Assembly: GCA_902826885.1 (NCBI GenBank)
Contig: CADEGL010000014.1
Coordinates: 1-64,000 of the forward strand
Source: an uncultured Alphaproteobacteria bacterium
GTDB lineage: Bacteria > Pseudomonadota > Alphaproteobacteria > CADEGL01
Direction of reading: 5' to 3'
Length of the DNA stretch: 64,000 bases
The notes beneath the pieces are model-generated. The model made no database searches. It was not told the origin of the DNA and worked only from the letters and a program-made list of their open reading frames with translations. Made by a program: the position numbers and the translations under genes. Positions 1-64,000 of this stretch are shown piece after piece (within the stretch, counting starts at the first letter, position 1; every line of letters starts with the position of its first letter).

Positions 1-182
1 AGGATCGGCAGCGCGAAGGCGGCCGTCTTGCCGGTGCCGGTCTGGGCGATGCCGAGCAGATCCTTGCCTTCGAGCAGATGGGGAATGGCCTGCGCCTGGA
101 TCGGCGTCGGCGTCGTGTAGCCTTCGGCACTGAGCGCCTCGAGGATCGGAGCGCTGAGACGAAGTTCATTGAAATTATTCAA
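1..182 (-). CDS. DEAD-box RNA helicase, N-terminal part (runs off the window)
   Basis: Only the first 60 codons lie in the window. They hold the Q-motif region (F-x-E-L, then [11 protein letters not shown]) and the Walker A/motif I sequence [14 protein letters not shown] of RhlE-type ATP-dependent RNA helicases, which unwind structured RNA. The start is taken as TTG at 182, giving [14 protein letters not shown], a typical RhlE beginning; the nearby ATG is out of frame. AAAGAAA lies just upstream as a possible ribosome site. The long leader would suit the structured 5' regions common in this family. Family is clear; the exact subfamily cannot be judged from this fragment. Confidence 0.9.
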
Positions 183-501
183 GAGGATGTTTCTTTCTTT
201 TAACCCGCGCGCGCAGGCACGGCCTTTCTGAGGCCGGTGTCGCGAAGACGCATCGCGGGCGGTTTCTGGGGACGCCCCGCGTGGCCTGGGCTGTCTATGG
301 AGAGCTTTATCGCGCTCGGCAGGGCGTCGGCCCGTTGGTCTTAATTCTTGGGGCCTCGCTCACGCGGCCGAGCGCCGCTGGCCGCTCATCGCGGCTGACG
401 GGTATGTAGGGACGATCCCTTTGGAAGTCAACGAAAATTGGTTGCCAGCCCGGCGCGAACGTGAGAACTGGGCGGAATTCTGCGCCGATTCGCGAGGCAG
501 C
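183..501. other. Intergenic region between divergent helicase and nudF
   Basis: About 320 bases with no convincing gene. An open frame entering nudF from 421 (TTG) lacks a good ribosome site and is not kept. On the minus strand TTGACT (431-426) is followed after 17 bases by TACATA (408-403); this could be a weak promoter for the helicase, with a leader of about 215 bases, but the -10 matches poorly. No terminator or repeat is evident. Confidence 0.4.
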
Positions 502-1107
502 ATGGACCGCTCGGACGTCGAGATCATCGAAAAAACGACCCCTTTCCAGGGGTATTTCCGCGTCGACCGCTACCGCTTGCGCCACCGGCTGTTCGCCGGC
601 GGTTGGAGCGGCGAAATGACCCGCGAGATCTTCGAGCGCGGTCATGCGGTCGGCCTCCTGCCCTACGATCCGGTGCGGGACGAGCTGGTGCTGATCGAGC
701 AGTTCCGGCCTGGCGCCTACGCCGCGCCAGGCTTCCGCCCGTGGCTGGTCGAGATCGTGGCCGGCATTATCGAACCGGACGAAGCGCCCGACGAAGTCGC
801 CCAACGCGAGACGCGGGAGGAAGCAGGCTGCGAACTGCGCGCCCTGCGCCCCATCTTTGATTATATCGCCAGCCCCGGTGGCACGACCCACAGCGTGAAG
901 CTCTATCTGGGCTGGGTCGATTCGAGCAAAGCCCAGGGCATCCATGGGTTGACCGACGAGCACGAGGATATTCGCGTCTTGGTGGTGCCGTTCGCCGACT
1001 GGCCCGCCTTGCAGCAGGACGGAAGGATCGCGGATGCCTGTTCGCTCCTCGCGCTCCAATGGCTCGCCCTGAATCGCGCCGCCGTTCGCGACGCCTGGAC
1101 GTCTTGA
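502..1107 (+). CDS. nudF: ADP-ribose pyrophosphatase, Nudix family
   Basis: Hydrolyses ADP-ribose to AMP and ribose 5-phosphate in the cytoplasm. The 201 residues follow E. coli NudF (209 residues) along most of their length: DVEIIE near the start, REIFERGHA, LLPxDPVRDE, a Nudix box at residues 88-110 (G, then E94, RE, REEAG), and a C-terminal LADENEDIRV-like segment followed by ALQWL. ATG 502 is chosen over TTG 421 because GCGAGGCAGC precedes it and homology begins there. It stands alone, 57 bases before cysK; no operon link is needed. Assignment is strong from family motifs. Confidence 0.9.
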   Translation: MDRSDVEIIEKTTPFQGYFRVDRYRLRHRLFAGGWSGEMTREIFERGHAVGLLPYDPVRDELVLIEQFRPGAYAAPGFRPWLVEIVAGIIEPDEAPDEVAQRETREEAGCELRALRPIFDYIASPGGTTHSVKLYLGWVDSSKAQGIHGLTDEHEDIRVLVVPFADWPALQQDGRIADACSLLALQWLALNRAAVRDAWTS

Positions 1108-1164
1108 ACCGGGGACCAAGCGAAACTAGCCTTCCCGACACTCCCGCCAACAGAAAGCAGCCCC

Positions 1165-2202
1165 ATGGATGTCAGGCCCGACTTTCCCCGCACGATCGGC
1201 AACACGCCTCTCATCCGCCTGCGCGGGCCGTCCGAAGCGACCGGCTGCGAGATCCTCGGCAAGGCCGAGTTCCTGAATCCCGGCTCATCGGTCAAAGACC
1301 GCGCCGCCTTGTTCATCATCAAGGATGCCGAGGAGCGCGGCTTACTACGGCCCGGCGGCGTGGTGGTGGAAGGCACGGCCGGCAACACGGGTATTGGCCT
1401 GGCACTGGTCGGCAACGCACGCGGCTATCGCACCGTCATTGTCATCCCGGAGACCCAGTCCCAGGAGAAGAAAGACATGCTGCGCCTGTGCGGTGCGGAG
1501 CTGATCGAGGTACCGGCGGTCCCCTATAAAAATCCCAACAACTATGTCCATGTCTCCGAGCGAATCGCGAAGGAGTTGGCCAAGACGGAAAAGAACGGTG
1601 CAATCTGGGCCCAGCAGTTCGACAACGTGGCCAACCGCAACGCCCATATCCGCACGACGGGCCCCGAGATTTGGGAGCAGACCAACGGCAAGGTCGACGG
1701 CTTTGTCAGCGCCGTGGGCACCGGCGGCACCTTGGCTGGCATCGGCATCTTCCTGAAGGAGCGCAACCCCAAAATTCGCATCGCGCTGGCCGACCCCATG
1801 GGCGCCGCGCTCTACAGCTACTACAAACATGGTGAGTTGAAGTCCGAAGGCTCCTCGATCACCGAGGGCATCGGCCAGGGGCGCATCACGAAGAACCTGG
1901 AAGGCGCGCCGGTCGACGACCCGTTCCAGATTCCCGACGCGGAAGCCCTGCCCATCATCTTCGACCTGCTGCGCAACGAAGGCCTGTGCCTGGGCGGCTC
2001 GAGCGGCATCAACGTGGCCGGCGCCATCCGCTTGGCCAAACAGATGGGGCCGGGACATACGATCGTCACCATTCTGTGCGATTACGGCACCCGCTATCAA
2101 AGCAAGCTCTTCAATCCGGAATTCCTGCGCTCCAAAAACCTGCCCGTACCCAAGTGGCTGGCCAATCCACGCCCCATTATGGCCGCGCCCCTGATCGCCT
2201 AG
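1165..2202 (+). CDS. cysK: Cysteine synthase A (O-acetylserine sulfhydrylase)
   Basis: PLP enzyme making cysteine from O-acetylserine and sulfide. The PLP lysine is K44 in NPGSSVKDRAA, followed by the substrate-binding EGTAGNTGIGLA and the phosphate-cradle GTGGTLAG. At 345 residues it is somewhat longer than the usual 310-330 because of a C-terminal tail ending in PVPKWL, common in alphaproteobacterial versions. It begins a short run with sseA, 9 bases downstream, and a GNAT gene, so sulfur assimilation and sulfane-sulfur handling are probably co-transcribed. Cystathionine beta-synthase lacks this loop pattern, so CysK is preferred. Confidence 0.9.
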   Translation: MDVRPDFPRTIGNTPLIRLRGPSEATGCEILGKAEFLNPGSSVKDRAALFIIKDAEERGLLRPGGVVVEGTAGNTGIGLALVGNARGYRTVIVIPETQSQEKKDMLRLCGAELIEVPAVPYKNPNNYVHVSERIAKELAKTEKNGAIWAQQFDNVANRNAHIRTTGPEIWEQTNGKVDGFVSAVGTGGTLAGIGIFLKERNPKIRIALADPMGAALYSYYKHGELKSEGSSITEGIGQGRITKNLEGAPVDDPFQIPDAEALPIIFDLLRNEGLCLGGSSGINVAGAIRLAKQMGPGHTIVTILCDYGTRYQSKLFNPEFLRSKNLPVPKWLANPRPIMAAPLIA

Positions 2203-2211
2203 GAGAACACC

Positions 2212-3063
2212 ATGGCCAGCGCCCCCATCGACGGTATCGTTTCGACCGATTGGCTCTCGAAGGAGTTGGGCGCACCTGATCTGCGCGTGGTAGACGCATC
2301 TTGGTATCTGCCTCAGCAGAAGCGCGACGCCAAAACCGAATATGCCGCACATCACATCCCCGGCGCGGTCTATTTCGACATCGATCTGATCTCAGACTCG
2401 TCGATCCCCCTACCCCACATGCTGCCTTCAACGGAGCAGTTCGCACGCCAAATCAGCGAGCTGGGCATCGGCGATGGCGACCGCGTGGTCTGCTACGACG
2501 GCGCAGGCCTGTTCAGCGCCGCGCGGGCCTGGTGGATGCTGCGCGTCATGGGCCATACCAATGTCGCCGTTCTGGACGGCGGCTTTCCGAAATGGCTGGC
2601 TGAGAAGCGGCTCGTCGAAGCCGGCCGCGCCCAGCCCCAGCCGCGTCGCTTTACGCCTCGCCCCGACAAGCGTCTGATTCGCAGCATCGAGCAGGTGCGG
2701 GACAACTTGAACACGCACCGCGATCAGGTGCTCGACGCGCGCGCTCGCGCGCGCTTCAAGGGCACCGAGCCCGAACCGCGGCCCGGCGTGCGCAGCGGCC
2801 ACATCCCCGGCTCGGCCAATCTGCCATACAACGAACTGCTCGATCCTAAGACGGGAACCATTCTGCCGAAGGATCAACTGATCGCGCGCTTTGTGGCGGA
2901 AGGAATCGATCTCTCGAAGCCCGTGGTGACAAGCTGCGGCTCCGGCGTCACGGCCTCCGCCCTGGCCCTCGGCCTTTATCTCGTCGACCGGACGGACGCC
3001 GCCGTCTACGACGGCTCTTGGAGCGAATGGGGCACACGCACCGACACACCGGTCGAAACGTGA
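2212..3063 (+). CDS. sseA: 3-mercaptopyruvate sulfurtransferase
   Basis: Two rhodanese domains in tandem (about residues 10-140 and 160-280). The catalytic cysteine C242 sits in CGSGVTA, the loop typical of mercaptopyruvate sulfurtransferase rather than thiosulfate sulfurtransferase (CRxGxx[RT]). It moves sulfur from 3-mercaptopyruvate to thiols or cyanide in the cytoplasm. AGGAGAACACC before the ATG is a good ribosome site. It follows cysK by 9 bases and overlaps the next gene by GTGA, so translation of the three genes is probably coupled. Confidence 0.9.
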   Translation: MASAPIDGIVSTDWLSKELGAPDLRVVDASWYLPQQKRDAKTEYAAHHIPGAVYFDIDLISDSSIPLPHMLPSTEQFARQISELGIGDGDRVVCYDGAGLFSAARAWWMLRVMGHTNVAVLDGGFPKWLAEKRLVEAGRAQPQPRRFTPRPDKRLIRSIEQVRDNLNTHRDQVLDARARARFKGTEPEPRPGVRSGHIPGSANLPYNELLDPKTGTILPKDQLIARFVAEGIDLSKPVVTSCGSGVTASALALGLYLVDRTDAAVYDGSWSEWGTRTDTPVET

Positions 3064-3641
3064 CCGCAGACGCCGAGGTTCCCCCCGGCAAGCTGCGAAT
3101 GGTGATCACCTCGCTCGAGATGCACGCCCGGCCATCGCACGGGCCAGCTCATCTTCCGGCTGGAATCAAAGCAGCCCTTCTGCGCGCCGAAAGTCCCACG
3201 GTTTCGTTCTATCGCTATCTCTACAATACAATCGGTGAACCTTGGCTTTGGTACGAGCGTCGCGAATTCGACAACGCGGCCTTGGCGGCCATCATTCAGG
3301 ACCCAAAGGTCGAGATTTACGTGCTTTACGTCAGCGGCGTTCCCGCCGGCTATGGCGAATTGGACCGCCGTAAGGACGGTGAGATCGAGCTGGCCTATTT
3401 CGGCCTGATGCCGGAGTTCATCGGCAAGGGGCTTGGCCGTTATTTCCTCACCTGGATCGTGGACGCGGCATGGAGCCATGAGCCCAAGCGCCTATGGGTC
3501 CATAGCTGCAACTTCGACCATCCGGAAGCCTTGCGAGCTTACCAGCGTGCCGGTTTCGCGCCGTTCGATCAGGAAACAATCCTGATCGACGATCCGCGCC
3601 TGTCCGGCCTGATTCCGACGCACATCGGAGTCAAATCCTAG
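3060..3641 (+). CDS. GNAT family N-acetyltransferase
   Basis: 193 residues with the GNAT acetyl-CoA fold: the AYFGLMPEFIGKGLGRYFL segment carries the motif A pyrophosphate loop (G-x-G-x-G), and the C-terminal NFDHPEALRAYQRAGF is the usual motif B. GTG 3060 is chosen as start because it overlaps the sseA stop in GTGA, the standard sign of coupled translation; a longer reading from 3018 would overlap sseA by 46 bases. The acetylated substrate cannot be told from sequence. It ends 14 bases from aapP, which converges on it. Confidence 0.8.
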   Translation: MTADAEVPPGKLRMVITSLEMHARPSHGPAHLPAGIKAALLRAESPTVSFYRYLYNTIGEPWLWYERREFDNAALAAIIQDPKVEIYVLYVSGVPAGYGELDRRKDGEIELAYFGLMPEFIGKGLGRYFLTWIVDAAWSHEPKRLWVHSCNFDHPEALRAYQRAGFAPFDQETILIDDPRLSGLIPTHIGVKS

Positions 3642-3655
3642 GCGCCGCCGCCTGC

Positions 3656-4423
3656 TCAGTTGTGCAGGATCTGCGAGAGGAACAGCTTCGTCCGCTCCGA
3701 CTTCGGATGGTTGAAGAATTCCTCCGGTACGTTCTGTTCGACGATTTCGCCTTTGTCCATGAAGATGACCCGGTTGGCGACCGTGCGGGCGAAACCCATT
3801 TCGTGAGTGACGCACAGCATTGTCATGCCGTCCTTGGCCAGCTCGATCATGACATCGAGCACTTCCTTGATCATCTCCGGGTCCAACGCCGAAGTCGGCT
3901 CGTCGAACAACATAACCTTGGGGTTCATGCACAAGGCGCGCGCGATCGCCACGCGCTGCTGCTGACCGCCAGACAACTGGCCGGGATACTTGTTCGCCTG
4001 CTCCGGGATGCGAACGCGCTGCAGGTACTTCATCGCAATCGCTTCGGCGTCCTTCTTCGGCATCTTGCGGACCCAGATCGGCGCCAGTGTCAGATTCTCC
4101 ATTACCGTCAGGTGCGGGAACAGATTGAATTGCTGAAAAACCATGCCGACCTCCCGGCGGATCGCGTCGATCTGCTTGAGGTCGTTGGTCAACTCGATGC
4201 CTTGGACGGTGATCCGTCCCTTCTGATGTTCTTCGAGGCGGTTTATGCAGCGGATCATGGTCGACTTGCCCGAACCCGACGGGCCGCAGATGACGATACG
4301 CTCGCCCGTGGCTACGGACAGATTGATGTCCCGCAGAACATGGAATTGTCCGTACCATTTGTGCACGCCCGCCAACTCGATGACGGGACCTCGCGCGGCT
4401 GCCTGTTGAGCGGCGGTCGCCAT
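3656..4423 (-). CDS. aapP: General L-amino acid ABC transporter, ATP-binding protein
   Basis: 255-residue ABC ATPase of the polar amino-acid uptake family. Walker A is GPSGSGKS, the signature is LSGGQQQR, Walker B is [12 protein letters not shown], and the H-loop is THEMGFA. It energises import through AapQ and AapM at the inner membrane. The start ATG 4423 has GGGAGAG upstream; the longer open frame to 5239 is an overlap into aapM and is rejected. Last gene of the aapJQMP operon on the minus strand, 11 bases after aapM. Confidence 0.93.
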
Positions 4424-4434
4424 GGCGTCTCTCC

Positions 4435-5535
4435 CTAACGTCTCGCGCCGGCCCGGAGAGTCTTCTCCAGGTGCTGACTGTACTTGGACATGCTGAAACA
4501 GAAGATGAAGTAGATGAACGCGATGAAGACATAACCTTCGACAAAGAAGGCACGCCAATTCGGATCGGAAATGGCTTGCTTGGTCGCGAGCAAAAGATCG
4601 GTAAGGCTCACGATCGCGACCAACGACGTATCCTTGAACATGCCGATGAACGTGTTGACGATCGGCGGTATGACCGCGCGGATCGCCTGGGGCAGAATGA
4701 TCTTCCACATCATCTGCATGTAGCCGAGGCCGAGCGCCTGGGCGGCCTCGTACTGCCCCTTGGGAATGGCCTGTAGGCCACCGCGCACCACCTCGGCCAG
4801 ATAGGCCGCCGTGAACATGATGATGGCGACCTGCGCGCGCAGCAGCGCGTTGATCTTCATGCCTGTCGGCAGAAAGAGCGGCAACATGAACGACGCCATG
4901 AACAAAAGACTGATCAACGGTACGCCGCGAATCAGCTCGATGTAGGCAACCGAGAAGGAACGCACGATCGGCATTCGAGAGCGTCGGCCCAACGCCAGCG
5001 CGATCGACAGCGGGAATGCCACCACGACGCCTACAACCGCGAGGATCAGCGTGAGAGGCAGGCCGCCCCATAGATTCGTCTCGACCGGCGACAATCCGAG
5101 AACGCCGCCCCACATCAGCGTGCCGAAGACCGCCAAACCGGCCATCCACACCGCGCCAAGCCAAACGCGCCAAAAGCGCCGGTTGCACGAAAAAACGATC
5201 ATCGCGATCAGGAGGCATACGGCGAGAACGGGACGCCATTGCTCCTTAAACGGATAGCGCCCGAACAAGATCAGCCGATACTTCTCGGCGATGAAGGCCC
5301 AGCAGGCACCATCGGCTTGCTTACAGACCTCGGGTTTCACGTGGCCCCAGACGGCGTTGAAGATCAGCCAATCGAGAGCCGGCGGCACCGCCCAGACCAA
5401 CACCGCAGCGGAGACGAGCGTCAGGAACGTGTTCCACGGCGTGCTAAACAGATTGGCGCGCGCCCATCCCCAAGGGCCGGTGACGGATGCCGGCGGACGC
5501 TCGACCTGGGGCGTGGTCGCTTCTTCCATCGTCAT
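4435..5535 (-). CDS. aapM: General L-amino acid ABC transporter, permease AapM
   Basis: 366-residue inner-membrane permease. An N-terminal helix (about residues 33-55, [10 protein letters not shown] onward), a periplasmic stretch, more helices and a C-terminal permease domain with the EAA loop ([22 protein letters not shown]) are visible. The long N-terminus is typical of AapM rather than the smaller HisM-type permeases. The start lies 1 base beyond the aapQ stop, and GGAGCGATGAC precedes it. It pairs with AapQ to form the channel of the broad-specificity L-amino-acid system known from Rhizobium. Confidence 0.92.
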
Positions 5536-5536
5536 G

Positions 5537-6724
5537 TCATCGCTCCACCAGCGCGATGCGCCGGTTGTACCAGTTCATCGCCCCCGCGATGGACAGGCTG
5601 ACCGTTAGGTAGACCGCCATGATGAGGGAAATACATTCGATGGCTTGGCCAGTTTGGTTCAACGTCGTGTTGGCGACGGACACCAAGTCCGGATAACCGA
5701 TGGCGACTGCCAGTGAACTGTTTTTTGTCAGGTTCAAGAACTGGCTGGTCATGGGCGGCACGATGACACGCAGCGCCTGAGGCAACACGACCAGGCGAAG
5801 CGTGGGACCGCGCCGCAAGCCGAGCGCCGCCGCGGCCTCGCTTTGCCCCCATGACACGGCGAGGATACCCGCGCGCACGATCTCGGCGATGAAGCTTGCG
5901 GTATACGTCACCAGGCCCAAGACCAGCGCGAGAAATTCCGGTGTCACAGCGGCGCCGCCGTCATGGCCGAATTTCGTTTTTTCCGGGATTTCAAACTGCG
6001 ATGGCGCGCCGCCCATGAGCCAGACGATCAGCGGCACACCCACGATGATCACGAGCGACGGCCACAAGAGCGGCATCTGCCTGCCGGTTTTCATCTGCCG
6101 CGCCCGTGCCCACCTGGAGAACGCCACGGCTCCCGCGATACCGAACGGAAGCGCAATTAGGGCCCAGATATGGGCGTCCTCAACCACCGGCCACGGATAA
6201 CGCAACCCTTCCTTGCTCAGGAAAATGTTAAGTCCAAACTCCGCCGCGTGATCCGAGGCTGGCAAAAGATTGGTCAGCGCCGCATACCAGAAGAAAAGTT
6301 GTAGCAGCAGCGGGATGTTGCGCAGCGTTTCGACATAGGCAGATGCTAGGCGCGCCACGATCCAGTTCTGAGACAAGCGCGCGATGCCGATGATCGTGCC
6401 CAGGATCGTCGCCAGAACGACACCGATGACCGACACTTTCAACGTATTGAGAAGGCCGACCAAGAACGCGCGGCCGTAGCTGCTGGCTGCGTCATAGGAG
6501 ATCAGTGTCTCGCCAATGAAGAACCCAGCCTCCTGGTCGAGGAAGCCGTATCCCGTGCGAATTTGCCGCTGTTCGAGATTGGTGAGCGTATTCGAGACGA
6601 GAAACACGCCAAGCGCCACGACGCCCGCGATCAGCACGATCTGATAGATGATCGCCCGGATTTTGGGATCGTTCCACGGCGAAGGCCGCGGCGGAACGTG
6701 GATGGCCCGGTCCTGGTCGGCCAT
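5537..6724 (-). CDS. aapQ: General L-amino acid ABC transporter, permease AapQ
   Basis: 395 residues; N-terminal transmembrane helix, then the AapQ-characteristic periplasmic segment (RTGYGFLDQEAGF, ISYDAASSYGRAF), then the permease domain with EAA loop (EAAAALGLRRGPTLRLVVLPQA). CCTGAGGGAGGCG gives a strong ribosome site before ATG 6724. It lies downstream of aapJ across a 77-base gap holding a strong hairpin. Assignment to AapQ rather than AapM rests on order and on these segments. Confidence 0.92.
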   Translation of the reverse strand: MADQDRAIHVPPRPSPWNDPKIRAIIYQIVLIAGVVALGVFLVSNTLTNLEQRQIRTGYGFLDQEAGFFIGETLISYDAASSYGRAFLVGLLNTLKVSVIGVVLATILGTIIGIARLSQNWIVARLASAYVETLRNIPLLLQLFFWYAALTNLLPASDHAAEFGLNIFLSKEGLRYPWPVVEDAHIWALIALPFGIAGAVAFSRWARARQMKTGRQMPLLWPSLVIIVGVPLIVWLMGGAPSQFEIPEKTKFGHDGGAAVTPEFLALVLGLVTYTASFIAEIVRAGILAVSWGQSEAAAALGLRRGPTLRLVVLPQALRVIVPPMTSQFLNLTKNSSLAVAIGYPDLVSVANTTLNQTGQAIECISLIMAVYLTVSLSIAGAMNWYNRRIALVER

Positions 6725-6759
6725 GTCGCGCCTCCCTCAGGCAGACAGGCTGAAAGCAG

Positions 6760-6790
6760 AACCGCCGCCCGGGGGTTCCGGACGGCGGTT
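6760..6790 (-). terminator. Hairpin between aapJ and aapQ (attenuator or mRNA-stabilising)
   Basis: A 13-base-pair stem with one G-U type mismatch (AACCGCCGTCCGG and CCGGGCGGCGGTT) around a 5-base loop, in the gap after the aapJ stop. The bases after it on the minus strand are CTGCTTTC, not a run of T, so full termination is unlikely. Such hairpins after binding-protein genes commonly protect the upstream mRNA and lower expression of the permease genes. Confidence 0.6.
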
Positions 6791-6801
6791 CAAACTTTCT
6801 A

Positions 6802-7833
6802 TCAGCGAACCGGCATGGCGTACATGAGCCCGCCGTTTTTCCACGTGGCGTTCAGCCCACGGGCAAGACGAAGCGGCGTCTTCTGACCAACGTTACGCTC
6901 GAAGATCTCGCCGTAGTTGCCGACCTGCTTGATGGCATTGAAGGCCCAGGCATTGTCGATGCCGAGCTTCTGTCCCATGTCGCCCGAGACGCCCAACAGA
7001 CGCTGGATGTTCGGATCGGCGCTGGACTTCATCTCGTTGACATTGGCCGAGGTGATACCGGACTCCTCCGCCTCGCCGAGAGCGTAGAGCACCCACTTCA
7101 CCAGCGTGAACCATTCCACGTCGTCGCGGCGCACAGCCGGGCCCAACGGCTCCTTCGAGATCAGTTCGGGCAGGATGATGTAATCATCCGGGTTCGGCGC
7201 GTCCTTGGCGCGGATCGACGCCAGGCCGGAAGCATCCGTCGTATAGGCCTTACAGCGACCACCGAAAAACGCAACCTTCGACTCTTCGAGCGATTCGAAG
7301 ACGACGGGTTTGATGTTCAACTTGTTGGCGCGGGCAAAATCCGCAAGGTTCAATTCGGTCGTCGTACCCGTCTGCACGCAGACCGTGGCGCCTTTCAGTT
7401 CCTTGGCGCTTTTGATCTTGGCCGACTTCGGAACCATGAAGCCCTGGCCGTCATAATACGTGACACCGGTGAACATCATGCCGAGAGACGCATCGCGGGT
7501 GAGCGTCCAGGTCGTGTTGCGCGACAGGATGTCGACCTCGCCCGAGGTCAATGCGGTAAAGCGCTGCTGAGCGTTGGTCGGCGTATACTTGACGGCATTC
7601 GCATCGCCGAACACCGCGGCGGCAACCGCCTTGCAGATGTCGACGTCCAGGCCGGTCCACACACCCTGGCTGTCAGCGACCGAAAACCCGGCCAAACCGG
7701 TGTTCACGCCGCACTGGATAAAGCCCTTTTTCTTGATCGCATCGAGCGTGGCGCCTGCCTGCGCCGCTCCGGACACACTGACGACGGCGAACAAAGCCGC
7801 GGCCGCCGCGCCAACGAGATGTCGAAACTTCAT
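6802..7833 (-). CDS. aapJ: General L-amino acid ABC transporter, periplasmic binding protein
   Basis: 343 residues with a clear Sec signal peptide (basic start, hydrophobic core, cleavage near AQAG). The mature protein begins with the family pattern LDAIKKKGFIQCGVN and has TGLDVDICKAVAAAVFGD, the ligand-binding lobe of family 3 solute-binding proteins. It captures L-amino acids in the periplasm for AapQMP. AGGGGAG precedes the start. First gene of its operon; a sigma-54-like element lies about 50 bases upstream, which would suit nitrogen control. Confidence 0.93.
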   Translation of the reverse strand: MKFRHLVGAAAAALFAVVSVSGAAQAGATLDAIKKKGFIQCGVNTGLAGFSVADSQGVWTGLDVDICKAVAAAVFGDANAVKYTPTNAQQRFTALTSGEVDILSRNTTWTLTRDASLGMMFTGVTYYDGQGFMVPKSAKIKSAKELKGATVCVQTGTTTELNLADFARANKLNIKPVVFESLEESKVAFFGGRCKAYTTDASGLASIRAKDAPNPDDYIILPELISKEPLGPAVRRDDVEWFTLVKWVLYALGEAEESGITSANVNEMKSSADPNIQRLLGVSGDMGQKLGIDNAWAFNAIKQVGNYGEIFERNVGQKTPLRLARGLNATWKNGGLMYAMPVR

Positions 7834-7880
7834 GGTTTTTATACTCCCCTAAATTGTCCCCGTTATCGTGGATCTGGCAT

Positions 7881-7896
7881 CGCTCGACGCGTGCCG
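7881..7896 (-). promoter_or_regulatory. Possible sigma-54 promoter of aapJQMP
   Basis: Reading the minus strand, CGGCACGCGTCGAGCG keeps the GGCACG -24 box and has the invariant GG and GC separated by 10 bases as in the consensus TGGCACG-N4-TTGC. The TT of the -12 box is replaced by GA, which weakens it. A start about 12 bases on would leave a leader of some 37 bases before aapJ. A sigma-70-like TACAAT (7909-7904) lies nearby but has no good -35. Confidence 0.35.
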
Positions 7897-8043
7897 AACC
7901 CTTATTGTAGAAATCCTACCGGGCTTAAGGCCTTAGGGCAACAAACCCTCGCTTCGCGGTCGCGAAAGTCCCATATATCTCGCGGCTGCGAACGGCGGCG
8001 ACGTTATCTTTTCCAACGCCTCTTCAATCGGATCGGGTCACCC

Positions 8044-9228
8044 ATGAAGCGGAAACGCAGCGATATTAAAGAAGCCACTCTCCTCGCCCATGTGGGACGA
8101 GATCCAGCGGCGAATTTCGGCATCATCAACCCGCCCGTCTATCACGCTTCGACGGTCTTATTTCCGAATGTGGCCGCGATCGAGGAATCCAATAAGGACC
8201 CTTATTCTGGCGTCCGCTACGGCCGGTATGGCACACCCACAACCTTCGCGTTCGAAGAGGCTGTGGCCGCCTTGGATGGCGGCGCGCGCGGGATACAGGT
8301 CTCCTCCGGACAGGCCGCCATCACGGTCGGATTGCTAGCCTTTCTCAAGGGCGGCGACCATCTGCTGATGACCGACACGGCCTACCAGCCAACTCGCCGC
8401 TTCTGTGACCATTTCTTGTCGCGGTTTGGGGTGGAAACTACCTATTACGATCCAACCATCGGCACGGGCATCGCCAAGCTGATCCGCCCAAACACGAAGG
8501 TCGTCTATCTCGAATCGCCCGGCTCTCTCACCTTCGAGGTGCAGGATGTGCCCGCCATTGCGGCCGTCGCGCGCAAGCATGGCGCCAAGGTGCTACTCGA
8601 CAACACATGGGCGTCAGGTCTCTATTTCAAGCCGTTCCAGCACGGTGCGGACGTCGCAATCTACGCCGCGACCAAGTACATCGTCGGCCACTCCGATGCG
8701 ATGCTCGGTATGATCACCATGGGCTCGGTGGATGATTTCAAAGCGATCAAGAGCAGCGCTTCGACCCTGGGTAACAGCGCGGGGCCCGACGACTGCTACT
8801 TAGGGCTGCGTGGCCTGCGCACCATCGGCGTGCGCATGCGCCAGCACCAGGAGAACGGTTTGGTGCTCGCCCGCTGGCTGCAAGGCCGGCCAGAAGTCGC
8901 GGCGGTTCGTCATCCCGCCCTGCCGAACGATGCCGGTCACACGATCTGGAAACGCGACTTCACCGGTGCGTCGGGCTTGTTCGGCGTCGTTCTGCAGCCC
9001 TATGCGAAGGCATCGGTCGATGCGTTCCTGGATTCGCTCGAGTTGTTCGGTATGGGCTTCAGTTGGGGCGGCTTTGAAAGCCTGATCATCCCGTTCGCAT
9101 TGAACGGTCAGCGAACGGCGACTAGCGACAAGGAGCCCGGCCCGATGCTGCGGATTCATGCCGGCCTCGAAGACCCCGACGATTTGATCAAGGACCTGGA
9201 GCGCGGCTTCGCGAAGCTCAAGAAGTAA
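8044..9228 (+). CDS. metC: Cystathionine beta-lyase (PLP-dependent trans-sulfuration enzyme)
   Basis: 394 residues of the Cys/Met metabolism PLP family. The PLP lysine is K211 in YAATKYIVGHSD; the tyrosine/arginine pair GVRYGRYGTPT and SSGQAAI are also present. It converts cystathionine to homocysteine, pyruvate and ammonia. The WGGFESL segment near the C-terminus is typical of MetC-type lyases. The start ATG 8044 is preferred over an upstream frame beginning at 7819 that would run through the aapJ promoter region. hisI begins directly at the next base, so the two are co-transcribed with the CAP gene. Confidence 0.88.
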   Translation: MKRKRSDIKEATLLAHVGRDPAANFGIINPPVYHASTVLFPNVAAIEESNKDPYSGVRYGRYGTPTTFAFEEAVAALDGGARGIQVSSGQAAITVGLLAFLKGGDHLLMTDTAYQPTRRFCDHFLSRFGVETTYYDPTIGTGIAKLIRPNTKVVYLESPGSLTFEVQDVPAIAAVARKHGAKVLLDNTWASGLYFKPFQHGADVAIYAATKYIVGHSDAMLGMITMGSVDDFKAIKSSASTLGNSAGPDDCYLGLRGLRTIGVRMRQHQENGLVLARWLQGRPEVAAVRHPALPNDAGHTIWKRDFTGASGLFGVVLQPYAKASVDAFLDSLELFGMGFSWGGFESLIIPFALNGQRTATSDKEPGPMLRIHAGLEDPDDLIKDLERGFAKLKK

Positions 9229-9639
9229 ATGGGTAAAGAAATCTCCGACGAGACGGTCGGCGTTGTTCTCGGCGAACTGACGTTCGACGCGCAAGGGCTG
9301 GTCCCCGCCATCGCCCAACAGCACGACACGGGCGAGGTGCTGACGCTCGCCTGGATGAATCGTGACGCCATCGCGGAAACGCTGAAGACTGGCCAGACCT
9401 GCTACTGGTCCCGCAGCCGAAAGAAATTATGGCGGAAAGGCGAGTCGTCCGGACAGGTCCAGCGTTTGGTGGAGTTCCGCTACGACTGCGACAACGACGC
9501 GGTTTTGCTCATGGTCGATCAGAAGGGCGTGGCCTGCCACACCGGCCGGCGGACCTGTTTCTTCCGCGCCGTTCGCGGCGGCAAGGTCGAGACCATCGCC
9601 GAAGTGCTGGTCGACCCTAAGACGTTATACCGATCATGA
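9229..9639 (+). CDS. hisI: Phosphoribosyl-AMP cyclohydrolase
   Basis: Opens the adenine ring of phosphoribosyl-AMP in histidine synthesis. The 136 residues contain the hallmark segments: VLTLAWMN near the start, the YDCDNDAVLL metal site, and CHTGRRTCFFR. It is the stand-alone HisI form, without a HisE domain. Its ATG follows the metC stop with no gap, and its TGA overlaps the next ATG. Placement away from other his genes is usual for alphaproteobacterial hisI. Confidence 0.93.
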   Translation: MGKEISDETVGVVLGELTFDAQGLVPAIAQQHDTGEVLTLAWMNRDAIAETLKTGQTCYWSRSRKKLWRKGESSGQVQRLVEFRYDCDNDAVLLMVDQKGVACHTGRRTCFFRAVRGGKVETIAEVLVDPKTLYRS

Positions 9640-10118
9640 TCCGCGCCGCATTCGCCGCGCTTTTCTTCTGCGCCGCCTGCGGTACCGCGCTGGCCGGCGA
9701 AGACCCGCCAGCCGCGCTTTTGATGAAGGTCAACGCGATCCGCTTAGCCCAAGGCCTGCCGCTCGTCTCATCCGATGCGGAACTCACCCGTGCCGCGCAG
9801 CGCCACGCCGAGGAGATAGCCGCGCGCGGCGAGCTGAGCCATATCGGCGAGGACGGCGCGCGTATCGGCGAACGATTGGACCGGGTCGGTTATCCTTACG
9901 TGCTAGCCGTGGAGAATCTTGCATCGGGCACGCTGGATGCAGACGACACGCTGGAACGCTGGCTGGGCAGTCCGGGCCACCGGGGCAATCTTCTCTCCGC
10001 CGCCATACGGCAAGCCGGCGTGGGGTATATCGAAGTACCCGTGCCCGACTGGCGCGTCGCCTATCGCTCCTATTGGGTCCTAGTGCTGGCGCGTCCAGCA
10101 CCCGAACCCGGCGGCTAG
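9636..10118 (+). CDS. Secreted CAP/SCP (cysteine-rich secretory protein type) domain protein
   Basis: 160 residues with a signal peptide (hydrophobic FAALFFCAACGTALAG) followed by a CAP domain: LLMKVNAIRLAQGLP, AAQRHAEEIAARGELSHIGEDG, VENLASG and GHRGNLL are the usual blocks, with the paired histidines of the CAP cavity. Bacterial members are exported proteins of mostly unknown activity. ATG 9636 overlaps the hisI stop in ATGA. It ends on a CTAG that also provides the stop of the convergent TPR gene. Confidence 0.85.
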   Translation: MIRAAFAALFFCAACGTALAGEDPPAALLMKVNAIRLAQGLPLVSSDAELTRAAQRHAEEIAARGELSHIGEDGARIGERLDRVGYPYVLAVENLASGTLDADDTLERWLGSPGHRGNLLSAAIRQAGVGYIEVPVPDWRVAYRSYWVLVLARPAPEPGG

Positions 10119-11407
10119 GCCAACCACGCCTCTTCCTGGGGCATTAGGCGCCGCCTGCCCGCGCGGCGCACCACTTCCGCCGCCGCTTCATCCCGCCGCC
10201 CACTTTTCGCCAAGGCCACGATCCAGGTTTGCAGGATGACGTCGTTCTGCGCGTCGCTGCCGCCGATGCGCTGCGCTTCCCGGATCGCCGGCTCCATCAC
10301 GCGCGCGGCCACCGCATGATCGTCCATGGCCGCCGCGAGGCAACCTTCTACCAGCGGCGTGCCGATCTGCTGCCAGACGCGCCCCTCCTCACTCTGCCGC
10401 TGCTCCGCTAGGCGGCGTTGGCGTACGATGACGTCCCGCGCCTCCTCCTCCTGTCCACCGCGCGCCAGGGCATAAGCGTAATGACTGGCCAGAAACGGAA
10501 ACAGGAAGCCGCGGGCGCCGCCATCCAGATGGGGCATCATCGGCGCCCACGCACCGTCCCAGCATTTGCCGATCAGTTCCATCCGCCACAGCAACGAGAC
10601 CGCATCGGTGTGTGTGAATACGTCATCCGGCCGATGCGCCCAGACGCGCGCGTCGTAAAGCGAGCGGACGCGGACGCAGTCGAGTGCCGCCAAATGAAAC
10701 AGCGCCGCGTGCCACCAGAGATGAGTCTGCATCCCGACATCGTGTCCGGACCAACTTGCCGCATGGCGCGCCACGATTGTCGCGCCCTGTTCGATGTCGC
10801 CCTCGTTGATAAGCGCGTGAGCCAGAGCATGGTGCGCCCAGGGCGTGCTCTCCTGTCGCGAAATGGCCTCTTCCGCGATGTCTTTGGCGCGCTGCCGGTC
10901 ACCCGTCAGCTCGGTCGCGAAAGACTGCATGGCAAGGAATTCCGGCACATCGGCGTTGACCGATTCGACACAATCCATGAACGCGCGGTGCCGCCGCGCG
11001 TCTGGTTCCTGGAAGTAAAGGAACTCCGCGACCTTAAGCGCAACCAGATCGGCCGGATAGGATGACGTCAGGTCGTCGAGAAGCGTTTTCGCGCGCGCGA
11101 AGGACGCGTCGGCCCAAGCACGGGCGACCTCGACTAAGCCCCGTTCCCGCTCGTCCGCCGGACACGAACGCGCACGCGCCAGGAATGGCCGCGCCTTCTC
11201 GGTGATGATCGCCTCGTTCTGCGAGAAGATGAACAAGAGCGCCGCGTAGACCTGCAGCAACGCACAGCCCGGATGGGCATCGGCATCCACGATCACCTGA
11301 TCCAGATCGGGTTCGTAGTTCAGCAGACGGCGTGAAAAGCGATCGACGGCGGCGACCGCCGCCTCGGACGTCACGGAAACCGACAATCCTCTGCGATCGC
11401 GTCTCAT
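10115..11407 (-). CDS. Tetratricopeptide repeat protein, TTC38-like family
   Basis: 430 residues, cytoplasmic, mostly helical. The WAHHALAHALINEGDIEQG motif, followed by SWSG..MQTHLWWHAALFHL, is the hallmark of the TTC38 family, which is found in many alphaproteobacteria without a known biochemical role. The start ATG 11407 is taken because any longer frame would run into tRNA-Arg. The gene lies just downstream of the tRNA and its stop is shared with the CAP gene in a 4-base overlap. Confidence 0.75.
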   Translation of the reverse strand: MRRDRRGLSVSVTSEAAVAAVDRFSRRLLNYEPDLDQVIVDADAHPGCALLQVYAALLFIFSQNEAIITEKARPFLARARSCPADERERGLVEVARAWADASFARAKTLLDDLTSSYPADLVALKVAEFLYFQEPDARRHRAFMDCVESVNADVPEFLAMQSFATELTGDRQRAKDIAEEAISRQESTPWAHHALAHALINEGDIEQGATIVARHAASWSGHDVGMQTHLWWHAALFHLAALDCVRVRSLYDARVWAHRPDDVFTHTDAVSLLWRMELIGKCWDGAWAPMMPHLDGGARGFLFPFLASHYAYALARGGQEEEARDVIVRQRRLAEQRQSEEGRVWQQIGTPLVEGCLAAAMDDHAVAARVMEPAIREAQRIGGSDAQNDVILQTWIVALAKSGRRDEAAAEVVRRAGRRRLMPQEEAWLA

Positions 11408-11434
11408 CGCGCCCCCGTATGGCAGATCAGCAGG

Positions 11435-11510
11435 TGGCGACCCCGGCAGGACTTGAACCTGCAACCCCGCGCTTAGAAGGCGCGTGCTCTATCCGTTGAG
11501 CTACGGGGCC
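11435..11510 (-). tRNA. tRNA-Arg (anticodon TCT)
   Basis: Folds as a full cloverleaf: 7-bp acceptor GGCCCCG/CGGGGTC with one G-U pair, D arm with AGCTCAACGGATAGAGC, anticodon stem CGCGC/GCGCG around CTTCTAA, T arm GCAGG-TTCAAGT-CCTGC, discriminator G and an encoded CCA. The anticodon TCT reads AGA/AGG arginine codons. Confidence 0.95.
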
Positions 11511-11560
11511 ATGCATGGGGAAGTCTAACACGGCCGGCGCGAATCCGCCGGGGCGATCCG

Positions 11561-11860
11561 TCAGGTGGTCTTGTTCCACGCGAAATTGGCCGCGTAGCTC
11601 TTGGACTTCAAAGGATCGGTGTGCGGCTCGTTGACGACATAGGCGATACCCCGCGCCTCGGCATAAGCCACAGCCTCTTCCCGCGTCGGGAACTGCAGTC
11701 TCAACTGCTGCTTGGTATCGCCGGAACTGGTCCAGCCCATCAACGGGTCGTTGCTCTTTGGCGACGCGGGCTCGAATTCGAGAACCCACTGCTTTGTCTT
11801 GGCCCGGCCGGACTGCATCGCCGTTTTCGCTGGCCGGTAGATCCGTGCCGTCATGTCCAT
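11561..11860 (-). CDS. ETC complex I subunit, NDUFS4-like accessory protein
   Basis: 99 residues matching the NADH dehydrogenase NDUFS4 (18-kDa/AQDQ) family: ARIYRPAKTAMQSG, W-x-LEFE, DPLMGWTSSGDTKQQ, LxFPTREEAVAYAE and a KSKSYAANF end. In alphaproteobacteria and mitochondria this soluble accessory subunit binds the peripheral arm of complex I near the NADH site. It lies between tRNA-Pro (24 bases upstream) and tRNA-Arg, far from any nuo operon here. Start at 11860 or at the second ATG, 11854, is equally possible. Confidence 0.85.
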   Translation of the reverse strand: MDMTARIYRPAKTAMQSGRAKTKQWVLEFEPASPKSNDPLMGWTSSGDTKQQLRLQFPTREEAVAYAEARGIAYVVNEPHTDPLKSKSYAANFAWNKTT

Positions 11861-11883
11861 TCCTCAAGACCTTGGCGCCGTGC

Positions 11884-11960
<77 letters not shown>

Positions 11961-12065
11961 AGGCGCGCCGCGGCTGACATACACGAAGCCCATGCACGCA
12001 GCAAGCATACTTCCTGCCGCGACCAGATTGCGGCTAAATTGGCAATCGGTTTCGAGGATATCCGT

Positions 12066-12728
12066 ATGGCACGCCGAAGCATCAATCTGACCGACCTGCT
12101 TCACGAATACCTGGTCGCGAATTCCGTCCGGGAACCCGCCTTGTTGACCCGCCTGCGCGCCGAAACCGAGCCGCTGGAAATGGCCGGGATGCAAATTTCG
12201 CCCGAGCAGGGGCAGTTCATGCGCCTTCTGGTCGAGCTGATTGGCGCGAAGCGCACGATCGAGGTCGGAACCTTTACGGGCTACAGCAGCCTGGCGGTCG
12301 CGCTGTCCCTGCCGGCGGACGGCCAGATCGTAGCATGCGACGTGAACCGGGAATGGACCGATATCGCCCGGCGCTATTGGGCGGAAGCCGGCGTCGCCGG
12401 CAAGATCGACTTGCGCCTGGCGCCGGCGCGCGAGACGCTCGATGCAATGATCGCGGCCGGCGAGCAAGGGCGCTACGACTTCGCCTTCATCGATGCCGAC
12501 AAGAAGAACTACGATGCCTATTACGAGCGCTGCCTCCAGCTCGTTCGCATCGGCGGCCTTCTAGCCATCGACAATGTGCTGTGGAACGGCAAGGTCATCG
12601 ACCCGTCAGCGCACGATGAAGACACAAGCGCGATCCGCGCACTGAACGCCAAGATCGCCAAGGACGAGCGTGTCAGCGTCAGCCTCGTTCCGATCGGAGA
12701 CGGACTGACTCTCGCGCGGAAACGATAG
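12066..12728 (+). CDS. SAM-dependent O-methyltransferase (caffeoyl-CoA OMT-like, family 3)
   Basis: 220 residues. The SAM site is VGTFTGYSSLAVA, the metal-binding acidic block is FIDADKKNYDAYYE, and DNVLWNGKV is the second metal/substrate loop; together these define the small cation-dependent catechol-type O-methyltransferases. Start ATG 12066 is taken because the longer frame runs back through tRNA-Pro. The ModE-like gene starts at the very next base. The methyl acceptor cannot be predicted. Confidence 0.85.
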   Translation: MARRSINLTDLLHEYLVANSVREPALLTRLRAETEPLEMAGMQISPEQGQFMRLLVELIGAKRTIEVGTFTGYSSLAVALSLPADGQIVACDVNREWTDIARRYWAEAGVAGKIDLRLAPARETLDAMIAAGEQGRYDFAFIDADKKNYDAYYERCLQLVRIGGLLAIDNVLWNGKVIDPSAHDEDTSAIRALNAKIAKDERVSVSLVPIGDGLTLARKR

Positions 12729-13097
12729 ATGCCGAAGCTATTCCTTCGCCTCGACCTCGCTCCTGGCCACGCGCTCGGCCCCGGTAAGGTCGGACTGCTG
12801 GAGAAGGTGCGCGACCTGGGCTCCATCTCGGCCGCCGCCCGCGCGATGAAAATGTCTTATCGCCGCGCGTGGCTCCTGATCGAAAATCTCAACGAGTCGT
12901 TCGACAGGCCGGTGATCGATGCCAGCACGGGCGGCCTGCACGGCGGCGGCGCCACCCTCACCCGTTTCGGCCTCGAAGTCATCGAGCGCTACCGGGCCAT
13001 GGAGGCCATGGCGGAAAAAAGCATCTCGACGCACATCAAAGCGTTCGAGCGCGCGTCCGCCGTTAAGGGCCGCGGCGGTCGAGCGCCACGCTCTTGA
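12729..13097 (+). CDS. ModE-type N-terminal HTH regulator (single-domain)
   Basis: 122 residues forming one winged helix-turn-helix: GPGKVGLLEKVRDLGSISAAARAMKMSYRRAWLLIENLN is the ModE/LysR-type DNA-binding unit, followed by a wing with GGGATLTRFG. The molybdate-binding Mop domains of full ModE are absent, so it would need another effector or act constitutively. Its neighbours modC and modB on the opposite strand support a role in molybdenum control. Its 3' end overlaps modC tail to tail by 35 bases. Confidence 0.8.
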   Translation: MPKLFLRLDLAPGHALGPGKVGLLEKVRDLGSISAAARAMKMSYRRAWLLIENLNESFDRPVIDASTGGLHGGGATLTRFGLEVIERYRAMEAMAEKSISTHIKAFERASAVKGRGGRAPRS

Positions 13098-14145
13098 CCA
13101 AGGCGTAAACCTCTAGCCCCTCACGCAAGCCAAGCTCTTCAGCCGACAGCCGGGTGACGCGCGCCAAAAGCGCGGCCGAGCCGACAGCGACACGTACCTC
13201 CGCATACGGCCCTTCATCGACCGCCAAGGTAGAAACGCGTCCTGGCAGGACGTTTAGGACACTGGTGCCGACCGGTTTTCGAACGCTGAGCGATACGTCG
13301 CGCGCAAGAATCCGCAACCGAATGACGCCGCCAACCGGCTGTGCCACGCGCGGTACCCGCAACGTGCCGCCATCGAAACGAAGCTCGGACAGATCATAGC
13401 GCGCGTCATGAGACGCCACGCGCGCATGGACAACCGCGCCAGCCTCTTGCCGCCGCGCGAGCAGCGGCAGGTCCGCCCTCGCGGACAGGTCCTCGACGTT
13501 GCCAACGGCCGCGACCGAGCCGCCGGTCATCAGCACCATCGTGTCCGCGAGGCGCGCCACTTCGTCCATCGCGTGGCTGACGAAAAGAATCGGCAAACCC
13601 ATCTGGTCGCGCAGCCGTTCGATGTACGGAAGAATTTCCCCTTTGCGGGCGTCGTCCAGCGACGCCAGCGGCTCATCCATGAGGAGAATGCGCGGATTGG
13701 CCAGAAGCGCCCTGCCGATGGCCACACGCTGTTTCTCGCCGCCCGACAATCCACCCGGCCGCCGTTCGAGCAGCGCCGCGATGCCCAGCAACTCGATAAC
13801 CTGATCGAAGGATGCATAGCGGCCAGCGGTGGGCGAAAAATAGCGTCCGTAAAGCAGATTCCGGCGCACCGTGAGATGCGGGAACAGCCTGGCATCCTGA
13901 AAGACGTAGCCAATCCGCCTCCGATGCGGCGGAACGTCGGTGTTCGTCGCGGAATCAAAGAGGGTGCGGCCGTCGACCGCGATCCGGCCACGCTCGGGAC
14001 GCAACAGCCCCGCGATCATGTTGATCACCGAGGTCTTGCCCGAACCCGATTGGCCGAACAGGGCAGTGATGCCTGCCCCGCAAGAGAACGTTGCGTTCAG
14101 CGCGAAAGCCCCCAATGACTTCTCGACGGAAACCTCAAGCGACAT
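13063..14145 (-). CDS. modC: Molybdate ABC transporter, ATP-binding protein
   Basis: 360 residues: ABC ATPase with Walker A GQSGSGKT, signature LSGGEKQRVAIGRAL, Walker B ILLMDEPLASLD, then a C-terminal Mop/TOBE molybdate-binding domain (RILARDVSL, LNVLPGRVS). It powers molybdate uptake through ModB. ATG 14145, overlapping the modB end by 11 bases, gives MSLEVSVEKSLG, the usual ModC start; an in-frame ATG at 14178 is less likely. The following Mo-enzyme cluster makes the substrate assignment sensible. Confidence 0.92.
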   Translation of the reverse strand: MSLEVSVEKSLGAFALNATFSCGAGITALFGQSGSGKTSVINMIAGLLRPERGRIAVDGRTLFDSATNTDVPPHRRRIGYVFQDARLFPHLTVRRNLLYGRYFSPTAGRYASFDQVIELLGIAALLERRPGGLSGGEKQRVAIGRALLANPRILLMDEPLASLDDARKGEILPYIERLRDQMGLPILFVSHAMDEVARLADTMVLMTGGSVAAVGNVEDLSARADLPLLARRQEAGAVVHARVASHDARYDLSELRFDGGTLRVPRVAQPVGGVIRLRILARDVSLSVRKPVGTSVLNVLPGRVSTLAVDEGPYAEVRVAVGSAALLARVTRLSAEELGLREGLEVYALVKSVALDRRGP

Positions 14146-14845
14146 GAGGCTGGACCCGTCGCCCAACGGCCCGCGCAAGCAACTCCGACACCAGGAGCGC
14201 CATCATCGACAGAACAACGGCGATCACGCACAGGCGCAGCGCGGCATCCTCTCCGCCCGGAACCTGGGTGAGCGTATAGATCGCGTTCGGAATTGTGCGC
14301 GTTTCGCCCGGGATATTGGAGACAAACGTGATGGTGGCCCCGAATTCACCCAGGCTCTTCGCATAGGCCAAAATCGCGCCCGCCAGGATGCCCGGCAGAG
14401 TAAGCGGCAACGTGATTGTCGCGAACACCCAGACGCGGTTGGCACCCAGCGTGTGTGCGGCCGCTTCAAGCCTGCGGTCGACGGCCTCGATCGACAGACG
14501 AATGGCACGGACCATCAATGGGAAACCCATGACGGCGGATGCGATCGCCGCACCGGTCCAGCGGAAGGCGACGACGATGCCGAGTGTCTGCTCCAGCCAT
14601 TCTCCCAACGGCCCCCGCCGTCCCAGCAACAATAGCAACGCATAGCCGGTAACCACCGGCGGCAGCACCAGCGGCAGATGAATCACGCCGTCCAGGATGC
14701 TTTTGCCCGGAAAATCCCGCCGCGCCAAAAGCCATGCCGTGAAAATTCCGAACGGCAGGCTTCCGAGCACGGCCCAGACGGCAACGCGCAGGCTCAGACG
14801 GATCGCTTCGAGTTCCAATGGCCCCAGTTCGAACATCGCACCCAA
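14135..14845 (-). CDS. modB: Molybdate ABC transporter, permease
   Basis: 236-residue inner-membrane protein with about five helices. The permease motif EAAAHTLGANRVWVFATITLPL and the segment LGEFGATITFVSNIPGETRTIPNAIY are diagnostic for ModB. It forms the channel for ModC. No modA follows or precedes it: the next minus-strand gene upstream is a DUF192 protein. A ModE-like operator candidate lies 28 bases upstream of the start. Confidence 0.93.
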   Translation of the reverse strand: MGAMFELGPLELEAIRLSLRVAVWAVLGSLPFGIFTAWLLARRDFPGKSILDGVIHLPLVLPPVVTGYALLLLLGRRGPLGEWLEQTLGIVVAFRWTGAAIASAVMGFPLMVRAIRLSIEAVDRRLEAAAHTLGANRVWVFATITLPLTLPGILAGAILAYAKSLGEFGATITFVSNIPGETRTIPNAIYTLTQVPGGEDAALRLCVIAVVLSMMALLVSELLARAVGRRVQPHVA

Positions 14846-14872
14846 CCGACAAACACGCCCGGGTCACCCCGG

Positions 14873-14896
14873 GCTATATCCATCAAGACATAACGA
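14873..14896 (-). promoter_or_regulatory. Possible ModE-type operator upstream of modB
   Basis: On the plus strand GCTATAT (14873-14879) and ACATAACGA (14888-14896) form an imperfect inverted repeat with an 8-base spacer. It resembles the ModE box, whose half-sites are of the CGNTATAT and ATATAACG type. The right half keeps ATAACGA. Its place just before modBC and beside a ModE-like gene supports it, though five of seven symmetric positions is weak statistically. Confidence 0.35.
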
Positions 14897-14941
14897 ATGG
14901 GCACACACCAGCCGGAAACGGCGGTTGGCGGAGCGAGTGCG

Positions 14942-15448
14942 CTATTTCGCCGGTGCGAATACGGGCTTGGTCAACTTGTCACCCGCTTTGATGCCCAGCC
15001 GTTCGGCCGTGCCACCCGGAAGCTCCAGCACCGCACGGACATACTGCCCCGACGCAATCGTCGTTTCGGACATCGGAACCGCACGCGAAGCGATCTTCAC
15101 AATGGTGCCATCTGTCTTGATGAACAGCATGTCGAGCGGGATGAGCGTGTTCTTCATCCACATATACACGTCTTGATCGAAGCCGAAATCGAACAACATG
15201 CCCGCGTTGGGCGCGAGCGACTTGCGACACATCAGGCCGCGGCCACGCTGGTCTTGGTAAACGGCCATCTCGACGTCGAACTGCTGCGGCCCCTTCGCGG
15301 TCTGGATCGTGGCTTGCGCGCGTTGGAACGTGACGGAGGTAGGAACGTCGCAATCGTTCGCCGCGCAGGCGGAGGTGGTTGCAACCAGCAGCGACAGCCC
15401 GATGGCGCCCGCGAGGCGCCCCATGCGTTCGATCATGCGTTTAACCAT
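14942..15448 (-). CDS. DUF192 family exported protein
   Basis: 168 residues with a signal sequence (GAIGLSLLVATTSACA) that may end in a lipobox-like cysteine. The DUF192 domain follows: EMAVYQDQRGRGLMCRKSL, AGMLFDFG, MWMKNTLIPLDMLFIKTDGTI and AVLELPGGTAERLGIKAGD. Family members are small secreted proteins of unknown function, often next to cold-shock genes; here the neighbour is the molybdate transporter. ATG 15448 is chosen; the longer frame to 15574 has no hydrophobic lead-in. Confidence 0.8.
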   Translation of the reverse strand: MVKRMIERMGRLAGAIGLSLLVATTSACAANDCDVPTSVTFQRAQATIQTAKGPQQFDVEMAVYQDQRGRGLMCRKSLAPNAGMLFDFGFDQDVYMWMKNTLIPLDMLFIKTDGTIVKIASRAVPMSETTIASGQYVRAVLELPGGTAERLGIKAGDKLTKPVFAPAK

Positions 15449-15589
15449 GATATGCAATCCATTGCTGGCAGGCGCCTTCCTAGCCGAAGCCACGGCGGGC
15501 GGCAATCGCCTGGCTCTTGGCCCTGAAGGCCACCCGTAGTAACTGTTGGGCGCCAAGGATGCGCGGCACGTCATGAGCGACTGAGCAAT

Positions 15590-16219
15590 ATGCGAGATTT
15601 AGCCGACCTCTTACGCGGCACCAGGAACGACGGCTCACTCGACAGCGAGGCTATCGCCGTCCTGTCCGATCCCGCCGTCCTGGAACAGGTGGAACGCCTG
15701 GACGGGATGATGCAGGCCTTTAAGCTTCGTCTGGGTCAGCAGTTCCTAGAACAATTGCGCGCGCGCCTGGTGCAGGCCGCCGAGCGCGACCCCGAGCATT
15801 GGCAATTCATCGAAAGCGCGCGGGTCGAAACGACCCTAGGCTTGCACCCCACCGGACAAATCGGCCGTTTTACGGAGGATTTTGCGCTGGTGTTCGCCTT
15901 CGCGACATCTCCCGGACTACCGTTCGCCGAGCCATGGGTCGGCGTCTCCACCACGCCGCGCGCGCACGACCGCATCAAGACCGATATCTTCGAACGAACC
16001 CAAAGCGCCTTCGCCGATGCCAAACGCGCCGACCCTTCGGCCTGGTGGGTGCAGTGGGCGCGCGTACCCAACTGGCCGGATGTCAGCCGCCCCCGCAATC
16101 TGGCCGCTCTGGTCGGTGCGCGACGCGATTCTCTAGTCGACCAAGTCTCCGGTTGGATCACGGGGCTTGCCCCTGCCGTCGGGGACATTTTGCGTCACGA
16201 AGCCGGAGACGGCTGGTAA
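15590..16219 (+). CDS. Hypothetical protein
   Basis: 209 residues I do not recognise. No signal peptide or membrane segment. The first 70 residues look helical (EAIAVLSDPAVLEQVERLDGMM, QFLEQLRARLVQAAE); the middle is rich in aromatic residues, including SAWWVQWARVPNWPD. Codon use matches its neighbours, and no competing frame has better support. It precedes coxG by 62 bases on the same strand, but nothing ties it to Mo enzymes. Confidence 0.6.
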   Translation: MRDLADLLRGTRNDGSLDSEAIAVLSDPAVLEQVERLDGMMQAFKLRLGQQFLEQLRARLVQAAERDPEHWQFIESARVETTLGLHPTGQIGRFTEDFALVFAFATSPGLPFAEPWVGVSTTPRAHDRIKTDIFERTQSAFADAKRADPSAWWVQWARVPNWPDVSRPRNLAALVGARRDSLVDQVSGWITGLAPAVGDILRHEAGDGW

Positions 16220-16281
16220 AGCTTGTTCCGCGACAAGGCCGACAGTAATTTCGATTTCAGGGCAACCGGAGATTTCCGTCC

Positions 16282-16728
16282 ATGGATATGAGCGGCGAAT
16301 ACCGCATCGAGGCGTCCCGCGACGCCGTTTGGCGCGCGTTGAACGACCCCAAGGTTCTGAAGCAGTCAATTCCCGGCTGCGATGAACTCGATAAAACCTC
16401 CGACACGGAATTCACCGCCAAGGTTACGGCCAAGGTCGGTCCGGTGAAGGCGAAGTTCGGCGGCAAGGTGACGCTCAACGATCTGGACCCGCCCAACGGC
16501 TATAGAATCGTGGGCGAAGGCCAAGGTGGCGTCGCCGGGTTCGCCAAGGGGTCAGCCGAGGTGAAGCTGACGGCCGATGGCGATGCGACGATTCTGCACT
16601 ACGACGTTAAAGCCGCCGTTGGCGGCAAGCTGGCCCAGATCGGCTCGCGGTTGATTGGTGCCACGGCCAAAAAGATGGCTGACGATTTTTTCACACGCTT
16701 CTCCAAGCTGGTCGAAAAGGGCGCCTGA
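16282..16728 (+). CDS. coxG: CoxG-like SRPBCC protein (CO dehydrogenase subunit G family)
   Basis: 148 residues, SRPBCC (START-like) fold of the CoxG family: SGEYRIEASRDAVWRALNDP, LKQSIPGCDEL, KVGPVKAKFGGKVTL and VGGKLAQIGSRLI are all typical. CoxG was described as a membrane-recruitment factor for CO dehydrogenase and more recently as a lipid/quinone carrier in that family. It lies 232 bases before coxS on the same strand, consistent with serving the CoxSLM enzyme. The C-terminal tail found in some membrane-anchoring versions is missing. Confidence 0.88.
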   Translation: MDMSGEYRIEASRDAVWRALNDPKVLKQSIPGCDELDKTSDTEFTAKVTAKVGPVKAKFGGKVTLNDLDPPNGYRIVGEGQGGVAGFAKGSAEVKLTADGDATILHYDVKAAVGGKLAQIGSRLIGATAKKMADDFFTRFSKLVEKGA

Positions 16729-16753
16729 CGCGGCGCCCTGCCCGCCCTTGGGA

Positions 16754-16774
16754 CGGCCGCCGGACAGGCGGCCG
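16754..16774 (+). other. Hairpin after coxG, no T-run
   Basis: A perfect 8-bp stem CGGCCGCC/GGCGGCCG with a GGACA loop, 25 bases past the coxG stop. No U-tract follows, so it is not a standard intrinsic terminator; it could be a processing or pausing site. The remaining bases up to coxS hold GC-rich repeats of CGCG but no recognised riboswitch. Confidence 0.45.
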
Positions 16775-16960
16775 CAAGCGTGGTGTCAGTTCGAAAATAG
16801 GGGCCGATTTCCTGGGCTTGTGCCAAGTCCAGCTTGACCGCGCGCGCGCCGAGGATAAGACTGCGCGCGGGACAGATTGCAGGCCACAAGGCCGTCACTC
16901 GCAATCATTCGAAGGCGCGGACCTCACGGGCTCGGCGCCGTAAAAACCAGGGAGGATTCC

Positions 16961-17428
16961 ATGCCCGCCGTTTCCATGACGGTGAACGGGAAGAAGGTGT
17001 CTGCCGACGTCGAGCCGCGCACCCTTCTCGTCCATTACCTGCGCGAGCATCTTGGCCTGACGGGCACCCATGTGGGCTGCGACACGAGCCAGTGCGGCGC
17101 CTGCGTCGTCCACATCAACGGCGAATCGGTGAAGAGTTGCACGGTCCTGGCCGCGCAAGCCGAAGGCGCCAAGGTTACGACGATCGAGGGCCTGGCCGAC
17201 GGCGACAAGCTGCACCCGATGCAGGAGGCCTTCCGCGAGCATCACGCGCTGCAGTGCGGCTTCTGCACCCCCGGCATGGTGATGAGCGCGATCGACCTGG
17301 TGAAAAAAAACAAGAACCCGAGCGAGAAAGAAATTCGCGAGTGGCTTTCGGGAAACCTCTGCCGCTGCACCGGATACCACAACATCGTGAAGGCGATCGC
17401 GGCGGCCGCTCAGACGATGCGGGGTTGA
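16961..17428 (+). CDS. coxS: CoxS-like [2Fe-2S] small subunit of a molybdenum hydroxylase
   Basis: 155 residues with two [2Fe-2S] clusters: plant-ferredoxin type C40, C45, C48, C60 and the helical C99, C102, C134, C136 ([18 protein letters not shown]). It passes electrons from the Mo centre in CoxL to the FAD in CoxM. The ATG at 16961 follows GGGAGGATTCC; the longer open frame is rejected. Followed by coxL after 4 bases and then coxM, giving the S-L-M order. Confidence 0.95.
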
Positions 17429-17432
17429 GGCC

Positions 17433-19808
17433 ATGTCCGCCACAGGCATCGGCGCCCCGGTCCGTCGGATCGAGGATTATCGATTTCTGACGGGACGCGG
17501 CACCTACACGGACGACCTCAACCAACCGAACCAAGCCCACGCCTATATCCTGCGCTCGCCGCACCCGCACGCGCGGATCAAGGGCATCAAGACGGCCAAG
17601 GCCGCCAAGGCCAAAGGCGTCATCGCCGTTCTGACCGGCGCGGATGTCGTGAAGGACGATCTGGGCGGCCTTCCCTGCGGCTGGCAGGTGACCGACCGGC
17701 ACGGCAAGCCGATGGTCGAGCCCCCGCATCCGATCCTGGTGTCGGATATAGCGCGCCATGTCGGCGACCAAGTCGCCGTGGTGATCGCGGAAACCCATCA
17801 GCAGGCGCGCGATGCGGCTGAACTGATCGAGGTCGATTATCAGGTTCTGCCCTCCGCCACCTCGACGGCGGCGGCGGCGAAAAAGGGCGCGGCCCTTGTG
17901 TGGGACCAGGCGCCCAACAACCTTTGCTACGACTGGATTCTGGGTGACGAGCAGGCCGCCAACGCGGCTTTCGCCAAGGCCAAACACGTGGCCAAGGTCG
18001 ATATCGTCAACAACCGCCTGATCCCGAACGCGATGGAGCCGCGCGCCGCCGTCGGCGTTTACGACGCGGCCAAGGATCACTACACACTGCACACCACCAG
18101 CCAGAACCCGCACGTCATCCGGCTGTTGATGGCGGCCTACGTGCTCAAGCTGCCCGAGCATAAAGTGCGCGTGAATGCCCCCGATGTGGGCGGCGCCTTC
18201 GGTTCCAAGATTTTCCATTACGCCGAGGAGGCCATCGTCACCTGGGCGGCGAAAAAGGTCCGCCGACCGGTCCGGTGGACCGCCGAACGCAGCGAATCCT
18301 TCATGTCGGACGCGCATGGCCGCGATCACGTGACCCATGCGGAACTGGCCATCGACGCGAACGGCAAGTTCCTGGCCATGAAGGTCTACACGATCGCGAA
18401 CATGGGCGCCTATCTGTCTACGTTCGCGCCGTGCGTTCCGACCTATCTCTATGCGCTGCTGCTCGCGGGCACCTACACCACGCCCACGATCTTCTGCGAG
18501 GTGAAGGCCGTGTTCACGAACACGGTGCCGGTCGACGCCTATCGCGGTGCGGGCCGGCCTGAGGCCACCTATGTCGTCGAACGGATCGTCGACGAAGCGG
18601 CCAAGGTCACCGGGATCGACGCGGCTGAAATCCGCCGCCGCAACTTCATCCCGCGTGATGCCTTCCCCTACCAAACTCCGGTCGTCGTCCAGTACGACAG
18701 CGGCGACTACCAAAGCACCCTCGACATGGCGTTGAAGCAGTCCGACTACGCCGGTTTCGAGAAACGCCGGGCCGAATCGGCCAAGAAGGGCAAGCTGCGC
18801 GGCATCGGCCTGTCGACCTACATCGAGGCTTGCGGCATCGCCCCCAGCGCGGTCGTGGGCTCCGTGGGCGCACGCGCGGGCCTCTACGAATCCGCACTGA
18901 TCCGTGTCCATCCGACCGGCTCGGTGACCGTGCTGACAGGTTCGCACAGCCACGGCCAGGGTCACGAAACGACCTTTGCCCAGCTTGTGTCGGAGCGCAT
19001 GGGGGTCGAACTCAAGAATATCGAGGTTGTCCACGGCGATACCGACAAGATCCCATTCGGCATGGGCACGTACGGTTCACGCTCCCTGGCCGTCGGCGGC
19101 TCTGCCATGGTCAAGGCGATGGACAAGATCATCGCCAAGGGCAAGAAGATCGCCGCTCACCTGCTCGAAGCCGCCGAGGCGGATATCGAGTTCAAGGACG
19201 GCACTTTTTCCGTCGCAGGTACCGACAAGAAGAAGGCGTTGGCCGAGATCGCTGGGGCGGCCTATGTGCCTCACAACTATCCGATCAACGAGTTGGAGCC
19301 GGGCCTCGAGGAACAGGCGTTTTACGATCCATCGAACTTCACCTTTCCCGGCGGCTGCCACGTGGCCGAGATCGAAATCGACCGCGACACAGGTGTCGTC
19401 CAGCTGGTGAACTTCGTGGCGGTCGACGACGTCGGCCGGGTCATCAATCCGATGATCGTCGAAGGTCAGGTCCACGGCGGCGTCGCGCAAGGCCTCGGCC
19501 AGGCGCTGCTGGAAGGCTGCGTCTACGACGCGGATGGCCAGCTCATCACCGGTTCGTACATGGACTACACCATGCCGCGCGCCGACCATCTGCCGACGCT
19601 CAAGGTCAGCACCCACAACACGCTATGCACGCACAATCCGTTGGGCGTGAAAGGCGTCGGCGAAGTCGGCGCGATCGGCTCGCCGGCCGCTATCATGAAT
19701 GCCGTCCACAACGCCCTGGCGCCGTTGGGCGTTCGGGAAATCCAGATGCCGGCGACGCCGGAACGGGTCTGGCGGGCCATCCACGGCGCCCGCCGCGCCG
19801 CCGAATAG
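17433..19808 (+). CDS. coxL: Molybdopterin large subunit of a form II CoxL-like hydroxylase
   Basis: 791 residues of the xanthine-oxidase family. The active-site loop is AYRGAGR (369-375), the form II pattern, not the AYRCSFR loop whose cysteine carries Cu in true CO dehydrogenase. The catalytic glutamate is about E744 in [14 protein letters not shown], and GGAFGSK and QGxGQ pterin-binding segments are present. It is therefore a molybdenum hydroxylase with unknown substrate, and the CO label is by family only. Core of the coxSLM operon. Confidence 0.92.
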
Positions 19809-19824
19809 ACAGGAGGGGACAACC

Positions 19825-20619
19825 ATGTACGCTTTCAATTATCACCGCGCGAAGACCGTCGCCGACGCGCTGAAGCTCTATAAGAAAGCCGATGATCCGA
19901 AGTTCCTGGCCGGCGGACACACGCTGATCCCGACGCTGAAGCAGCGCCTGGCCCGCCCCTCCGACCTGATCGACATCAGCGGCATCGCCACGCTGAAGGG
20001 CGTCAAGGTCAGCAAGACCGCGGTCACCATCGGCGCGCTGACTCCGCACGTGGAAGTCGCGACCTCTTCCGCCGTGAAGAAAGCGATCCCCGCCCTCGCC
20101 GGTCTGGCCGAGGAGATCGGTGATCCCCAGGTCCGACACCGCGGCACGATGGGTGGCTCGGTCGCGAACAGCGATCCCGCGGCCGATTACCCCGCGGCCG
20201 TGCTGGGCCTCGGTGCCACGATCGAGACCAACGCGCGCAAGATCGAAGCCGACAAATTCTTCAAGGGCGTCTTCGAGACCGCGCTGAAGGATGGCGAGAT
20301 CCTGACCAAGATCAGCTTCCCGGTACCCGAGAAGGCCGGTTACATGCGCTTCGACCAACCGGCGTCGCGCTTCGCGCTGGTCGGCGTCTTTGTCGCCAAG
20401 TTCAAGGGCGGCGTCCGCGTGGCCGTCACCGGCGCGGGGCCTTGTGCCTTCCGCGTGCCGGCCATGGAGAAGGCGCTCAGCGCCAAGTTCGCGCCCGAGG
20501 CCTTGGAGGGGATCACGGTTCCCGCCGATGACCTCAACTCGGACATTCACGGCAGCGCCGAGTACCGCGCGCACTTGATCACCGTGATGGCCAAGCGGGC
20601 CGTCGCCGCGGCCAAATAA
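19825..20619 (+). CDS. coxM: CoxM-like FAD-binding medium subunit
   Basis: 264 residues. The FAD pyrophosphate motifs AGGHTLIPTLKQRL and GDPQVRHRGTMGGSVANSDPAADYP are typical of the medium subunit of molybdenum hydroxylases. It takes electrons from CoxS and hands them to a quinone or other acceptor. ATG 19825 follows AGGAGGGGACAACC; the longer frame into coxL is discarded. A strong terminator lies 42 bases after the stop, ending the structural operon before coxD. Confidence 0.94.
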   Translation: MYAFNYHRAKTVADALKLYKKADDPKFLAGGHTLIPTLKQRLARPSDLIDISGIATLKGVKVSKTAVTIGALTPHVEVATSSAVKKAIPALAGLAEEIGDPQVRHRGTMGGSVANSDPAADYPAAVLGLGATIETNARKIEADKFFKGVFETALKDGEILTKISFPVPEKAGYMRFDQPASRFALVGVFVAKFKGGVRVAVTGAGPCAFRVPAMEKALSAKFAPEALEGITVPADDLNSDIHGSAEYRAHLITVMAKRAVAAAK

Positions 20620-20660
20620 GCCTCCGCCCACGGGCGGAAAAACTGCTTTGAATCACGGAA

Positions 20661-20695
20661 AAGGCAGGGGAAATTCCCCTGCCTTCTTCGTTTTT
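20661..20695 (+). terminator. Rho-independent terminator after coxSLM
   Basis: A perfect 10-bp stem AAGGCAGGGG/CCCCTGCCTT with loop AAATT, followed by CTTCGTTTTT. It separates the structural genes coxSLM from the accessory genes coxD onward, so the latter need read-through or their own promoter. Confidence 0.9.
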
Positions 20696-20739
20696 GGGTA
20701 TTCTTCCCTCCTCCCTATTCCGCGAGAGAATTCCAGCCC

Positions 20740-21663
20740 ATGGCCGTCCGCGTTCCCGAGTCCGTCGACGACACGCTTTCGCTTCTGACCAAGGCCGACT
20801 ATGTGGCCGACCGCAGCCTAGCCACGGCGGCCTTCTTGTCGCTCAAGCTCAACCGCCCCCTGTTCCTCGAAGGCGAGGCCGGCGTCGGCAAAACCGAGAT
20901 CGCCAAGGTGCTGGCCAAGACGTTGGGGCGCAAACTGCTGCGCCTGCAATGCTACGAAGGCCTGGACGTGGCCTCGGCCGTCTATGAATGGAACTATTCG
21001 CGCCAGATGATCGAGATTCGCATGGCCGAGGCCGGCGGCGCGGTCGACCGCGAACAGTTGGGCACCGACATCTTCGACAAGCGATTCCTGATCGAACGCC
21101 CCCTGCTCCAGGCTCTGGAGCCGACGCCGGGCGGCGCGCCCGTTCTCCTGATCGACGAGCTGGATCGCGCCGACGAGCCGTTCGAGGCCTATCTGCTCGA
21201 GGTTCTGTCCGATTACCAGATCACCATCCCCGAACTCGGCACGATCAAGGCCGACAAGCCACCCATCGTCGTCATCACCTCGAACCGCACGCGCGAAATT
21301 CACGACGCGCTCAAACGGCGCTGCTTCTATCACTGGGTCGATTATCCGGACGCCGCGCGCGAGTTGCGCATCCTACGAATCAAGGTGCCCCATGCCGCGG
21401 AAGCGCTATCGCGGCAGGTCGTCCATTTCATCCAGCATTTGCGGAAGATGGACCTGTTCAAACTGCCCGGCATCGCCGAGACCATCGACTGGACCCAGGC
21501 CCTGACCCAGCTCGACGTCCTAGCATTGGACCCCGAGACGATCAACGACACGGTCGGCGCCTTGCTCAAATACCAGGACGACATCGCCAAGATCCGCGGC
21601 AGCAAGGCCGCGGAAATCCTGGAGCAGGTGAAGGCCGAAATCGCGGCGGCCGGAGCGGCCTGA
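20740..21663 (+). CDS. coxD: MoxR-family AAA+ ATPase, CoxD-like
   Basis: 307 residues with Walker A GEAGVGKT (45-52), Walker B VLLIDELDRAD and the arginine-bearing TSNRTREIHDALKRRC segment of MoxR chaperones. CoxD of Oligotropha acts in maturation of the Mo/Cu centre together with CoxE; here, with a form II CoxL, it more likely activates or inserts sulfur into the cofactor. coxE begins 2 bases after it, so they form a pair. Confidence 0.92.
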   Translation: MAVRVPESVDDTLSLLTKADYVADRSLATAAFLSLKLNRPLFLEGEAGVGKTEIAKVLAKTLGRKLLRLQCYEGLDVASAVYEWNYSRQMIEIRMAEAGGAVDREQLGTDIFDKRFLIERPLLQALEPTPGGAPVLLIDELDRADEPFEAYLLEVLSDYQITIPELGTIKADKPPIVVITSNRTREIHDALKRRCFYHWVDYPDAARELRILRIKVPHAAEALSRQVVHFIQHLRKMDLFKLPGIAETIDWTQALTQLDVLALDPETINDTVGALLKYQDDIAKIRGSKAAEILEQVKAEIAAAGAA

Positions 21664-21664
21664 G

Positions 21665-22903
21665 ATGGCCGGGCCGGAGATGCCCGACATTCCGACCGGC
21701 GGCAAGCTGGTCGAAAACATCATGCATTTTGCCCGTGCGCTACGCGCGGCGGGGTTGCCCATCGGCCCGGGCAAAGTGCTCGAGGCGCTGCGCGCCGTCG
21801 AAACCGTCGGCATCTCCAACCGCAACGACTTCTATTGGGCGCTTCACGCCGTCTTCGTGAACCGGCGCGACCAGCGCGAGATGTTCGACCAAGCCTTCCA
21901 CGTCTTCTGGCGCAATCCGCGCATTCTCGAACGGATGATGTCGCTGATCCTGCCCACCCTAGACATCCCCGAAGCCGTTCAGGGTGAGGAATTGAGCCGC
22001 CGGATCGCCGACGCCCTGCGTATCGGCGCCGAAGGTAAGAGCGAGGAAGAGCGGGAGAAGGAGCCCGAGATCGAAGTCGACGCGGTGATGACCTATTCCG
22101 ACCGCGAGATGTTGCAAAAGCAGGACTTCGAGAAAATGTCCCTGGCGGAGATTTCCGACGCCAAGGCCGCCATCAAGAAGATGCGGCTGCCGATCATGGA
22201 CGTGCCGACGCGGCGCTTCCGTCCCCGCTCCTCCGGCGCGCGCCTGGACATGCGCGCCACCTTGCGCGCCTCGCTGCGCTCGGGGCCGCACGGCATCGAG
22301 TTGAAACGGCGCGAGTATCGTACCCGCCGTCCACCACTCGTCATCTTGTGCGACATCTCGGGCTCCATGAGCCGCTATTCGCGGATGCTGCTGCACTTCA
22401 TGCATGCGGTGACAAACGACCGAGACCGCGTGCATACGTTTTTATTCGGCACGCGCCTCACCAACGTGACGCGGCATCTACGCCACCGCGACGTGGACGT
22501 GGCGCTGGAGCGCGTGGGCGAGGCCGTGGGCGACTGGGCCGGCGGCACGCGCATCGGCGTCTGCTTGTCCGACTTCAACCGGTTCTGGTCCCGGCGCGTC
22601 CTGGGCCAAGGTGCCGTCGTGATCTTTATTTCCGATGGGCTGGACCGGGACGCGGGCGAAGGGTTGGCGCACGAAATCGAACGGCTGCACAAATCCTGCC
22701 GCCGCCTGATCTGGCTGAACCCCCTGTTGCGTTATGATGGATTCGAACCCAAATCACTGGGCATGCGGGCGATCCTGCCTCACGTGGACGAGTTCCGCCC
22801 GGTCCACAATCTGGAAAGTCTCGGCGCCCTGGCCTCCGCGCTCAGCCGCGAGGGCCCGCGCCGGCAAGAAGGAGTGACGCGATGGCTGGCAACGATGCAT
22901 TGA
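21665..22903 (+). CDS. coxE: VWA-domain protein, CoxE-like
   Basis: 412 residues. The C-terminal half is a von Willebrand A domain with MIDAS motif DISGSMSRYS (D230 region) followed by a TxFLFGTRLTNVTRHLRH segment typical of CoxE. The N-terminal half is helical, as in other partners of MoxR ATPases. It is expected to work with CoxD as a metal-dependent chaperone for the CoxSLM enzyme. It starts 2 bases after coxD and its end overlaps the next gene by 22 bases. Confidence 0.92.
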   Translation: MAGPEMPDIPTGGKLVENIMHFARALRAAGLPIGPGKVLEALRAVETVGISNRNDFYWALHAVFVNRRDQREMFDQAFHVFWRNPRILERMMSLILPTLDIPEAVQGEELSRRIADALRIGAEGKSEEEREKEPEIEVDAVMTYSDREMLQKQDFEKMSLAEISDAKAAIKKMRLPIMDVPTRRFRPRSSGARLDMRATLRASLRSGPHGIELKRREYRTRRPPLVILCDISGSMSRYSRMLLHFMHAVTNDRDRVHTFLFGTRLTNVTRHLRHRDVDVALERVGEAVGDWAGGTRIGVCLSDFNRFWSRRVLGQGAVVIFISDGLDRDAGEGLAHEIERLHKSCRRLIWLNPLLRYDGFEPKSLGMRAILPHVDEFRPVHNLESLGALASALSREGPRRQEGVTRWLATMH

Positions 22904-23217
22904 GCCACGAGGACATCCTGGGCGCAGTCGACGCCTGGTTGAAAAGCGGCAAGGACGTGGCGCTCGCCACGGTCGTCACCACTTGGGGCTCCTCGCCCCG
23001 TCCGGTGGGCAGCCAACTGGCGGTGGACCAGACGGGCGCCATGATCGGTTCGGTCTCCGGCGGCTGCATCGAAGGCGCCGTCGTGCAAGAGGCCCTGGCC
23101 GCCATCAAGGACGGCAAACCGCGCCTCCTGGATTTCGGCATCAGCAACGAACAGGCCTGGGAAGTCGGCTTGGCATGCGGCGGCAAGGTACAGGTCTATG
23201 TGGAGCGCGTCGGATGA
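22882..23217 (+). CDS. XdhC/CoxI N-terminal domain protein
   Basis: 111 residues holding only the XdhC_CoxI domain: KDVALATVVTTWGSSPRPVGSQLAVDQ, GSVSGGCIEGAVV and ACGGKVQVYVE. In XdhC proteins this half binds molybdenum cofactor and aids its sulfuration and insertion. Here it is split from the Rossmann half, which is the next gene in an ATGA overlap. AAGGAGTGACGCG gives a good ribosome site inside the coxE end. Confidence 0.9.
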   Translation: MAGNDALSHEDILGAVDAWLKSGKDVALATVVTTWGSSPRPVGSQLAVDQTGAMIGSVSGGCIEGAVVQEALAAIKDGKPRLLDFGISNEQAWEVGLACGGKVQVYVERVG

Positions 23218-23915
23218 AACGCGGCGTCCTCGACCGGCTTCAGGCCGCGCGCGCGGCGAAACGTCCCGTAGCGTTGGCTACCGATGTGAAGACAGGCGCT
23301 CAAGCGCTTCTCGACGGCAAGGATGTTTCGGGCGACCTCGCTCTTTCATCCGCGGCACTTGCGGCGGTGAAGAAGGCCCTGGCCGACGACAAGAGCGGTA
23401 TGGCCGAGGCCGAGGGCGGCACCGTGTTCGTCCAAGTCTTCAACCCACCGCTGCGCATGGTCGTGGTCGGCGCCGTCCATATTGCCCAGGCGTTGGCGCC
23501 CATGGCCGCGCTCACGGGCTATGAGGTCGTGATCGTCGATCCGCGCCGCGCCTTCGCGACCGACGCGCGGTTTCCCAACACCGAGGTCACGACGGAATGG
23601 CCGGATGACGCGCTCGCGCGCCTGAAGCCCAATCGCCGTACGGCCATCGTCACCTTGACCCATGATCCTAAGATCGACGACCCGGCCCTACAGGCCGCGC
23701 TCAAGTCCGATGCCTTCTATGTCGCGGCATTGGGCAGCAAGAAGACCCATGCCGCGCGCCTGTCGCGCCTGAAAGAGGCCGGCTTCGACGACGCCGCGGT
23801 GGGCCGCATCCATGGGCCGGCGGGCCTATCCATCGGAGCCAAATCGCCTGCTGAAATCGCCTTGTCGATCATGGGTCAGGCGACCCAAATCCTCCACGGC
23901 CAGGGCGCCGGATGA
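23214..23915 (+). CDS. XdhC Rossmann-domain protein (CoxF/XdhC C-terminal half)
   Basis: 233 residues. An N-terminal region of about 80 residues is followed by the XdhC_C Rossmann domain: LRMVVVGAVHIAQALAPMAALTGYEVVIVDPRRAFA, VTLTHDPKIDD, ALGSKKTHAARLSRLKE and GLSIGAKSPAEIALSIM. Together with the preceding gene it equals one XdhC, a cofactor-inserting chaperone of the xanthine-dehydrogenase family. Start ATG 23214 overlaps the previous stop in ATGA; the next gene overlaps likewise. Confidence 0.9.
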   Translation: MKRGVLDRLQAARAAKRPVALATDVKTGAQALLDGKDVSGDLALSSAALAAVKKALADDKSGMAEAEGGTVFVQVFNPPLRMVVVGAVHIAQALAPMAALTGYEVVIVDPRRAFATDARFPNTEVTTEWPDDALARLKPNRRTAIVTLTHDPKIDDPALQAALKSDAFYVAALGSKKTHAARLSRLKEAGFDDAAVGRIHGPAGLSIGAKSPAEIALSIMGQATQILHGQGAG

Positions 23916-25573
23916 AATTCGGCGAGCTTCCGCTGGCCGAGGCCGAAGGCGCGATCCTGGCCCATAGCCAGACGTTGCCGGGCGCCAACGGCGAAACGCG
24001 TGGCCCCGTATTCAAGAAAGGCCGGCGCCTGTCCGCCGACGACGTGCGGGCCCTTGCCGCCGCCGGTTATACCTCGGTCACGGCGGCCCGGCTGGGGCCG
24101 GACGACATCCACGAAGACGAAGCCGCCGCCATCCTGGCCGCCGCCGTGGCCGGCGCGCACCTCGATCAAGGCAAGGCCTTCACCGGCCGCGCCAATCTGT
24201 TCGCGGCGGCGCGCGGCATCGCGGTCATGGACCGCGCGCGCTTGGACCAGATCAACCTGCTGGACGAAGCCATCACCGTCGCGACCTTGCCGCCCTACGC
24301 GATCGTGGACCCGAAGCAGATGGTCGCCACCGTCAAGATCATCCCTTTCGCCGCACCCCGCGCCACGGTCGAGCGCGCGGTCGCGATTGCCCGCGAGGGT
24401 GGCCCGCTGATTCGCGTCGCGCCGTTCCGCGGCCGCAACGTGGCGTTAATCCAGACCCGCCTGCCGGGCCTCAAGGCTTCGGTCCTGGACAAGACGGTCG
24501 GCGTTCTGCGCGCGCGCTTGGAGATGTTCGGCAGCCAGCTCGTGGACGAAACGCGCTGCGCCCACGAGGTCGTGGAATTGCGCCAGGCTATCGATAGGGC
24601 CGCCCAAAAGAACGTCGACATGATCCTGATCGCGGGCGCATCGGCGATCACCGACCGGCGCGACGTTGTCCCCGCGGCCATCGTGGCATCGGGCGGCAGC
24701 GTCGACCATTTCGGCATGCCGGTGGATCCGGGCAATCTTCTGCTGCTGACCCATCGCGGCGAAACACCGGTTCTGGGCCTGCCCGGCTGCGTGCGCTCAC
24801 CCAAGTTCAACGGCTTCGACTGGGTGTTGCAGCGGCTTCTGGCCGACATTCCCGTGACTGGTAAGGACGTGATGCTGATGGGCGCCGGAGGATTGCTGAA
24901 CGAAATTCCGTCCCGTCCCATGCCCCGGGAATCCACGACACAGGTCAAGGACGAAAGCATCCAGAGGGAGCCACGTATCGCGGCCGTGGTGCTGGCCGCC
25001 GGTATGTCCCGGCGCATGGGCCCGACCAACAAATTGCTGACCCCGGTCGAGGGCGCGCCCATGGTGGTCCGCGCGGTCGATGCGTCCCTTTCCTCGAAGG
25101 CGAATCCCGTGATCGTCGTGACCGGCCATGAAGCCGAGCGCGTCAAGGAAACGCTCGGCCGCAAGCGGAAAATCACCGTCATCCACAATCCCGACTATGC
25201 GCAAGGGCTGAGCACCAGCCTGGCGCGGGGCTTGGCCGCCGTGCCGGCCGAGTGCGATGGCGCGCTGATCTGCCTGGGCGACATGCCCCGCGTTCGTGCC
25301 GCCCACCTGGACAAGCTGATCGATGCGTTCAATCCCGTCGAGGGTCGCGCCATCTGCGTGCCGACCTATCAGGGCAAGCGTGGCAATCCCGTACTGTTCG
25401 GCCGACGTTTCTTCTCGGAGATGGCGTCGGTGTCGGGAGATGTCGGCGCTCGGCACCTGATCGGCGAGCATGATGACCAGGTGGCAGAGATCGAGATGGG
25501 CGATTCCGGCGTCTTGCTCGATGTCGATTCGCCCGAGGCCTTGGCGGCCCTGGCCGCGGCCAAGACGGCCTAG
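23912..25573 (+). CDS. Fused molybdopterin-binding (MoeA/MoaB-like) and MobA-type nucleotidyltransferase protein
   Basis: 553 residues in two parts. Residues 1-340 resemble molybdopterin-binding proteins (the SAITDRRDVVPAAIVASGG block with GMPVDPGNLLLL and PVLGLPGCVRSPK). Residues 355-553 are a MobA/MocA-type nucleotidyltransferase, with AAVVLAAGMSRRMG, NKLL, LGDMPRV and GNPVLFGRRF. The second half suggests cytidylyl transfer to make the MCD form used by xanthine-oxidase family enzymes. The ATGA overlap and location place it in the coxDEIF set. Confidence 0.85.
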   Translation: MKFGELPLAEAEGAILAHSQTLPGANGETRGPVFKKGRRLSADDVRALAAAGYTSVTAARLGPDDIHEDEAAAILAAAVAGAHLDQGKAFTGRANLFAAARGIAVMDRARLDQINLLDEAITVATLPPYAIVDPKQMVATVKIIPFAAPRATVERAVAIAREGGPLIRVAPFRGRNVALIQTRLPGLKASVLDKTVGVLRARLEMFGSQLVDETRCAHEVVELRQAIDRAAQKNVDMILIAGASAITDRRDVVPAAIVASGGSVDHFGMPVDPGNLLLLTHRGETPVLGLPGCVRSPKFNGFDWVLQRLLADIPVTGKDVMLMGAGGLLNEIPSRPMPRESTTQVKDESIQREPRIAAVVLAAGMSRRMGPTNKLLTPVEGAPMVVRAVDASLSSKANPVIVVTGHEAERVKETLGRKRKITVIHNPDYAQGLSTSLARGLAAVPAECDGALICLGDMPRVRAAHLDKLIDAFNPVEGRAICVPTYQGKRGNPVLFGRRFFSEMASVSGDVGARHLIGEHDDQVAEIEMGDSGVLLDVDSPEALAALAAAKTA

Positions 25574-25576
25574 CCC

Positions 25577-25996
25577 GTGGCCGAGCAGCTTTACCAGGCC
25601 GCGATCGTTGGCCTTGCCCGCGCCGCCAACGGCAAGGGCCGCCTCGAATCGCCCGATGGCAGCGCCACGGTCGACAATCCTTTATGCGGAGATCGCATCA
25701 CGATCGACGTGCGGATGGACGGCGAACGCGTAGCGGCGCTGGGTCATCAGGTGCGCGGCTGCCTCTTGTGCGAGGCCGCCGCATCCGTGATCGGCGCACA
25801 CGCCACCGGCGCGACACGCGCCGAACTGGCCGCCGCGTCCGATGCCGCCAAGGCGATGCTGAAGGGCGCCGGCCCCGCCGCGGCACGATGGCCGGAGCTA
25901 GATGCCTTCACCCCTGTCCGCGCCCATCGCAGCCGTCATAGCTGCGTCCTTCTGCCATTCGAAGCCTTGACCAAGGCCTTGGCCGCCGCCGAATAA
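25577..25996 (+). CDS. IscU/SufU-like iron-sulfur scaffold protein
   Basis: 139 residues of the NifU N-terminal type. Ligands are C37 (NPLCGD), D39, C62/C65 (GCLLCEAAAS) and C123 (HSCVLLPFEAL), the pattern of SufU-like scaffolds. It would assemble Fe-S clusters, here probably for CoxS, as the last gene of the Mo-enzyme accessory group. Start is GTG 25577, 4 bases after the previous stop. Compared with IscU it has an extra C-x-x-C. Confidence 0.8.
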   Translation: MAEQLYQAAIVGLARAANGKGRLESPDGSATVDNPLCGDRITIDVRMDGERVAALGHQVRGCLLCEAAASVIGAHATGATRAELAAASDAAKAMLKGAGPAAARWPELDAFTPVRAHRSRHSCVLLPFEALTKALAAAE

Positions 25997-26038
25997 CCGC
26001 GGCAGACGCGCCGCGACGGTTCGTTTATCGTCGCCGCC

Positions 26039-27721
26039 ATGGACGCGCGCGAGGGCTGGGTCGTGGTGCGGCAGACGAGACTCGTTACGGGTCTCGTGCT
26101 TTTCGCCTATGTCGCCACCCATTTGATGAACCACGCCGCCGGCATCGTTTCACTCGATGCGGCGGAGATTGCGCGAGTCTGGTTTCTTTGGCTGTGGCGC
26201 AACGCCGTAGGCACGACTCTGCTCTACGGCTCGCTTCTGACCCATATCGGCCTCGCCCTCTGGGCCATCTACCGCCGCCGCAGTCTGCGCATGCCCCCGT
26301 GGGAAGCCGCGCAGCTTCTGCTCGGTCTGTCGATCCCGCCCCTCCTGATCGACCACATCATCGGTACGCGCGGCCTGCACCAGGAAGGCGGCATCGACGA
26401 CGGCTACACCTACGTCACCTACGTGCTGTGGACACTGGCGCCATGGAAGGGCGTCGAGCAGATGGCCGTCATCACGGTCGCCTGGCTGCATGGCTGCATC
26501 GGCCTCCATTTCTGGTTGCGATTGAAGCCCTGGTACCGCCGAGCCGTACCCTTCGCCTACGCCACGGCGCTTCTGCTTCCAACCCTGGGCGTGGCCGGCT
26601 TTGTCGCCATGGGCCGAGAGGTGGCCGACCTGGCGCAAAGCTCTTCATGGCGCAAGCAAGCCGTCGCCGATTACAGACTAGGCGACCAAGAGCTGCTTCA
26701 GCAGGCGGGGGACGCTAGCAATATCGCGCTCGGCATCTTCGTGGGATTACTGCTCTTCACGCTTCTGGCGCGCTGGCTGCGCGCCTGGTGGATGCGCCGG
26801 CACGGCCTCGTGCGCATCACCTATCCCGCGAACCAGATCGTCACGATTCACCCGGGGACCAGCGTGCTGGAGGCCAGCCGCGGCGCGCGGATTCCCCACG
26901 CCTCGGTCTGCGGAGGCCGTGGGCGATGCTCGACCTGCCGCGTGCGGATCAGCGTCGGCGTCGATACCCTGCCCGCCGCGAACGACGAGGAGAAGCGCGT
27001 GCTGACGCGCGTGGGCGCCGCGCCTAACGTGCGCCTGGCCTGCCAGCTTCGGCCCACCACCGACTTGGCCGTGGTGCCGTTGCTGCCGCCCTCAGCCACG
27101 GCGGCGGAGACCGTGGCCCGCCAGAAACACCTGCGTGGCGAAGAGCGCGAAGTCGCCATCCTGTTCGCCGATCTGCGCGGCTTCACGCGTCTGTCAGAGG
27201 GTCGCTTACCCTATGACCTCGTCTTTGTCCTGAATCGCTATTTCGAAGCCATGGGCCAGGCCGTCGAACGTTCGGGCGGCCTGGTGGACAAGTTCATCGG
27301 CGACGGCGTCATGGCACTGTTCGGCGTCGATCAGGACACCGAAACCGCATGCCGGAACGCATTGGCGGCGGCGCAAGCCATGGCCCATCGTTTGACCGGT
27401 CTGAACGAGAGCCTGGCGCATGAACTGGAAGAACCGCTGAGGATCGGTATCGGTATTCATGTGGGACCGGCCATCGTGGGCGAGATGGGCTATGCCCGCG
27501 CGACCTCGATCACAGCCATCGGCGACGCCGTGAACACGGCCAGCCGGCTAGAGGCCCTCACGAAGGAATACGGCGCCCAACTCGTGGTGTCCGAGGAGAT
27601 CGCGCGCCGCTCGGGCATTTCGCTCGATCAATTCGATAAACACCATGTCGACATCAGGGGCCGGCGCGAACCGCTGGAGATTCGCGTCGTCGTACGGGCC
27701 GCCGACCTGCCCGACCGTTGA
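26039..27721 (+). CDS. Membrane cytochrome-b-like / ferredoxin / class III adenylate cyclase fusion
   Basis: 560 residues. Residues 1-250 form six membrane helices resembling SdhC/D, with candidate haem histidines H28, H32, H69, H106, H151 and H157. Residues 255-350 are a [2Fe-2S] ferredoxin with C291, C297, C300 and C335. Residues 370-550 are a class III cyclase: metal Asp D378 and D422, K418 and T492 for adenine, N499 and R503 for the transition state. The build matches, to my recollection, Sinorhizobium CyaC, reported as a quinone-responsive dihaem adenylate cyclase. It would turn respiratory redox state into cAMP. Confidence 0.9.
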   Translation: MDAREGWVVVRQTRLVTGLVLFAYVATHLMNHAAGIVSLDAAEIARVWFLWLWRNAVGTTLLYGSLLTHIGLALWAIYRRRSLRMPPWEAAQLLLGLSIPPLLIDHIIGTRGLHQEGGIDDGYTYVTYVLWTLAPWKGVEQMAVITVAWLHGCIGLHFWLRLKPWYRRAVPFAYATALLLPTLGVAGFVAMGREVADLAQSSSWRKQAVADYRLGDQELLQQAGDASNIALGIFVGLLLFTLLARWLRAWWMRRHGLVRITYPANQIVTIHPGTSVLEASRGARIPHASVCGGRGRCSTCRVRISVGVDTLPAANDEEKRVLTRVGAAPNVRLACQLRPTTDLAVVPLLPPSATAAETVARQKHLRGEEREVAILFADLRGFTRLSEGRLPYDLVFVLNRYFEAMGQAVERSGGLVDKFIGDGVMALFGVDQDTETACRNALAAAQAMAHRLTGLNESLAHELEEPLRIGIGIHVGPAIVGEMGYARATSITAIGDAVNTASRLEALTKEYGAQLVVSEEIARRSGISLDQFDKHHVDIRGRREPLEIRVVVRAADLPDR

Positions 27722-27727
27722 GCCGGC

Positions 27728-28195
27728 CTAAGACGCCTTGCCCTTATTTTTGAACTTATCGATGGCATCACGCAGCTCGCGCTTTTCAATGCAGTTGCGG
27801 CAAGCCTTGTCGAGCACCGCCATGCGCGTCTCGGCGCCTTGGAGATTGTCCATCTCCAAATAAAGCTCCCCCATGTATTCGTTGGCGCCCAGGTGGTTCG
27901 GGTCGATATCGAGCGCCGTCTCGTAATAGGTCTGCGCCTTCTCCTTTTCGCCCAGCTTTCGGTGTGCATAACCCAGATAGTTGAACGCATCCGCGTTCTT
28001 GGGCTGCTTCGCGACCACCTGCTCCAGCAATGGGATCGCGCCCTTATAGTCCTGCGCCTTGATCGCCTTTTCGGCCTTCGTGTAATCCGAATCGGCCTTG
28101 GGCGTTTCCGGGGTGCTGCTGCCCATCGCCAAAGCGACGGTGCCCCAGCCGGCCAGCAGCGCGACGGCGGCGATGCGGACAATGGCAAGACGCAT
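27728..28195 (-). CDS. Exported tetratricopeptide repeat protein
   Basis: 155 residues: signal peptide (IVRIAAVALLAGWGTVALA) then three TPR units (DYTKAEKAIKAQDYKGAIPLLEQV, ADAFNYLGYAHRKLGEKEKAQTYYETAL, LGANEYMGELYLEMDNLQGAETRMAVL) and a CxxC pair (CRNC). CTGAGGAGAAAG precedes the ATG at 28195. Probably periplasmic protein-binding; no specific role can be assigned. It converges on the cyclase gene with a 6-base gap. Confidence 0.8.
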   Translation of the reverse strand: MRLAIVRIAAVALLAGWGTVALAMGSSTPETPKADSDYTKAEKAIKAQDYKGAIPLLEQVVAKQPKNADAFNYLGYAHRKLGEKEKAQTYYETALDIDPNHLGANEYMGELYLEMDNLQGAETRMAVLDKACRNCIEKRELRDAIDKFKNKGKAS

Positions 28196-28293
28196 GGTCT
28201 TTCTCCTCAGGCGTTGGCTCTTCCGATAAGGCATAACAAACCCAGCGAAAAACCGAAATCGCCGTACACGCCTATCAAGATCAATTGTGTGTT

Positions 28294-28407
28294 ACCTAGC
28301 CGTGGAACCTAAATATAGTACCTTAAAAAATTCACCTAAACGCCTATAAGTTATCGATATAAAACAATTGACAAGCTCGCCTTCTTAGGTGCCTCTTAGG
28401 TTTAGGC
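28294..28407 (+). repeat. Cluster of TTAGGT-type hexamers before the Arm-domain regulator
   Basis: In an AT-rich island the hexamer TTAGGT or its complement occurs at 28307-28312, 28334-28339, 28385-28390 and 28396-28401, with near copies ACCTAG at 28294 and TTTAGG at 28401. The plus-strand pair is 11 bases apart, one helical turn. TTGACA (28368-28373) lies among them as a possible -35. The layout resembles a multi-site operator, or the arm-site repeats beside integrase genes. Confidence 0.5.
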
Positions 28408-28427
28408 AAACTTTTGGGTTGGCCGCT

Positions 28428-29753
28428 ATGTCGCACATCCCCCTCACGCCCGCGATCGTCGAGACCCTGGCTTCTCCAGCCAAGGGACAGATCGATTATT
28501 GGGACGGCGCTCTCCCCGGTTTCGGGATTCGCCTCTCACAGGGTGGCACGAAGTCATGGGTGGTGATGCTGCGCCGGGAAAAGCGCAAGGTTCGCGTCAC
28601 TCTTGGCACCTACCCCCAATTGTCGCTTGAGGCCGCGCGCGTGAAGGCGCGCGAGTTGCTCGTTCAGCAAGCGGATGTCGACCGGACGGGCATGATGCCG
28701 CCAGGTCCTGCCGCTGCGGGCGATACTCGCGATACTTATCGACCGATGCCGGCCGGACGCGAAACCTCCATGGTCGCGCGCGAAGCGGACCCCGAACTGA
28801 ACCGCACGGCGGCCCGGCTCATTTCCCTAATGGGGAATCTCTTGGATTCCGACACCAACATCCAAAACAATCCGTTGGGACGCCGTCCCACGTCCTTCGA
28901 GGAACCGACCGCCCTTCCCTTCCGGGATTCACGCGTGGTGTCTGCAACCCCGCCGGTGATGCAGACACCGTCTCCCATCGCGCAGACCGCCACAGCCAGC
29001 CGCAAGCGACGCATTCTTCTGGTCGAGGATACCGAGCTAAACCGGCTGGTCACCTTGGCCATGCTCGGAACCGGCAACTATACGGTCGATTCCGCCGCCA
29101 GCGGCTTAGAAGCGCTCGATGCCCTCAAGGACGTTCATTACGACCTGGTCTTGATGGATGTCTCCATGCCCAACATGGACGGCTTCGAGGCCACGCGCGC
29201 GATCCGGGCCATGGACGGTCCAATGAGCCGCGTCCCGATCGTAGCGATGACGGCCCATGCCATGGTTGGCGACCGCGAGCGCTGCCTGGCGTCGGGAATG
29301 GACGACTATTTGCCAAAACCCGTCTCCCGCGCCGATCTCTTGGCCAAGGTCGAACACTTTGTCTCCAACGGGCGAAACCCGGAATCGGTGGCGGGCGGTC
29401 CAGAAGCCGACCGCGTCATCGACGAACGGACGTTGGAAGCCCTGACGGCGGATACCAACCCCGATACCTTGCGCGGCCTGGTGGAAACCATGTTGCCCGA
29501 GATGAACAAGCGCCTCGACGCGATTGAGGCCGGCTGCGCCAACCGCGACGTCACGGCGGTCGCTCATGGCGCTCATAGCTTAAAGAGCATGGCCGCGACC
29601 TTCGGCGCCCGTGCGGTCGAGCGCTTAGCTCAGGCCATCGAGGATCTGGCGCGTTCTGGCAACCTCGGCGAGGCCGCCGACCTCGTTTCGCCCCTGCGAG
29701 CCGCGGCCACGCGCGCCGATGAGGCGTTGCGAAAGGCCCGTTTGAGCGCCTGA
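28428..29753 (+). CDS. Response regulator with integrase Arm-type DNA-binding domain, REC and HPt domains
   Basis: 441 residues. Residues 1-80 match the Arm-type DNA-binding (DUF4102) N-terminus of phage-type tyrosine integrases: LPGFGIRLSQGGTKSWVV, RVTLGTYPQLSLEAAR. A linker of about 110 residues follows. Residues 194-312 form a receiver domain: E200/D201, phospho-acceptor D244, T275 and K297. Residues 340-440 are an HPt domain with H383 in AHSLKSM. No catalytic recombinase domain exists, so the Arm unit probably serves as DNA-binding output. ATG 28428 is favoured over GTG 28389. No histidine kinase lies nearby. Confidence 0.85.
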   Translation: MSHIPLTPAIVETLASPAKGQIDYWDGALPGFGIRLSQGGTKSWVVMLRREKRKVRVTLGTYPQLSLEAARVKARELLVQQADVDRTGMMPPGPAAAGDTRDTYRPMPAGRETSMVAREADPELNRTAARLISLMGNLLDSDTNIQNNPLGRRPTSFEEPTALPFRDSRVVSATPPVMQTPSPIAQTATASRKRRILLVEDTELNRLVTLAMLGTGNYTVDSAASGLEALDALKDVHYDLVLMDVSMPNMDGFEATRAIRAMDGPMSRVPIVAMTAHAMVGDRERCLASGMDDYLPKPVSRADLLAKVEHFVSNGRNPESVAGGPEADRVIDERTLEALTADTNPDTLRGLVETMLPEMNKRLDAIEAGCANRDVTAVAHGAHSLKSMAATFGARAVERLAQAIEDLARSGNLGEAADLVSPLRAAATRADEALRKARLSA

Positions 29754-29766
29754 GGCCCTGCCCCGG

Positions 29767-31023
29767 CTAGAAGCGGCCGGAATCCAATGTCAGCCCTTCC
29801 ATATCGATCGCGGGCTTTCGGCCTTGGATCATGTCGGCTGCCATGCGCGCGGACCCGCAGGCCATGGTCCAGCCGATATGGCCGTGCCCCGTGTTGAGGT
29901 GCAGGTTCGCGTACTTCGCCGTGCCGAACAGCGGCGGACCATCCGGCGTCATCGGGCGCAAGCACGCCCAGTAACTGGGCTTCGACCAGTCGCACGCGTT
30001 CGGGAACATCTCGCGCGCTGTCTTGAGAATCGCCGAGAAATCCGAGGGCTGGAAGTCGGTCTTGTAGCCGGCGAACTCGGCCTTGCCGCCGCAGCGGAAC
30101 GTGTCGCCGTATTTGCCCCAAGCGACCAGCAAATCCTCGTCGATGCCGCCGACCGAGGGCGTCAGGTTGCTGCCGTTGCAGGGGAAGGAGACGGTATAGC
30201 CCTTGATCGGATAAACGGGCAGGTCGACACCCACCGACCGCGAGATCTGCGGGCTGAAGCTGCCAAGGGAGAGGACGTAATGGTCGGCGGAGAACTCGCC
30301 CTTGTCCGTCACTACGGCCTCGATCTTGCCGTTACCGGCCTTCATGCCCTTCACGTTCGTGTTGTAGTGGAACTTGACGCCCAGCTTGGCGGCTTCGGCG
30401 CCGATCCTGCGGGTGAACACGCGCGCGTCGCCGCTGGCGTCGGTCGGACAATAGAGAGCGCCGACATAGAGTTGCTTCACCGGCTCGAAGGCGGGCTCGA
30501 TGCGCGCCGCCTCGTCGCGACTCTTCAATTCCAGCTGGATGCCATTATCGGTCAGGAACTTGGACGCCGCCGCGGCCTGATCCATATGGGCCTGGTCGCG
30601 AAACATGTAGAGCAAGCCCTTCTGTAGGTCGTCGTATTCCAGCTTCAGATCACTCTTGAGCTGGGCCATGAGCTGTTCGCTGTATTTGCAGATGCGCAGC
30701 TTCCGCAACGTATTCACGCGATAGCGCTCGGCCGTGCAGTTCTTGAGGAACTTCAGGCTCCACAAATAAAGGCGCGGGTCGAGCCCGAGACGAAAGATCA
30801 GCGCCGCGTCCTTGTCCCAGAGCGAACGCAGCAGGATCTTCGGCGCACGGGGCGAAGCCCAGGCGAAGGCATGGGCCACGGCCAGCAGGCCCGCGTTCTG
30901 GAAACTGGTCTCCATCGCCAATTCGGGCTGGCGATCGATGACGGTCACATCGTGCCCGTCCTTGGCCAAATAATAGGCCGTGGTTGTGCCCACCACGCCA
31001 CCGCCCATCACAATCGTTCGCAT
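29767..31023 (-). CDS. dadA: D-amino acid dehydrogenase, FAD-dependent (first copy)
   Basis: 418 residues, DadA family. The N-terminal dinucleotide fold has VMGGGVVGTTTAYYLA; the C-terminal RPMTPDGPPLFGTAKYANLHLNTGHGHIGWTMACGS block is standard. It oxidises D-amino acids to 2-oxo acids and ammonia at the inner face of the membrane with quinone as acceptor. It is third in a minus-strand set with a ureohydrolase and a second DadA, in gaps of 13 and 32 bases. Substrate preference is unknown; the ureohydrolase suggests a guanidino or arginine-type compound. Confidence 0.88.
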   Translation of the reverse strand: MRTIVMGGGVVGTTTAYYLAKDGHDVTVIDRQPELAMETSFQNAGLLAVAHAFAWASPRAPKILLRSLWDKDAALIFRLGLDPRLYLWSLKFLKNCTAERYRVNTLRKLRICKYSEQLMAQLKSDLKLEYDDLQKGLLYMFRDQAHMDQAAAASKFLTDNGIQLELKSRDEAARIEPAFEPVKQLYVGALYCPTDASGDARVFTRRIGAEAAKLGVKFHYNTNVKGMKAGNGKIEAVVTDKGEFSADHYVLSLGSFSPQISRSVGVDLPVYPIKGYTVSFPCNGSNLTPSVGGIDEDLLVAWGKYGDTFRCGGKAEFAGYKTDFQPSDFSAILKTAREMFPNACDWSKPSYWACLRPMTPDGPPLFGTAKYANLHLNTGHGHIGWTMACGSARMAADMIQGRKPAIDMEGLTLDSGRF

Positions 31024-31055
31024 TCTAAAGGCCCTCGTTATCGGTCATAAATCGC

Positions 31056-32066
31056 TCAGCGCCGATGGGCGCCCGTGAACCGCCACGCATCTTGTTTACC
31101 CGCGCGCGTCGCGGCAAGGCAACAGAGCGCCTCCTCCACCAAGCGTGCCGCCAGAAGGCTAGTCGTTCCGCTTCTAGTGTCGAAATCCGGCGAAACCTCG
31201 ACTACGTCGAAACCGCAAAACCCGTTGCGGGCGACCACGCGGACGCCCGTGATGATCTCCCTGCTGGTCAAACCGCCGGGCTCGGGGCTGTTTGTGCCGG
31301 GCGCATAGGCCGGATCAACGGAATCGATATCGACGCTGATATAGGGTGCGCGCCCATCCGGCGATGCGATCGCCAAGGCCTCGGCCGCCACCGCGTCCAT
31401 GCCCCGCGCCTCGACTTCGGCGATGGGAAACACGCGGATGCCAAGCTCGCGCGCTAGCGGCGTCCATTCCGGCAGGTTGCGCGGTCCCTTCGCGCCGATG
31501 ATCGCGACGCGGCGGGAATCGACCTGGGGGATTTCGCAGATCCGCTTGACCGGCGAGGCCCTGGTTAGGCGATCGCCGTTGAGCGCTTCCGACAAATCCA
31601 GATGGGTGTCGAAGACGATGACGCCCAGCGGTCCGCCCACCTTCTCCGCCACCGCCCTGACTGCGGGATAGGTCACGCCATGATCGCCGCCCAGCATGAA
31701 TGGCACTGCGCCCGCGGCATGAATCGCCGCGAAACGGCGCTCCAGCCGTGCATAGCTTTCCGGCGTGTCGCCAGGCACCACATCCACGTCGCCACAATCG
31801 ACCATGCGAACATGATCGAAGGCGTTCATGTCCCAGTCGTAGTTATAGCCGCCGAACAGCAACGAGAATTTCCGGATTTCTTGCGGCGCGCGGCGTGTGG
31901 CACCACCCCTGTATGTGGCGATGCCGTCGTACGGCATGCCAACGAGCACGGCATCAGCTTTCAAGCCCGTGAGCGCAGGCGCATAAGGCACCGCCATGAA
32001 GGGCGGAACGTCGCCATACATCTTGGGGACGCCGCCGGGCTGAAGATTTTCGCGTTTCTCGGCCAT
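31056..32066 (-). CDS. Ureohydrolase (arginase/agmatinase family), substrate uncertain
   Basis: 336 residues. The dimanganese ligands are in LGGDHG, FDTHLD and SVDIDSVDP, all complete, and PGTNSPEPGGLTSRE fits the family. The substrate loop, where agmatinases and guanidinobutyrases have an H-G pair, here reads LTRASPVKR, so the usual agmatine assignment is doubtful. It would split urea from a guanidino compound. It lies between two dadA copies on the same strand, so its substrate may be a product of D-amino-acid oxidation. Confidence 0.85.
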   Translation of the reverse strand: MAEKRENLQPGGVPKMYGDVPPFMAVPYAPALTGLKADAVLVGMPYDGIATYRGGATRRAPQEIRKFSLLFGGYNYDWDMNAFDHVRMVDCGDVDVVPGDTPESYARLERRFAAIHAAGAVPFMLGGDHGVTYPAVRAVAEKVGGPLGVIVFDTHLDLSEALNGDRLTRASPVKRICEIPQVDSRRVAIIGAKGPRNLPEWTPLARELGIRVFPIAEVEARGMDAVAAEALAIASPDGRAPYISVDIDSVDPAYAPGTNSPEPGGLTSREIITGVRVVARNGFCGFDVVEVSPDFDTRSGTTSLLAARLVEEALCCLAATRAGKQDAWRFTGAHRR

Positions 32067-32079
32067 CTGCGAATCCGCT

Positions 32080-33330
32080 CTAGTTACGCGCCAGAGTCAG
32101 GCCTTCCATGTCGATTTCCGGTTTGCGCCCGGCGATCACATCGACGACGGCGCGCGAGGCGCCGCATGCCATGGTCCAACCCGCCGCGCCGTGGCCCGCG
32201 TTGACGTGGAGATTGCGATAGCGGGTCGGGCCTAGGATCGGCGGGCCGCCCGGCGTGACAGGGCGCAGACAGGCGTAATAGGTCGGATTGGCATAGTCGG
32301 CGCCCTGCGGGAATAGATCACGCGCCACCTTAAAGACGCCTTTGTATTGATCGGGCGAATAGCTTTTGTCGTACCCCGCAAACTCGGCCTTGCCGCCCAC
32401 GCGCAGCTTGTCGCCCAGACGCGCGAAGGCGACCAAATTATCTTCTTCGATAATGCCGACCGTGGGCGCGCCGTTATAGCCGCGGGTCGAGACATTCATC
32501 GTGTAGCCCTTGATGGGATAAATCGGCAGGCGGACCCCCACGGAACGCGCCAGCTCCGGGCTTTCCAAACCGAGCGCCAGCACGAAGCAGTCGGCATCCA
32601 GATCCCCCTTGTCGGTGCGGACACCCGTGATGCGGTCCCCTTCCCGCTTCAGCCCCGTGACGGCCGTGTTCAGGCGGATATCCACGCCCTTGCCGCGGCA
32701 CAGCTTGGCCAGGTTGCGGGTGAAGATCAGCGCATCGCCCGCGCCGTCCATGGGCGCGTACATCCCGCCTGCGATCTTCTCTTTCGACACACCCAGCGCG
32801 GGCTCGATCCCCACGCACTGCTCGCGCGTCACTTCTTCGAGCGGTAGCCCGTGTTCCTTCAGCAGGTTCCACGCCGCCACGCCGTGTTCCAGCGTCCGCT
32901 GGGTGCGGAACAGGTAAAGAATGCCCTTGTCGTTGCCGTCGTATTCGATTCCCGTCTTGTCGCGCAGCACGCGCAGCTGTTCGATGCCGTATTTCATCAC
33001 ACGCATGATGCGCAACGTGTTCTCGCGATATTTCTCGGCCGTGCAGTTGCGCAGGAACTCGATGCCCCAACGCCAGAACTCGGGCTCCGTGCGGATGCGG
33101 AAACGCAGCACCGGATCGTCCTGAAACAGGGATTTGATGAGCGTCTTGGGCGCCGCCGGCGAAGCCCAAGCTTGGGAGTGGCCGGGCGCCAGAAGCGCGC
33201 CGTTCTGAAAACTGGTTTCAAGGCCCGTCTCTTCGCGGCGCTCGAGTACCGTGACCTGGTGGCCCTCTTGAGCCAGATACCAGGCAGTGGTGATCCCAAT
33301 AACACCGCCGCCCATGACAATGGATTTCAT
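32080..33330 (-). CDS. dadA: D-amino acid dehydrogenase, FAD-dependent (second copy)
   Basis: 416 residues, paralogue of the dadA at 29767, sharing the VMGGGVIGITTAWYLA dinucleotide site, RPVTPGGPPILGPTRY and the GHGAAGWTMACG C-terminal block. First gene of the dadA-ureohydrolase-dadA set; AAGGGGGAGAGACC precedes the ATG. The two copies differ clearly (for example FLRNCTAEKYRENTLRIMR against FLKNCTAERYRVNTLRKLR), so an old duplication or separate acquisition is likely rather than a recent copy. Transcribed away from the TauD gene. Confidence 0.88.
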   Translation of the reverse strand: MKSIVMGGGVIGITTAWYLAQEGHQVTVLERREETGLETSFQNGALLAPGHSQAWASPAAPKTLIKSLFQDDPVLRFRIRTEPEFWRWGIEFLRNCTAEKYRENTLRIMRVMKYGIEQLRVLRDKTGIEYDGNDKGILYLFRTQRTLEHGVAAWNLLKEHGLPLEEVTREQCVGIEPALGVSKEKIAGGMYAPMDGAGDALIFTRNLAKLCRGKGVDIRLNTAVTGLKREGDRITGVRTDKGDLDADCFVLALGLESPELARSVGVRLPIYPIKGYTMNVSTRGYNGAPTVGIIEEDNLVAFARLGDKLRVGGKAEFAGYDKSYSPDQYKGVFKVARDLFPQGADYANPTYYACLRPVTPGGPPILGPTRYRNLHVNAGHGAAGWTMACGASRAVVDVIAGRKPEIDMEGLTLARN

Positions 33331-33442
33331 GGTCTCTCCCCCTTGGCCGCGAGCCTAGGCGACACTAGCCAAACCGGCCTATCTTCGCCAATCCTGGAGC
33401 AGGTTGATCGGCCAGCAGACGCTGGCTATGGTCCGCGGCAAC

Positions 33443-34282
33443 ATGGACAGCAATTCCATCGAAATCCGGCCCATCGCCGGCGCGCTCGGCGCCGAGATCC
33501 ATGGCGTGGACGTGTCTCAGGATCTGCCTGATCACACGATCGCGGACATCCGCCGCGCCTTCCTCGATCACCTCGTCATTTTCTTCCGCGACCAGGATAT
33601 CAACTCCAAGCAGTTCCTGGCCTTCGCCCGACGCTTCGGCACGGTGATCGAGTATCCTTTCGTCCAGGGCCTGAACGAGGAGCCGCTCATCATTCCGGTC
33701 GTGAAGCTGGAGCACGAGAAGGTTAATTTCGGCGGCGTCTGGCACTCCGACACGACCTACCTGGAAAACCCGCCCATGGGGACGATGTTGGTCGCACGCG
33801 AAGTGCCGCCCTATGGCGGCGACACGCTGTTCGCCAACCAGTATCTGGCCTACGAGATGCTGTCGGACGGCATGAAGAAGCTGCTGGATGGTCTGAAGGC
33901 CATCAGCAGCTCGTCCAAGGCCGAGGTTTCTCGCACCCGCGAGGACCGGATCAAGTCGAGCCCGACAGAGCATTCCCGCAAGGAATATGCGGTCGAGCAC
34001 CCGGTGGTGCGCACCCATCCGGAAACGGGCCGCAAGAGCCTCTACATCAACACGGCCCACACGTTGCGCTTCCAGAACATGACCGAGGAGGAGAGCAAGC
34101 CTCTTCTCGACTACCTGTATCACCACCAGGTGCGCCCAGAATTCACCTGCCGCTTTTCCTGGCAGCCCGGTTCCATCGCCTTCTGGGATAACCGTTGCGC
34201 CCAGCACAATCCCGTCAACGACTATCACGGCTTCCGCCGCGTCATGCACCGCGTGACGCTCGAAGGCGACCGGCCGCGCTGA
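33443..34282 (+). CDS. TauD/TfdA family Fe(II)/2-oxoglutarate dioxygenase
   Basis: 279 residues. Iron ligands are H101 and D103 (VWHSDTTY) and about H255 (AQHNPVNDY); an arginine in FRRVMHRV binds 2-oxoglutarate. The YPIxG-like VEHPVVRTHPETGRKSLY is standard for the family, which hydroxylates taurine, alkyl sulfates, aryloxy acids and others. Start is taken at ATG 33443, though 33428 is possible. Divergent from the dadA set over a 112-base gap and followed by a CoA-transferase after 10 bases. Confidence 0.88.
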   Translation: MDSNSIEIRPIAGALGAEIHGVDVSQDLPDHTIADIRRAFLDHLVIFFRDQDINSKQFLAFARRFGTVIEYPFVQGLNEEPLIIPVVKLEHEKVNFGGVWHSDTTYLENPPMGTMLVAREVPPYGGDTLFANQYLAYEMLSDGMKKLLDGLKAISSSSKAEVSRTREDRIKSSPTEHSRKEYAVEHPVVRTHPETGRKSLYINTAHTLRFQNMTEEESKPLLDYLYHHQVRPEFTCRFSWQPGSIAFWDNRCAQHNPVNDYHGFRRVMHRVTLEGDRPR

Positions 34283-34292
34283 TTATCCGGCC

Positions 34293-35570
34293 ATGATCAA
34301 CCGCGCCGAGGCCATTCCGGCCCTGCTAAAGTCCGGCATGTCCGTCTTCGTCCAGGGCGGCGCGACCGAGCCCTCTTCCATTCTCGATGCCATCGCCGCG
34401 GCACCCGAATCAGCGTCCGGTGTTACGTTCACCCAGCCCAATGTCCCCGGCGTAAACCGGCGCGATCTGGCTGCGCTGCACCCCGATGCGCGCGTCGTGG
34501 CCATGTTCGCCACCCGCGACATCGACGTTTCGCTGCACGCGGGCAAGGTGCGCCTTCTGCCGTTCCACTATTCCGACCTGCACGGCTATCTATCGGGCCG
34601 CGCCCGGTTCGACCTGGCCATCGTCCAGGTTTCTCCGCCCGACGCGCACGGGCGTTGCAGCTTCGGCGTGGCGGGCGACATGGTGCCGGACGTACTGGCG
34701 CGCGCCGCGTCCATCGTGGCCGAGATCAACCCGCGCGTACCCTTCTCGCCTGGCGCACCATGGCTCGCCTATGACCGGATCGGCCATGTGGTCGAAGCCG
34801 ACCATTCGCTACTCGAATCGGGTAATCCGCCCGTGGACGACACACTGGCCGCGCTGGGCAGGAACGTGGCCGCGCTGGTGTCCGACGGCGATACGATCGA
34901 ATTCGGCCTGGGCGGGACGCCCAACGCCGTGCTGGCAGCCCTGCGCGGCAAGCGGGACATCGGCGTGCACACGGGCCTGGCGACCGACAGCCTGATCGAC
35001 CTGATCGAGGCCGGGGTGGTGACGAATGCGCGCAAGCCCATCGACACGGGAAAGTCCGTGACCGGCCTGGCCATCGGCACGCGCCGTCTCTACGACGCGC
35101 TGGGCGCGGGCGCGCCGGTCGACTTCCGCCCCGTTTCCTACACCCACGACCGCGCCACCATTGCCCGGCTGGACCGCTTCGTGGCGATCAACTCGGTGAT
35201 TGAAGTCGATTTATTCGGACAGGCGAACGCCGAGATGATTGGTGGGCGGCAGGTCAGCGGAACCGGCGGCCTGTTGGACTTCGTCGAGGCCGCACGGCGC
35301 GCGCCGCACGGGCGCTCGATCCTGGCCTTGCAGGCCGCGGCATCCGACGGCAAAACCTCGCGCATCGTGCCGGCCCTGGCAGCCGGCACCGTCGTCACGG
35401 TGCCGCGCGCCGAAGCCGACTACGTCGTCACCGAAAACGGCGTAGCGGAACTGCGCGATAAATCGGTGGATGAACGGGCCGAGGCGCTGATCGCCATCGC
35501 CGCTCCGTTCGCACGCGCCGAGCTTGCCGAAGCCTGGCGCAAGTTGCGCCCCGGACGCGCCGCGCGCTAA
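34293..35570 (+). CDS. Acetyl-CoA hydrolase/CoA-transferase family protein
   Basis: 425 residues of the Cat1/4-hydroxybutyrate CoA-transferase family: SPPDAHGRCSFG, GDTIEFGLGGTPNAVL, DFRPVSYTHD, and the catalytic glutamate in INSVIEVDLFGQANAEM, then GTGGLLDFVEAAR. It moves CoA between acyl groups, or hydrolyses the thioester. It is a single-gene version rather than the two-subunit type. Located after the TauD gene; the donor and acceptor acids are unknown. Its TAA overlaps the stop of the convergent Rieske gene. Confidence 0.88.
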   Translation: MINRAEAIPALLKSGMSVFVQGGATEPSSILDAIAAAPESASGVTFTQPNVPGVNRRDLAALHPDARVVAMFATRDIDVSLHAGKVRLLPFHYSDLHGYLSGRARFDLAIVQVSPPDAHGRCSFGVAGDMVPDVLARAASIVAEINPRVPFSPGAPWLAYDRIGHVVEADHSLLESGNPPVDDTLAALGRNVAALVSDGDTIEFGLGGTPNAVLAALRGKRDIGVHTGLATDSLIDLIEAGVVTNARKPIDTGKSVTGLAIGTRRLYDALGAGAPVDFRPVSYTHDRATIARLDRFVAINSVIEVDLFGQANAEMIGGRQVSGTGGLLDFVEAARRAPHGRSILALQAAASDGKTSRIVPALAAGTVVTVPRAEADYVVTENGVAELRDKSVDERAEALIAIAAPFARAELAEAWRKLRPGRAAR

Positions 35571-36724
35571 GCGCCGGTCATGGCCTCTTCCACGATATCG
35601 TGGAAATGGGCCAACCCCTTCTCATAGCGACCGAACGTCAGGTGCGAATTCGCGCCGGATGCGAAGCCCGCCTGAATGCCCTCGCCCACCACGAAATCCT
35701 CGTCGAGGGCGGTTCGGATCAGGCTGGCGTTCTTATCCCAATAGGCCTTGGCTTTTTCCGTCTCGGGCTTCTCCGGCAGGCAGAAAGACAGATGCATGAC
35801 CGAATGGTTCGCATCGCCGTTCGGAAACATCGCGAAGATGGCGGCATGATCGGCCACGAACACCATCACGGTGTTGGGAAAGATGTAATAGAGGATGTTG
35901 GAGTGATCGCGCAGACGCCACGAGGCCGGATCGGTGCCCGCCAGATCCTGCAGCGTACGCTTCGGGATCACATAGCGGATATGCCGCCCAAGGCGATCAT
36001 ACACAGATGCGTTGTCCAGATAGTATTTGTGCACACTTTGCCCGTGCACCCAGCGGAAGTGATAGTCCTCGAGGAACGTGTCGACCATCACTTTCCAGTT
36101 CATGGCACGCGGCAGTTCAACCGGCGCGTAGAGAGAAGCGCCATTCAAACCGAAATGGGCGAAGTCGGAGGCCAGCGGCCCCAGGAACGCATCGATATCC
36201 AGGGGTGCTTCGCCCGCTTCGGCTTTGCTGGGACGAACCCAAATCAGGCCATGCCGCTCGGTCGCCGGCAGCGAAACCAGCCTATGCGCCGCGCGATCCA
36301 GGCCCGCGAAGGCCGTGGCGTCGCTGATGCCGGCGAGCGTGCCGGTCAGATCGTAGCTCCAGGCATGGTACGGGCACACGAAGACGCGCCCCGCCTTGCC
36401 GGATGGTTCGGTCACGATGCGAGCACCGCGATGGCGGCATACGTTCAGGAACGCCCGCACCTGCCCGTCCGTCCCGCGCACCGCCAGGATCGGTACGCCA
36501 GTAAGGTCATGAGTCAGAAACGTGCCCGGCTCCGGCAGAGCCGAAGACGGGCCGACGATCACCGGGTGACGGCGGAACAGGTTGGAGAGCTCCGCCGCGT
36601 GACGCTGCGGCGAGATATAGGCATCGACCGCGCTCAGCCGTTCGCCGTTGGCCGTCTCGCGGCGGCCGGCCGCGAGATTCCCCAGAATGCGCTCGATCAA
36701 CGCGACTTCAACGTCGTGCTTCAT
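35567..36724 (-). CDS. Rieske non-haem iron oxygenase, alpha subunit (third copy)
   Basis: 385 residues. Rieske [2Fe-2S] ligands C96, H98, C117, H120 (NVCRHRG ... VCPYH) and the mononuclear iron site DYHFRWVHG (H, H) with a later acidic residue. It hydroxylates an aromatic or N-methyl/aliphatic substrate using electrons from a reductase, which is absent from the window. It is the most divergent of the three Rieske proteins here. ATG 36724 is chosen; 36760 is also possible, and neither has a convincing ribosome site. Confidence 0.85.
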   Translation of the reverse strand: MKHDVEVALIERILGNLAAGRRETANGERLSAVDAYISPQRHAAELSNLFRRHPVIVGPSSALPEPGTFLTHDLTGVPILAVRGTDGQVRAFLNVCRHRGARIVTEPSGKAGRVFVCPYHAWSYDLTGTLAGISDATAFAGLDRAAHRLVSLPATERHGLIWVRPSKAEAGEAPLDIDAFLGPLASDFAHFGLNGASLYAPVELPRAMNWKVMVDTFLEDYHFRWVHGQSVHKYYLDNASVYDRLGRHIRYVIPKRTLQDLAGTDPASWRLRDHSNILYYIFPNTVMVFVADHAAIFAMFPNGDANHSVMHLSFCLPEKPETEKAKAYWDKNASLIRTALDEDFVVGEGIQAGFASGANSHLTFGRYEKGLAHFHDIVEEAMTGA

Positions 36725-36838
36725 TGGAATGCGATAAGCTAGCTCATGCCCCTCTGCCATTCGGTATCACAGCGCGACATGGCGCGCGACGGTTCCCATC
36801 GACATAATCGCATCCGACGCCAGCCAGGGAGGCAGCCC

Positions 36839-37654
36839 GTGACCTACGAAACCCTTCTCTACAACGTGGACGACCGCGTTGCCGTCGTGACCTTCAACCG
36901 TCCGGATCGCATGAACTCCTTCAGCCTGAAGCTGCGGCAGGAGCTGGTTGCCGCGCTGAAGGCTGCCGAGGCCGATCCCGAGGTGCGCGTCGTGGTGATC
37001 AAGGGGGCCGGCGGTAAGGCATTTTCCGCAGGCTACGACATCAAGGAGACCGCAGACGGCAAAGAGCGCACCATGGACGAGTGGCGCGCGCTCCTGGGCG
37101 AGGAATTTCAGTTTTGCCTGTCGCCCTGGCAGTGTTCGAAACCCGTCATCGCCCAGATCGAGGGCCATTGCCTGGCGGGCGGTCTTGAATTCGCCCAGAT
37201 GTGTGACATCCGCTACGCCTCGGACGATTCGAAGTTCGGCGTGGTCGAGACCCGCTTCTCGAACGGCATTTTGATGTTGGCCATGCCCTGGGTGATCGGC
37301 CAGCTATCCCGCGAGTTGATCTATACGGGCGACACGTTCGACGCGGAAGAAGCCAAGCGCCTCGGCCTGGTGAATCGCGTGTTTCCGAAGGCCGATCTGG
37401 AGCAGGAAACGATGAAGATCGCCAAGCGCATGTCGCGCGTGGCGGATGCCTGCCTGCGCTGGAACAAGCGCGCCATCAACAACACGTTCGAGGCGATGGG
37501 CTTCCGCTCGGCGCTTCAGTACGGGTTCGAAGCCTGCGTCATCATGGATGCGACCGACACACCCGAATACAAGGCGTTCAACAAGCTTCGCACCACGGAA
37601 GGCCTCAACGCCGCCCTCGCCCATCTGCGCGATACGTTCAAACCTTACGAATAA
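36839..37654 (+). CDS. Enoyl-CoA hydratase/isomerase family protein
   Basis: 271 residues, crotonase fold. The oxyanion-hole segments are GKAFSAGYDIKE and IEGHCLAGGLEFAQMCDIRYAS; the second catalytic glutamate position falls in the GVVETRFSNG segment. GTG 36839 is the start, with GGGAGG 7 bases upstream; the longer frame is discarded. It probably serves beta-oxidation of a CoA ester made by the nearby CoA-transferase. Divergent from the Rieske gene over 114 bases. Confidence 0.85.
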   Translation: MTYETLLYNVDDRVAVVTFNRPDRMNSFSLKLRQELVAALKAAEADPEVRVVVIKGAGGKAFSAGYDIKETADGKERTMDEWRALLGEEFQFCLSPWQCSKPVIAQIEGHCLAGGLEFAQMCDIRYASDDSKFGVVETRFSNGILMLAMPWVIGQLSRELIYTGDTFDAEEAKRLGLVNRVFPKADLEQETMKIAKRMSRVADACLRWNKRAINNTFEAMGFRSALQYGFEACVIMDATDTPEYKAFNKLRTTEGLNAALAHLRDTFKPYE

Positions 37655-37657
37655 GCC

Positions 37658-38374
37658 TCAGCCCTTGCCTTCCAGGCGCTTGATCGTCGCGGCCTGCCAA
37701 TCGGCGGCGCGCTTCTGACTTTCCGCGACCTCGGCCTTCGTCATGTCCTTCGTCAAAGCCTGCGCCCGCTCGTCGGCGCGCGGATAACCCTCCGACGCCG
37801 CGATCGTATACCATTTAAGCGCCTCGACCCTGTCCTTGGCCACGCCCTGACCGTGCTTGTAGGCAAAGCCCAGGCGGTACTGGGCATGGCCGTTGCCCTT
37901 CTCGGCCGCCCGCTTGAACCATTCGACGGCCTTTTGAGGGTCTTTGGCGACGCCCCAACCTTGGAAATACATGACACCAAGGCGGACCTCGCCCTCGGCA
38001 TAGCCCTGCTCGGCTGATTTACGGAACCATTCGGCGGCCTTGGCCTGATCCCTCTGCACGCCTGTGCCGGTGGCAAAGAGCGCCCCCAAATAAGCCTGCG
38101 CCGGCGCATCACCCCGGCCTGCGGCTAGCGAGAACCACTGCGCGGCCTCGACAGGATCGACGTTAACCCCTTGCCCTTTGAAATACATAATACCGAGCGC
38201 CCGCTGCGACATGGCATCGCCCTGGGCGGCCGAGCGCCGGAACTCGATCATCGCGGCACCGTAATCGCCGGCCGCCAGCGCGGCCATGCCGGATTCGTAA
38301 TCGGCCCAAGCGGGCGCCGAGAGGCCGCCAACAATCACGCCGATCGAAAGCAGACGAAAAGCGATGTGCTTCAT
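37658..38374 (-). CDS. Exported Sel1-repeat protein
   Basis: 238 residues with a signal peptide (FRLLSIGVIVGGLSAPAWA) and about five Sel1-like repeats of the form A-x-x-x-LG-x-MYFxGQGV-x-x-D-x-x-x-A-x-x-WF. Such proteins are periplasmic adaptors in protein-protein binding. Its start is 1 base from the end of the PhyH gene upstream, so it is co-transcribed with it, though a functional link is not evident. Confidence 0.82.
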   Translation of the reverse strand: MKHIAFRLLSIGVIVGGLSAPAWADYESGMAALAAGDYGAAMIEFRRSAAQGDAMSQRALGIMYFKGQGVNVDPVEAAQWFSLAAGRGDAPAQAYLGALFATGTGVQRDQAKAAEWFRKSAEQGYAEGEVRLGVMYFQGWGVAKDPQKAVEWFKRAAEKGNGHAQYRLGFAYKHGQGVAKDRVEALKWYTIAASEGYPRADERAQALTKDMTKAEVAESQKRAADWQAATIKRLEGKG

Positions 38375-38375
38375 G

Positions 38376-39185
38376 TCACTTCGGTTTGTAAATGGCCAAC
38401 GGGCCGGACATCGAACGTTCATACGCCGCCACCGCGATGGGATCAAAATCGAAACGCGGGATCGGCTCCAGTTCATAGTAGCCGTGCGTGTCCTCGCCCG
38501 CGACCAGTGTTGCACCCATCGCGCCCCGCGCGGTCGTGCGGGCATGGGGTGCGGCAAAGATACAGCTCCAGCCGATCCGCGGCCGGTCGGACCCGTTGGC
38601 CTCCGAGCCATGCACAACATGATTGGCATGCATGGAAAGCTGGCCCGGCTCCAATTCGATATGCACGGCCTTTTTCGTGTCGATGTCGCGCACCTGGCGG
38701 GAAAACTTCAGCATGTTGTTCTCGCCCGGGATTAGGTCGTAAGCGAGATCACCCTGCTTCTGGGTGCCGGGGATCACTTTGAGCGCGCCGTTGTCTGGCT
38801 TGCTGTCGGTGAGCGCCAACCATGCGGCCAGGGCAGCCGGCGGCTGAAGCTGGAGATAGGTATTGTCCTGATGCCAGGAGACATAGGAGGAGTCGCGTGC
38901 GTTCTTCCAGAAGAAACCGGATTCCAGGCACAGCACGTTGGGGCCCAGCACGTCCTGCAAGGCCGCGACGATGCGTGGATGATGGATCAGGTCGGATAGG
39001 CATTTGAGCAGGAGATGCGCCTTGCCGCGCATGACCTCCTTGACGGTCTTGCCAGACGATTTCTCCCACGCACGCAGCATGGCCAACGCTTGGGACGCCT
39101 CGCCCTCGGAGAGGACGGGGATGCCCGCGACGTAGCCCAATTCGTGAAACTGGGTGACCTGCGATTCGCTCAGGATTCTCGGCAT
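38376..39185 (-). CDS. Phytanoyl-CoA dioxygenase (PhyH) family protein, copy 1
   Basis: 269 residues, Fe(II)/2-oxoglutarate hydroxylase. Iron ligands are H105 and D107 (SWHQDNTY) and H192 (VVHGSEAN), with the arginine of DRPRIGW binding 2-oxoglutarate. The aspartate is kept, so it is a hydroxylase, not a halogenase. It aligns closely with PhyH copy 2 at 42608 (same ligand positions), so the pair is paralogous. It directly follows the HD-domain gene HD1 (25-base gap), the arrangement of PhnY with PhnZ and TmpA with TmpB. Confidence 0.9.
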   Translation of the reverse strand: MPRILSESQVTQFHELGYVAGIPVLSEGEASQALAMLRAWEKSSGKTVKEVMRGKAHLLLKCLSDLIHHPRIVAALQDVLGPNVLCLESGFFWKNARDSSYVSWHQDNTYLQLQPPAALAAWLALTDSKPDNGALKVIPGTQKQGDLAYDLIPGENNMLKFSRQVRDIDTKKAVHIELEPGQLSMHANHVVHGSEANGSDRPRIGWSCIFAAPHARTTARGAMGATLVAGEDTHGYYELEPIPRFDFDPIAVAAYERSMSGPLAIYKPK

Positions 39186-39210
39186 TCGATCACGGCGCGG
39201 CGAAACGATT

Positions 39211-39831
39211 TCAGGCGTAGGCGCGTGACAGCGCGTCGTCCATCTTGGTTTGCCCGCCCCACGGTTCGCGCGCGAAGATGCGCCGGACCATGGGCTCGAA
39301 CGCCTCCAGCGGCATCGTGTCATAGTTGGGATCGAACGACATCTGGTCGTACTTGCCGCAGAAATCGGCGCAGCGCTCGTAGTCCGGATGGCCGCGGAAC
39401 TTATCGCGCGCGTTCCGGTCCAGGTCGAAATGGTGGAAGTAGTAGTAACCCTGGAACAGGCCGTGGCGCAGGATGACCCAGTGCGTCGAGGGCGAGACAT
39501 AGGGACGCAGCACTGAAGCCGCGAACTCGGCATGGTTTTCGGGGCAGTGCATGTCGCCGATGTCGTGGAGCAGCGCGGCGACCACCATCTCTTCGTCCTG
39601 GCCGTCGCGGTGGGCGCGCGTCGCGCTCTGGAGCGAATGGACGTAGCGGTCGACCTGCTCGCCCGGATAGCTCTTCTTCAGCGCGCTGACGGCATCCAGC
39701 AGCCGGTCGGCCAGCTTGGACTTGAACGGTTTCGAGAGCTCGACGCAGGCGTGGTATTCCTCGCGCGTCCCCTCATCCATGGTGTTGTATTTGGCGATCA
39801 CCACATGGCTGGGATCGTTCTTAATGATCAT
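39211..39831 (-). CDS. HD-domain protein with diiron-oxygenase ligand set (HD1)
   Basis: 206 residues, single HD domain. Metal ligands are H65, H89, D90, H100, H123 and D162, six in the spacing of the mixed-valent diiron oxygenases PhnZ and myo-inositol oxygenase, rather than the typical HD phosphohydrolase. The LLHDIGD and NHAEFAASVL blocks and the ILRHGLFQGYYYF helix follow PhnZ. Ribosome site GGGAGGAC. It has a paralogue, HD2. An oxidative C-C or C-P cleavage of a hydroxylated product is inferred, not shown. Confidence 0.8.
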   Translation of the reverse strand: MIIKNDPSHVVIAKYNTMDEGTREEYHACVELSKPFKSKLADRLLDAVSALKKSYPGEQVDRYVHSLQSATRAHRDGQDEEMVVAALLHDIGDMHCPENHAEFAASVLRPYVSPSTHWVILRHGLFQGYYYFHHFDLDRNARDKFRGHPDYERCADFCGKYDQMSFDPNYDTMPLEAFEPMVRRIFAREPWGGQTKMDDALSRAYA

Positions 39832-39916
39832 GATGTCCTCCCTCGTCCTCGCCGGAAATGATACGCCCGAACGCCCCCTGGACGCGAGGCGTGGCCCGCC
39901 CGTACGGATAACCAAA

Positions 39917-39955
39917 CCCCAAAAGCAAACCGGCCGCCCTTGCGAGGCGGCCGGT
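39917..39955 (-). terminator. Rho-independent terminator between HD2 and HD1
   Basis: Perfect 10-bp stem ACCGGCCGCC/GGCGGCCGGT with a 7-base loop, followed on the minus strand by TTTGCTTTTGGG. It ends the PhyH2-SDR1-Rieske1-HD2 transcript; HD1 and PhyH1 then need their own promoter. Confidence 0.8.
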
Positions 39956-39962
39956 CAATAAT

Positions 39963-40577
39963 TCAGTACCCCGAGGGGAACTGTTCGGTCTTGGTCTGCG
40001 GCCCCCAGGGCTCGCGGCCGAACACGCGCCGCACCATCGGCTCGAACGCCGAGAGCGGCATGGTGTCCATGTTCGGATCAAACGCGGTCTGGTCGTACTT
40101 GGCGCAGAAGTCGGCCGTCATCTGGTAGCAAGGGTGGCCGCGGAACCGGTCGCGCATGTTCCGGTCCTTGCCGTAGTGATGGAAGAAGTAATAGCCCTGG
40201 AACAGGTTGTGATGGACGATCATCCAATACACCTCGGGCGAGACGTACGGCTTCAACATCTCGGCCGCCATGAGGGCGTGATTGTCCGGGCAAAGCAGGT
40301 CGCCGATATCGTGGATCAGCGCGGCCACCACGAACTCCTCGCTCTCGCCGGCGCGGTGCGCCTGGGTCGCGGTCTGGAGCGAGTGGACATAGCGGTCCAC
40401 GGCCATGCCGGGGAAGCTTTCCGCCAGGTTGGGCAGGTAGGCCAAAATGCGGTCCGCGGTCTGGGCCTTGAAGGGCTTCGCCAGCTCCTTCAGAAGGAGA
40501 TATTCCTCCTTCGTGCCGTCTTCCATCCGGCGGTAACTTTCCGCCCGCGTGTTCTTACCCGGCGACATAACATTCAT
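39963..40577 (-). CDS. HD-domain protein with diiron-oxygenase ligand set (HD2)
   Basis: 204 residues, paralogue of HD1 with the six ligands at the same positions: H65, H89, D90, H100, H123 (VHHNLFQGYY) and D162 (KYDQTAF). Long shared blocks such as GYY(Y/F)FHH, FRGHP and AFEPMVRR show a common origin, while the N-terminus differs. It lies 93 bases after the Rieske gene on the same strand. Function is inferred as an iron oxygenase of the PhnZ type, partner unknown. Confidence 0.8.
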   Translation of the reverse strand: MNVMSPGKNTRAESYRRMEDGTKEEYLLLKELAKPFKAQTADRILAYLPNLAESFPGMAVDRYVHSLQTATQAHRAGESEEFVVAALIHDIGDLLCPDNHALMAAEMLKPYVSPEVYWMIVHHNLFQGYYFFHHYGKDRNMRDRFRGHPCYQMTADFCAKYDQTAFDPNMDTMPLSAFEPMVRRVFGREPWGPQTKTEQFPSGY

Positions 40578-40670
40578 TGGAAACCCTCCTGCCCTTGGGC
40601 GGCGTCCAGTCCGCCCGTTTCCTGAAATCCCAACTGTTATATCAGTTTTTCGCTGCGCCGCGAAAGCCGC

Positions 40671-41855
40671 TTACGCCGCCTGCGAAACCTGATCGACGAC
40701 CCACCGGCGGAAGCTGTGCGCCACCGCCTCCAAGTGGCAAACGCGTCCCGCCGTGGCGAAAGGCGAGCTCACGCCGGCCTGCTGCTGCTCGGTGATCACC
40801 ACGTCCTCGGCCGTGGTCACATCCAGCCGCTCGTAGTAACCCTGGACCTTCTCCGCGAAATCCGGGCGCTGGGTCGTCTCTTTGGGGAAACAGGTCCCCA
40901 GCACCAGCTTGCTGCGGTCCGGCCCCAGCGGCTGGATCTCGACATACCACATGCCCTCGCGCTGGCAGGAAATGGTCGTCGCCGGAAACGGATAGGACCA
41001 GATCGAGCCGTCGCGGGTACGGCCTTCCAGCGACTTGATGGGCGGAAACGGCTCGCGCCCCGGCAGGAGGCCGCGGCTGCCGATATGGCGGCCGACCAGG
41101 GACGAATAATTCTTACCAAACTCCAGCTTCACCGGCGCGTTGTCGCCGCCCTCACCAAATAGAAGGCCAGAGTTACCCGACATCACGGTCGCGCCCTCGT
41201 CCTCATTCTTGGTGGCCAGCGTCGTCGTGTGAACGTGCGGCGTGTGATAGGGCTCCTGGACATTCTCGTAGTAGATTTTCCAGTTGCAGCCGACTTCCAA
41301 TTCGCGGCGTCGCACCAATTCCATGTCGTCGAAATTGTACGACTCCAGCTTGTCGACCAAGTCGCCGAGCTGCGCCTTGAGCGGCGGCGCACTCTTGTCG
41401 AAGTTGATGAACATGAAGCGGCCCCACTTCTCCAGACGGATCGGAAAGAGACCGTAATCCGCCTTGTCGAAGCCCTTGGAGTGCTCCATCTGCGGCGCGC
41501 CGGTCAGGCGGCCATCCAAATTGTAGACCCAGCCGTGATAACCGCATTTGAACGCGCGCACGTTACCCGTGCCGCTGATGACGCGGCAGCCGCGATGGCG
41601 GCAGGTGTTGGCGAAGGCATGGATTTCGCCCACACGGTCGCGCACCACGATGACGGGCACGCCCACCAGGTCGAACGCCATGTAGTCGCCGGGCTTCGCC
41701 ACCTGGCCATCATGGCCGATGAAGTTCCAGCGCTTCATGAAGATGTGCTTCACCTCACGGTCGAAGAACTCGCGGCTGGTGTAGCATTCCGGCGGCATCG
41801 TCTCCGCCTCGAGGGCGGGCTTGCGTACGTTCTGAAAAATATCGGCCTGAAGCAT
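40671..41855 (-). CDS. Rieske non-haem iron oxygenase, alpha subunit (first copy)
   Basis: 394 residues. Rieske ligands C85, H87, C104, H107 (TCRHRG ... CGYHGWV); mononuclear iron site in NWKIYYENVQEPYHTPHVH. Resembles the choline/glycine-betaine/carnitine type of monooxygenase as much as aromatic dioxygenases, and no beta subunit lies nearby, which favours the former. GAGGGACC precedes the start. Between SDR1 and HD2 on the same strand. An electron-donating reductase is missing from the window. Confidence 0.88.
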   Translation of the reverse strand: MLQADIFQNVRKPALEAETMPPECYTSREFFDREVKHIFMKRWNFIGHDGQVAKPGDYMAFDLVGVPVIVVRDRVGEIHAFANTCRHRGCRVISGTGNVRAFKCGYHGWVYNLDGRLTGAPQMEHSKGFDKADYGLFPIRLEKWGRFMFINFDKSAPPLKAQLGDLVDKLESYNFDDMELVRRRELEVGCNWKIYYENVQEPYHTPHVHTTTLATKNEDEGATVMSGNSGLLFGEGGDNAPVKLEFGKNYSSLVGRHIGSRGLLPGREPFPPIKSLEGRTRDGSIWSYPFPATTISCQREGMWYVEIQPLGPDRSKLVLGTCFPKETTQRPDFAEKVQGYYERLDVTTAEDVVITEQQQAGVSSPFATAGRVCHLEAVAHSFRRWVVDQVSQAA

Positions 41856-41870
41856 TTCCGGTCCCTCGTC

Positions 41871-42608
41871 TTAAGGCGCAGACTCGATGCCGCCGTCCAC
41901 GGCAATGACCTCGCCCGTCACATACCCATTCGTCATAAGATACATGCCCGCCTGGGCGCAATCGTCCGCCTGCCCTACCCGCTTCACCGGAACCTTGCTG
42001 GCATAGGCGCCGAATAGCTGTTCCTTCACCTCGGGCGGGATGCGCTCGACGTAAGCAGTCTCGATGATACCGGGCGAAATGCAGTTCACGCGGATGCCGC
42101 GCGGCGCCAACTCGTGCGCCAGAGAGCGGGTAGCCGCATCCAGAGCGCCGTCAATCACCGCGCCGATGACATAGCCCGGCACCGGGCGCCGGTTTGCGAG
42201 ACCGGAGTAGAATACCATGCTGCCGCCCCGGCGGATGTGATCGCGCGCGTCATAGGCGGTCCAGAACGGCCCCCAGAACTTGGCGTGAACCGAACCCTTG
42301 GCCTTGTCCTCTTCCATGTCGGCGAAGGGTGTGCGGTAGACCGTCGCACCCGGCAGGATCAGGTGGTCGAACGGGGCCTGCCACTTCAAATAGGCCGCCA
42401 CCGCCGCACGGTCGCGCATGTCGAGCGCTTCGTAAGATAGCGAACCGCCTTCCTTGGCCAATGTCTCGGCCGCGCGCTGCAGCCGTTCCATGCCGCGGGC
42501 AGAGATCGCCACTTCGGCGCCCGCGCGCAAGGCGTGGGCCGCGGTCGCCAGGCCTATTCCGGCCGAAGCGCCGATGACGATGACCTTCTTGCCCGCAAGC
42601 GCGCCCAT
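41871..42608 (-). CDS. SDR family oxidoreductase with atypical active site (SDR1)
   Basis: 245 residues. The NAD(P) site VIGASAGIG and the C-terminal RVNCISPG are classical, but the catalytic YxxxK is missing: the segment reads RPVPGYVIGAV, with alanine at the lysine position counting from that tyrosine. Serine in FYSG remains. SDR2 shares this change. TGATG overlap with the PhyH2 gene and 15 bases to Rieske1 make it part of that operon. It may dehydrogenate the hydroxylated product, or may not be an oxidoreductase at all. Confidence 0.85.
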   Translation of the reverse strand: MGALAGKKVIVIGASAGIGLATAAHALRAGAEVAISARGMERLQRAAETLAKEGGSLSYEALDMRDRAAVAAYLKWQAPFDHLILPGATVYRTPFADMEEDKAKGSVHAKFWGPFWTAYDARDHIRRGGSMVFYSGLANRRPVPGYVIGAVIDGALDAATRSLAHELAPRGIRVNCISPGIIETAYVERIPPEVKEQLFGAYASKVPVKRVGQADDCAQAGMYLMTNGYVTGEVIAVDGGIESAP

Positions 42609-43429
42609 CAGGCGCCCCGGCGCAGGCTTTTGGCGGCTTCCCGGTAGAGCCCGAGGGCGTGATCGAAGGCCGCAAGTCCTTCGGGATCGAACTCCTTGGT
42701 CGGCACGGGCTCGGACTCGAAATTGCCATGGTCCCTGCCCCGCACCAGCGTCGCGCTCGTGCGCGGAATGGACGTCTCCCTGAAATTCGCGCCGACATAC
42801 TGGATCGAGAAGCCGATGCGCGGGCGGCCCGATGTGTTCGGGTTGGAGCCGTGCACGATGCGCTCGTGATGCAGGATCATCTCGCCGGGTTTCAGCCTGG
42901 TGTCCACCGCGCGCGCTTCGTCCACGCCGCCCTGCACCTCCAAACTGGTGGTCAGCAGGTTGTTGGCCTTGTTTGTCCACTCGTGCGACGTGATGTTCTC
43001 GTTATGCGAGCCGGGGATGTAACGGACGCTGCCGTTGTCGGTCGCCGCATCGGTGAAGGCGAGCCACACGGTCACCGCATCCTTGGGTTGCCAGCTCCAG
43101 TACCACGTGTCCTGGTGCCAGGAGACGAAAGCCGGGTCCTTGGCGCGCTTCACGAAGACGCCGCCGCCCCAGCACATGATATCGGGCCCCAAAACGTCCT
43201 CGACTGCATCGACGATTTCCTTCCGGCGCACGAGCTCGGCGAGCCAGGGCATCAGGAGATGAGCCTTGGTGCGCAGCCGCACGCTGGCTTTCTCGCCCGT
43301 GGTCTTCTCGAACGCGTCGATCTTGCGGACGCAATCGGCGGCCTCGACTTCCGAGATACCGCGCACGGGGAAGACGAACCCGTCCCGCTTGAACGAATCG
43401 ACCTGATTTTGGGCCAATGCCTTGGGCAT
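42608..43429 (-). CDS. Phytanoyl-CoA dioxygenase (PhyH) family protein, copy 2
   Basis: 273 residues. Iron ligands H105 and D107 (SWHQDTWY) and H193 (IVHGSNPN), arginine in GRPRIGF for 2-oxoglutarate. The conserved WHQDTWYWSWQP stretch and EMILHHERIVHGS are standard. First gene of the PhyH2-SDR1-Rieske1-HD2 operon; AGGACGTA precedes the ATG. Paralogue of PhyH1, with which it shares RTKAHLLM and LGPDIMC-type blocks. Confidence 0.9.
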   Translation of the reverse strand: MPKALAQNQVDSFKRDGFVFPVRGISEVEAADCVRKIDAFEKTTGEKASVRLRTKAHLLMPWLAELVRRKEIVDAVEDVLGPDIMCWGGGVFVKRAKDPAFVSWHQDTWYWSWQPKDAVTVWLAFTDAATDNGSVRYIPGSHNENITSHEWTNKANNLLTTSLEVQGGVDEARAVDTRLKPGEMILHHERIVHGSNPNTSGRPRIGFSIQYVGANFRETSIPRTSATLVRGRDHGNFESEPVPTKEFDPEGLAAFDHALGLYREAAKSLRRGA

Positions 43430-43584
43430 TACGTCCTCCGTTTTCCTTTACTCAACCTAGCGACCGCCGCGACGCCCCCCAAGCACAACGTTTTGGATAG
43501 CAATTGGCCGAGATATTTTCCGATGGCGGCGCCCTCGCCAAACCGCTATCCCGATTGACGGGCAATCACAATGCGGGTGGCGAC

Positions 43585-44325
43585 ATGGGCGCGCTGGACG
43601 GAAAGAAGGTCGTCGTGATCGGCGGCTCGGGCGGCATCGGCTACGCCACCGCCGAAATGGCGCACAAGGAAGGCGCCCATGTCGTGCTGACCTCGCGCGA
43701 TAAAAGCCGCGCTGAAGCGGCGGCCGCGAAGATCGCGGGCAAGTCGGGCCGCATCACGCCGGGCGTGGCGGAAGTCGGCGACCGTGCCGCGACCGCTGCG
43801 TTCCTCAAGAGCCACGGCAAGTTCGATCACCTGATCTTGAGCGGCTCGACCGTGCATCGCCTCGTTTTCGACGCGCTGCCGGAAAAGGAATCTTACGAAT
43901 CCTTCGACAGCAAATTCTGGGGACCGTTCTGGGCCGCCTATGACGGCCGCCATCACATGAACAAGGGTGGCAGCATTATTTTCTATTCGGGCGCGGCCTC
44001 GCGCCGGCCGTTGCGCGGCTATGTCGTCGGCGCGGCCATCGACGGCGCGATCGACGCGGCCACGCGCTCGCTTGCGTGGGAACTGGGCTCGGAGGGGTTG
44101 CGCGTGAACTGCATCTCGCCAGGCGTGATCCTGACGGATTTGATCCGCAAGGGCCGCACGCAAGCCGAGTTCGACAAGCGCATGCAGGAACACTCCAAGC
44201 GTGTCCCGCTGGGACGCATCGGCGAGCCATCGGAATGCGCCAATGCCGCGCTGTTCCTGATGACGTGCGGTTTCGTGACCGGCGAGGTGCTGGCCGTGGA
44301 CGGCGGAACCGAGGCCGCGCCCTAA
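43585..44325 (+). CDS. SDR family oxidoreductase with atypical active site (SDR2)
   Basis: 246 residues. Rossmann site VIGGSGGIGYA, C-terminal RVNCISPGVI. As in SDR1 the segment RPLRGYVVGAA lacks the lysine of YxxxK. ATG 43585 with GGGTGGCGAC upstream is preferred to the frame from 43504. Shares KFWGPFWAAYD with SDR1, so they are paralogues; SDR1 is about one operon away on the other strand. It converges on the RraA gene with a shared 4-base CTAA stop. Confidence 0.85.
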   Translation: MGALDGKKVVVIGGSGGIGYATAEMAHKEGAHVVLTSRDKSRAEAAAAKIAGKSGRITPGVAEVGDRAATAAFLKSHGKFDHLILSGSTVHRLVFDALPEKESYESFDSKFWGPFWAAYDGRHHMNKGGSIIFYSGAASRRPLRGYVVGAAIDGAIDAATRSLAWELGSEGLRVNCISPGVILTDLIRKGRTQAEFDKRMQEHSKRVPLGRIGEPSECANAALFLMTCGFVTGEVLAVDGGTEAAP

Positions 44326-44990
44326 AGCTTTTTGAACTTGTTCAGGGCCTGGGCAAAGGTCAGGCCCTTTTTGATCTCGCGGATGGCCTGCTTGTCCTGG
44401 GCATCGAAGGACTTGGCCATCTTGGCCACCTTCTCCGCCACCTCGATGGGCACGCAGACGACGCCGGTGGCATCGGCGCAGATGATGTCGCCCGGCCGCA
44501 CCAGCACGCCGTCCATCTTCACCGGCACGTTGACCGCCAAGACCTTCACCCGCCCCTTGGCCGAGGTGGGCGTGATGTGGCGCGAGAAGACCGGGAATTT
44601 AAACTGCACCATTTCGTCCGCGTCGCGCACGCCGCCGTCGACCAAAAGGCCGGCCACGCCCTTGTACTTCGCGGCGTAAGAGGCGATGCCGCCCCAGGTC
44701 GAAACCTGGTGGCCGGCATTGTCGATCACCACGACGTCGCCCTTGCCGGCATTGTCGATGATGGCACCCAGCTTGAAGTCGGCGCCGGTATAGCTGCCGT
44801 GGATGCCGGTCACTTCCTTGGCCGTGAAGGCAGGGCCGACGTATTTCGAACCGGGCCACACGGGGCGTAGGTTCGGCATGACTCCATAGATACCGAGGTC
44901 ATCGAGCGCATTGCCGATGGTGCTGGTGCCGATGCCCTTGAGCGCGGCGATAACCGCCTTCGGCGGCCGCTTGATCGTGCCGATTTCCAT
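44322..44990 (-). CDS. RraA / 4-hydroxy-4-methyl-2-oxoglutarate aldolase family protein
   Basis: 222 residues. The RraA-type sequence has VIDNAGHQVSTWGGIASYAAKYKGVAGLLVDGGVRDADE, with the R-D pair of the divalent-metal aldolases, and GDIICADATGVVCVP. Members act as HMG/CHA aldolases that cleave 4-carboxy-type hydroxy acids to pyruvate, or decarboxylate oxaloacetate; others inhibit RNase E. With the oxygenases around it, a catabolic aldolase is more likely. GAGAAAG precedes the ATG. Next upstream gene is Rieske2, 22 bases away. Confidence 0.82.
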   Translation of the reverse strand: MEIGTIKRPPKAVIAALKGIGTSTIGNALDDLGIYGVMPNLRPVWPGSKYVGPAFTAKEVTGIHGSYTGADFKLGAIIDNAGKGDVVVIDNAGHQVSTWGGIASYAAKYKGVAGLLVDGGVRDADEMVQFKFPVFSRHITPTSAKGRVKVLAVNVPVKMDGVLVRPGDIICADATGVVCVPIEVAEKVAKMAKSFDAQDKQAIREIKKGLTFAQALNKFKKL

Positions 44991-45011
44991 GACGTCTTTC
45001 TCGCGAAGGAT

Positions 45012-46190
45012 TTAAGGGCTGTTGCCGATGACCTGGTTGAGCCACCGATGACGGATGGCGTGGATCTTGTCTTCGACGTGGCAGACGGGGCCCGCCACGG
45101 CCAGGCTGTTCTCGGCGCCCTTCTGCTGCTTGGGCAGCATGTCGACATCCTCGCCCATCACCAGGTCCCAACGCTTGAAGTAGCGCTGGGAGACCTCCTC
45201 GAAATCCGGCCGGTTGACGGCATCGTCCGGGAAACAGCCCACCTGCACTACCTTCGTGCGGTTATGGGCGATCGGGTAGATTTCGAGGAACCATGTGCAG
45301 TCCTGATGGAAGCTCATCATGGCCGACGGCAGGATACAGCCGGACGTGGTGCCGTTGGCGATGCGCCCCGGCAGGTTTTCCATCAGTGGAAAGCCCGTGT
45401 CGCCCGCGAGAAGGGCGCGCGTGCCTTCGTGCGGCATGAAGAAGAAGACGTAATCGCCCGTCCCCTGCTCCGCCGGCAGGACGACCATCGGCGCGCCCGC
45501 CTGGCCCAGGAAATTCACCGGCTTCTGATAGACCGAGCGCAGGTGCAGATAGGGCGTGTGGTAGTACTCCAGGAAATTCTCGACCATGAATTTCCAGTTG
45601 CAGGCGATGTCGTGTTCGCGCCGGAAGCGCGGACGCATGCTTTCGAGGCGATAGCCGTCGATCTTCTGCGGCAGGTCGCCCAGATGGGCCGACAGCGGCT
45701 TCGCGTCCGGATCGAAGCAGATGAACATGTAGCCGCCCCAGGTCTCGAGGCGGATGGGGATGAGGCCGTAATCCTTCTTCTCGAAGGATTTGGCGTCCTC
45801 CATGTCCTGCACGCCAATCAGCGAGCCGTCCAGGCCGTAGACCCAGGAATGATACGGGCACTTGATGGCGCGGCAATTGCCCGCGCCGTCATTGAGCAGC
45901 CGCGCGCCGCGATGGCGGCAGGTGTTCGCGAAGGCACGGACCTTGTTGTCCTTGTCGCGCACCACGATCACCGGCACGCCGACGAAATCGAAGGCGATGT
46001 AGTCGCCCGGCTTCTCGACGCGCTCGACCCGGCCGATGAAGTTCCAGGTCTTCATGAAAATGCGCTCGACCTCGCGCTGGAAATACTCCGGCGTGGTGTA
46101 GCACCAAGGCGGCAGCGACAAGGCGCCCGGCGCATTGGCGGGCAGGCGCACGCGCGCATAATGCTGCGGGTCGAAAATATCGAGCGGCAT
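45012..46190 (-). CDS. Rieske non-haem iron oxygenase, alpha subunit (second copy)
   Basis: 392 residues. Rieske ligands C91, H93, C111, H114 (TCRHRG ... CPYHSWV); iron site NWKFMVENFLEYYHTPYLH. Similar to copy 1 throughout the N-terminus (CYTTPEYFQREVERIFMKTWNFIG-type start), so the two are paralogues. CCAGGAGGACTGG gives a strong ribosome site. Followed by the RraA gene on the same strand, suggesting oxygenation followed by aldol cleavage. Confidence 0.88.
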   Translation of the reverse strand: MPLDIFDPQHYARVRLPANAPGALSLPPWCYTTPEYFQREVERIFMKTWNFIGRVERVEKPGDYIAFDFVGVPVIVVRDKDNKVRAFANTCRHRGARLLNDGAGNCRAIKCPYHSWVYGLDGSLIGVQDMEDAKSFEKKDYGLIPIRLETWGGYMFICFDPDAKPLSAHLGDLPQKIDGYRLESMRPRFRREHDIACNWKFMVENFLEYYHTPYLHLRSVYQKPVNFLGQAGAPMVVLPAEQGTGDYVFFFMPHEGTRALLAGDTGFPLMENLPGRIANGTTSGCILPSAMMSFHQDCTWFLEIYPIAHNRTKVVQVGCFPDDAVNRPDFEEVSQRYFKRWDLVMGEDVDMLPKQQKGAENSLAVAGPVCHVEDKIHAIRHRWLNQVIGNSP

Positions 46191-46290
46191 ACCAGTCCTC
46201 CTGGCGGCGAAGCTGGGATTATAGGCCCACCCCGCGTCGCACGCGCAACGGATTTACTGCTAGAATTTACATCGTAATTGGGAGGGGTGG

Positions 46291-47181
46291 ATGGCGCGGA
46301 CAATCGTTCTGGACGGCGGCACGGGCCGCGAGTTGAGCCGGCGGGGCATCGAGGTACCGCCCAACATCTGGTCTGCCCATGCGCTCATGCATGCGCCAGG
46401 CGCCGTGCGCGACGTCCATCTGGACTTCTACAAAGCCGGCGCGGACGTCATCACGACCAACAACTACACGACCACGCCCGACATCCTGGGCCGTATCGGG
46501 CTCTCGCACCGCGTGGCCGAACTGACCGGCATCGCGCGCGATTTGGCTATGGACGCCAAGGAAAAATCCGGCCGCAAGGGCGCCCGTATCGCGGGCTCCC
46601 TACCGCCCTTGGTCTCTAGCTACCGCCCGGACCTGGTCAAAAAGCCCGAGGAGATGCGTCCGATCTATGACGAGATCGCCGGCATCCTGGCGCCGGGCGT
46701 CGATCTCTTCATCTGCGAGACCATGTCGAGCGCCGTCGAGGCGCGCACCGCGGCCGAAGCGGGCCTGGCCGCGGGCAAACCCGTCTGGGTTTCGTGGACG
46801 CTGGAAGACGAGATCTATACCGGCCGCCTGCGCAGCAATGAGACCATCGCCCAGGCGCTGGCCGCGCTCGACGGGCTGGATGTGGAAACCGTGCTGTTCA
46901 ACTGCTCCCCACCCGAAGCCATCGACGTGGGCCTGCCCGAACTGCGGCCCCAGACCAGGCGCAAGATCGGCGCCTATGCCAACGGCTTCCTGCCGGTGCC
47001 AAAGAAATGGCTCCTGAACGAGGGCGGGCTCAACAAGCTGCGCGGCGATGTCGACGCCGAGATGTACGGCGCCTTCGCCCAACGCTGGATCAACGACGGC
47101 ATCGACGTGCTGGGCGGCTGTTGCGGCATCGGGCCAGAGCATATCCGCAAGATCCGCGACATGGTGGACGCGAAGGGCTAG
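46291..47181 (+). CDS. mmuM: Homocysteine S-methyltransferase family protein
   Basis: 296 residues, betaine/homocysteine methyltransferase fold. Zinc ligands are the cysteine in FNCSPPEA and the CC pair of LGGCCGIGPEH. Starts with LDGGTGRELSRRG, standard for the family. It transfers methyl from S-methylmethionine or a methylated amine such as betaine to homocysteine; with Rieske enzymes of the betaine type nearby, the latter donor deserves a test. GGAGGGGTGG precedes the ATG. Its stop is shared with the convergent lipoyl gene. Confidence 0.87.
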   Translation: MARTIVLDGGTGRELSRRGIEVPPNIWSAHALMHAPGAVRDVHLDFYKAGADVITTNNYTTTPDILGRIGLSHRVAELTGIARDLAMDAKEKSGRKGARIAGSLPPLVSSYRPDLVKKPEEMRPIYDEIAGILAPGVDLFICETMSSAVEARTAAEAGLAAGKPVWVSWTLEDEIYTGRLRSNETIAQALAALDGLDVETVLFNCSPPEAIDVGLPELRPQTRRKIGAYANGFLPVPKKWLLNEGGLNKLRGDVDAEMYGAFAQRWINDGIDVLGGCCGIGPEHIRKIRDMVDAKG

Positions 47182-47477
47182 GCCTGCTCGGCCGGCACGA
47201 AGCCCGCGACGTAGGACTGCACCTCGGTATCGCCCTCGCCGCCGTCAACGATCACGCCGATCAAAGCCCCCACGGGCGCGACGGTGCCTTCGGCCACCAC
47301 CTGGCGCAACGTGCCCGCGTTCTGGCTTTCCAGCTCGTTCGTGCTCTTCTCGATTTCGATGTCCGCCACATGCTGGCCGGCGGCTACCGCCTGGCCTTCG
47401 CCGATCTGCCACTTGGAAACCGTGCCCTCCTCCATGGTCAGGCCGATCTTGGGCATGGTGAGCGGATGGATGGTCAT
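47178..47477 (-). CDS. Stand-alone lipoyl-domain protein
   Basis: 99 residues with only a lipoyl domain. The lipoylated lysine is K44 in DIEIEKSTNE, and MPKIGLTMEEGTV and the VGALIGVI turn are standard. No E3-binding or acyltransferase domain follows: it ends 14 residues past the domain. It lies downstream of the E1 beta gene. It may act as the acyl carrier for the E1 pair, with another protein as acyltransferase. AAAGGA precedes the ATG. Confidence 0.85.
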   Translation of the reverse strand: MTIHPLTMPKIGLTMEEGTVSKWQIGEGQAVAAGQHVADIEIEKSTNELESQNAGTLRQVVAEGTVAPVGALIGVIVDGGEGDTEVQSYVAGFVPAEQA

Positions 47478-47511
47478 CGGATCAATCCTTTGAGCAACAT
47501 TGAAACAACCG

Positions 47512-47570
47512 CCTCATGCTGAACCTGCCGAAGCATGAGGGCCTCGCCCTTCGACGCCCTCAGGACGAGG
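47512..47570 (-). repeat. Pair of inverted 29-base palindromic repeats (REP-like)
   Basis: Unit 1 (47512-47540) has a perfect 9-bp stem CCTCATGCT/AGCATGAGG. Unit 2 (47542-47570), on the opposite orientation, matches it at 19 of 29 positions around a CTGA....CGAAG core, with CCTCG/CGAGG ends. They sit one base apart between the E1 beta and lipoyl genes. The form is that of paired REP elements. Confidence 0.65.
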
Positions 47571-48582
47571 AGGTGTGTTTGACGGTCGCGCGCACCGCCT
47601 CGGCCACCTTGTCGGCGTTGGGGATATAGAGATCTTCCAGCGGTGCCGCGAACGGCACCGGCACGTGGGGCGGCGAAACCATACGCACGGGCGCGCGCAA
47701 GGAGCCAAAGGCCTCCTGCGCCGCGAGCGCGGCGATATCCGTCGCCATGTTGCAGCGGGGATAGGCCTCGTCCACCGCGACCAGCCGGCCGGTCTTGCGC
47801 ACGCTGGCCAGGATCGCCGCCGTGTCCAAGGGCGAGGTCGTGCGCGGGTCGATCACCTCGCAGTCGATGCCTTCCTTGGCCAGCGCGGCGGCGGCCTTCT
47901 CGGCCATATGGACCATGCGGCCGATGGCGACCACCGTCACGTCCTTGCCTGCGCGCACGATGTTGGCCTTGCCCAACGGCACCTCGTAAGCCTCGTCAGG
48001 CACCTCGCCCTTCATGCCCAGGATCGCCTTGTGCTCGAAGAACAGCACCGGATCGTCGTCGCGGATAGCGGAGATCAAGAGACCCTTGGCGTCGTGCGGG
48101 TTGGACGGCACCGCGACTTTCAAGCCCGGAAGATGCGTGTAGATCGGGTAGAGACACTGGGAATGCTGCGCGCCCGCCCGGTAGCCCGCGCCGTAGAGCA
48201 TGCGGATCACCAGCGGCAGCTTGGCCTTGCCGCCGAACATGTAACGGATCTTGGCGATCTGATTCATGATCTGGTCGAAGCAAACACCGGTGAAGTCGAC
48301 GAACATCACCTCGGCCACGGGACGCAGGCCGGTCATGGCCGCGCCTGCCGTGGCGCCGACGAAGGCGGATTCCGTGATCGGCGTGTCCAGCACGCGGGTC
48401 GCGCCGAATTCCTTGTAGAGACCGCGCGTCATGCCGAAGGGTCCGCCCCAGGCTTCCTCGACATTGGCCGAGCCGCCCCGGCCGCCCGCCACGTCCTCGC
48501 CCAGGACGATGACGCGGTTGTCGCGGCGCATCTCAAGCTTGAGCGCTTCGTTGATGGCCGCGCGGAAGGATTTGGATGCCAT
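47560..48582 (-). CDS. 2-oxoacid dehydrogenase E1 beta subunit (acetoin/pyruvate type)
   Basis: 340 residues of the transketolase pyrimidine-binding/C-terminal type. VIVLGEDVAGGRGG, RVLDTPITESAFVGATAGAAMTGLRPVAEVMF and VIDPRTTSPLDTAAILAS are typical. It pairs with the E1 alpha to decarboxylate a 2-oxo acid or split acetoin with ThDP. AGGAGG precedes the start; 12 bases separate it from E1 alpha. Confidence 0.9.
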   Translation of the reverse strand: MASKSFRAAINEALKLEMRRDNRVIVLGEDVAGGRGGSANVEEAWGGPFGMTRGLYKEFGATRVLDTPITESAFVGATAGAAMTGLRPVAEVMFVDFTGVCFDQIMNQIAKIRYMFGGKAKLPLVIRMLYGAGYRAGAQHSQCLYPIYTHLPGLKVAVPSNPHDAKGLLISAIRDDDPVLFFEHKAILGMKGEVPDEAYEVPLGKANIVRAGKDVTVVAIGRMVHMAEKAAAALAKEGIDCEVIDPRTTSPLDTAAILASVRKTGRLVAVDEAYPRCNMATDIAALAAQEAFGSLRAPVRMVSPPHVPVPFAAPLEDLYIPNADKVAEAVRATVKHTSSS

Positions 48583-48594
48583 TGGCGCGCCTCC

Positions 48595-49572
48595 TCAATA
48601 AGACGCGTAGACGTCGGTCATCAGCGCCGAGGCGGGCGGCGTGGGGGCCGCCTTGGCTGCCTTCACCGCCGCGTCGATCTCGGCCTTGGCCTCGGCGTCG
48701 ATCGCGTCCAGCGCCGCGACATCGATCAGCCCCGCCTCGCCCACCTGCGCACGGAAGCGCTTCATGCAGTCCTTTTCCGCGCGCAGCGTCTCTATCTCTT
48801 CCTTGGCGCGGTAGTTCTGCGTGTCGCCCTCGAAATGGCCGTAGTACCGCTTCATCTTGCATTCGATGAGCGACGGGCCCTGGCCCGCGCGGGCGCGTTC
48901 CGTGGCTTGGCGCATGGCATCCCACACGGCGAAGTAGTCGTTGCCGTCGACCTGATGGCCCGGCATGGCAAAGGCTTGGGCGCGGCGCACGATATCGCCG
49001 CCAGCCAGCGCCCATTCGGACGCCGTGGCCTCGCCGTAGCCGTTATTCTCGAACACGAAGATGGCCGGCAACGACCAGACCGAAGCCAGGTTCATGGCCT
49101 CGAACACCGTGCCCTGGTTGGAGCCGCCGTCGCCTGTGAAGGCGACCGCCACCCCGCCCGTGCCCAGCGTCTTGGCCGACAAGGCCGCACCGCAAACCAA
49201 CGCCGTGCCCGCGCCCACGATACCGTTGGCGCCCATCATGCCCTTGTCCAAGTCGGCGATGTGCATGGAGCCGCCTTTGCCGCCGCACAGGCCGGCCGCC
49301 TTGCCGTAGATTTCGGCCATCATGCCGGTGACGTCGCAGTCCTTGGCGATGCAGTGACCGTGGCCGCGATGGGTGCTGGCGATGTAGTCGCGGTCGCTCA
49401 GATGGGCGCAGATACCAGCCGCGACAGCCTCCTCGCCCGCATAGAGGTGGACGAAGCCCGGAATCTCGCCGGTCGCGAATTCGACATGCAACCGCTCGTC
49501 GAACTCCCGGATGCGGCTCATCACCCGGTAGGCCTTCAGCAATTGGTCCCGACTTTGCTGCATCGCGCTCAC
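48595..49572 (-). CDS. 2-oxoacid dehydrogenase E1 alpha subunit (acetoin/pyruvate type)
   Basis: 325 residues. ThDP-binding GDG (147-149) and NN (176-177) are correctly spaced, and STHRGHGHCIAK and GGKGGSMHI loops are present. Acetoin and pyruvate dehydrogenase alpha subunits share these features; no alpha/beta-hydrolase acoC is present, so the substrate stays open. Start is GTG 49572 or ATG 49563. First gene of a three-gene operon with E1 beta and the lipoyl protein; no E3 gene is in the window. Confidence 0.9.
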   Translation of the reverse strand: MSAMQQSRDQLLKAYRVMSRIREFDERLHVEFATGEIPGFVHLYAGEEAVAAGICAHLSDRDYIASTHRGHGHCIAKDCDVTGMMAEIYGKAAGLCGGKGGSMHIADLDKGMMGANGIVGAGTALVCGAALSAKTLGTGGVAVAFTGDGGSNQGTVFEAMNLASVWSLPAIFVFENNGYGEATASEWALAGGDIVRRAQAFAMPGHQVDGNDYFAVWDAMRQATERARAGQGPSLIECKMKRYYGHFEGDTQNYRAKEEIETLRAEKDCMKRFRAQVGEAGLIDVAALDAIDAEAKAEIDAAVKAAKAAPTPPASALMTDVYASY

Positions 49573-49646
49573 TCTTCGAAACGGCGTCCTCTTATCCGCT
49601 CTAAGTCGCGCGTGGAGCGGGTTCCGTCAAGGCATCAAAGTTAATT

Positions 49647-49680
49647 CTACTGTATAGTCAATTTTTGAACCATATAGTAA
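49647..49680. promoter_or_regulatory. AT-rich palindromic operator candidate
   Basis: CTACTGTATAG (47-57 of this 49600 block) and CCATATAGTAA (70-80) form an 8-of-11 inverted repeat with a 12-base spacer that itself holds TCAA-TTT-TTGA. TATAGT occurs twice 20 bases apart. It lies in an AT-rich island between the divergent E1 alpha and acyl-CoA dehydrogenase genes; the nearby TetR repressor gene is a natural candidate to bind it. Confidence 0.45.
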
Positions 49681-49765
49681 ATATCGCTTCCATGCGAAAG
49701 TCTTTCGTGGCGCGGCGCGCGGCCCCCGCGCGAGAATGGCGCGACGGTGAACGAGCGAGGCTCCG

Positions 49766-50938
49766 ATGGATTTCGAATTGACCGCCGAGCAGGCCCAGAT
49801 CGCGGATACGGCCCGCAAGATCGGCGCGCGCTTTGGCTTGGACTACTGGCTCGATCACGATCGCCGGAAAGCCTATCCCAAGGAGATCTGGCAGGCCTTG
49901 TGCGAGGCCGGCTTGGCCGGCGCCTCCCTGCCCGAGGAACACGGCGGCGGCGGACTCGGAATGCTGGAGCTGGCGCTGATCATCGAGAACGTGGCGGCCG
50001 AAGGCGCGGGTGGCACTTTCGCCCAGGTCTTCATGCTCAACCCCATCTTCGGCGGCGTTGCCATCGCGCGCTACGGCAACGCGGCCATGAAGCGGGAATG
50101 GCTGCCCAAGCTGTGCGCCGGACAAATGTATTTCTGCATGGGCCTGACCGAGCCCGACGCCGGCACCAACACGCTGGAAGTGCGCAGCTTCGCCGCGCCG
50201 GACGGTAACGGCTGGCGCCTCAACGGCCGCAAGATCTGGATCACGGGCGTACCCGAGGCCGACAAGATGCTGGTCGTCGCGCGCACGAAGAAGATCGAGG
50301 AAGTCCAGCGCAAGACCGACGGCCTGACGATGTTCATGATCGATGTGAAACGCGAAGGTCTGACCCACGCGGCGATCGAGAAGCTCGGGACCAACACGCT
50401 GGCCTCCTCCAACGTGTACTTCGACAACGTGCGGATCGAGGGTTCGGAGCTGATCGGCACGTTGCACGGCGGCTGGAACGAGCTTTTGGACGTGCTGAAC
50501 ACCGAGCGCATCGTCACCACCGCGGGCTGCGTCGCCTCGGGCCGTCTGGCCACCCGCCTGGCCGTGGAATACGCCAAGGAACGCAAGGTGTTCCGAGGCA
50601 CACCGATCGGTGCCTATCAGGGCATCCAGTTCCCCTTGGCCCAGGCCCATGCCGAGCTCGAATGCGCGCGTCTCATGAACTACAAGGCCGCCACACTGCA
50701 CGACCAGGGCAAACCGTTCGGTTCCGAAGCCAATACGGCCAAGCTCATCGCGGCCCAGGCGGCCTCGACCCTGATCGAGCGCGCCATGCAGACCATGGGC
50801 GGCATGGGCTTCGCCCGCGAATCCCACCTGGAGCGGCTGTACCGGGACGCGCGCCTGTTCAAGTTCGCGCCCGTGTCGGAAGAGATGATCCTGAACTTCA
50901 TCGCCCAGCACGATCTGGGCCTGCCGCGCAGCTACTAG
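49766..50938 (+). CDS. Acyl-CoA dehydrogenase
   Basis: 390 residues, FAD-dependent. The conserved MYFCMGLTEPDAGTNT, KIWITGVPEADKMLVVARTK and GGMGFARESHLERLYRDAR segments, the last holding the adenine-binding loop, are standard. It introduces a double bond into an acyl-CoA thioester. The catalytic base position cannot be fixed by eye. The gene follows the AT-rich operator and is tail to tail with a TetR regulator, sharing a CTAG stop. An ETF pair is not in the window. Confidence 0.9.
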   Translation: MDFELTAEQAQIADTARKIGARFGLDYWLDHDRRKAYPKEIWQALCEAGLAGASLPEEHGGGGLGMLELALIIENVAAEGAGGTFAQVFMLNPIFGGVAIARYGNAAMKREWLPKLCAGQMYFCMGLTEPDAGTNTLEVRSFAAPDGNGWRLNGRKIWITGVPEADKMLVVARTKKIEEVQRKTDGLTMFMIDVKREGLTHAAIEKLGTNTLASSNVYFDNVRIEGSELIGTLHGGWNELLDVLNTERIVTTAGCVASGRLATRLAVEYAKERKVFRGTPIGAYQGIQFPLAQAHAELECARLMNYKAATLHDQGKPFGSEANTAKLIAAQAASTLIERAMQTMGGMGFARESHLERLYRDARLFKFAPVSEEMILNFIAQHDLGLPRSY

Positions 50939-51753
50939 CGGCGCTTGGTCTTGCGGCGCGGGCGCGCCGCCAGCCCCGTCTCTAGCCGCGCCTGGGCCTT
51001 AGAGAGGCCGGCCGCCAGTTCGCCGGTCAGGGCCTCCAGCCGCGCCAACTGGGCCCGCGGCCCGGCCAGCGCCTCGCCCACCGTGCCCGCGCGCGGCCAG
51101 GCGCCCCGGGCCGCCTTGCCGTCGTCCAGCCAGCCCGATTCCAGCATCAGGAGGAAGGCACCCGCGATCTCGTCCACATCGATCTTTGCCAGGCGCGCCC
51201 AGTAGGCGACGAAACTGCACATGCCGAACAGGCCCAGCACGATCAGGCGCGGCATGATGGGGCGAAACAGGCCGGCCGCCTGCCCCTCCTCCACCACGGC
51301 TTCGAAAATGCGCTCCAGCTTGCGGTTGCGGCGCAGGATGTGAAGCAGGTTCTTCTCCGAGAAACTGGCCTCCTCGCGCATCCACATGGTGGCCATATCG
51401 GGCTGCTCGGCCATGATCTGGATATAGGCGTAGACCATCCGGCGCAGCTTTTCGTCCGGCGCCTGGCGCGCGCGCGCGATAGGGCCAAGGCGCGCCTCGA
51501 CGATGTCGAGCAGCGTCTCGAACACTTCGAGCAACAACGCTTCCTTGCCTCTGACGTATTGGTAGATGGTGGGCTTGGCCACGCCCAGCACATCGGCTAG
51601 GTCGTCCAACGTGCTGGCCCGGTAGCCCTTGCGCGCGAACAGCGCGGCAGCGGCGCTCAACAGCTCCAGCCGTGCGATGCGTTTCCCGCGCCCTTTCGAC
51701 ACCGGGACGGGGGACGGAACGGCCGCTTTGCCTGTTTTCGCGTTGCGCTTCAT
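50935..51753 (-). CDS. TetR/AcrR family transcriptional regulator
   Basis: 272 residues. HTH near the N-terminus: ELLSAAAALFARKGYRASTLDDLADVLGVAKPTIYQYVRGKEALLLEVF. The ligand-binding half is helical; a basic tail ends in RPRRKTKRR. It is likely to control the neighbouring acyl-CoA dehydrogenase, E1 operon or both, through the palindrome at about 49660. Longer than average TetR proteins (about 200) through an added C-terminal segment. Confidence 0.9.
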   Translation of the reverse strand: MKRNAKTGKAAVPSPVPVSKGRGKRIARLELLSAAAALFARKGYRASTLDDLADVLGVAKPTIYQYVRGKEALLLEVFETLLDIVEARLGPIARARQAPDEKLRRMVYAYIQIMAEQPDMATMWMREEASFSEKNLLHILRRNRKLERIFEAVVEEGQAAGLFRPIMPRLIVLGLFGMCSFVAYWARLAKIDVDEIAGAFLLMLESGWLDDGKAARGAWPRAGTVGEALAGPRAQLARLEALTGELAAGLSKAQARLETGLAARPRRKTKRR

Positions 51754-51857
51754 GGCTCCGGCCCGCGCGCCGGTTTGACCGGCTGGAAGGCGGTTTATAT
51801 CCTCGCCCGACGCTGGATCAAAGCCACGCCACGTTTGCCGTCAACACGGAGTTCTCC

Positions 51858-52259
51858 ATGTCGTCGTCGCCCATCATGCTGTTCAAGGCCCGCGGACGCG
51901 AGTTCAAGAAGATCGCGGGGCCCCCGGGCGCGCTGGAAGTCGCGCGGCTGGCGGGCGCCGAGATCGCGAACGACCTGGGCGCGGGCGTGGCCGTGTTCGA
52001 GGACATCTCGATTCCGTGGAAGCTTCTCTACAACGAGGTCTTCTATGTATTGGAGGGCGAGTTCCGCCTGCGCATGGGCGATACGGTGCATATCGGACTG
52101 CCCGGCGACATGTTCTACATCAGGGCCGGGACCGAGTTCCGCTATGAATCGATCGGCCGCTGCAAGGTGTTCTTCGCCCTTGCCGACACCACCATGCACG
52201 AGGAAGAGCGCGGCGCGTTCGAAGAATCGCTGAAGCACGTCCGCCCGCCCAAACCCTGA
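51858..52259 (+). CDS. EutQ-like cupin protein
   Basis: 133 residues, single cupin fold. The segment WKLLYNEVFYVLEGEFRLRMGD and PGDMFYIRAGTEFRYES follow EutQ, the acetate kinase-like protein of ethanolamine utilisation, and related small cupins. Metal-binding histidines of classical cupins are mostly absent. ACGGAG precedes ATG 51858. It is divergent from the TetR gene and 14 bases before the LysE gene. Ethanolamine use is not otherwise supported here. Confidence 0.75.
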   Translation: MSSSPIMLFKARGREFKKIAGPPGALEVARLAGAEIANDLGAGVAVFEDISIPWKLLYNEVFYVLEGEFRLRMGDTVHIGLPGDMFYIRAGTEFRYESIGRCKVFFALADTTMHEEERGAFEESLKHVRPPKP

Positions 52260-52273
52260 ACCTGGAGCCAGCC

Positions 52274-52906
52274 ATGCTGCCCGATTGGTCCACGCTCGCC
52301 GTCTTCGCCTTCGCCACCTGGGTGCTTCTCGTCGTGCCCGGACCGGCGGTGCTTTACATCGTGGCGCGCAGCGTGGACCAGGGCCGCGCGGCTGGCATCG
52401 CCTCGGCGCTTGGCGTGCAGGTCGGCTCGCTGGTCCATGTGGCCGCCGCGGCGCTGGGCCTATCGGCGATCCTGATGTCCTCGGCCGAGGTCTTCACGGC
52501 CGTGAAGTATCTCGGCGCGGGCTATCTGGTGTATCTCGGCGTGCGCAAGCTGATGGAGCGGCAGAACTTCAATGCGCCCGGCGCGATGCCGCGCGAGCGC
52601 CTGTCGCGCATCTTCTGGCAGGGCGTGGTGGTCAACGTGCTGAATCCCAAGACCGCCCTGTTCTTCCTGGCCTTCCTGCCCCAGTTCGTCGATCCCGCGC
52701 GCGGCATGGTGGCGGGGCAGATTCTGGTGCTGGGGCTGGTGTTCGTCAGCCTGGGCGTGCTCAGCGACGGGATGTATGCGCTTCTGGCCGGCTCGGCGCG
52801 CCATTGGATCGTGGGCAACCGCCGCATGATGCTGGCGCAGAAATACGGCACGGCCGGCGTCTATGTCGGCCTGGGCGCTCTCACGGCCCTGGCCAAGCAC
52901 CGCTAG
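52274..52906 (+). CDS. LysE/RhtB family amino-acid exporter
   Basis: 210 residues with six hydrophobic helices. VPGPAVLYIVARSVDQGRAAGIASALGVQVGSLVH and FWQGVVVNVLNPKTALFFLAFLPQFVDP are LysE/RhtB hallmarks. It would export an amino acid or related compound across the inner membrane. Shares its stop codon region with the convergent hyuB gene, and probably an mRNA with the cupin gene. Confidence 0.9.
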   Translation: MLPDWSTLAVFAFATWVLLVVPGPAVLYIVARSVDQGRAAGIASALGVQVGSLVHVAAAALGLSAILMSSAEVFTAVKYLGAGYLVYLGVRKLMERQNFNAPGAMPRERLSRIFWQGVVVNVLNPKTALFFLAFLPQFVDPARGMVAGQILVLGLVFVSLGVLSDGMYALLAGSARHWIVGNRRMMLAQKYGTAGVYVGLGALTALAKHR

Positions 52907-54639
52907 GCCGTTCGGCCGCGGGCCGCCCGTTCGGCCGCCGTGGCCGCGGCATCGACCGCCAGCCCGTCCGCGTTCAACACCACGCCGTAAAGCGCGCGCG
53001 CCGCATCGACACTGACCACATCGTCACGCACGTCGCGCAACACGCGCGACGGATCGCGCGTCAACGGATCACCCCAGCCGCCTCCACCGGGCGAAGCCAC
53101 GGCGAATCGCGCGGGACCCAAATGGGCGATACCGAATTGCGGCGGCTCGAATGAATTCTCTCCTTGCTCGGCCACGGTCATGATGCCGACAGCGCCTTCC
53201 TTGCCGCCGCCAATCCCATAGCCGGTCGGATTGCGCGCGCCTTCGCCGCGGAACGAATATTCGGCGGATGCCTCCACTTCCACTTCGTAGTCGATGCCCG
53301 TGCCGCCTCTGAACTCGCCCGCGCCGCCTCCGTCGCGGCGGAACTCCTGCCTCACGAAGCGGACCGGATAAAGCTGCTCGTAGGCTTCCGCGTTGGGGAT
53401 CATCAGATGGCCGAGGGTATTGAGGTGCCCCGTCTGGTTGAATCCATCCCGGCCAGCGACCGCGCCCGCGGCAGGCAAAGCGCCCCAGTGATACATGACG
53501 AAGGTACGATCCTGCTCGTCCTTCCCCGCGATGCTGGCATGCGTGATTTTCCCCCAGCCCGCGCAGCTTCGCGCGGCATCCGCCTGCCCTAGGGCCACCC
53601 AGCAGGCATGGATGATTTCGTGCGAAGGCAGGACGGTCGACATCGTCTGCGGCGCCGGCGGCCGCGGATTGACGATGGACCCCTCCGGCAACACGAACCG
53701 CAGACACCGGTAGGTGCCCTCGTTCTTGGGAATAGAGGGCTCGAAGAAACTGCCGAAAGCGACATAAACGGCAGCATGGGTGTTCACGAACGTACTGTTC
53801 TTGAAACCCTTCATCTGCGGATCGCTGCCGGTGAAGTCGACCGTGGCCTCGCCATCCCCGATCGTGATCGCAACCCGAATCCAGATATCCTTACTTTCGA
53901 AACAATCATTGTCCGTCCGCTCGGCGCCCCGGTAAGTGCCGGGCGGCAAACCGCGCAGCGCCTGGCGCATCCGCCGTTCGGCGTGATCCAGCACCGCATC
54001 AAACGCCGTGTTCGCGGCCTCGGCCCCGATCTCCTCGACCAGAGCCGCAACACGCTGGGCGCCGATCTTCGTCGAACCGACCATGGCGCGCAGGTCGCCA
54101 TCCAACAGATGCGGGGTGCGCGAATTGAGCAGCAGAAGTTGCCACAGATCGTCCCGGACCTCGCCGCCGTCCACGAGCTTCAACGGCGGCAGGCGAATGC
54201 CTTCCTGGAATATGTCGGTCGCGGCGGCGTTGTAGGTGCCCGCCGCGCCGCCGCCGATATCCGACTGATGCGCGCGGTTGCACACAAACGCGACGCACGC
54301 GCCCCGGACGAACACTGGACGAAAAATTACCCAATCGGGCAGATGGTTGCCGCCAGCCGCGTAAGGATCGCTAGAGAGGAAAACGTCGCCCTCGCGAATG
54401 CGGCCGTCGAAAGCTTTCAGCAGGGCACGAACGGCGAACCCGCCTCCGCCCGTATGGATCAAAATGCCGTCGGCTTGCGACAGAAGTTGCCCCTTCCCGT
54501 CCGCGATGAAGCAAGAAAAATCGTGCGACTGGCTGAAGATCGGGCTCTTGGAGGTCCGCAGCATCACCCAACCCATCTGCCGGGCGATATGGTCGAGCCT
54601 ATTCTGAACCAATGCGATCGTGACTGGATCAACCGACAC
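52903..54639 (-). CDS. hyuB: Hydantoinase B / N-methylhydantoinase beta subunit family
   Basis: 578 residues. The HyuB family features are FLSSDPYAAGGNHLPDWVIFRPVF, NRAHQSDIGGGAAGTYNAAATDIFQEG and GAGEFRGGTGIDYEVEVE. With HyuA it forms an ATP-dependent hydrolase or carboxylase acting on hydantoins, 5-oxoproline or, in related enzymes, acetone and acetophenone. Start GTG 54639 overlaps the hyuA end by 11 bases; the longer frame to 54876 is rejected. Confidence 0.88.
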   Translation of the reverse strand: MSVDPVTIALVQNRLDHIARQMGWVMLRTSKSPIFSQSHDFSCFIADGKGQLLSQADGILIHTGGGGFAVRALLKAFDGRIREGDVFLSSDPYAAGGNHLPDWVIFRPVFVRGACVAFVCNRAHQSDIGGGAAGTYNAAATDIFQEGIRLPPLKLVDGGEVRDDLWQLLLLNSRTPHLLDGDLRAMVGSTKIGAQRVAALVEEIGAEAANTAFDAVLDHAERRMRQALRGLPPGTYRGAERTDNDCFESKDIWIRVAITIGDGEATVDFTGSDPQMKGFKNSTFVNTHAAVYVAFGSFFEPSIPKNEGTYRCLRFVLPEGSIVNPRPPAPQTMSTVLPSHEIIHACWVALGQADAARSCAGWGKITHASIAGKDEQDRTFVMYHWGALPAAGAVAGRDGFNQTGHLNTLGHLMIPNAEAYEQLYPVRFVRQEFRRDGGGAGEFRGGTGIDYEVEVEASAEYSFRGEGARNPTGYGIGGGKEGAVGIMTVAEQGENSFEPPQFGIAHLGPARFAVASPGGGGWGDPLTRDPSRVLRDVRDDVVSVDAARALYGVVLNADGLAVDAAATAAERAARGRTA

Positions 54640-56701
54640 GCTTGGCCTCCCCCAGCTCCACGCTGAAATTCCCAGCCCCATCGACGGACAGAACATCGCC
54701 CGGTCCGATGAACAGCGTCGTTGTCTCGGCCTCGACGATCGCGGGTCCGGCGATCCGGTGCCCGCCGCCCAAATTCCGCGCATCGAAGATCGGCGTGTCC
54801 GCCCGGCCGCGAATCTCTTCGAGATAGACCTGCCGGACGATTCGCGGCTGAGGCAACGATTCCGCCGCGGGAACACGGGCTAGATTCAGCGGTTCCATCT
54901 TTCCCACACCGAAGACGCGCATGGCTGTTGCCTCGATACCGCCATCCGGCTGGATGTGTCCGTATTGGCGTGCATGGCGCGCCTCGAACGCGCTTCGAAT
55001 TGCGTCCACGCCGCCGACGCAGGGAACCGGGATGGACGTCTGCTGTCCCGCGTAGCGCAAATCGAGAATGCGGTCGAGCCGCGTCCGCTCACCCGAGAAC
55101 CCCGTTTCAGCCAAGCGCCGCGTCACGGTTCGCTCCAACTCCCGAAAGGAATCATCCAGAGCCGCGACGGCATCCTCGGCCAACGGCGTGCGGACGGCCT
55201 TTCCCACGTCGTGCCGGACATCCGCGTGCAGCATGCCGAGCGCGCAGAAGGCGCCCGCCAAACGGGGAATGTAAACGCGCCGGCAACCCAGCAGCCGGCC
55301 CACGGATACGCCATGTATCGGCCCCGCGCCGCCCGCCGCCACCAGCACAAAGCGCCGCGGATCATAACCACGCTGGAGGCTAACGCGTTCAACGGCATGA
55401 AGCAGATGCTGCTCGACCAAACGCACGATGCCGGCGGCGGCCGAATCCAGATCCAGACCCAGCGGTTCCGCCACCCTCCGGCGGACGGCGTCGCGCGCGC
55501 GTTCGAGGTCCAGCTTGACCGTGCCACCTGCCTGTAGCCCCGGCGCCAAGCGGCCCAACACGAGTTGGGCGTCGGTCACCGTCGGCTCCTCGCCGCCAAG
55601 CCCATAGCAAGCGGGACCTGGACGCGCGCCGGCACCGCGTGGGCCGGCAAACAGCAGTCCGCCCGGATCGACGCCCGAGACCGTGCCGCCGCCCGCGCCA
55701 ACCGTATGAATTTCGACCGAAGGAATCGACAAGTGGTACCCGCCGATCTCGAGGGAATCCGTCAGCGCGACCTCGCCGCCGGCCATCAGGGTCACATCAC
55801 AGCTCGTGCCCCCGATCTCCATCAGGACCAGGTCGTCGGCGCCGATCGCAGGGCGATAAAGATCGAGCGCGCCCACGCCGGCCGCGGGCCCCGACAGGAC
55901 CAGAACGGCCGGACGGTCGCGGATCTGGTCGATGCCCAGAACGCCGCCATTGCTTTGCACCAGCAGCAAGGGCGAACGAAGTCCCAGTTCGCGCAGGCGG
56001 CGCGCGAGAACGGCCAGATAGGGGATGGCGCGCGGGGCAACATAGGCGTTCACGACGGCGGTGGAGCCGCGCTCATACTCGCCCGCGACGGGCGCCACCT
56101 CGCTCGACAGCGTGATCCAGCGGTCGAGCCCCTTGGCGCGCAGGAGGTCGGCAACCGCGCGCTCATGTGCGCCTTCCGCGAAGCTGTTGAACAGGCAGAC
56201 CGCGATCGATTCGACGCCTTCGCGCGAAAAGAAGTCCGCGGCGGCTTCGACATCCGCGTGGTCGAGCGGTGTCACCGCGCGGCCGCGACGGTCGATACGT
56301 TCCTTGACGGGCCGGCGCAGATAGCGCGGCACCATGACGGACGGATACGGCGTGCGATGGTCCCAAGGATTGTCGCGGATGCCCCGGCGAATCTCCAGGC
56401 TGTCCCGGAAACCGTCCGTCACCACCAGGCCGACCTTGGCCCCCTTGCCTTCCAGCACCGCGTTGGTCGCGACCGTGGAGCCATGCACGAAAACGCTGCA
56501 TTTTCTCAACAATGCGCCGAGATCCATGCCGGCGGCGCCAGCCATCCGCTCGACCGCGTCGAGGACGCCCACGGCGGGGTCGTCGGGCACCGACGGAACT
56601 TTCACCGCATGGATCGCACCACACGGGTCGCATGCCACGAGATCGGTAAAGGTGCCGCCCACGTCCACACCGATGCGCCAGCCGCCCGTTTCCGTGGACA
56701 T
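54629..56701 (-). CDS. hyuA: Hydantoinase A / N-methylhydantoinase alpha subunit family
   Basis: 690 residues. The ATP-binding fold has GVDVGGTFTDLVACD, LEIGGTSCDVTLMAGG and GGAGPIHGVSVGRLLG, the hallmark of HyuA/oxoprolinase A. It phosphorylates and activates the substrate for HyuB. Precise substrate is open. 32 bases separate it from the indolepyruvate oxidoreductase upstream. Confidence 0.9.
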   Translation of the reverse strand: MSTETGGWRIGVDVGGTFTDLVACDPCGAIHAVKVPSVPDDPAVGVLDAVERMAGAAGMDLGALLRKCSVFVHGSTVATNAVLEGKGAKVGLVVTDGFRDSLEIRRGIRDNPWDHRTPYPSVMVPRYLRRPVKERIDRRGRAVTPLDHADVEAAADFFSREGVESIAVCLFNSFAEGAHERAVADLLRAKGLDRWITLSSEVAPVAGEYERGSTAVVNAYVAPRAIPYLAVLARRLRELGLRSPLLLVQSNGGVLGIDQIRDRPAVLVLSGPAAGVGALDLYRPAIGADDLVLMEIGGTSCDVTLMAGGEVALTDSLEIGGYHLSIPSVEIHTVGAGGGTVSGVDPGGLLFAGPRGAGARPGPACYGLGGEEPTVTDAQLVLGRLAPGLQAGGTVKLDLERARDAVRRRVAEPLGLDLDSAAAGIVRLVEQHLLHAVERVSLQRGYDPRRFVLVAAGGAGPIHGVSVGRLLGCRRVYIPRLAGAFCALGMLHADVRHDVGKAVRTPLAEDAVAALDDSFRELERTVTRRLAETGFSGERTRLDRILDLRYAGQQTSIPVPCVGGVDAIRSAFEARHARQYGHIQPDGGIEATAMRVFGVGKMEPLNLARVPAAESLPQPRIVRQVYLEEIRGRADTPIFDARNLGGGHRIAGPAIVEAETTTLFIGPGDVLSVDGAGNFSVELGEAKRVG

Positions 56702-56733
56702 GGAGGGATCTGCGATCCGTTTCCGAAGATGGC

Positions 56734-59700
56734 CTATTCGGCTGCGCGCGGCGCGGACTGGGGCGAACGGAACGACGTCAGAAGCTCGGCCTCGCGCGCC
56801 TTCGCCGTCTTCAGGTTCTTCTCCTTGATATGGCCGAAGCCGCGGATCTGCTCCGGGATGCGCGCGATCTCGACCGCGATGGCGTGGTTATTCTGGTCCA
56901 GCTTAGAGACCAGCTCGTCCACCACCCGCTCGTACTCCACGATCAGCCGCCGCTCCGTCTTGCGCTCCTCGGTATAGCCGAAGATATCGAACGGCGTGCC
57001 GCGCAACCCCTTGAGGGAGGCCATCAGGCGGAACGCCTTGAACATCCAAGGCCCGAATTTGCGCTTCTGCAGCTCGCCCGTCTTGGGATCGCGCGACGCC
57101 AGCAAAGGCGGCGCCAGATGGAAGACGAGCTTGAAATCGCCCTCGAACTGCTCGCGCAACAGCGTCTCGAACTGACCGTCCGTATAGAGGCGCGCGACCT
57201 CGTACTCGTCCTTGTAGGCCATCAGCTTGTAGGCATAGCGGGCAACCGCATCGGCCAGACCCGTGCGGCCTTTAGCCTTCTCCGTCTCGGCCTTGCGCAC
57301 CCGATCGACCAGCGCGCGATATCGCTCGGCATAGGCGCTGTTCTGATAGGCCGTCAGCATCTCGACGCGCTTCGCGACCGCTTCGTCCAACGTCTTGGCG
57401 ATGGCGCGCGGGCGCACCACGGCCGGCGGACGGGCCAAGGCGGCGACCGAAGCCATATCGACCGCGGCGCGGCGGCCCCAGGCAAAGGTCTCCTTGCTGG
57501 ATTCGACCGCCACGGCATTAAGTTCGACCGCCTTAAGGATCGATTCCGCCGATAGCGGCAGAAGCCCCTTCTGATAGGCATAGCCCAGGACGAACAGGTT
57601 GGTCGCGATCGAATCGCCCATCAAGCCCGAGGCGACGCGCGTGGCTTCGATCAGGTCCAGCTTGCCCGACGCGACGGTCGAGACGATGCGCTGGAGCACA
57701 TCCTGAGTCGGGAATTGGAGATCCGGATTGCGGGTGAAGTGTCCGGTGATGGATTCCTGGGTGTTAATGACCGCCCGCGTCCGCGACGGATCAACCGTGT
57801 CGAGCGCTTGGTCGCCGCCCGCCACCAGCATGTCGCAGCCCAGCAGAAGATCGGCCGAACCGCGATCCAGACGAGCCGCATAGATATCCTCGGGGCGGTT
57901 GGCGATGCGGATGTGGCTGACCACGGCGCCGCCCTTCTGGGCCATGCCCAACTGGTCGACAACGGCGCAACCCTTTCCCTCCAGATGCGCGGCCATTCCG
58001 AGCAACGCGCCGATCGTAACAACGCCCGTGCCGCCTACGCCCGTGACCATGATGCCGTAGCTGTCGCCCGCCGCGATTTGCGGGGCTTTCGGCGCGGGCA
58101 ACGTCTCGAGCCCGGCTGGCGCCTTCACGCGCGCCCCGGCGCGACGCGGGCGCCCGCCCATGACCGACACGAAGCTGGGGCAGAAACCTTCGACGCAGGA
58201 ATAGTCCTTGTTGCAGTTCGACTGATCGATGGCGCGCTTGCGGCCGAACTCCGTTTCGATCGGCACCACGGACAGACAGTTCGACTTCACGCTGCAGTCG
58301 CCGCAGCCTTCGCAAACGCTTTCGTTAATGAAGATGCGGCGCGCGGGATCGTCCATCAGGCCGCGCTTACGCCGGCGGCGCTTCTCGGCGGCGCAGACCT
58401 GATCGTAGATCAGGACGGATACACCCGGCCATTCACGCAGGTCGCGCTGGACGGCGTCCAACTCGCCGCGATGATGCACGGTCGTGCCGGGCGCGAAATT
58501 GGTGCCCAGCGGATACTTATCGGGCTCGTCGCTGACGACGGCGATGCGCTTGACGCCTTCGGCATGGACTTGATGCGAGATCATGGGCACGGTCAGCGGC
58601 CCGTCCACGGGCTGGCCACCCGTCATGGCCACGGCATCGTTGAACAGAATTTTGTAAGTAATGTTGACGTTCGCCGCGACGCAGGCGCGGATGGCCAACA
58701 AACCCGAATGGTAATAGGTCCCGTCGCCCAGATTCTGGAAGACGTGCTTGGTCTCGACGAAGGGTGATTGACCGATCCACGTCGCCCCCTCGCCGCCCAT
58801 ATGCGTGTGGGTGGAAACGTTGCGGTCCATGTAGGTCGACATGAAGTGGCAGCCGACACCGCCCAAGCCCCGGCTTCCCTCCGGCACTTTGGTCGAGGTG
58901 TTGTGCGGGCAGCCGGAACAGAAATACGGCAGGCGAGCCAACTTCAGCTTCTCGCGCGCCTGGGCAGACTTAATCTTCGCCTCCAGGAACGCCATACGCG
59001 CGGTCACGCGCTCGCTGGCATGGAACAGCTGCAAACGGCGCCCCAAGGCTCGCGTCACGTCGTCCGGCGTTAGCTCGCCGATCTCCGGCACCAAAAGGGC
59101 GCCAGATTCGTCAAAGCGCCCCACCACACGCGGGCGCTTGCCGTCGGGCAGCGCGTAGAGCGCGTCTTTCACCTGCGTTTCGATAATGCGGCGCTTCTCC
59201 TCGACGACCAGCACCTCTTCCAAGCCCGTGGCGAAACGGCGGATATCCTCCGCGCCCATCGGGAATGGCATCGAGACCTTGTAGATCGTGATGCCGGCTT
59301 CGGCCGCGCGCTTCTCATCCAGGCCGAATTCGTGGAGCGCTTGGCGCAAGTCGAGATACGCCTTGCCGCTGGCCACGATGCCGAGACGCGGCCGCGGGCT
59401 TTCCAGCATCACGCGGTTAAGCCGGTTGGCCTGCCCGAAAGCCAGCGCCGCGCGGATCTTATGCTGCACGAGGCGTGGCTCCTGATCGGTCCAAAGATCG
59501 GGAATGCGCAGATTGACGCCGTCCGGGGGAAAGCGGAAATCCTCCGGAATGACGATGTCGATCCGGTGTGGATCGATATGGACGGAGGCCGAAGCATCGA
59601 CGGCGTCGGCCACGATCTTGAAACCGACCCACGCGCCGCAGAAACGCGACATGGCCCAGCCGTAAAGCCCTAGGTCCAAGACTTCCTGCACGTTGGCCGG

Positions 59701-60216
59701 ATAGAGGATCGGCATCTGCAGGTCGATGAAGGTCGGCTCGCACGTCGCCGGCACGTCGGACGACTTCATGCCATGATCGTCGCCCACGACCGCGAGAACG
59801 CCGCCGTGTTGAGAGGTGCCGATCAGGTTGGCGTGGCGCAGCGCGTCGATTGAGCGGTCCAGGCCCGGCCCCTTGCCGTACCACATGCCATACACGCCAT
59901 CGAACTTGGCATCCGGCTGCACGCCCGCCTGCTGACTTCCCCAGATGGAGCTGACGGCCAAATCTTCGTTCACCGCGGGTTGAAACTGGATGTGGTTCTT
60001 GGACAGAAACTTGCGCGCGCGCCATAGCTCGCGGTCGACGTTATGGACAGGCGAGCCGCGATAGCCGGAAATGAAACAGGCCGTATTGAGCCCAGCGTTC
60101 AGGTCGCGCATGCGCTGAAGCATCGGCAAACGCACCAGCGCTTGGGCACCGGTCAGGTAGATTCGGCCGGATTCTAGTTCGTATTTATCGTCGAGCGTCA
60201 CCGCGGCAAGCGTCAT
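56734..60216 (-). CDS. Indolepyruvate ferredoxin oxidoreductase, fused alpha-beta type
   Basis: 1160 residues, single-chain IOR. The order is PYR domain, ThDP-binding GDGTYYHSGLLAIRA, then a ferredoxin-like cluster region (CEGCGDCSVKSNC, CNKDYSCVEGFCPS), then the beta part with VGGTGVVTIGALLGMAAHLEG. It oxidatively decarboxylates 2-oxo acids such as indolepyruvate to acyl-CoA with ferredoxin as acceptor. AGAGGCTAGGG precedes the ATG. Downstream of a 2-oxoacid-type TRAP transporter, fitting uptake followed by oxidation. Confidence 0.92.
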   Translation of the reverse strand: MTLAAVTLDDKYELESGRIYLTGAQALVRLPMLQRMRDLNAGLNTACFISGYRGSPVHNVDRELWRARKFLSKNHIQFQPAVNEDLAVSSIWGSQQAGVQPDAKFDGVYGMWYGKGPGLDRSIDALRHANLIGTSQHGGVLAVVGDDHGMKSSDVPATCEPTFIDLQMPILYPANVQEVLDLGLYGWAMSRFCGAWVGFKIVADAVDASASVHIDPHRIDIVIPEDFRFPPDGVNLRIPDLWTDQEPRLVQHKIRAALAFGQANRLNRVMLESPRPRLGIVASGKAYLDLRQALHEFGLDEKRAAEAGITIYKVSMPFPMGAEDIRRFATGLEEVLVVEEKRRIIETQVKDALYALPDGKRPRVVGRFDESGALLVPEIGELTPDDVTRALGRRLQLFHASERVTARMAFLEAKIKSAQAREKLKLARLPYFCSGCPHNTSTKVPEGSRGLGGVGCHFMSTYMDRNVSTHTHMGGEGATWIGQSPFVETKHVFQNLGDGTYYHSGLLAIRACVAANVNITYKILFNDAVAMTGGQPVDGPLTVPMISHQVHAEGVKRIAVVSDEPDKYPLGTNFAPGTTVHHRGELDAVQRDLREWPGVSVLIYDQVCAAEKRRRRKRGLMDDPARRIFINESVCEGCGDCSVKSNCLSVVPIETEFGRKRAIDQSNCNKDYSCVEGFCPSFVSVMGGRPRRAGARVKAPAGLETLPAPKAPQIAAGDSYGIMVTGVGGTGVVTIGALLGMAAHLEGKGCAVVDQLGMAQKGGAVVSHIRIANRPEDIYAARLDRGSADLLLGCDMLVAGGDQALDTVDPSRTRAVINTQESITGHFTRNPDLQFPTQDVLQRIVSTVASGKLDLIEATRVASGLMGDSIATNLFVLGYAYQKGLLPLSAESILKAVELNAVAVESSKETFAWGRRAAVDMASVAALARPPAVVRPRAIAKTLDEAVAKRVEMLTAYQNSAYAERYRALVDRVRKAETEKAKGRTGLADAVARYAYKLMAYKDEYEVARLYTDGQFETLLREQFEGDFKLVFHLAPPLLASRDPKTGELQKRKFGPWMFKAFRLMASLKGLRGTPFDIFGYTEERKTERRLIVEYERVVDELVSKLDQNNHAIAVEIARIPEQIRGFGHIKEKNLKTAKAREAELLTSFRSPQSAPRAAE

Positions 60217-60302
60217 CGTGCCCTAGCCTCTGCCAATCCCTGCCGGACTGTAGCAGACCCAAGCGCTTGCCCCCAAGACTGCATCCCTATGTCGCGTCTA
60301 TC

Positions 60303-62336
60303 TCAGTTGCCGTAGAGGAAGTTCGGCAGCCAGAGCGTCATGCCTGGCCAGACATACATGATGGCCAAGCATAGAAGGACGATCAGCATATACGGCATCA
60401 TGCCGGCGAATATCTGGTTGATGGTCACGTGTTTAGGCGCGACACCCTTCAGATAGAACGCCGACATGGCGACCGGTGGCGAAAGGAACGCCGCCTGCAG
60501 ATTGACCGCGACCATCGTGCCGAACAGCACGGGATCAACGTTGAAGTGCGCCAGGAGCGGAATGAAGATCGGGATGAAGATCACGATGATCTCGGTCCAC
60601 TCCAGAGGCCAACCCAGCAGGAAGATGATGAGCTGGGCCAGGATCATGAACTCGATCGGCGATAGATCGAGGCCCATGACCCAATGCTCGATAAGCTGTT
60701 GCCCACCGTGTAGCGCAAAGACCGCCGAGAACAGCGCCGAGCCGACGAACAGCCAGCAGACCATCGCGGTCGTCTTCGCGGTCAGGTAGGTGGACTGGAC
60801 AATCGTACCGACCAGTTTCTTCTCGCGCAGATAGTCCAGGACCCAAGGCACGGCTGTTCCCAGGAACAGCCCGCCCAGCGCACCCGAAATCGTCACGGTC
60901 ATGGGATCGGGGTGCATCATGCCGAGCAATGCGCCGATCACCGCGCCCACCAAGCTAGACCACAGGGTTAGCCGGCGGAACTTCTCGAACGCCGCCAGAT
61001 ACATGGCGCCGATGGCGCCGATGCCCGCCGATTCCGTAGCCGTCGTGACGCCGAAAAGAATGACCGCCAGGACGATGAAGGTCAGGACTCCCAACGGCAT
61101 GACCGAGGCCGTGAGCATCTTCAGGACTTCGAGCTGATCGCCGTTCATGCGGCGGTAATAGATCGCAAGCCCCAGGGCCGAGAGCCCCGCCAGCGCCGTA
61201 AACCATTCGTAGAAGCCTTCCGGCGGCCCCTTCGGCTCAGCGGCGGCGGCCGAAACGAGGCCCGGACTTGATTCTTCCTGTGTCGATGCCGGCAAGCTTC
61301 CGGGCACCGACACCGATTCAGCATCCTCGGTCTTGCCTTCCTCGCTTGAGGCCTCGTCCGCCGAGGCAATGCCGACTCGCTCGGCGCCCTCGATTTCGGA
61401 CGATTCAACGGAAGTGGGCGGCGGCGCGACGACGTCATCCGCGGTATAGATGACGATGTACCACCACACGGTTCCGAACATGGCGACCGTCGAGAAGAAC
61501 GGAACGAGCGCCGCCAGAAAGTTCTTGAAAACCGTGCCATACGTGACGTGGCTGCCGTCCAGTAACGTTCCCTTCGCGAGACCGGGGCGGAGCGTGGCCA
61601 TGACCAGCGCCCCGAAAACTCTTTTACGGGGACCGCGCTGCAACCGATGGATCCAATCCGGCAGCGGCAGGCGCAGCTGATCTTCCGGCAATTTTGGCGC
61701 AATCTTGGGATTAATCAGCGCCCAGCCGATGATGTAAACGAGGTACAAGAACGTAAGGAAAAAGCCCGGCAGCATCGCCGCGGCATACAGCTTCACGATC
61801 GACTGGCCTGCGACGGCCGCATAGACGATCAGCATGACCGAAGGTGGAATAAGGATTCCGAGCGTGCCGCCGGCCGTAATGGCGCCCGAAGCCAAGCGAA
61901 TATCGTAACCCGCTTTCAACATCGGCCGCAGGGCGATCACGCCCATCAGCACGACCACCGCGCCCACGATGCCGGACGCGATTCCCCAGAACGCGCATAC
62001 CAAAAGCGTGGTGACGGCCAAGGACGCGGGCAGCTTTCGAAAAGCCAACTGCACGCTGAGAAACATTTTGTCGACAAGGGCCGCGCGCTCGATGACGTAG
62101 CCCATGTACACGAATAGCGGGATCGAGATCAGCGTGTCGTTGTTCATGGCCCCATAGGTCCGCTGGACCATGAGGTCGAAGACGTGGCTGTCGTACCAGG
62201 GCGCGGCCGGGTCCCAGAACGCGATAAACCCGAAGATCATGCCCATTCCCATGAGCGTGAACGCGGTCGGAAACCCCATCATGATGGCGATGACGATGAG
62301 GCCCAGCATGGCGAGGCCGATGGCGGGATCGCTCAC
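60303..62336 (-). CDS. dctM: TRAP transporter large permease (DctM) with cytoplasmic insert
   Basis: 677 residues with over a dozen membrane segments; DctM is usually about 430. PTAFTLMGMGMIFGF, GTLGILIPPSVMLIVYA and LGWPLEWTEIIVIFIPIF are TRAP-T large-subunit blocks. An acidic, Ser/Glu-rich, probably loop, section lies between about residues 300 and 375. Longer members of this group are typed as mannitol/chloroaromatic transporters. The start is GTG 62336, in a GTGA overlap with the DctQ stop. Confidence 0.9.
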   Translation of the reverse strand: MSDPAIGLAMLGLIVIAIMMGFPTAFTLMGMGMIFGFIAFWDPAAPWYDSHVFDLMVQRTYGAMNNDTLISIPLFVYMGYVIERAALVDKMFLSVQLAFRKLPASLAVTTLLVCAFWGIASGIVGAVVVLMGVIALRPMLKAGYDIRLASGAITAGGTLGILIPPSVMLIVYAAVAGQSIVKLYAAAMLPGFFLTFLYLVYIIGWALINPKIAPKLPEDQLRLPLPDWIHRLQRGPRKRVFGALVMATLRPGLAKGTLLDGSHVTYGTVFKNFLAALVPFFSTVAMFGTVWWYIVIYTADDVVAPPPTSVESSEIEGAERVGIASADEASSEEGKTEDAESVSVPGSLPASTQEESSPGLVSAAAAEPKGPPEGFYEWFTALAGLSALGLAIYYRRMNGDQLEVLKMLTASVMPLGVLTFIVLAVILFGVTTATESAGIGAIGAMYLAAFEKFRRLTLWSSLVGAVIGALLGMMHPDPMTVTISGALGGLFLGTAVPWVLDYLREKKLVGTIVQSTYLTAKTTAMVCWLFVGSALFSAVFALHGGQQLIEHWVMGLDLSPIEFMILAQLIIFLLGWPLEWTEIIVIFIPIFIPLLAHFNVDPVLFGTMVAVNLQAAFLSPPVAMSAFYLKGVAPKHVTINQIFAGMMPYMLIVLLCLAIMYVWPGMTLWLPNFLYGN

Positions 62337-63061
62337 TTGCGGTCTCCGGGAAGGGACACGTTCTCGACCTTGCCGGCGTCGCCCATGCCGCGCTGAACGG
62401 CGGCTTCATGAATCTCGCGCGCCTGATCGATCGCGGCCTTGCGCGCATCGTCATCCACGAACTCGCTCTGCGAAAGCTGCTCGCCCACCACGTCGATCTC
62501 CTCGACGTCCTTAAGACGTGCGGGCCACTGGCCGGTACGCAGACAGACGACACAGCGCGCGATCTCCGCCACGCCCTGGACCATGACCAGCAGGCCCGCA
62601 AGCGGAATGACCGCCTTGAACTGATAGACCGGCGGGCCGTCGGAGGTGACGTTGGAATGTTCGTTGATCTGGAACGAAAGACTAGCGAAGTGATAGCCGG
62701 CATACATAAGCGCCAGCACGCCCGGGATGAAAAAGAGGATGTAGAGCGCGAGGTCCAGACCTGCCTGGACACGGGGCCGCATCGATCCGTAGAGGAAGTC
62801 GCCGCGCACATGAGCGTTCTGGGCCAGCGCATAAGCGCCGCACATCATGAACAGCGTACCATAGAGCATGTTGTTGGCGTCGAAGATCCATGACGTCGGC
62901 GCGTTGAGGATATAGCGCTTGAACACCTCGCCCCCGACCACGAAGGCGAGGATGACGATCAGCCACGCGAAGAGCTTGCCCGACCACGAACTGAGACGGT
63001 CGATGCCAAGCAAGACGCGGCGGACGTTCATGGAACGCGAATGGTCAGCGGAAACTGTCAT
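62333..63061 (-). CDS. dctQ: TRAP transporter small permease (DctQ)
   Basis: 242 residues with four membrane helices: LFAWLIVILAFVVGGEVFKRYILNAPTSW near the start and FKAVIPLAGLLVMVQGVAEIAR in the last helix. A charged C-terminal tail of about 60 residues follows. It assembles with DctM and guides the sodium-driven carrier. A second ATG at 63031 is possible. 73 bases separate it from the binding protein gene. Confidence 0.9.
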   Translation of the reverse strand: MTVSADHSRSMNVRRVLLGIDRLSSWSGKLFAWLIVILAFVVGGEVFKRYILNAPTSWIFDANNMLYGTLFMMCGAYALAQNAHVRGDFLYGSMRPRVQAGLDLALYILFFIPGVLALMYAGYHFASLSFQINEHSNVTSDGPPVYQFKAVIPLAGLLVMVQGVAEIARCVVCLRTGQWPARLKDVEEIDVVGEQLSQSEFVDDDARKAAIDQAREIHEAAVQRGMGDAGKVENVSLPGDRK

Positions 63062-63134
63062 TCGTCAGCATGGTGGTGAAAGGCGGCGCGGGGCACCGTA
63101 CCAAATGACACGGCGCCCCACGTCAGGTCACGCA

Positions 63135-64000
63135 TCAACCCTTCTTCTTATTGAAGTAATGGTTGTAGGCCATGCGGCGGTTGACGTTGGTGTCCATGTC
63201 CCAAGCCACCGTCCGCACCGCGAACTTGTATTGCGATTCGACGATTTCCTTGAACAAGGCGTTGTCCCCCGATTTCTTCTCTACGACTTGGTCATAGATC
63301 TCGAGTTGCTTCTGAAGGACAGCGTCCGGCGTTTTGTAAACCTTGACCTTGTCCTTCGTCTGCAGATCCAGATAGTCCTGCGAATAACGTTGGATCGCCT
63401 TCCAACTCATCTCGGCCGAACAGGCATCGACGGCGGACGCAACGATGGCTTTGATCTGCGGCGGCAGCGCATCGAACTTCGTCTTATTGAACAAAATCTC
63501 GAACTGCTCGGCATTCTGGTGATAGCTCTGAAGCATGTAGACCTTGGACACATCGGGGAAACCAAGGATGCGGTCGGACGTCGCGTTGTTGAACTCGGCC
63601 GCGTCGAGAAGGCCGCGATCCATGGCGGGAACGATCTCGCCGCCCGGCAAGGCGTTCACCGCGCAGCCCATGCCCGTGAACACATCGATGGAGATTCCGA
63701 CGGTCCGGAACTTGAGGCCCTTCAGATCGTCGACCTTCTGGATCGGTTTCTTGAACCAGCCGAGCGGCTGGGTCGGCATCGGCCCATAGGGGAACGACAC
63801 GACGTTGGCGTTGATTGACTTGTAGAGCTTCTCCAACAGCTCCTTGCCGCCGCCGTATTTGTGCCAAGCCAGCAGCATGTTGGCATCCATCCCGAACGCC
63901 GGCCCCGAGCCCCAGAGCGCCAAGGCGTTTTGCTTGCCATAGTGATAAACGAGCACGCCATGACCGCCATCGAGCGTGCCGGAGGACACCGCGTCGAGCA
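63135..64000 (-). CDS. dctP: TRAP transporter substrate-binding protein (DctP), truncated at window edge
   Basis: The last 288 or so residues of a DctP protein; the N-terminus with signal peptide lies beyond 64000. GGHGVLVYHYGKQNAL, TGMGCAVNALPGGEIVPAM, the family arginine near GLKFRTVGI, and DAAEFNNATSD fit the TakP/mannitol-chloroaromatic subgroup, known members of which bind 2-oxo acids. It captures substrate in the periplasm for DctQM. The apparent start at 63989 is only an internal codon. Confidence 0.9.
   Translation of the reverse strand, partial: LDAVSSGTLDGGHGVLVYHYGKQNALALWGSGPAFGMDANMLLAWHKYGGGKELLEKLYKSINANVVSFPYGPMPTQPLGWFKKPIQKVDDLKGLKFRTVGISIDVFTGMGCAVNALPGGEIVPAMDRGLLDAAEFNNATSDRILGFPDVSKVYMLQSYHQNAEQFEILFNKTKFDALPPQIKAIVASAVDACSAEMSWKAIQRYSQDYLDLQTKDKVKVYKTPDAVLQKQLEIYDQVVEKKSGDNALFKEIVESQYKFAVRTVAWDMDTNVNRRMAYNHYFNKKKG

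Follow-up and report, generated by a model that had tools for sequence, protein, structure and literature searches.

A conserved oxygenase locus with two paralogous pairs of putative hydroxylases and HD-type cleavases in a small uncultured alphaproteobacterial order

Eight iron oxygenases of four families are encoded within positions 33443–46190 of a 64,000-nucleotide stretch of DNA from an uncultured alphaproteobacterium (contig CADEGL010000014.1; hereafter the window), raising the question of whether they act together, and on what kind of compound. A Pfam profile search of the window proteins bore out this count, made in an initial annotation, with one TauD, two PhyH, three Ring_hydroxyl_A/Rieske and two HD proteins, and also assigned two SDRs, a CoA-transferase, an enoyl-CoA hydratase/isomerase (ECH) family protein, an RraA-like protein and an S-methyl_trans protein to the region. 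The CxH/CxxH motifs of the Rieske proteins, the HxD...H..R motif of the PhyH proteins and the HxD motif of the TauD protein are intact, as is the catalytic YH...H segment in all three Rieske proteins (R1–R3).

On the plus strand, a TauD/TfdA-family 2-oxoglutarate dioxygenase (33443..34282; PF02668, 226 bits), which scores 262.5 bits against a taurine dioxygenase equivalog cut-off of 313, is followed by a CoA-transferase of the acetyl-CoA hydrolase family (34293..35570; PF13336). The Rieske oxygenase alpha subunit R1 (35567..36760, minus strand; PF00848 and PF00355) comes next, then the ECH family protein (36839..37654, plus strand; PF00378) and a Sel1-repeat-like protein (37658..38374, minus strand), recognised by reading its sequence and probably incidental, with an ortholog (88%) in the other genome of the genus. 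The centre of the region lies on the minus strand and holds, in order of transcription, the 2-oxoglutarate oxygenase PhyH2 (42608..43429; PF05721; nearest PDB sequence 6zyk), SDR1 (41871..42608; PF13561), the Rieske alpha subunit R2 (40671..41855; PF00848), the HD proteins HD2 (39963..40577) and HD1 (39211..39831; PF01966), and a second 2-oxoglutarate oxygenase, PhyH1 (38376..39185; PF05721). Further along are SDR2 (43585..44325, plus strand; PF13561), an RraA-like aldolase/decarboxylase (44322..44990, minus strand; PF03737) and its partner R3, the third Rieske alpha subunit (45012..46190, minus strand; PF00848). These are flanked by a homocysteine S-methyltransferase family protein (HMT; 46291..47181, plus strand; PF02574), a stand-alone lipoyl-domain protein (47178..47477, minus strand; PF00364, 54 bits) and the beta and alpha subunits of a 2-oxoacid dehydrogenase E1 (47560..49572, minus strand; PF02779/PF02780 and PF00676).

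The block is not a single operon, but comprises at least six transcription units. PhyH2, SDR1, R2 and HD2 are tightly packed, with a 1-bp overlap followed by gaps of 15 and 93 bp. Downstream of HD2 lies a terminator-like hairpin with a 12-pair stem (39956–39928, minus strand), also found in the congeneric genome, and beyond it HD1 and PhyH1, separated by 25 bp. R3 and RraA form a minus-strand pair and TauD and the CoA-transferase a plus-strand pair, while R1, ECH, SDR2 and HMT stand alone. A search for an operator shared between the intergenic regions returned only a few common 10–12-mers, in GC-rich DNA, and totals in promoter and terminator scans were at chance level. Judged by sequence, a Rieske–SDR–PhyH–HD set occurs here in two copies, a point absent from the initial annotation: HD1 and HD2 are 64% identical, PhyH1 and PhyH2 39%, R2 and R3 45%, and SDR1 and SDR2 51%. 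We regard as the core of the locus two paralogous, putative hydroxylase–cleavase pairs, PhyH2-SDR1-R2-HD2 (unit A) and HD1-PhyH1 (unit B); R3 with RraA, the E1 genes and the lipoyl protein makes up another unit, and TauD, the CoA-transferase and R1 a third.

To judge whether this arrangement is more than incidental, we compared the five genomes of the source order in our collection (G000–G004). The HD family is present in 5/5, the core pairs are retained, whole or in part, in all five, and units are kept across three genera. Almost the entire block is retained in the congener G001 and in G002, a member of the same family; in G002, PhyH2 is absent, an MFS transporter sits between SDR2 and RraA, R1 seems to be broken across contigs C64 and C184, and the flanking cupin, LysE and IorAB genes are also syntenic. 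In G004 the genes are spread over three contigs, which carry SDR1-R2-HD2-HD1-PhyH, cupin-E1 alpha-E1 beta-lipoyl-R3-PhyH and CoA-transferase-PhyH-R1, respectively. In G003, R2-HD2 shares a contig with two PhyH genes, and R3 and CoA-transferase-PhyH each lie on a contig of their own; as these contigs are short and separate, linkage between units cannot be judged in either genome. R3-RraA is retained in G001 and G002, the E1 genes lie near R3 in G001, G002 and G004, and the lipoyl gene adjoins PdhB in G002 and G004 too. The CoA-transferase has one ortholog per genome (5/5, 56–90% identity), the G004 copy being split over two contigs. Separate sets of orthologs of R2 and of R3 occur in G001–G004, which rules out a recent duplication as the origin of the two genes. 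The co-occurrence of the genes across genomes is thus non-random: the core, the R3/E1/lipoyl unit and the TauD-CoA-transferase-R1 unit all recur within the order, and it is this retention that argues most strongly for a function. The proposal that the whole region forms one pathway for a single compound class is not supported, as the genes fall into multiple transcription units.

The most informative components are the HD proteins. The mixed-valent diiron oxygenases MIOX, PhnZ and TmpB share an H...HD...H...H...D ligand motif (PMC8177086). Retrieving 49 loci of the HD family and aligning 50 sequences, we found H65, H89, D90, H100 and H123 in 50/50 and D162 in 49/50. An AlphaFold2 model of HD2 (pLDDT 90), used as a Foldseek query, matched PhnZ and TmpB at E-values of 3e-5 to 1e-4 and MIOX at 0.04, with all other matches no better than 0.2; the best 11 entries were exclusively PhnZ, TmpB and MIOX. 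The HD proteins thus have, by alignment, the six ligands and, by the HD2 model, the fold of this oxygenase class. Moreover, both have a 2-oxoglutarate hydroxylase as a neighbour, PhyH1 beside HD1 and PhyH2 at the head of HD2's unit, and this pairing fits the stepwise hydroxylation and cleavage suggested in the initial annotation, with the logic of PhnY*/PhnZ in 2-aminoethylphosphonate oxidation.

The HD proteins, in contrast, depart in sequence from the phosphonate enzymes. The HDLGH/HDIGH histidine of PhnZ and TmpB is replaced by Asp in 48/50 HD family members and by Lys in two, its equivalence to PhnZ H62 being alignment-based. We take this histidine, together with two further residues, to contact the phosphonate. 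The loop of YxxE type is present in HD1 (YPGE) and absent from HD2 (FPGM); its Glu is kept in the HD1 orthologs of G001, G002 and G004, HD2 orthologs have Met or Asn, and elsewhere Tyr usually takes its place (40/50). Scores fall far below the NCBIfam equivalog cut-offs, at 44.2 bits against 214.6 for Phn-HD and 39.9 against 300 for TmpB, with HD1 at 31.7 against 300. A locus in which an aminophosphonate is first hydroxylated by PhyH and then cut at its C-P bond by HD, releasing phosphate as in PhnY*/PhnZ, would account for the adjacency of PhyH and HD and for the PhnZ- and TmpB-like loop of HD1. Given the loss of the histidine, these scores and the fact that we noticed no phn gene or phosphonate transporter in the window, we consider it very improbable, and the earlier guess at a phosphonate is disfavoured. 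With Asp in place of the HDxGH histidine, a phosphonate is an unlikely substrate; for this kind of chemistry a C-C bond is the most natural other target, and the HD proteins probably cleave a C-C rather than a C-P bond.

The locus is best placed as a variant of HD diiron oxygenase systems that departs from the phosphonate families in the HDxGH histidine and in the equivalog scores. With PhnY*/PhnZ it shares, besides the pairing, the HD fold, the six ligands and the YxxE loop of HD1, but it has two pairs, with Rieske and SDR partners. The two-step logic of TmpA/TmpB (trimethylaminoethylphosphonate oxidation) is also recognisable, yet the partner here is PhyH rather than a GBBH-type enzyme, and HDIGH has become HDIGD. 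MIOX is likewise an HD diiron oxygenase and cleaves a C-C bond; however, it has no hydroxylase partner, and HD2 reaches only 20.3 bits against the MIOX Pfam cut-off of 25.

Our preferred explanation, held tentatively and at somewhat less than even confidence, is a conserved composite oxygenase locus with two hydroxylase–cleavase pairs that would cleave C-C bonds. In this scheme, the PhyH 2-oxoglutarate oxygenase, aided by a Rieske monooxygenase, would place a hydroxyl group beside the bond to be cut, and an SDR would oxidise or reset the resulting alcohol. The HD mixed-valent diiron oxygenase would then use O2 to cut the adjacent bond, probably C-C and not C-P, and the RraA aldolase, the CoA-transferase and hydratase, and the E1-lipoyl unit would route the fragments into central metabolism. 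Counting against this explanation are the number of transcription units, the search for a shared operator that found none, the fact that no one-carbon genes were seen in the window, the position of R1–R3 outside the group V Rieske proteins, and the heterogeneous contexts of HD relatives, among which PhyH-HD adjacency is limited to a few lineages.

The Rieske proteins bear on both the substrate and the electron supply. Group V Rieske enzymes, which act on quaternary amines, have been described previously (PMC7948474, PMC10952381). R1, R2 and R3 share with CntA, YeaW and Stc2-like enzymes a bridging Glu (E205 in CntA), a position occupied by Asp in four aromatic references (HcaE, NdoB, AntA and BenA), and with the group V enzymes CntA/YeaW, GbcA and Stc2 the short segment preceding the catalytic YH. 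Despite this, they fall outside the branch holding the group V references (90/89 support), which excludes them from that group; R1 forms a separate long branch, and R2 and R3 are part of a 20-row radiation drawn nearly entirely from the source order, the exception being one Caballeronia enzyme. They also lack the Cys206/Cys209 pair of some group V members (PMC10952381), having EDYHF, EPYHT and EYYHT instead. Four other Rieske proteins of the source genome (L122, L127, L129 and L130) do fall within group V, but lie off the locus. PF00970 (FAD_binding_6) reductases were found in none of the five genomes and PF00175 (NAD_binding_1) had no match in G000, with control profiles matching in both searches. 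Each of the five genomes encodes exactly one PF14759 (Reductase_C) protein, unlinked to the cluster and located in G000 near 193 kb of contig C1. The simplest reading is that one ferredoxin reductase serves 14–26 Rieske genes, so that electrons for R1–R3 would come from a single genome-wide ferredoxin–reductase chain.

Relatives of the HD proteins occur well beyond the order: of 55 other alphaproteobacterial families sampled, 16 gave strong matches, and further members are found in gamma- and betaproteobacteria, SAR324, actinobacteria and myxobacteria. Among the culturable bacteria with the family are Ruegeria sp. TM1040 and Caballeronia. PhyH adjoins HD in the source order, in SAR324-type loci (L010, L017, L019, L049 and L050) and in one gammaproteobacterium (L031). 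The SAR324 loci, which include the closest match outside the order, combine HD, PhyH and Rieske genes with a class II aldolase and a GBBH/TmpA-like dioxygenase, and one of them (L010) encodes a carnitine 3-dehydrogenase that clears the equivalog cut-off (750 versus 592 bits). On the Pseudomonas plasmid pF045_1, an HD gene follows that of a TmpA-like dioxygenase (347 bits, cut-off 400) and precedes those of a choline substrate-binding protein/transporter and choline dehydrogenase; gammaproteobacterial HD loci have MTTB and dimethylglycine-dehydrogenase-like neighbours. A Pfam scan of the 69 immediate HD neighbours in 35 deduplicated loci outside the source order revealed no dominant neighbour, none of the families tested recurring in more than 4/35. 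In small numbers, MTTB (3 versus 0 loci) and class II aldolase (4 versus 0) favoured the inner over the outer flanks of HD. As no common neighbour emerged after deduplication, the HD family overall probably has several roles.

These contexts suggest a quaternary-amine substrate, and a quaternary or N-methylated amine, possibly carboxylated, is a fair guess for the locus, akin to the methylated amine or betaine named in the initial annotation. The clade position of R1–R3, their lack of the Cys pair and the negative search of the order for an FNR-type reductase weaken it, and the homocysteine methyltransferase on which the earlier guess partly leaned lends it little weight, since HMT reaches no equivalog cut-off and its G002 counterpart is only 51% identical. 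A fuller version would make this a quaternary-ammonium catabolic locus, in which group V-like Rieske N-demethylases or C-N lyases, betaine-type 2-oxoglutarate hydroxylases and HD cleavage yield glycine-betaine-like products, with the methyltransferase and DadA-type oxidases taking up methyl and amine products. The bridging Glu of R1–R3 and the association of HD relatives with carnitine dehydrogenase, TmpA/GBBH-like dioxygenases, choline genes, MTTB and dimethylglycine-dehydrogenase-like proteins speak for this version. Against it stand the same three points on the Rieske proteins and their reductase, the group V enzymes encoded elsewhere in the genome and the fact that no one-carbon oxidation genes were seen nearby, and we consider it rather unlikely.

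A different account would deny the locus any single function, placing unrelated catabolic units side by side in an oxygenase-duplicating genome, much as has been proposed for SAR202, with co-location reflecting duplication and regional synteny only. The 3.87-Mb genome indeed encodes 20 Rieske (PF00848), 23 PhyH (PF05721) and 17 TauD (PF02668) proteins, 60 in all. The expected number of such genes per 12.75 kb is 0.20, six were found, and a maximum of at least six arose in 1/5000 trials of uniform random placement, a null that tandem duplication violates. Other oxygenase clusters exist, with three tandem Rieske genes on contig C70 and several in G002 (C46), and among 191 sampled genomes of the class, the source genome and its congener are two of about four with at least 25 first-look PhyH candidates. 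The density remarked upon in the initial annotation is thus real, yet one instance of a genome-wide habit, and less special than it appears because the five-genome order hoards such enzymes. The order-centred radiation containing R2 and R3, the synteny of the flanking cupin, LysE and IorAB genes in G002 and the numerous transcription units are all in keeping with such an account. The duplicated PhyH-SDR-Rieske-HD combination, its core kept over three genera, and the same union of HD, PhyH and Rieske in SAR324 argue against it, and we hold it to be unlikely, if a serious contender.

The preferred explanation of paired hydroxylases and C-C cleavases may extend beyond this locus. A 2020 review counted just three characterised HD oxygenases, MIOX, PhnZ and TmpB (PMC8177086), and our literature search turned up no report linking the present HD family to carnitine or to PhyH/Rieske partners. 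It is conceivable, if doubtful, that these HD proteins represent a class of mixed-valent diiron oxygenases that is widespread but has gone unrecognised, whose members cut C-C bonds next to a carbon at which a PhyH or GBBH-type partner has placed a hydroxyl group in amine or carboxylate breakdown, perhaps miscounted as PhnZ-like in phosphonate surveys. If so, a common altered-pocket HD kind would bring diiron C-C cleavage into bacterial catabolism, and could partly account for the spread in published phnZ abundances, which place it anywhere between one of the least frequent phosphonate genes and the most frequent (PMC10574752). With a single reductase that apparently supplies many Rieske oxygenases, the order is also a convenient case for testing such sharing. 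Expansions of oxygenase paralogs have been reported in SAR202, proposed degraders of refractory organic matter (PMC5395668, PMC6946804); as in those uncultured degraders, many Rieske-type paralogs occur here, but in Alphaproteobacteria, with PhyH and TauD expanded too and with HD pairs.

Each of the five genomes of the order (G000–G004) carries 14–26 Rieske alpha genes, whereas the PF14759 ferredoxin reductase is present exactly once in each, in the window's own genome (G000) at contig C1, 192984–193235. The FNR-type reductase domain PF00970 was not found in any of the five, and PF00175, also of FNR type, was not found in G000. Tandem arrays of at least three Rieske alpha genes were seen in G000 (locus L083; G000:C70, 5001–16496), where the array adjoins a LysR-like regulator and Hyu-like genes, and in the same-family genome G002 (L142; G002:C46). 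Read from its sequence, the product of 26039–27721 appears to comprise a membrane region, a [2Fe-2S] ferredoxin-like domain and an adenylate cyclase domain.

In G003 and G004, the opposite strand within the oxygenase core (in the window PhyH2-SDR1-R2-HD2 with HD1-PhyH1) encodes a saccharopine-dehydrogenase-like protein (L078, 5161–6336; L079, 2734–3891), which the window's copy lacks. At 47178–49572, E1 alpha, E1 beta and a stand-alone lipoyl protein (99 aa) form a trio with neither E2 nor E3 seen adjoining it; this trio also lies close to the Rieske alpha gene R3 in G002 and G004. A second trio (29767–33330), kept in the same-genus genome G001, consists of a ureohydrolase, whose nearest PDB sequence is guanidinopropionase 3nip, flanked on either side by a DadA-like FAD dehydrogenase.

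Outside the order, a gene of the HD protein family lies on plasmid pF045_1 of a cystic fibrosis Pseudomonas (L107; NZ_CP115240.1, 41–50 kb), in a row of LysR, TmpA-like dioxygenase, HD, choline SBP, choline dehydrogenase and aldehyde dehydrogenase genes. Shortly past the window end, two additional TauD genes are arranged divergently (G000:C14:65901–67680; L082, 1871–3701), one sharing 54% identity with the window's TauD.
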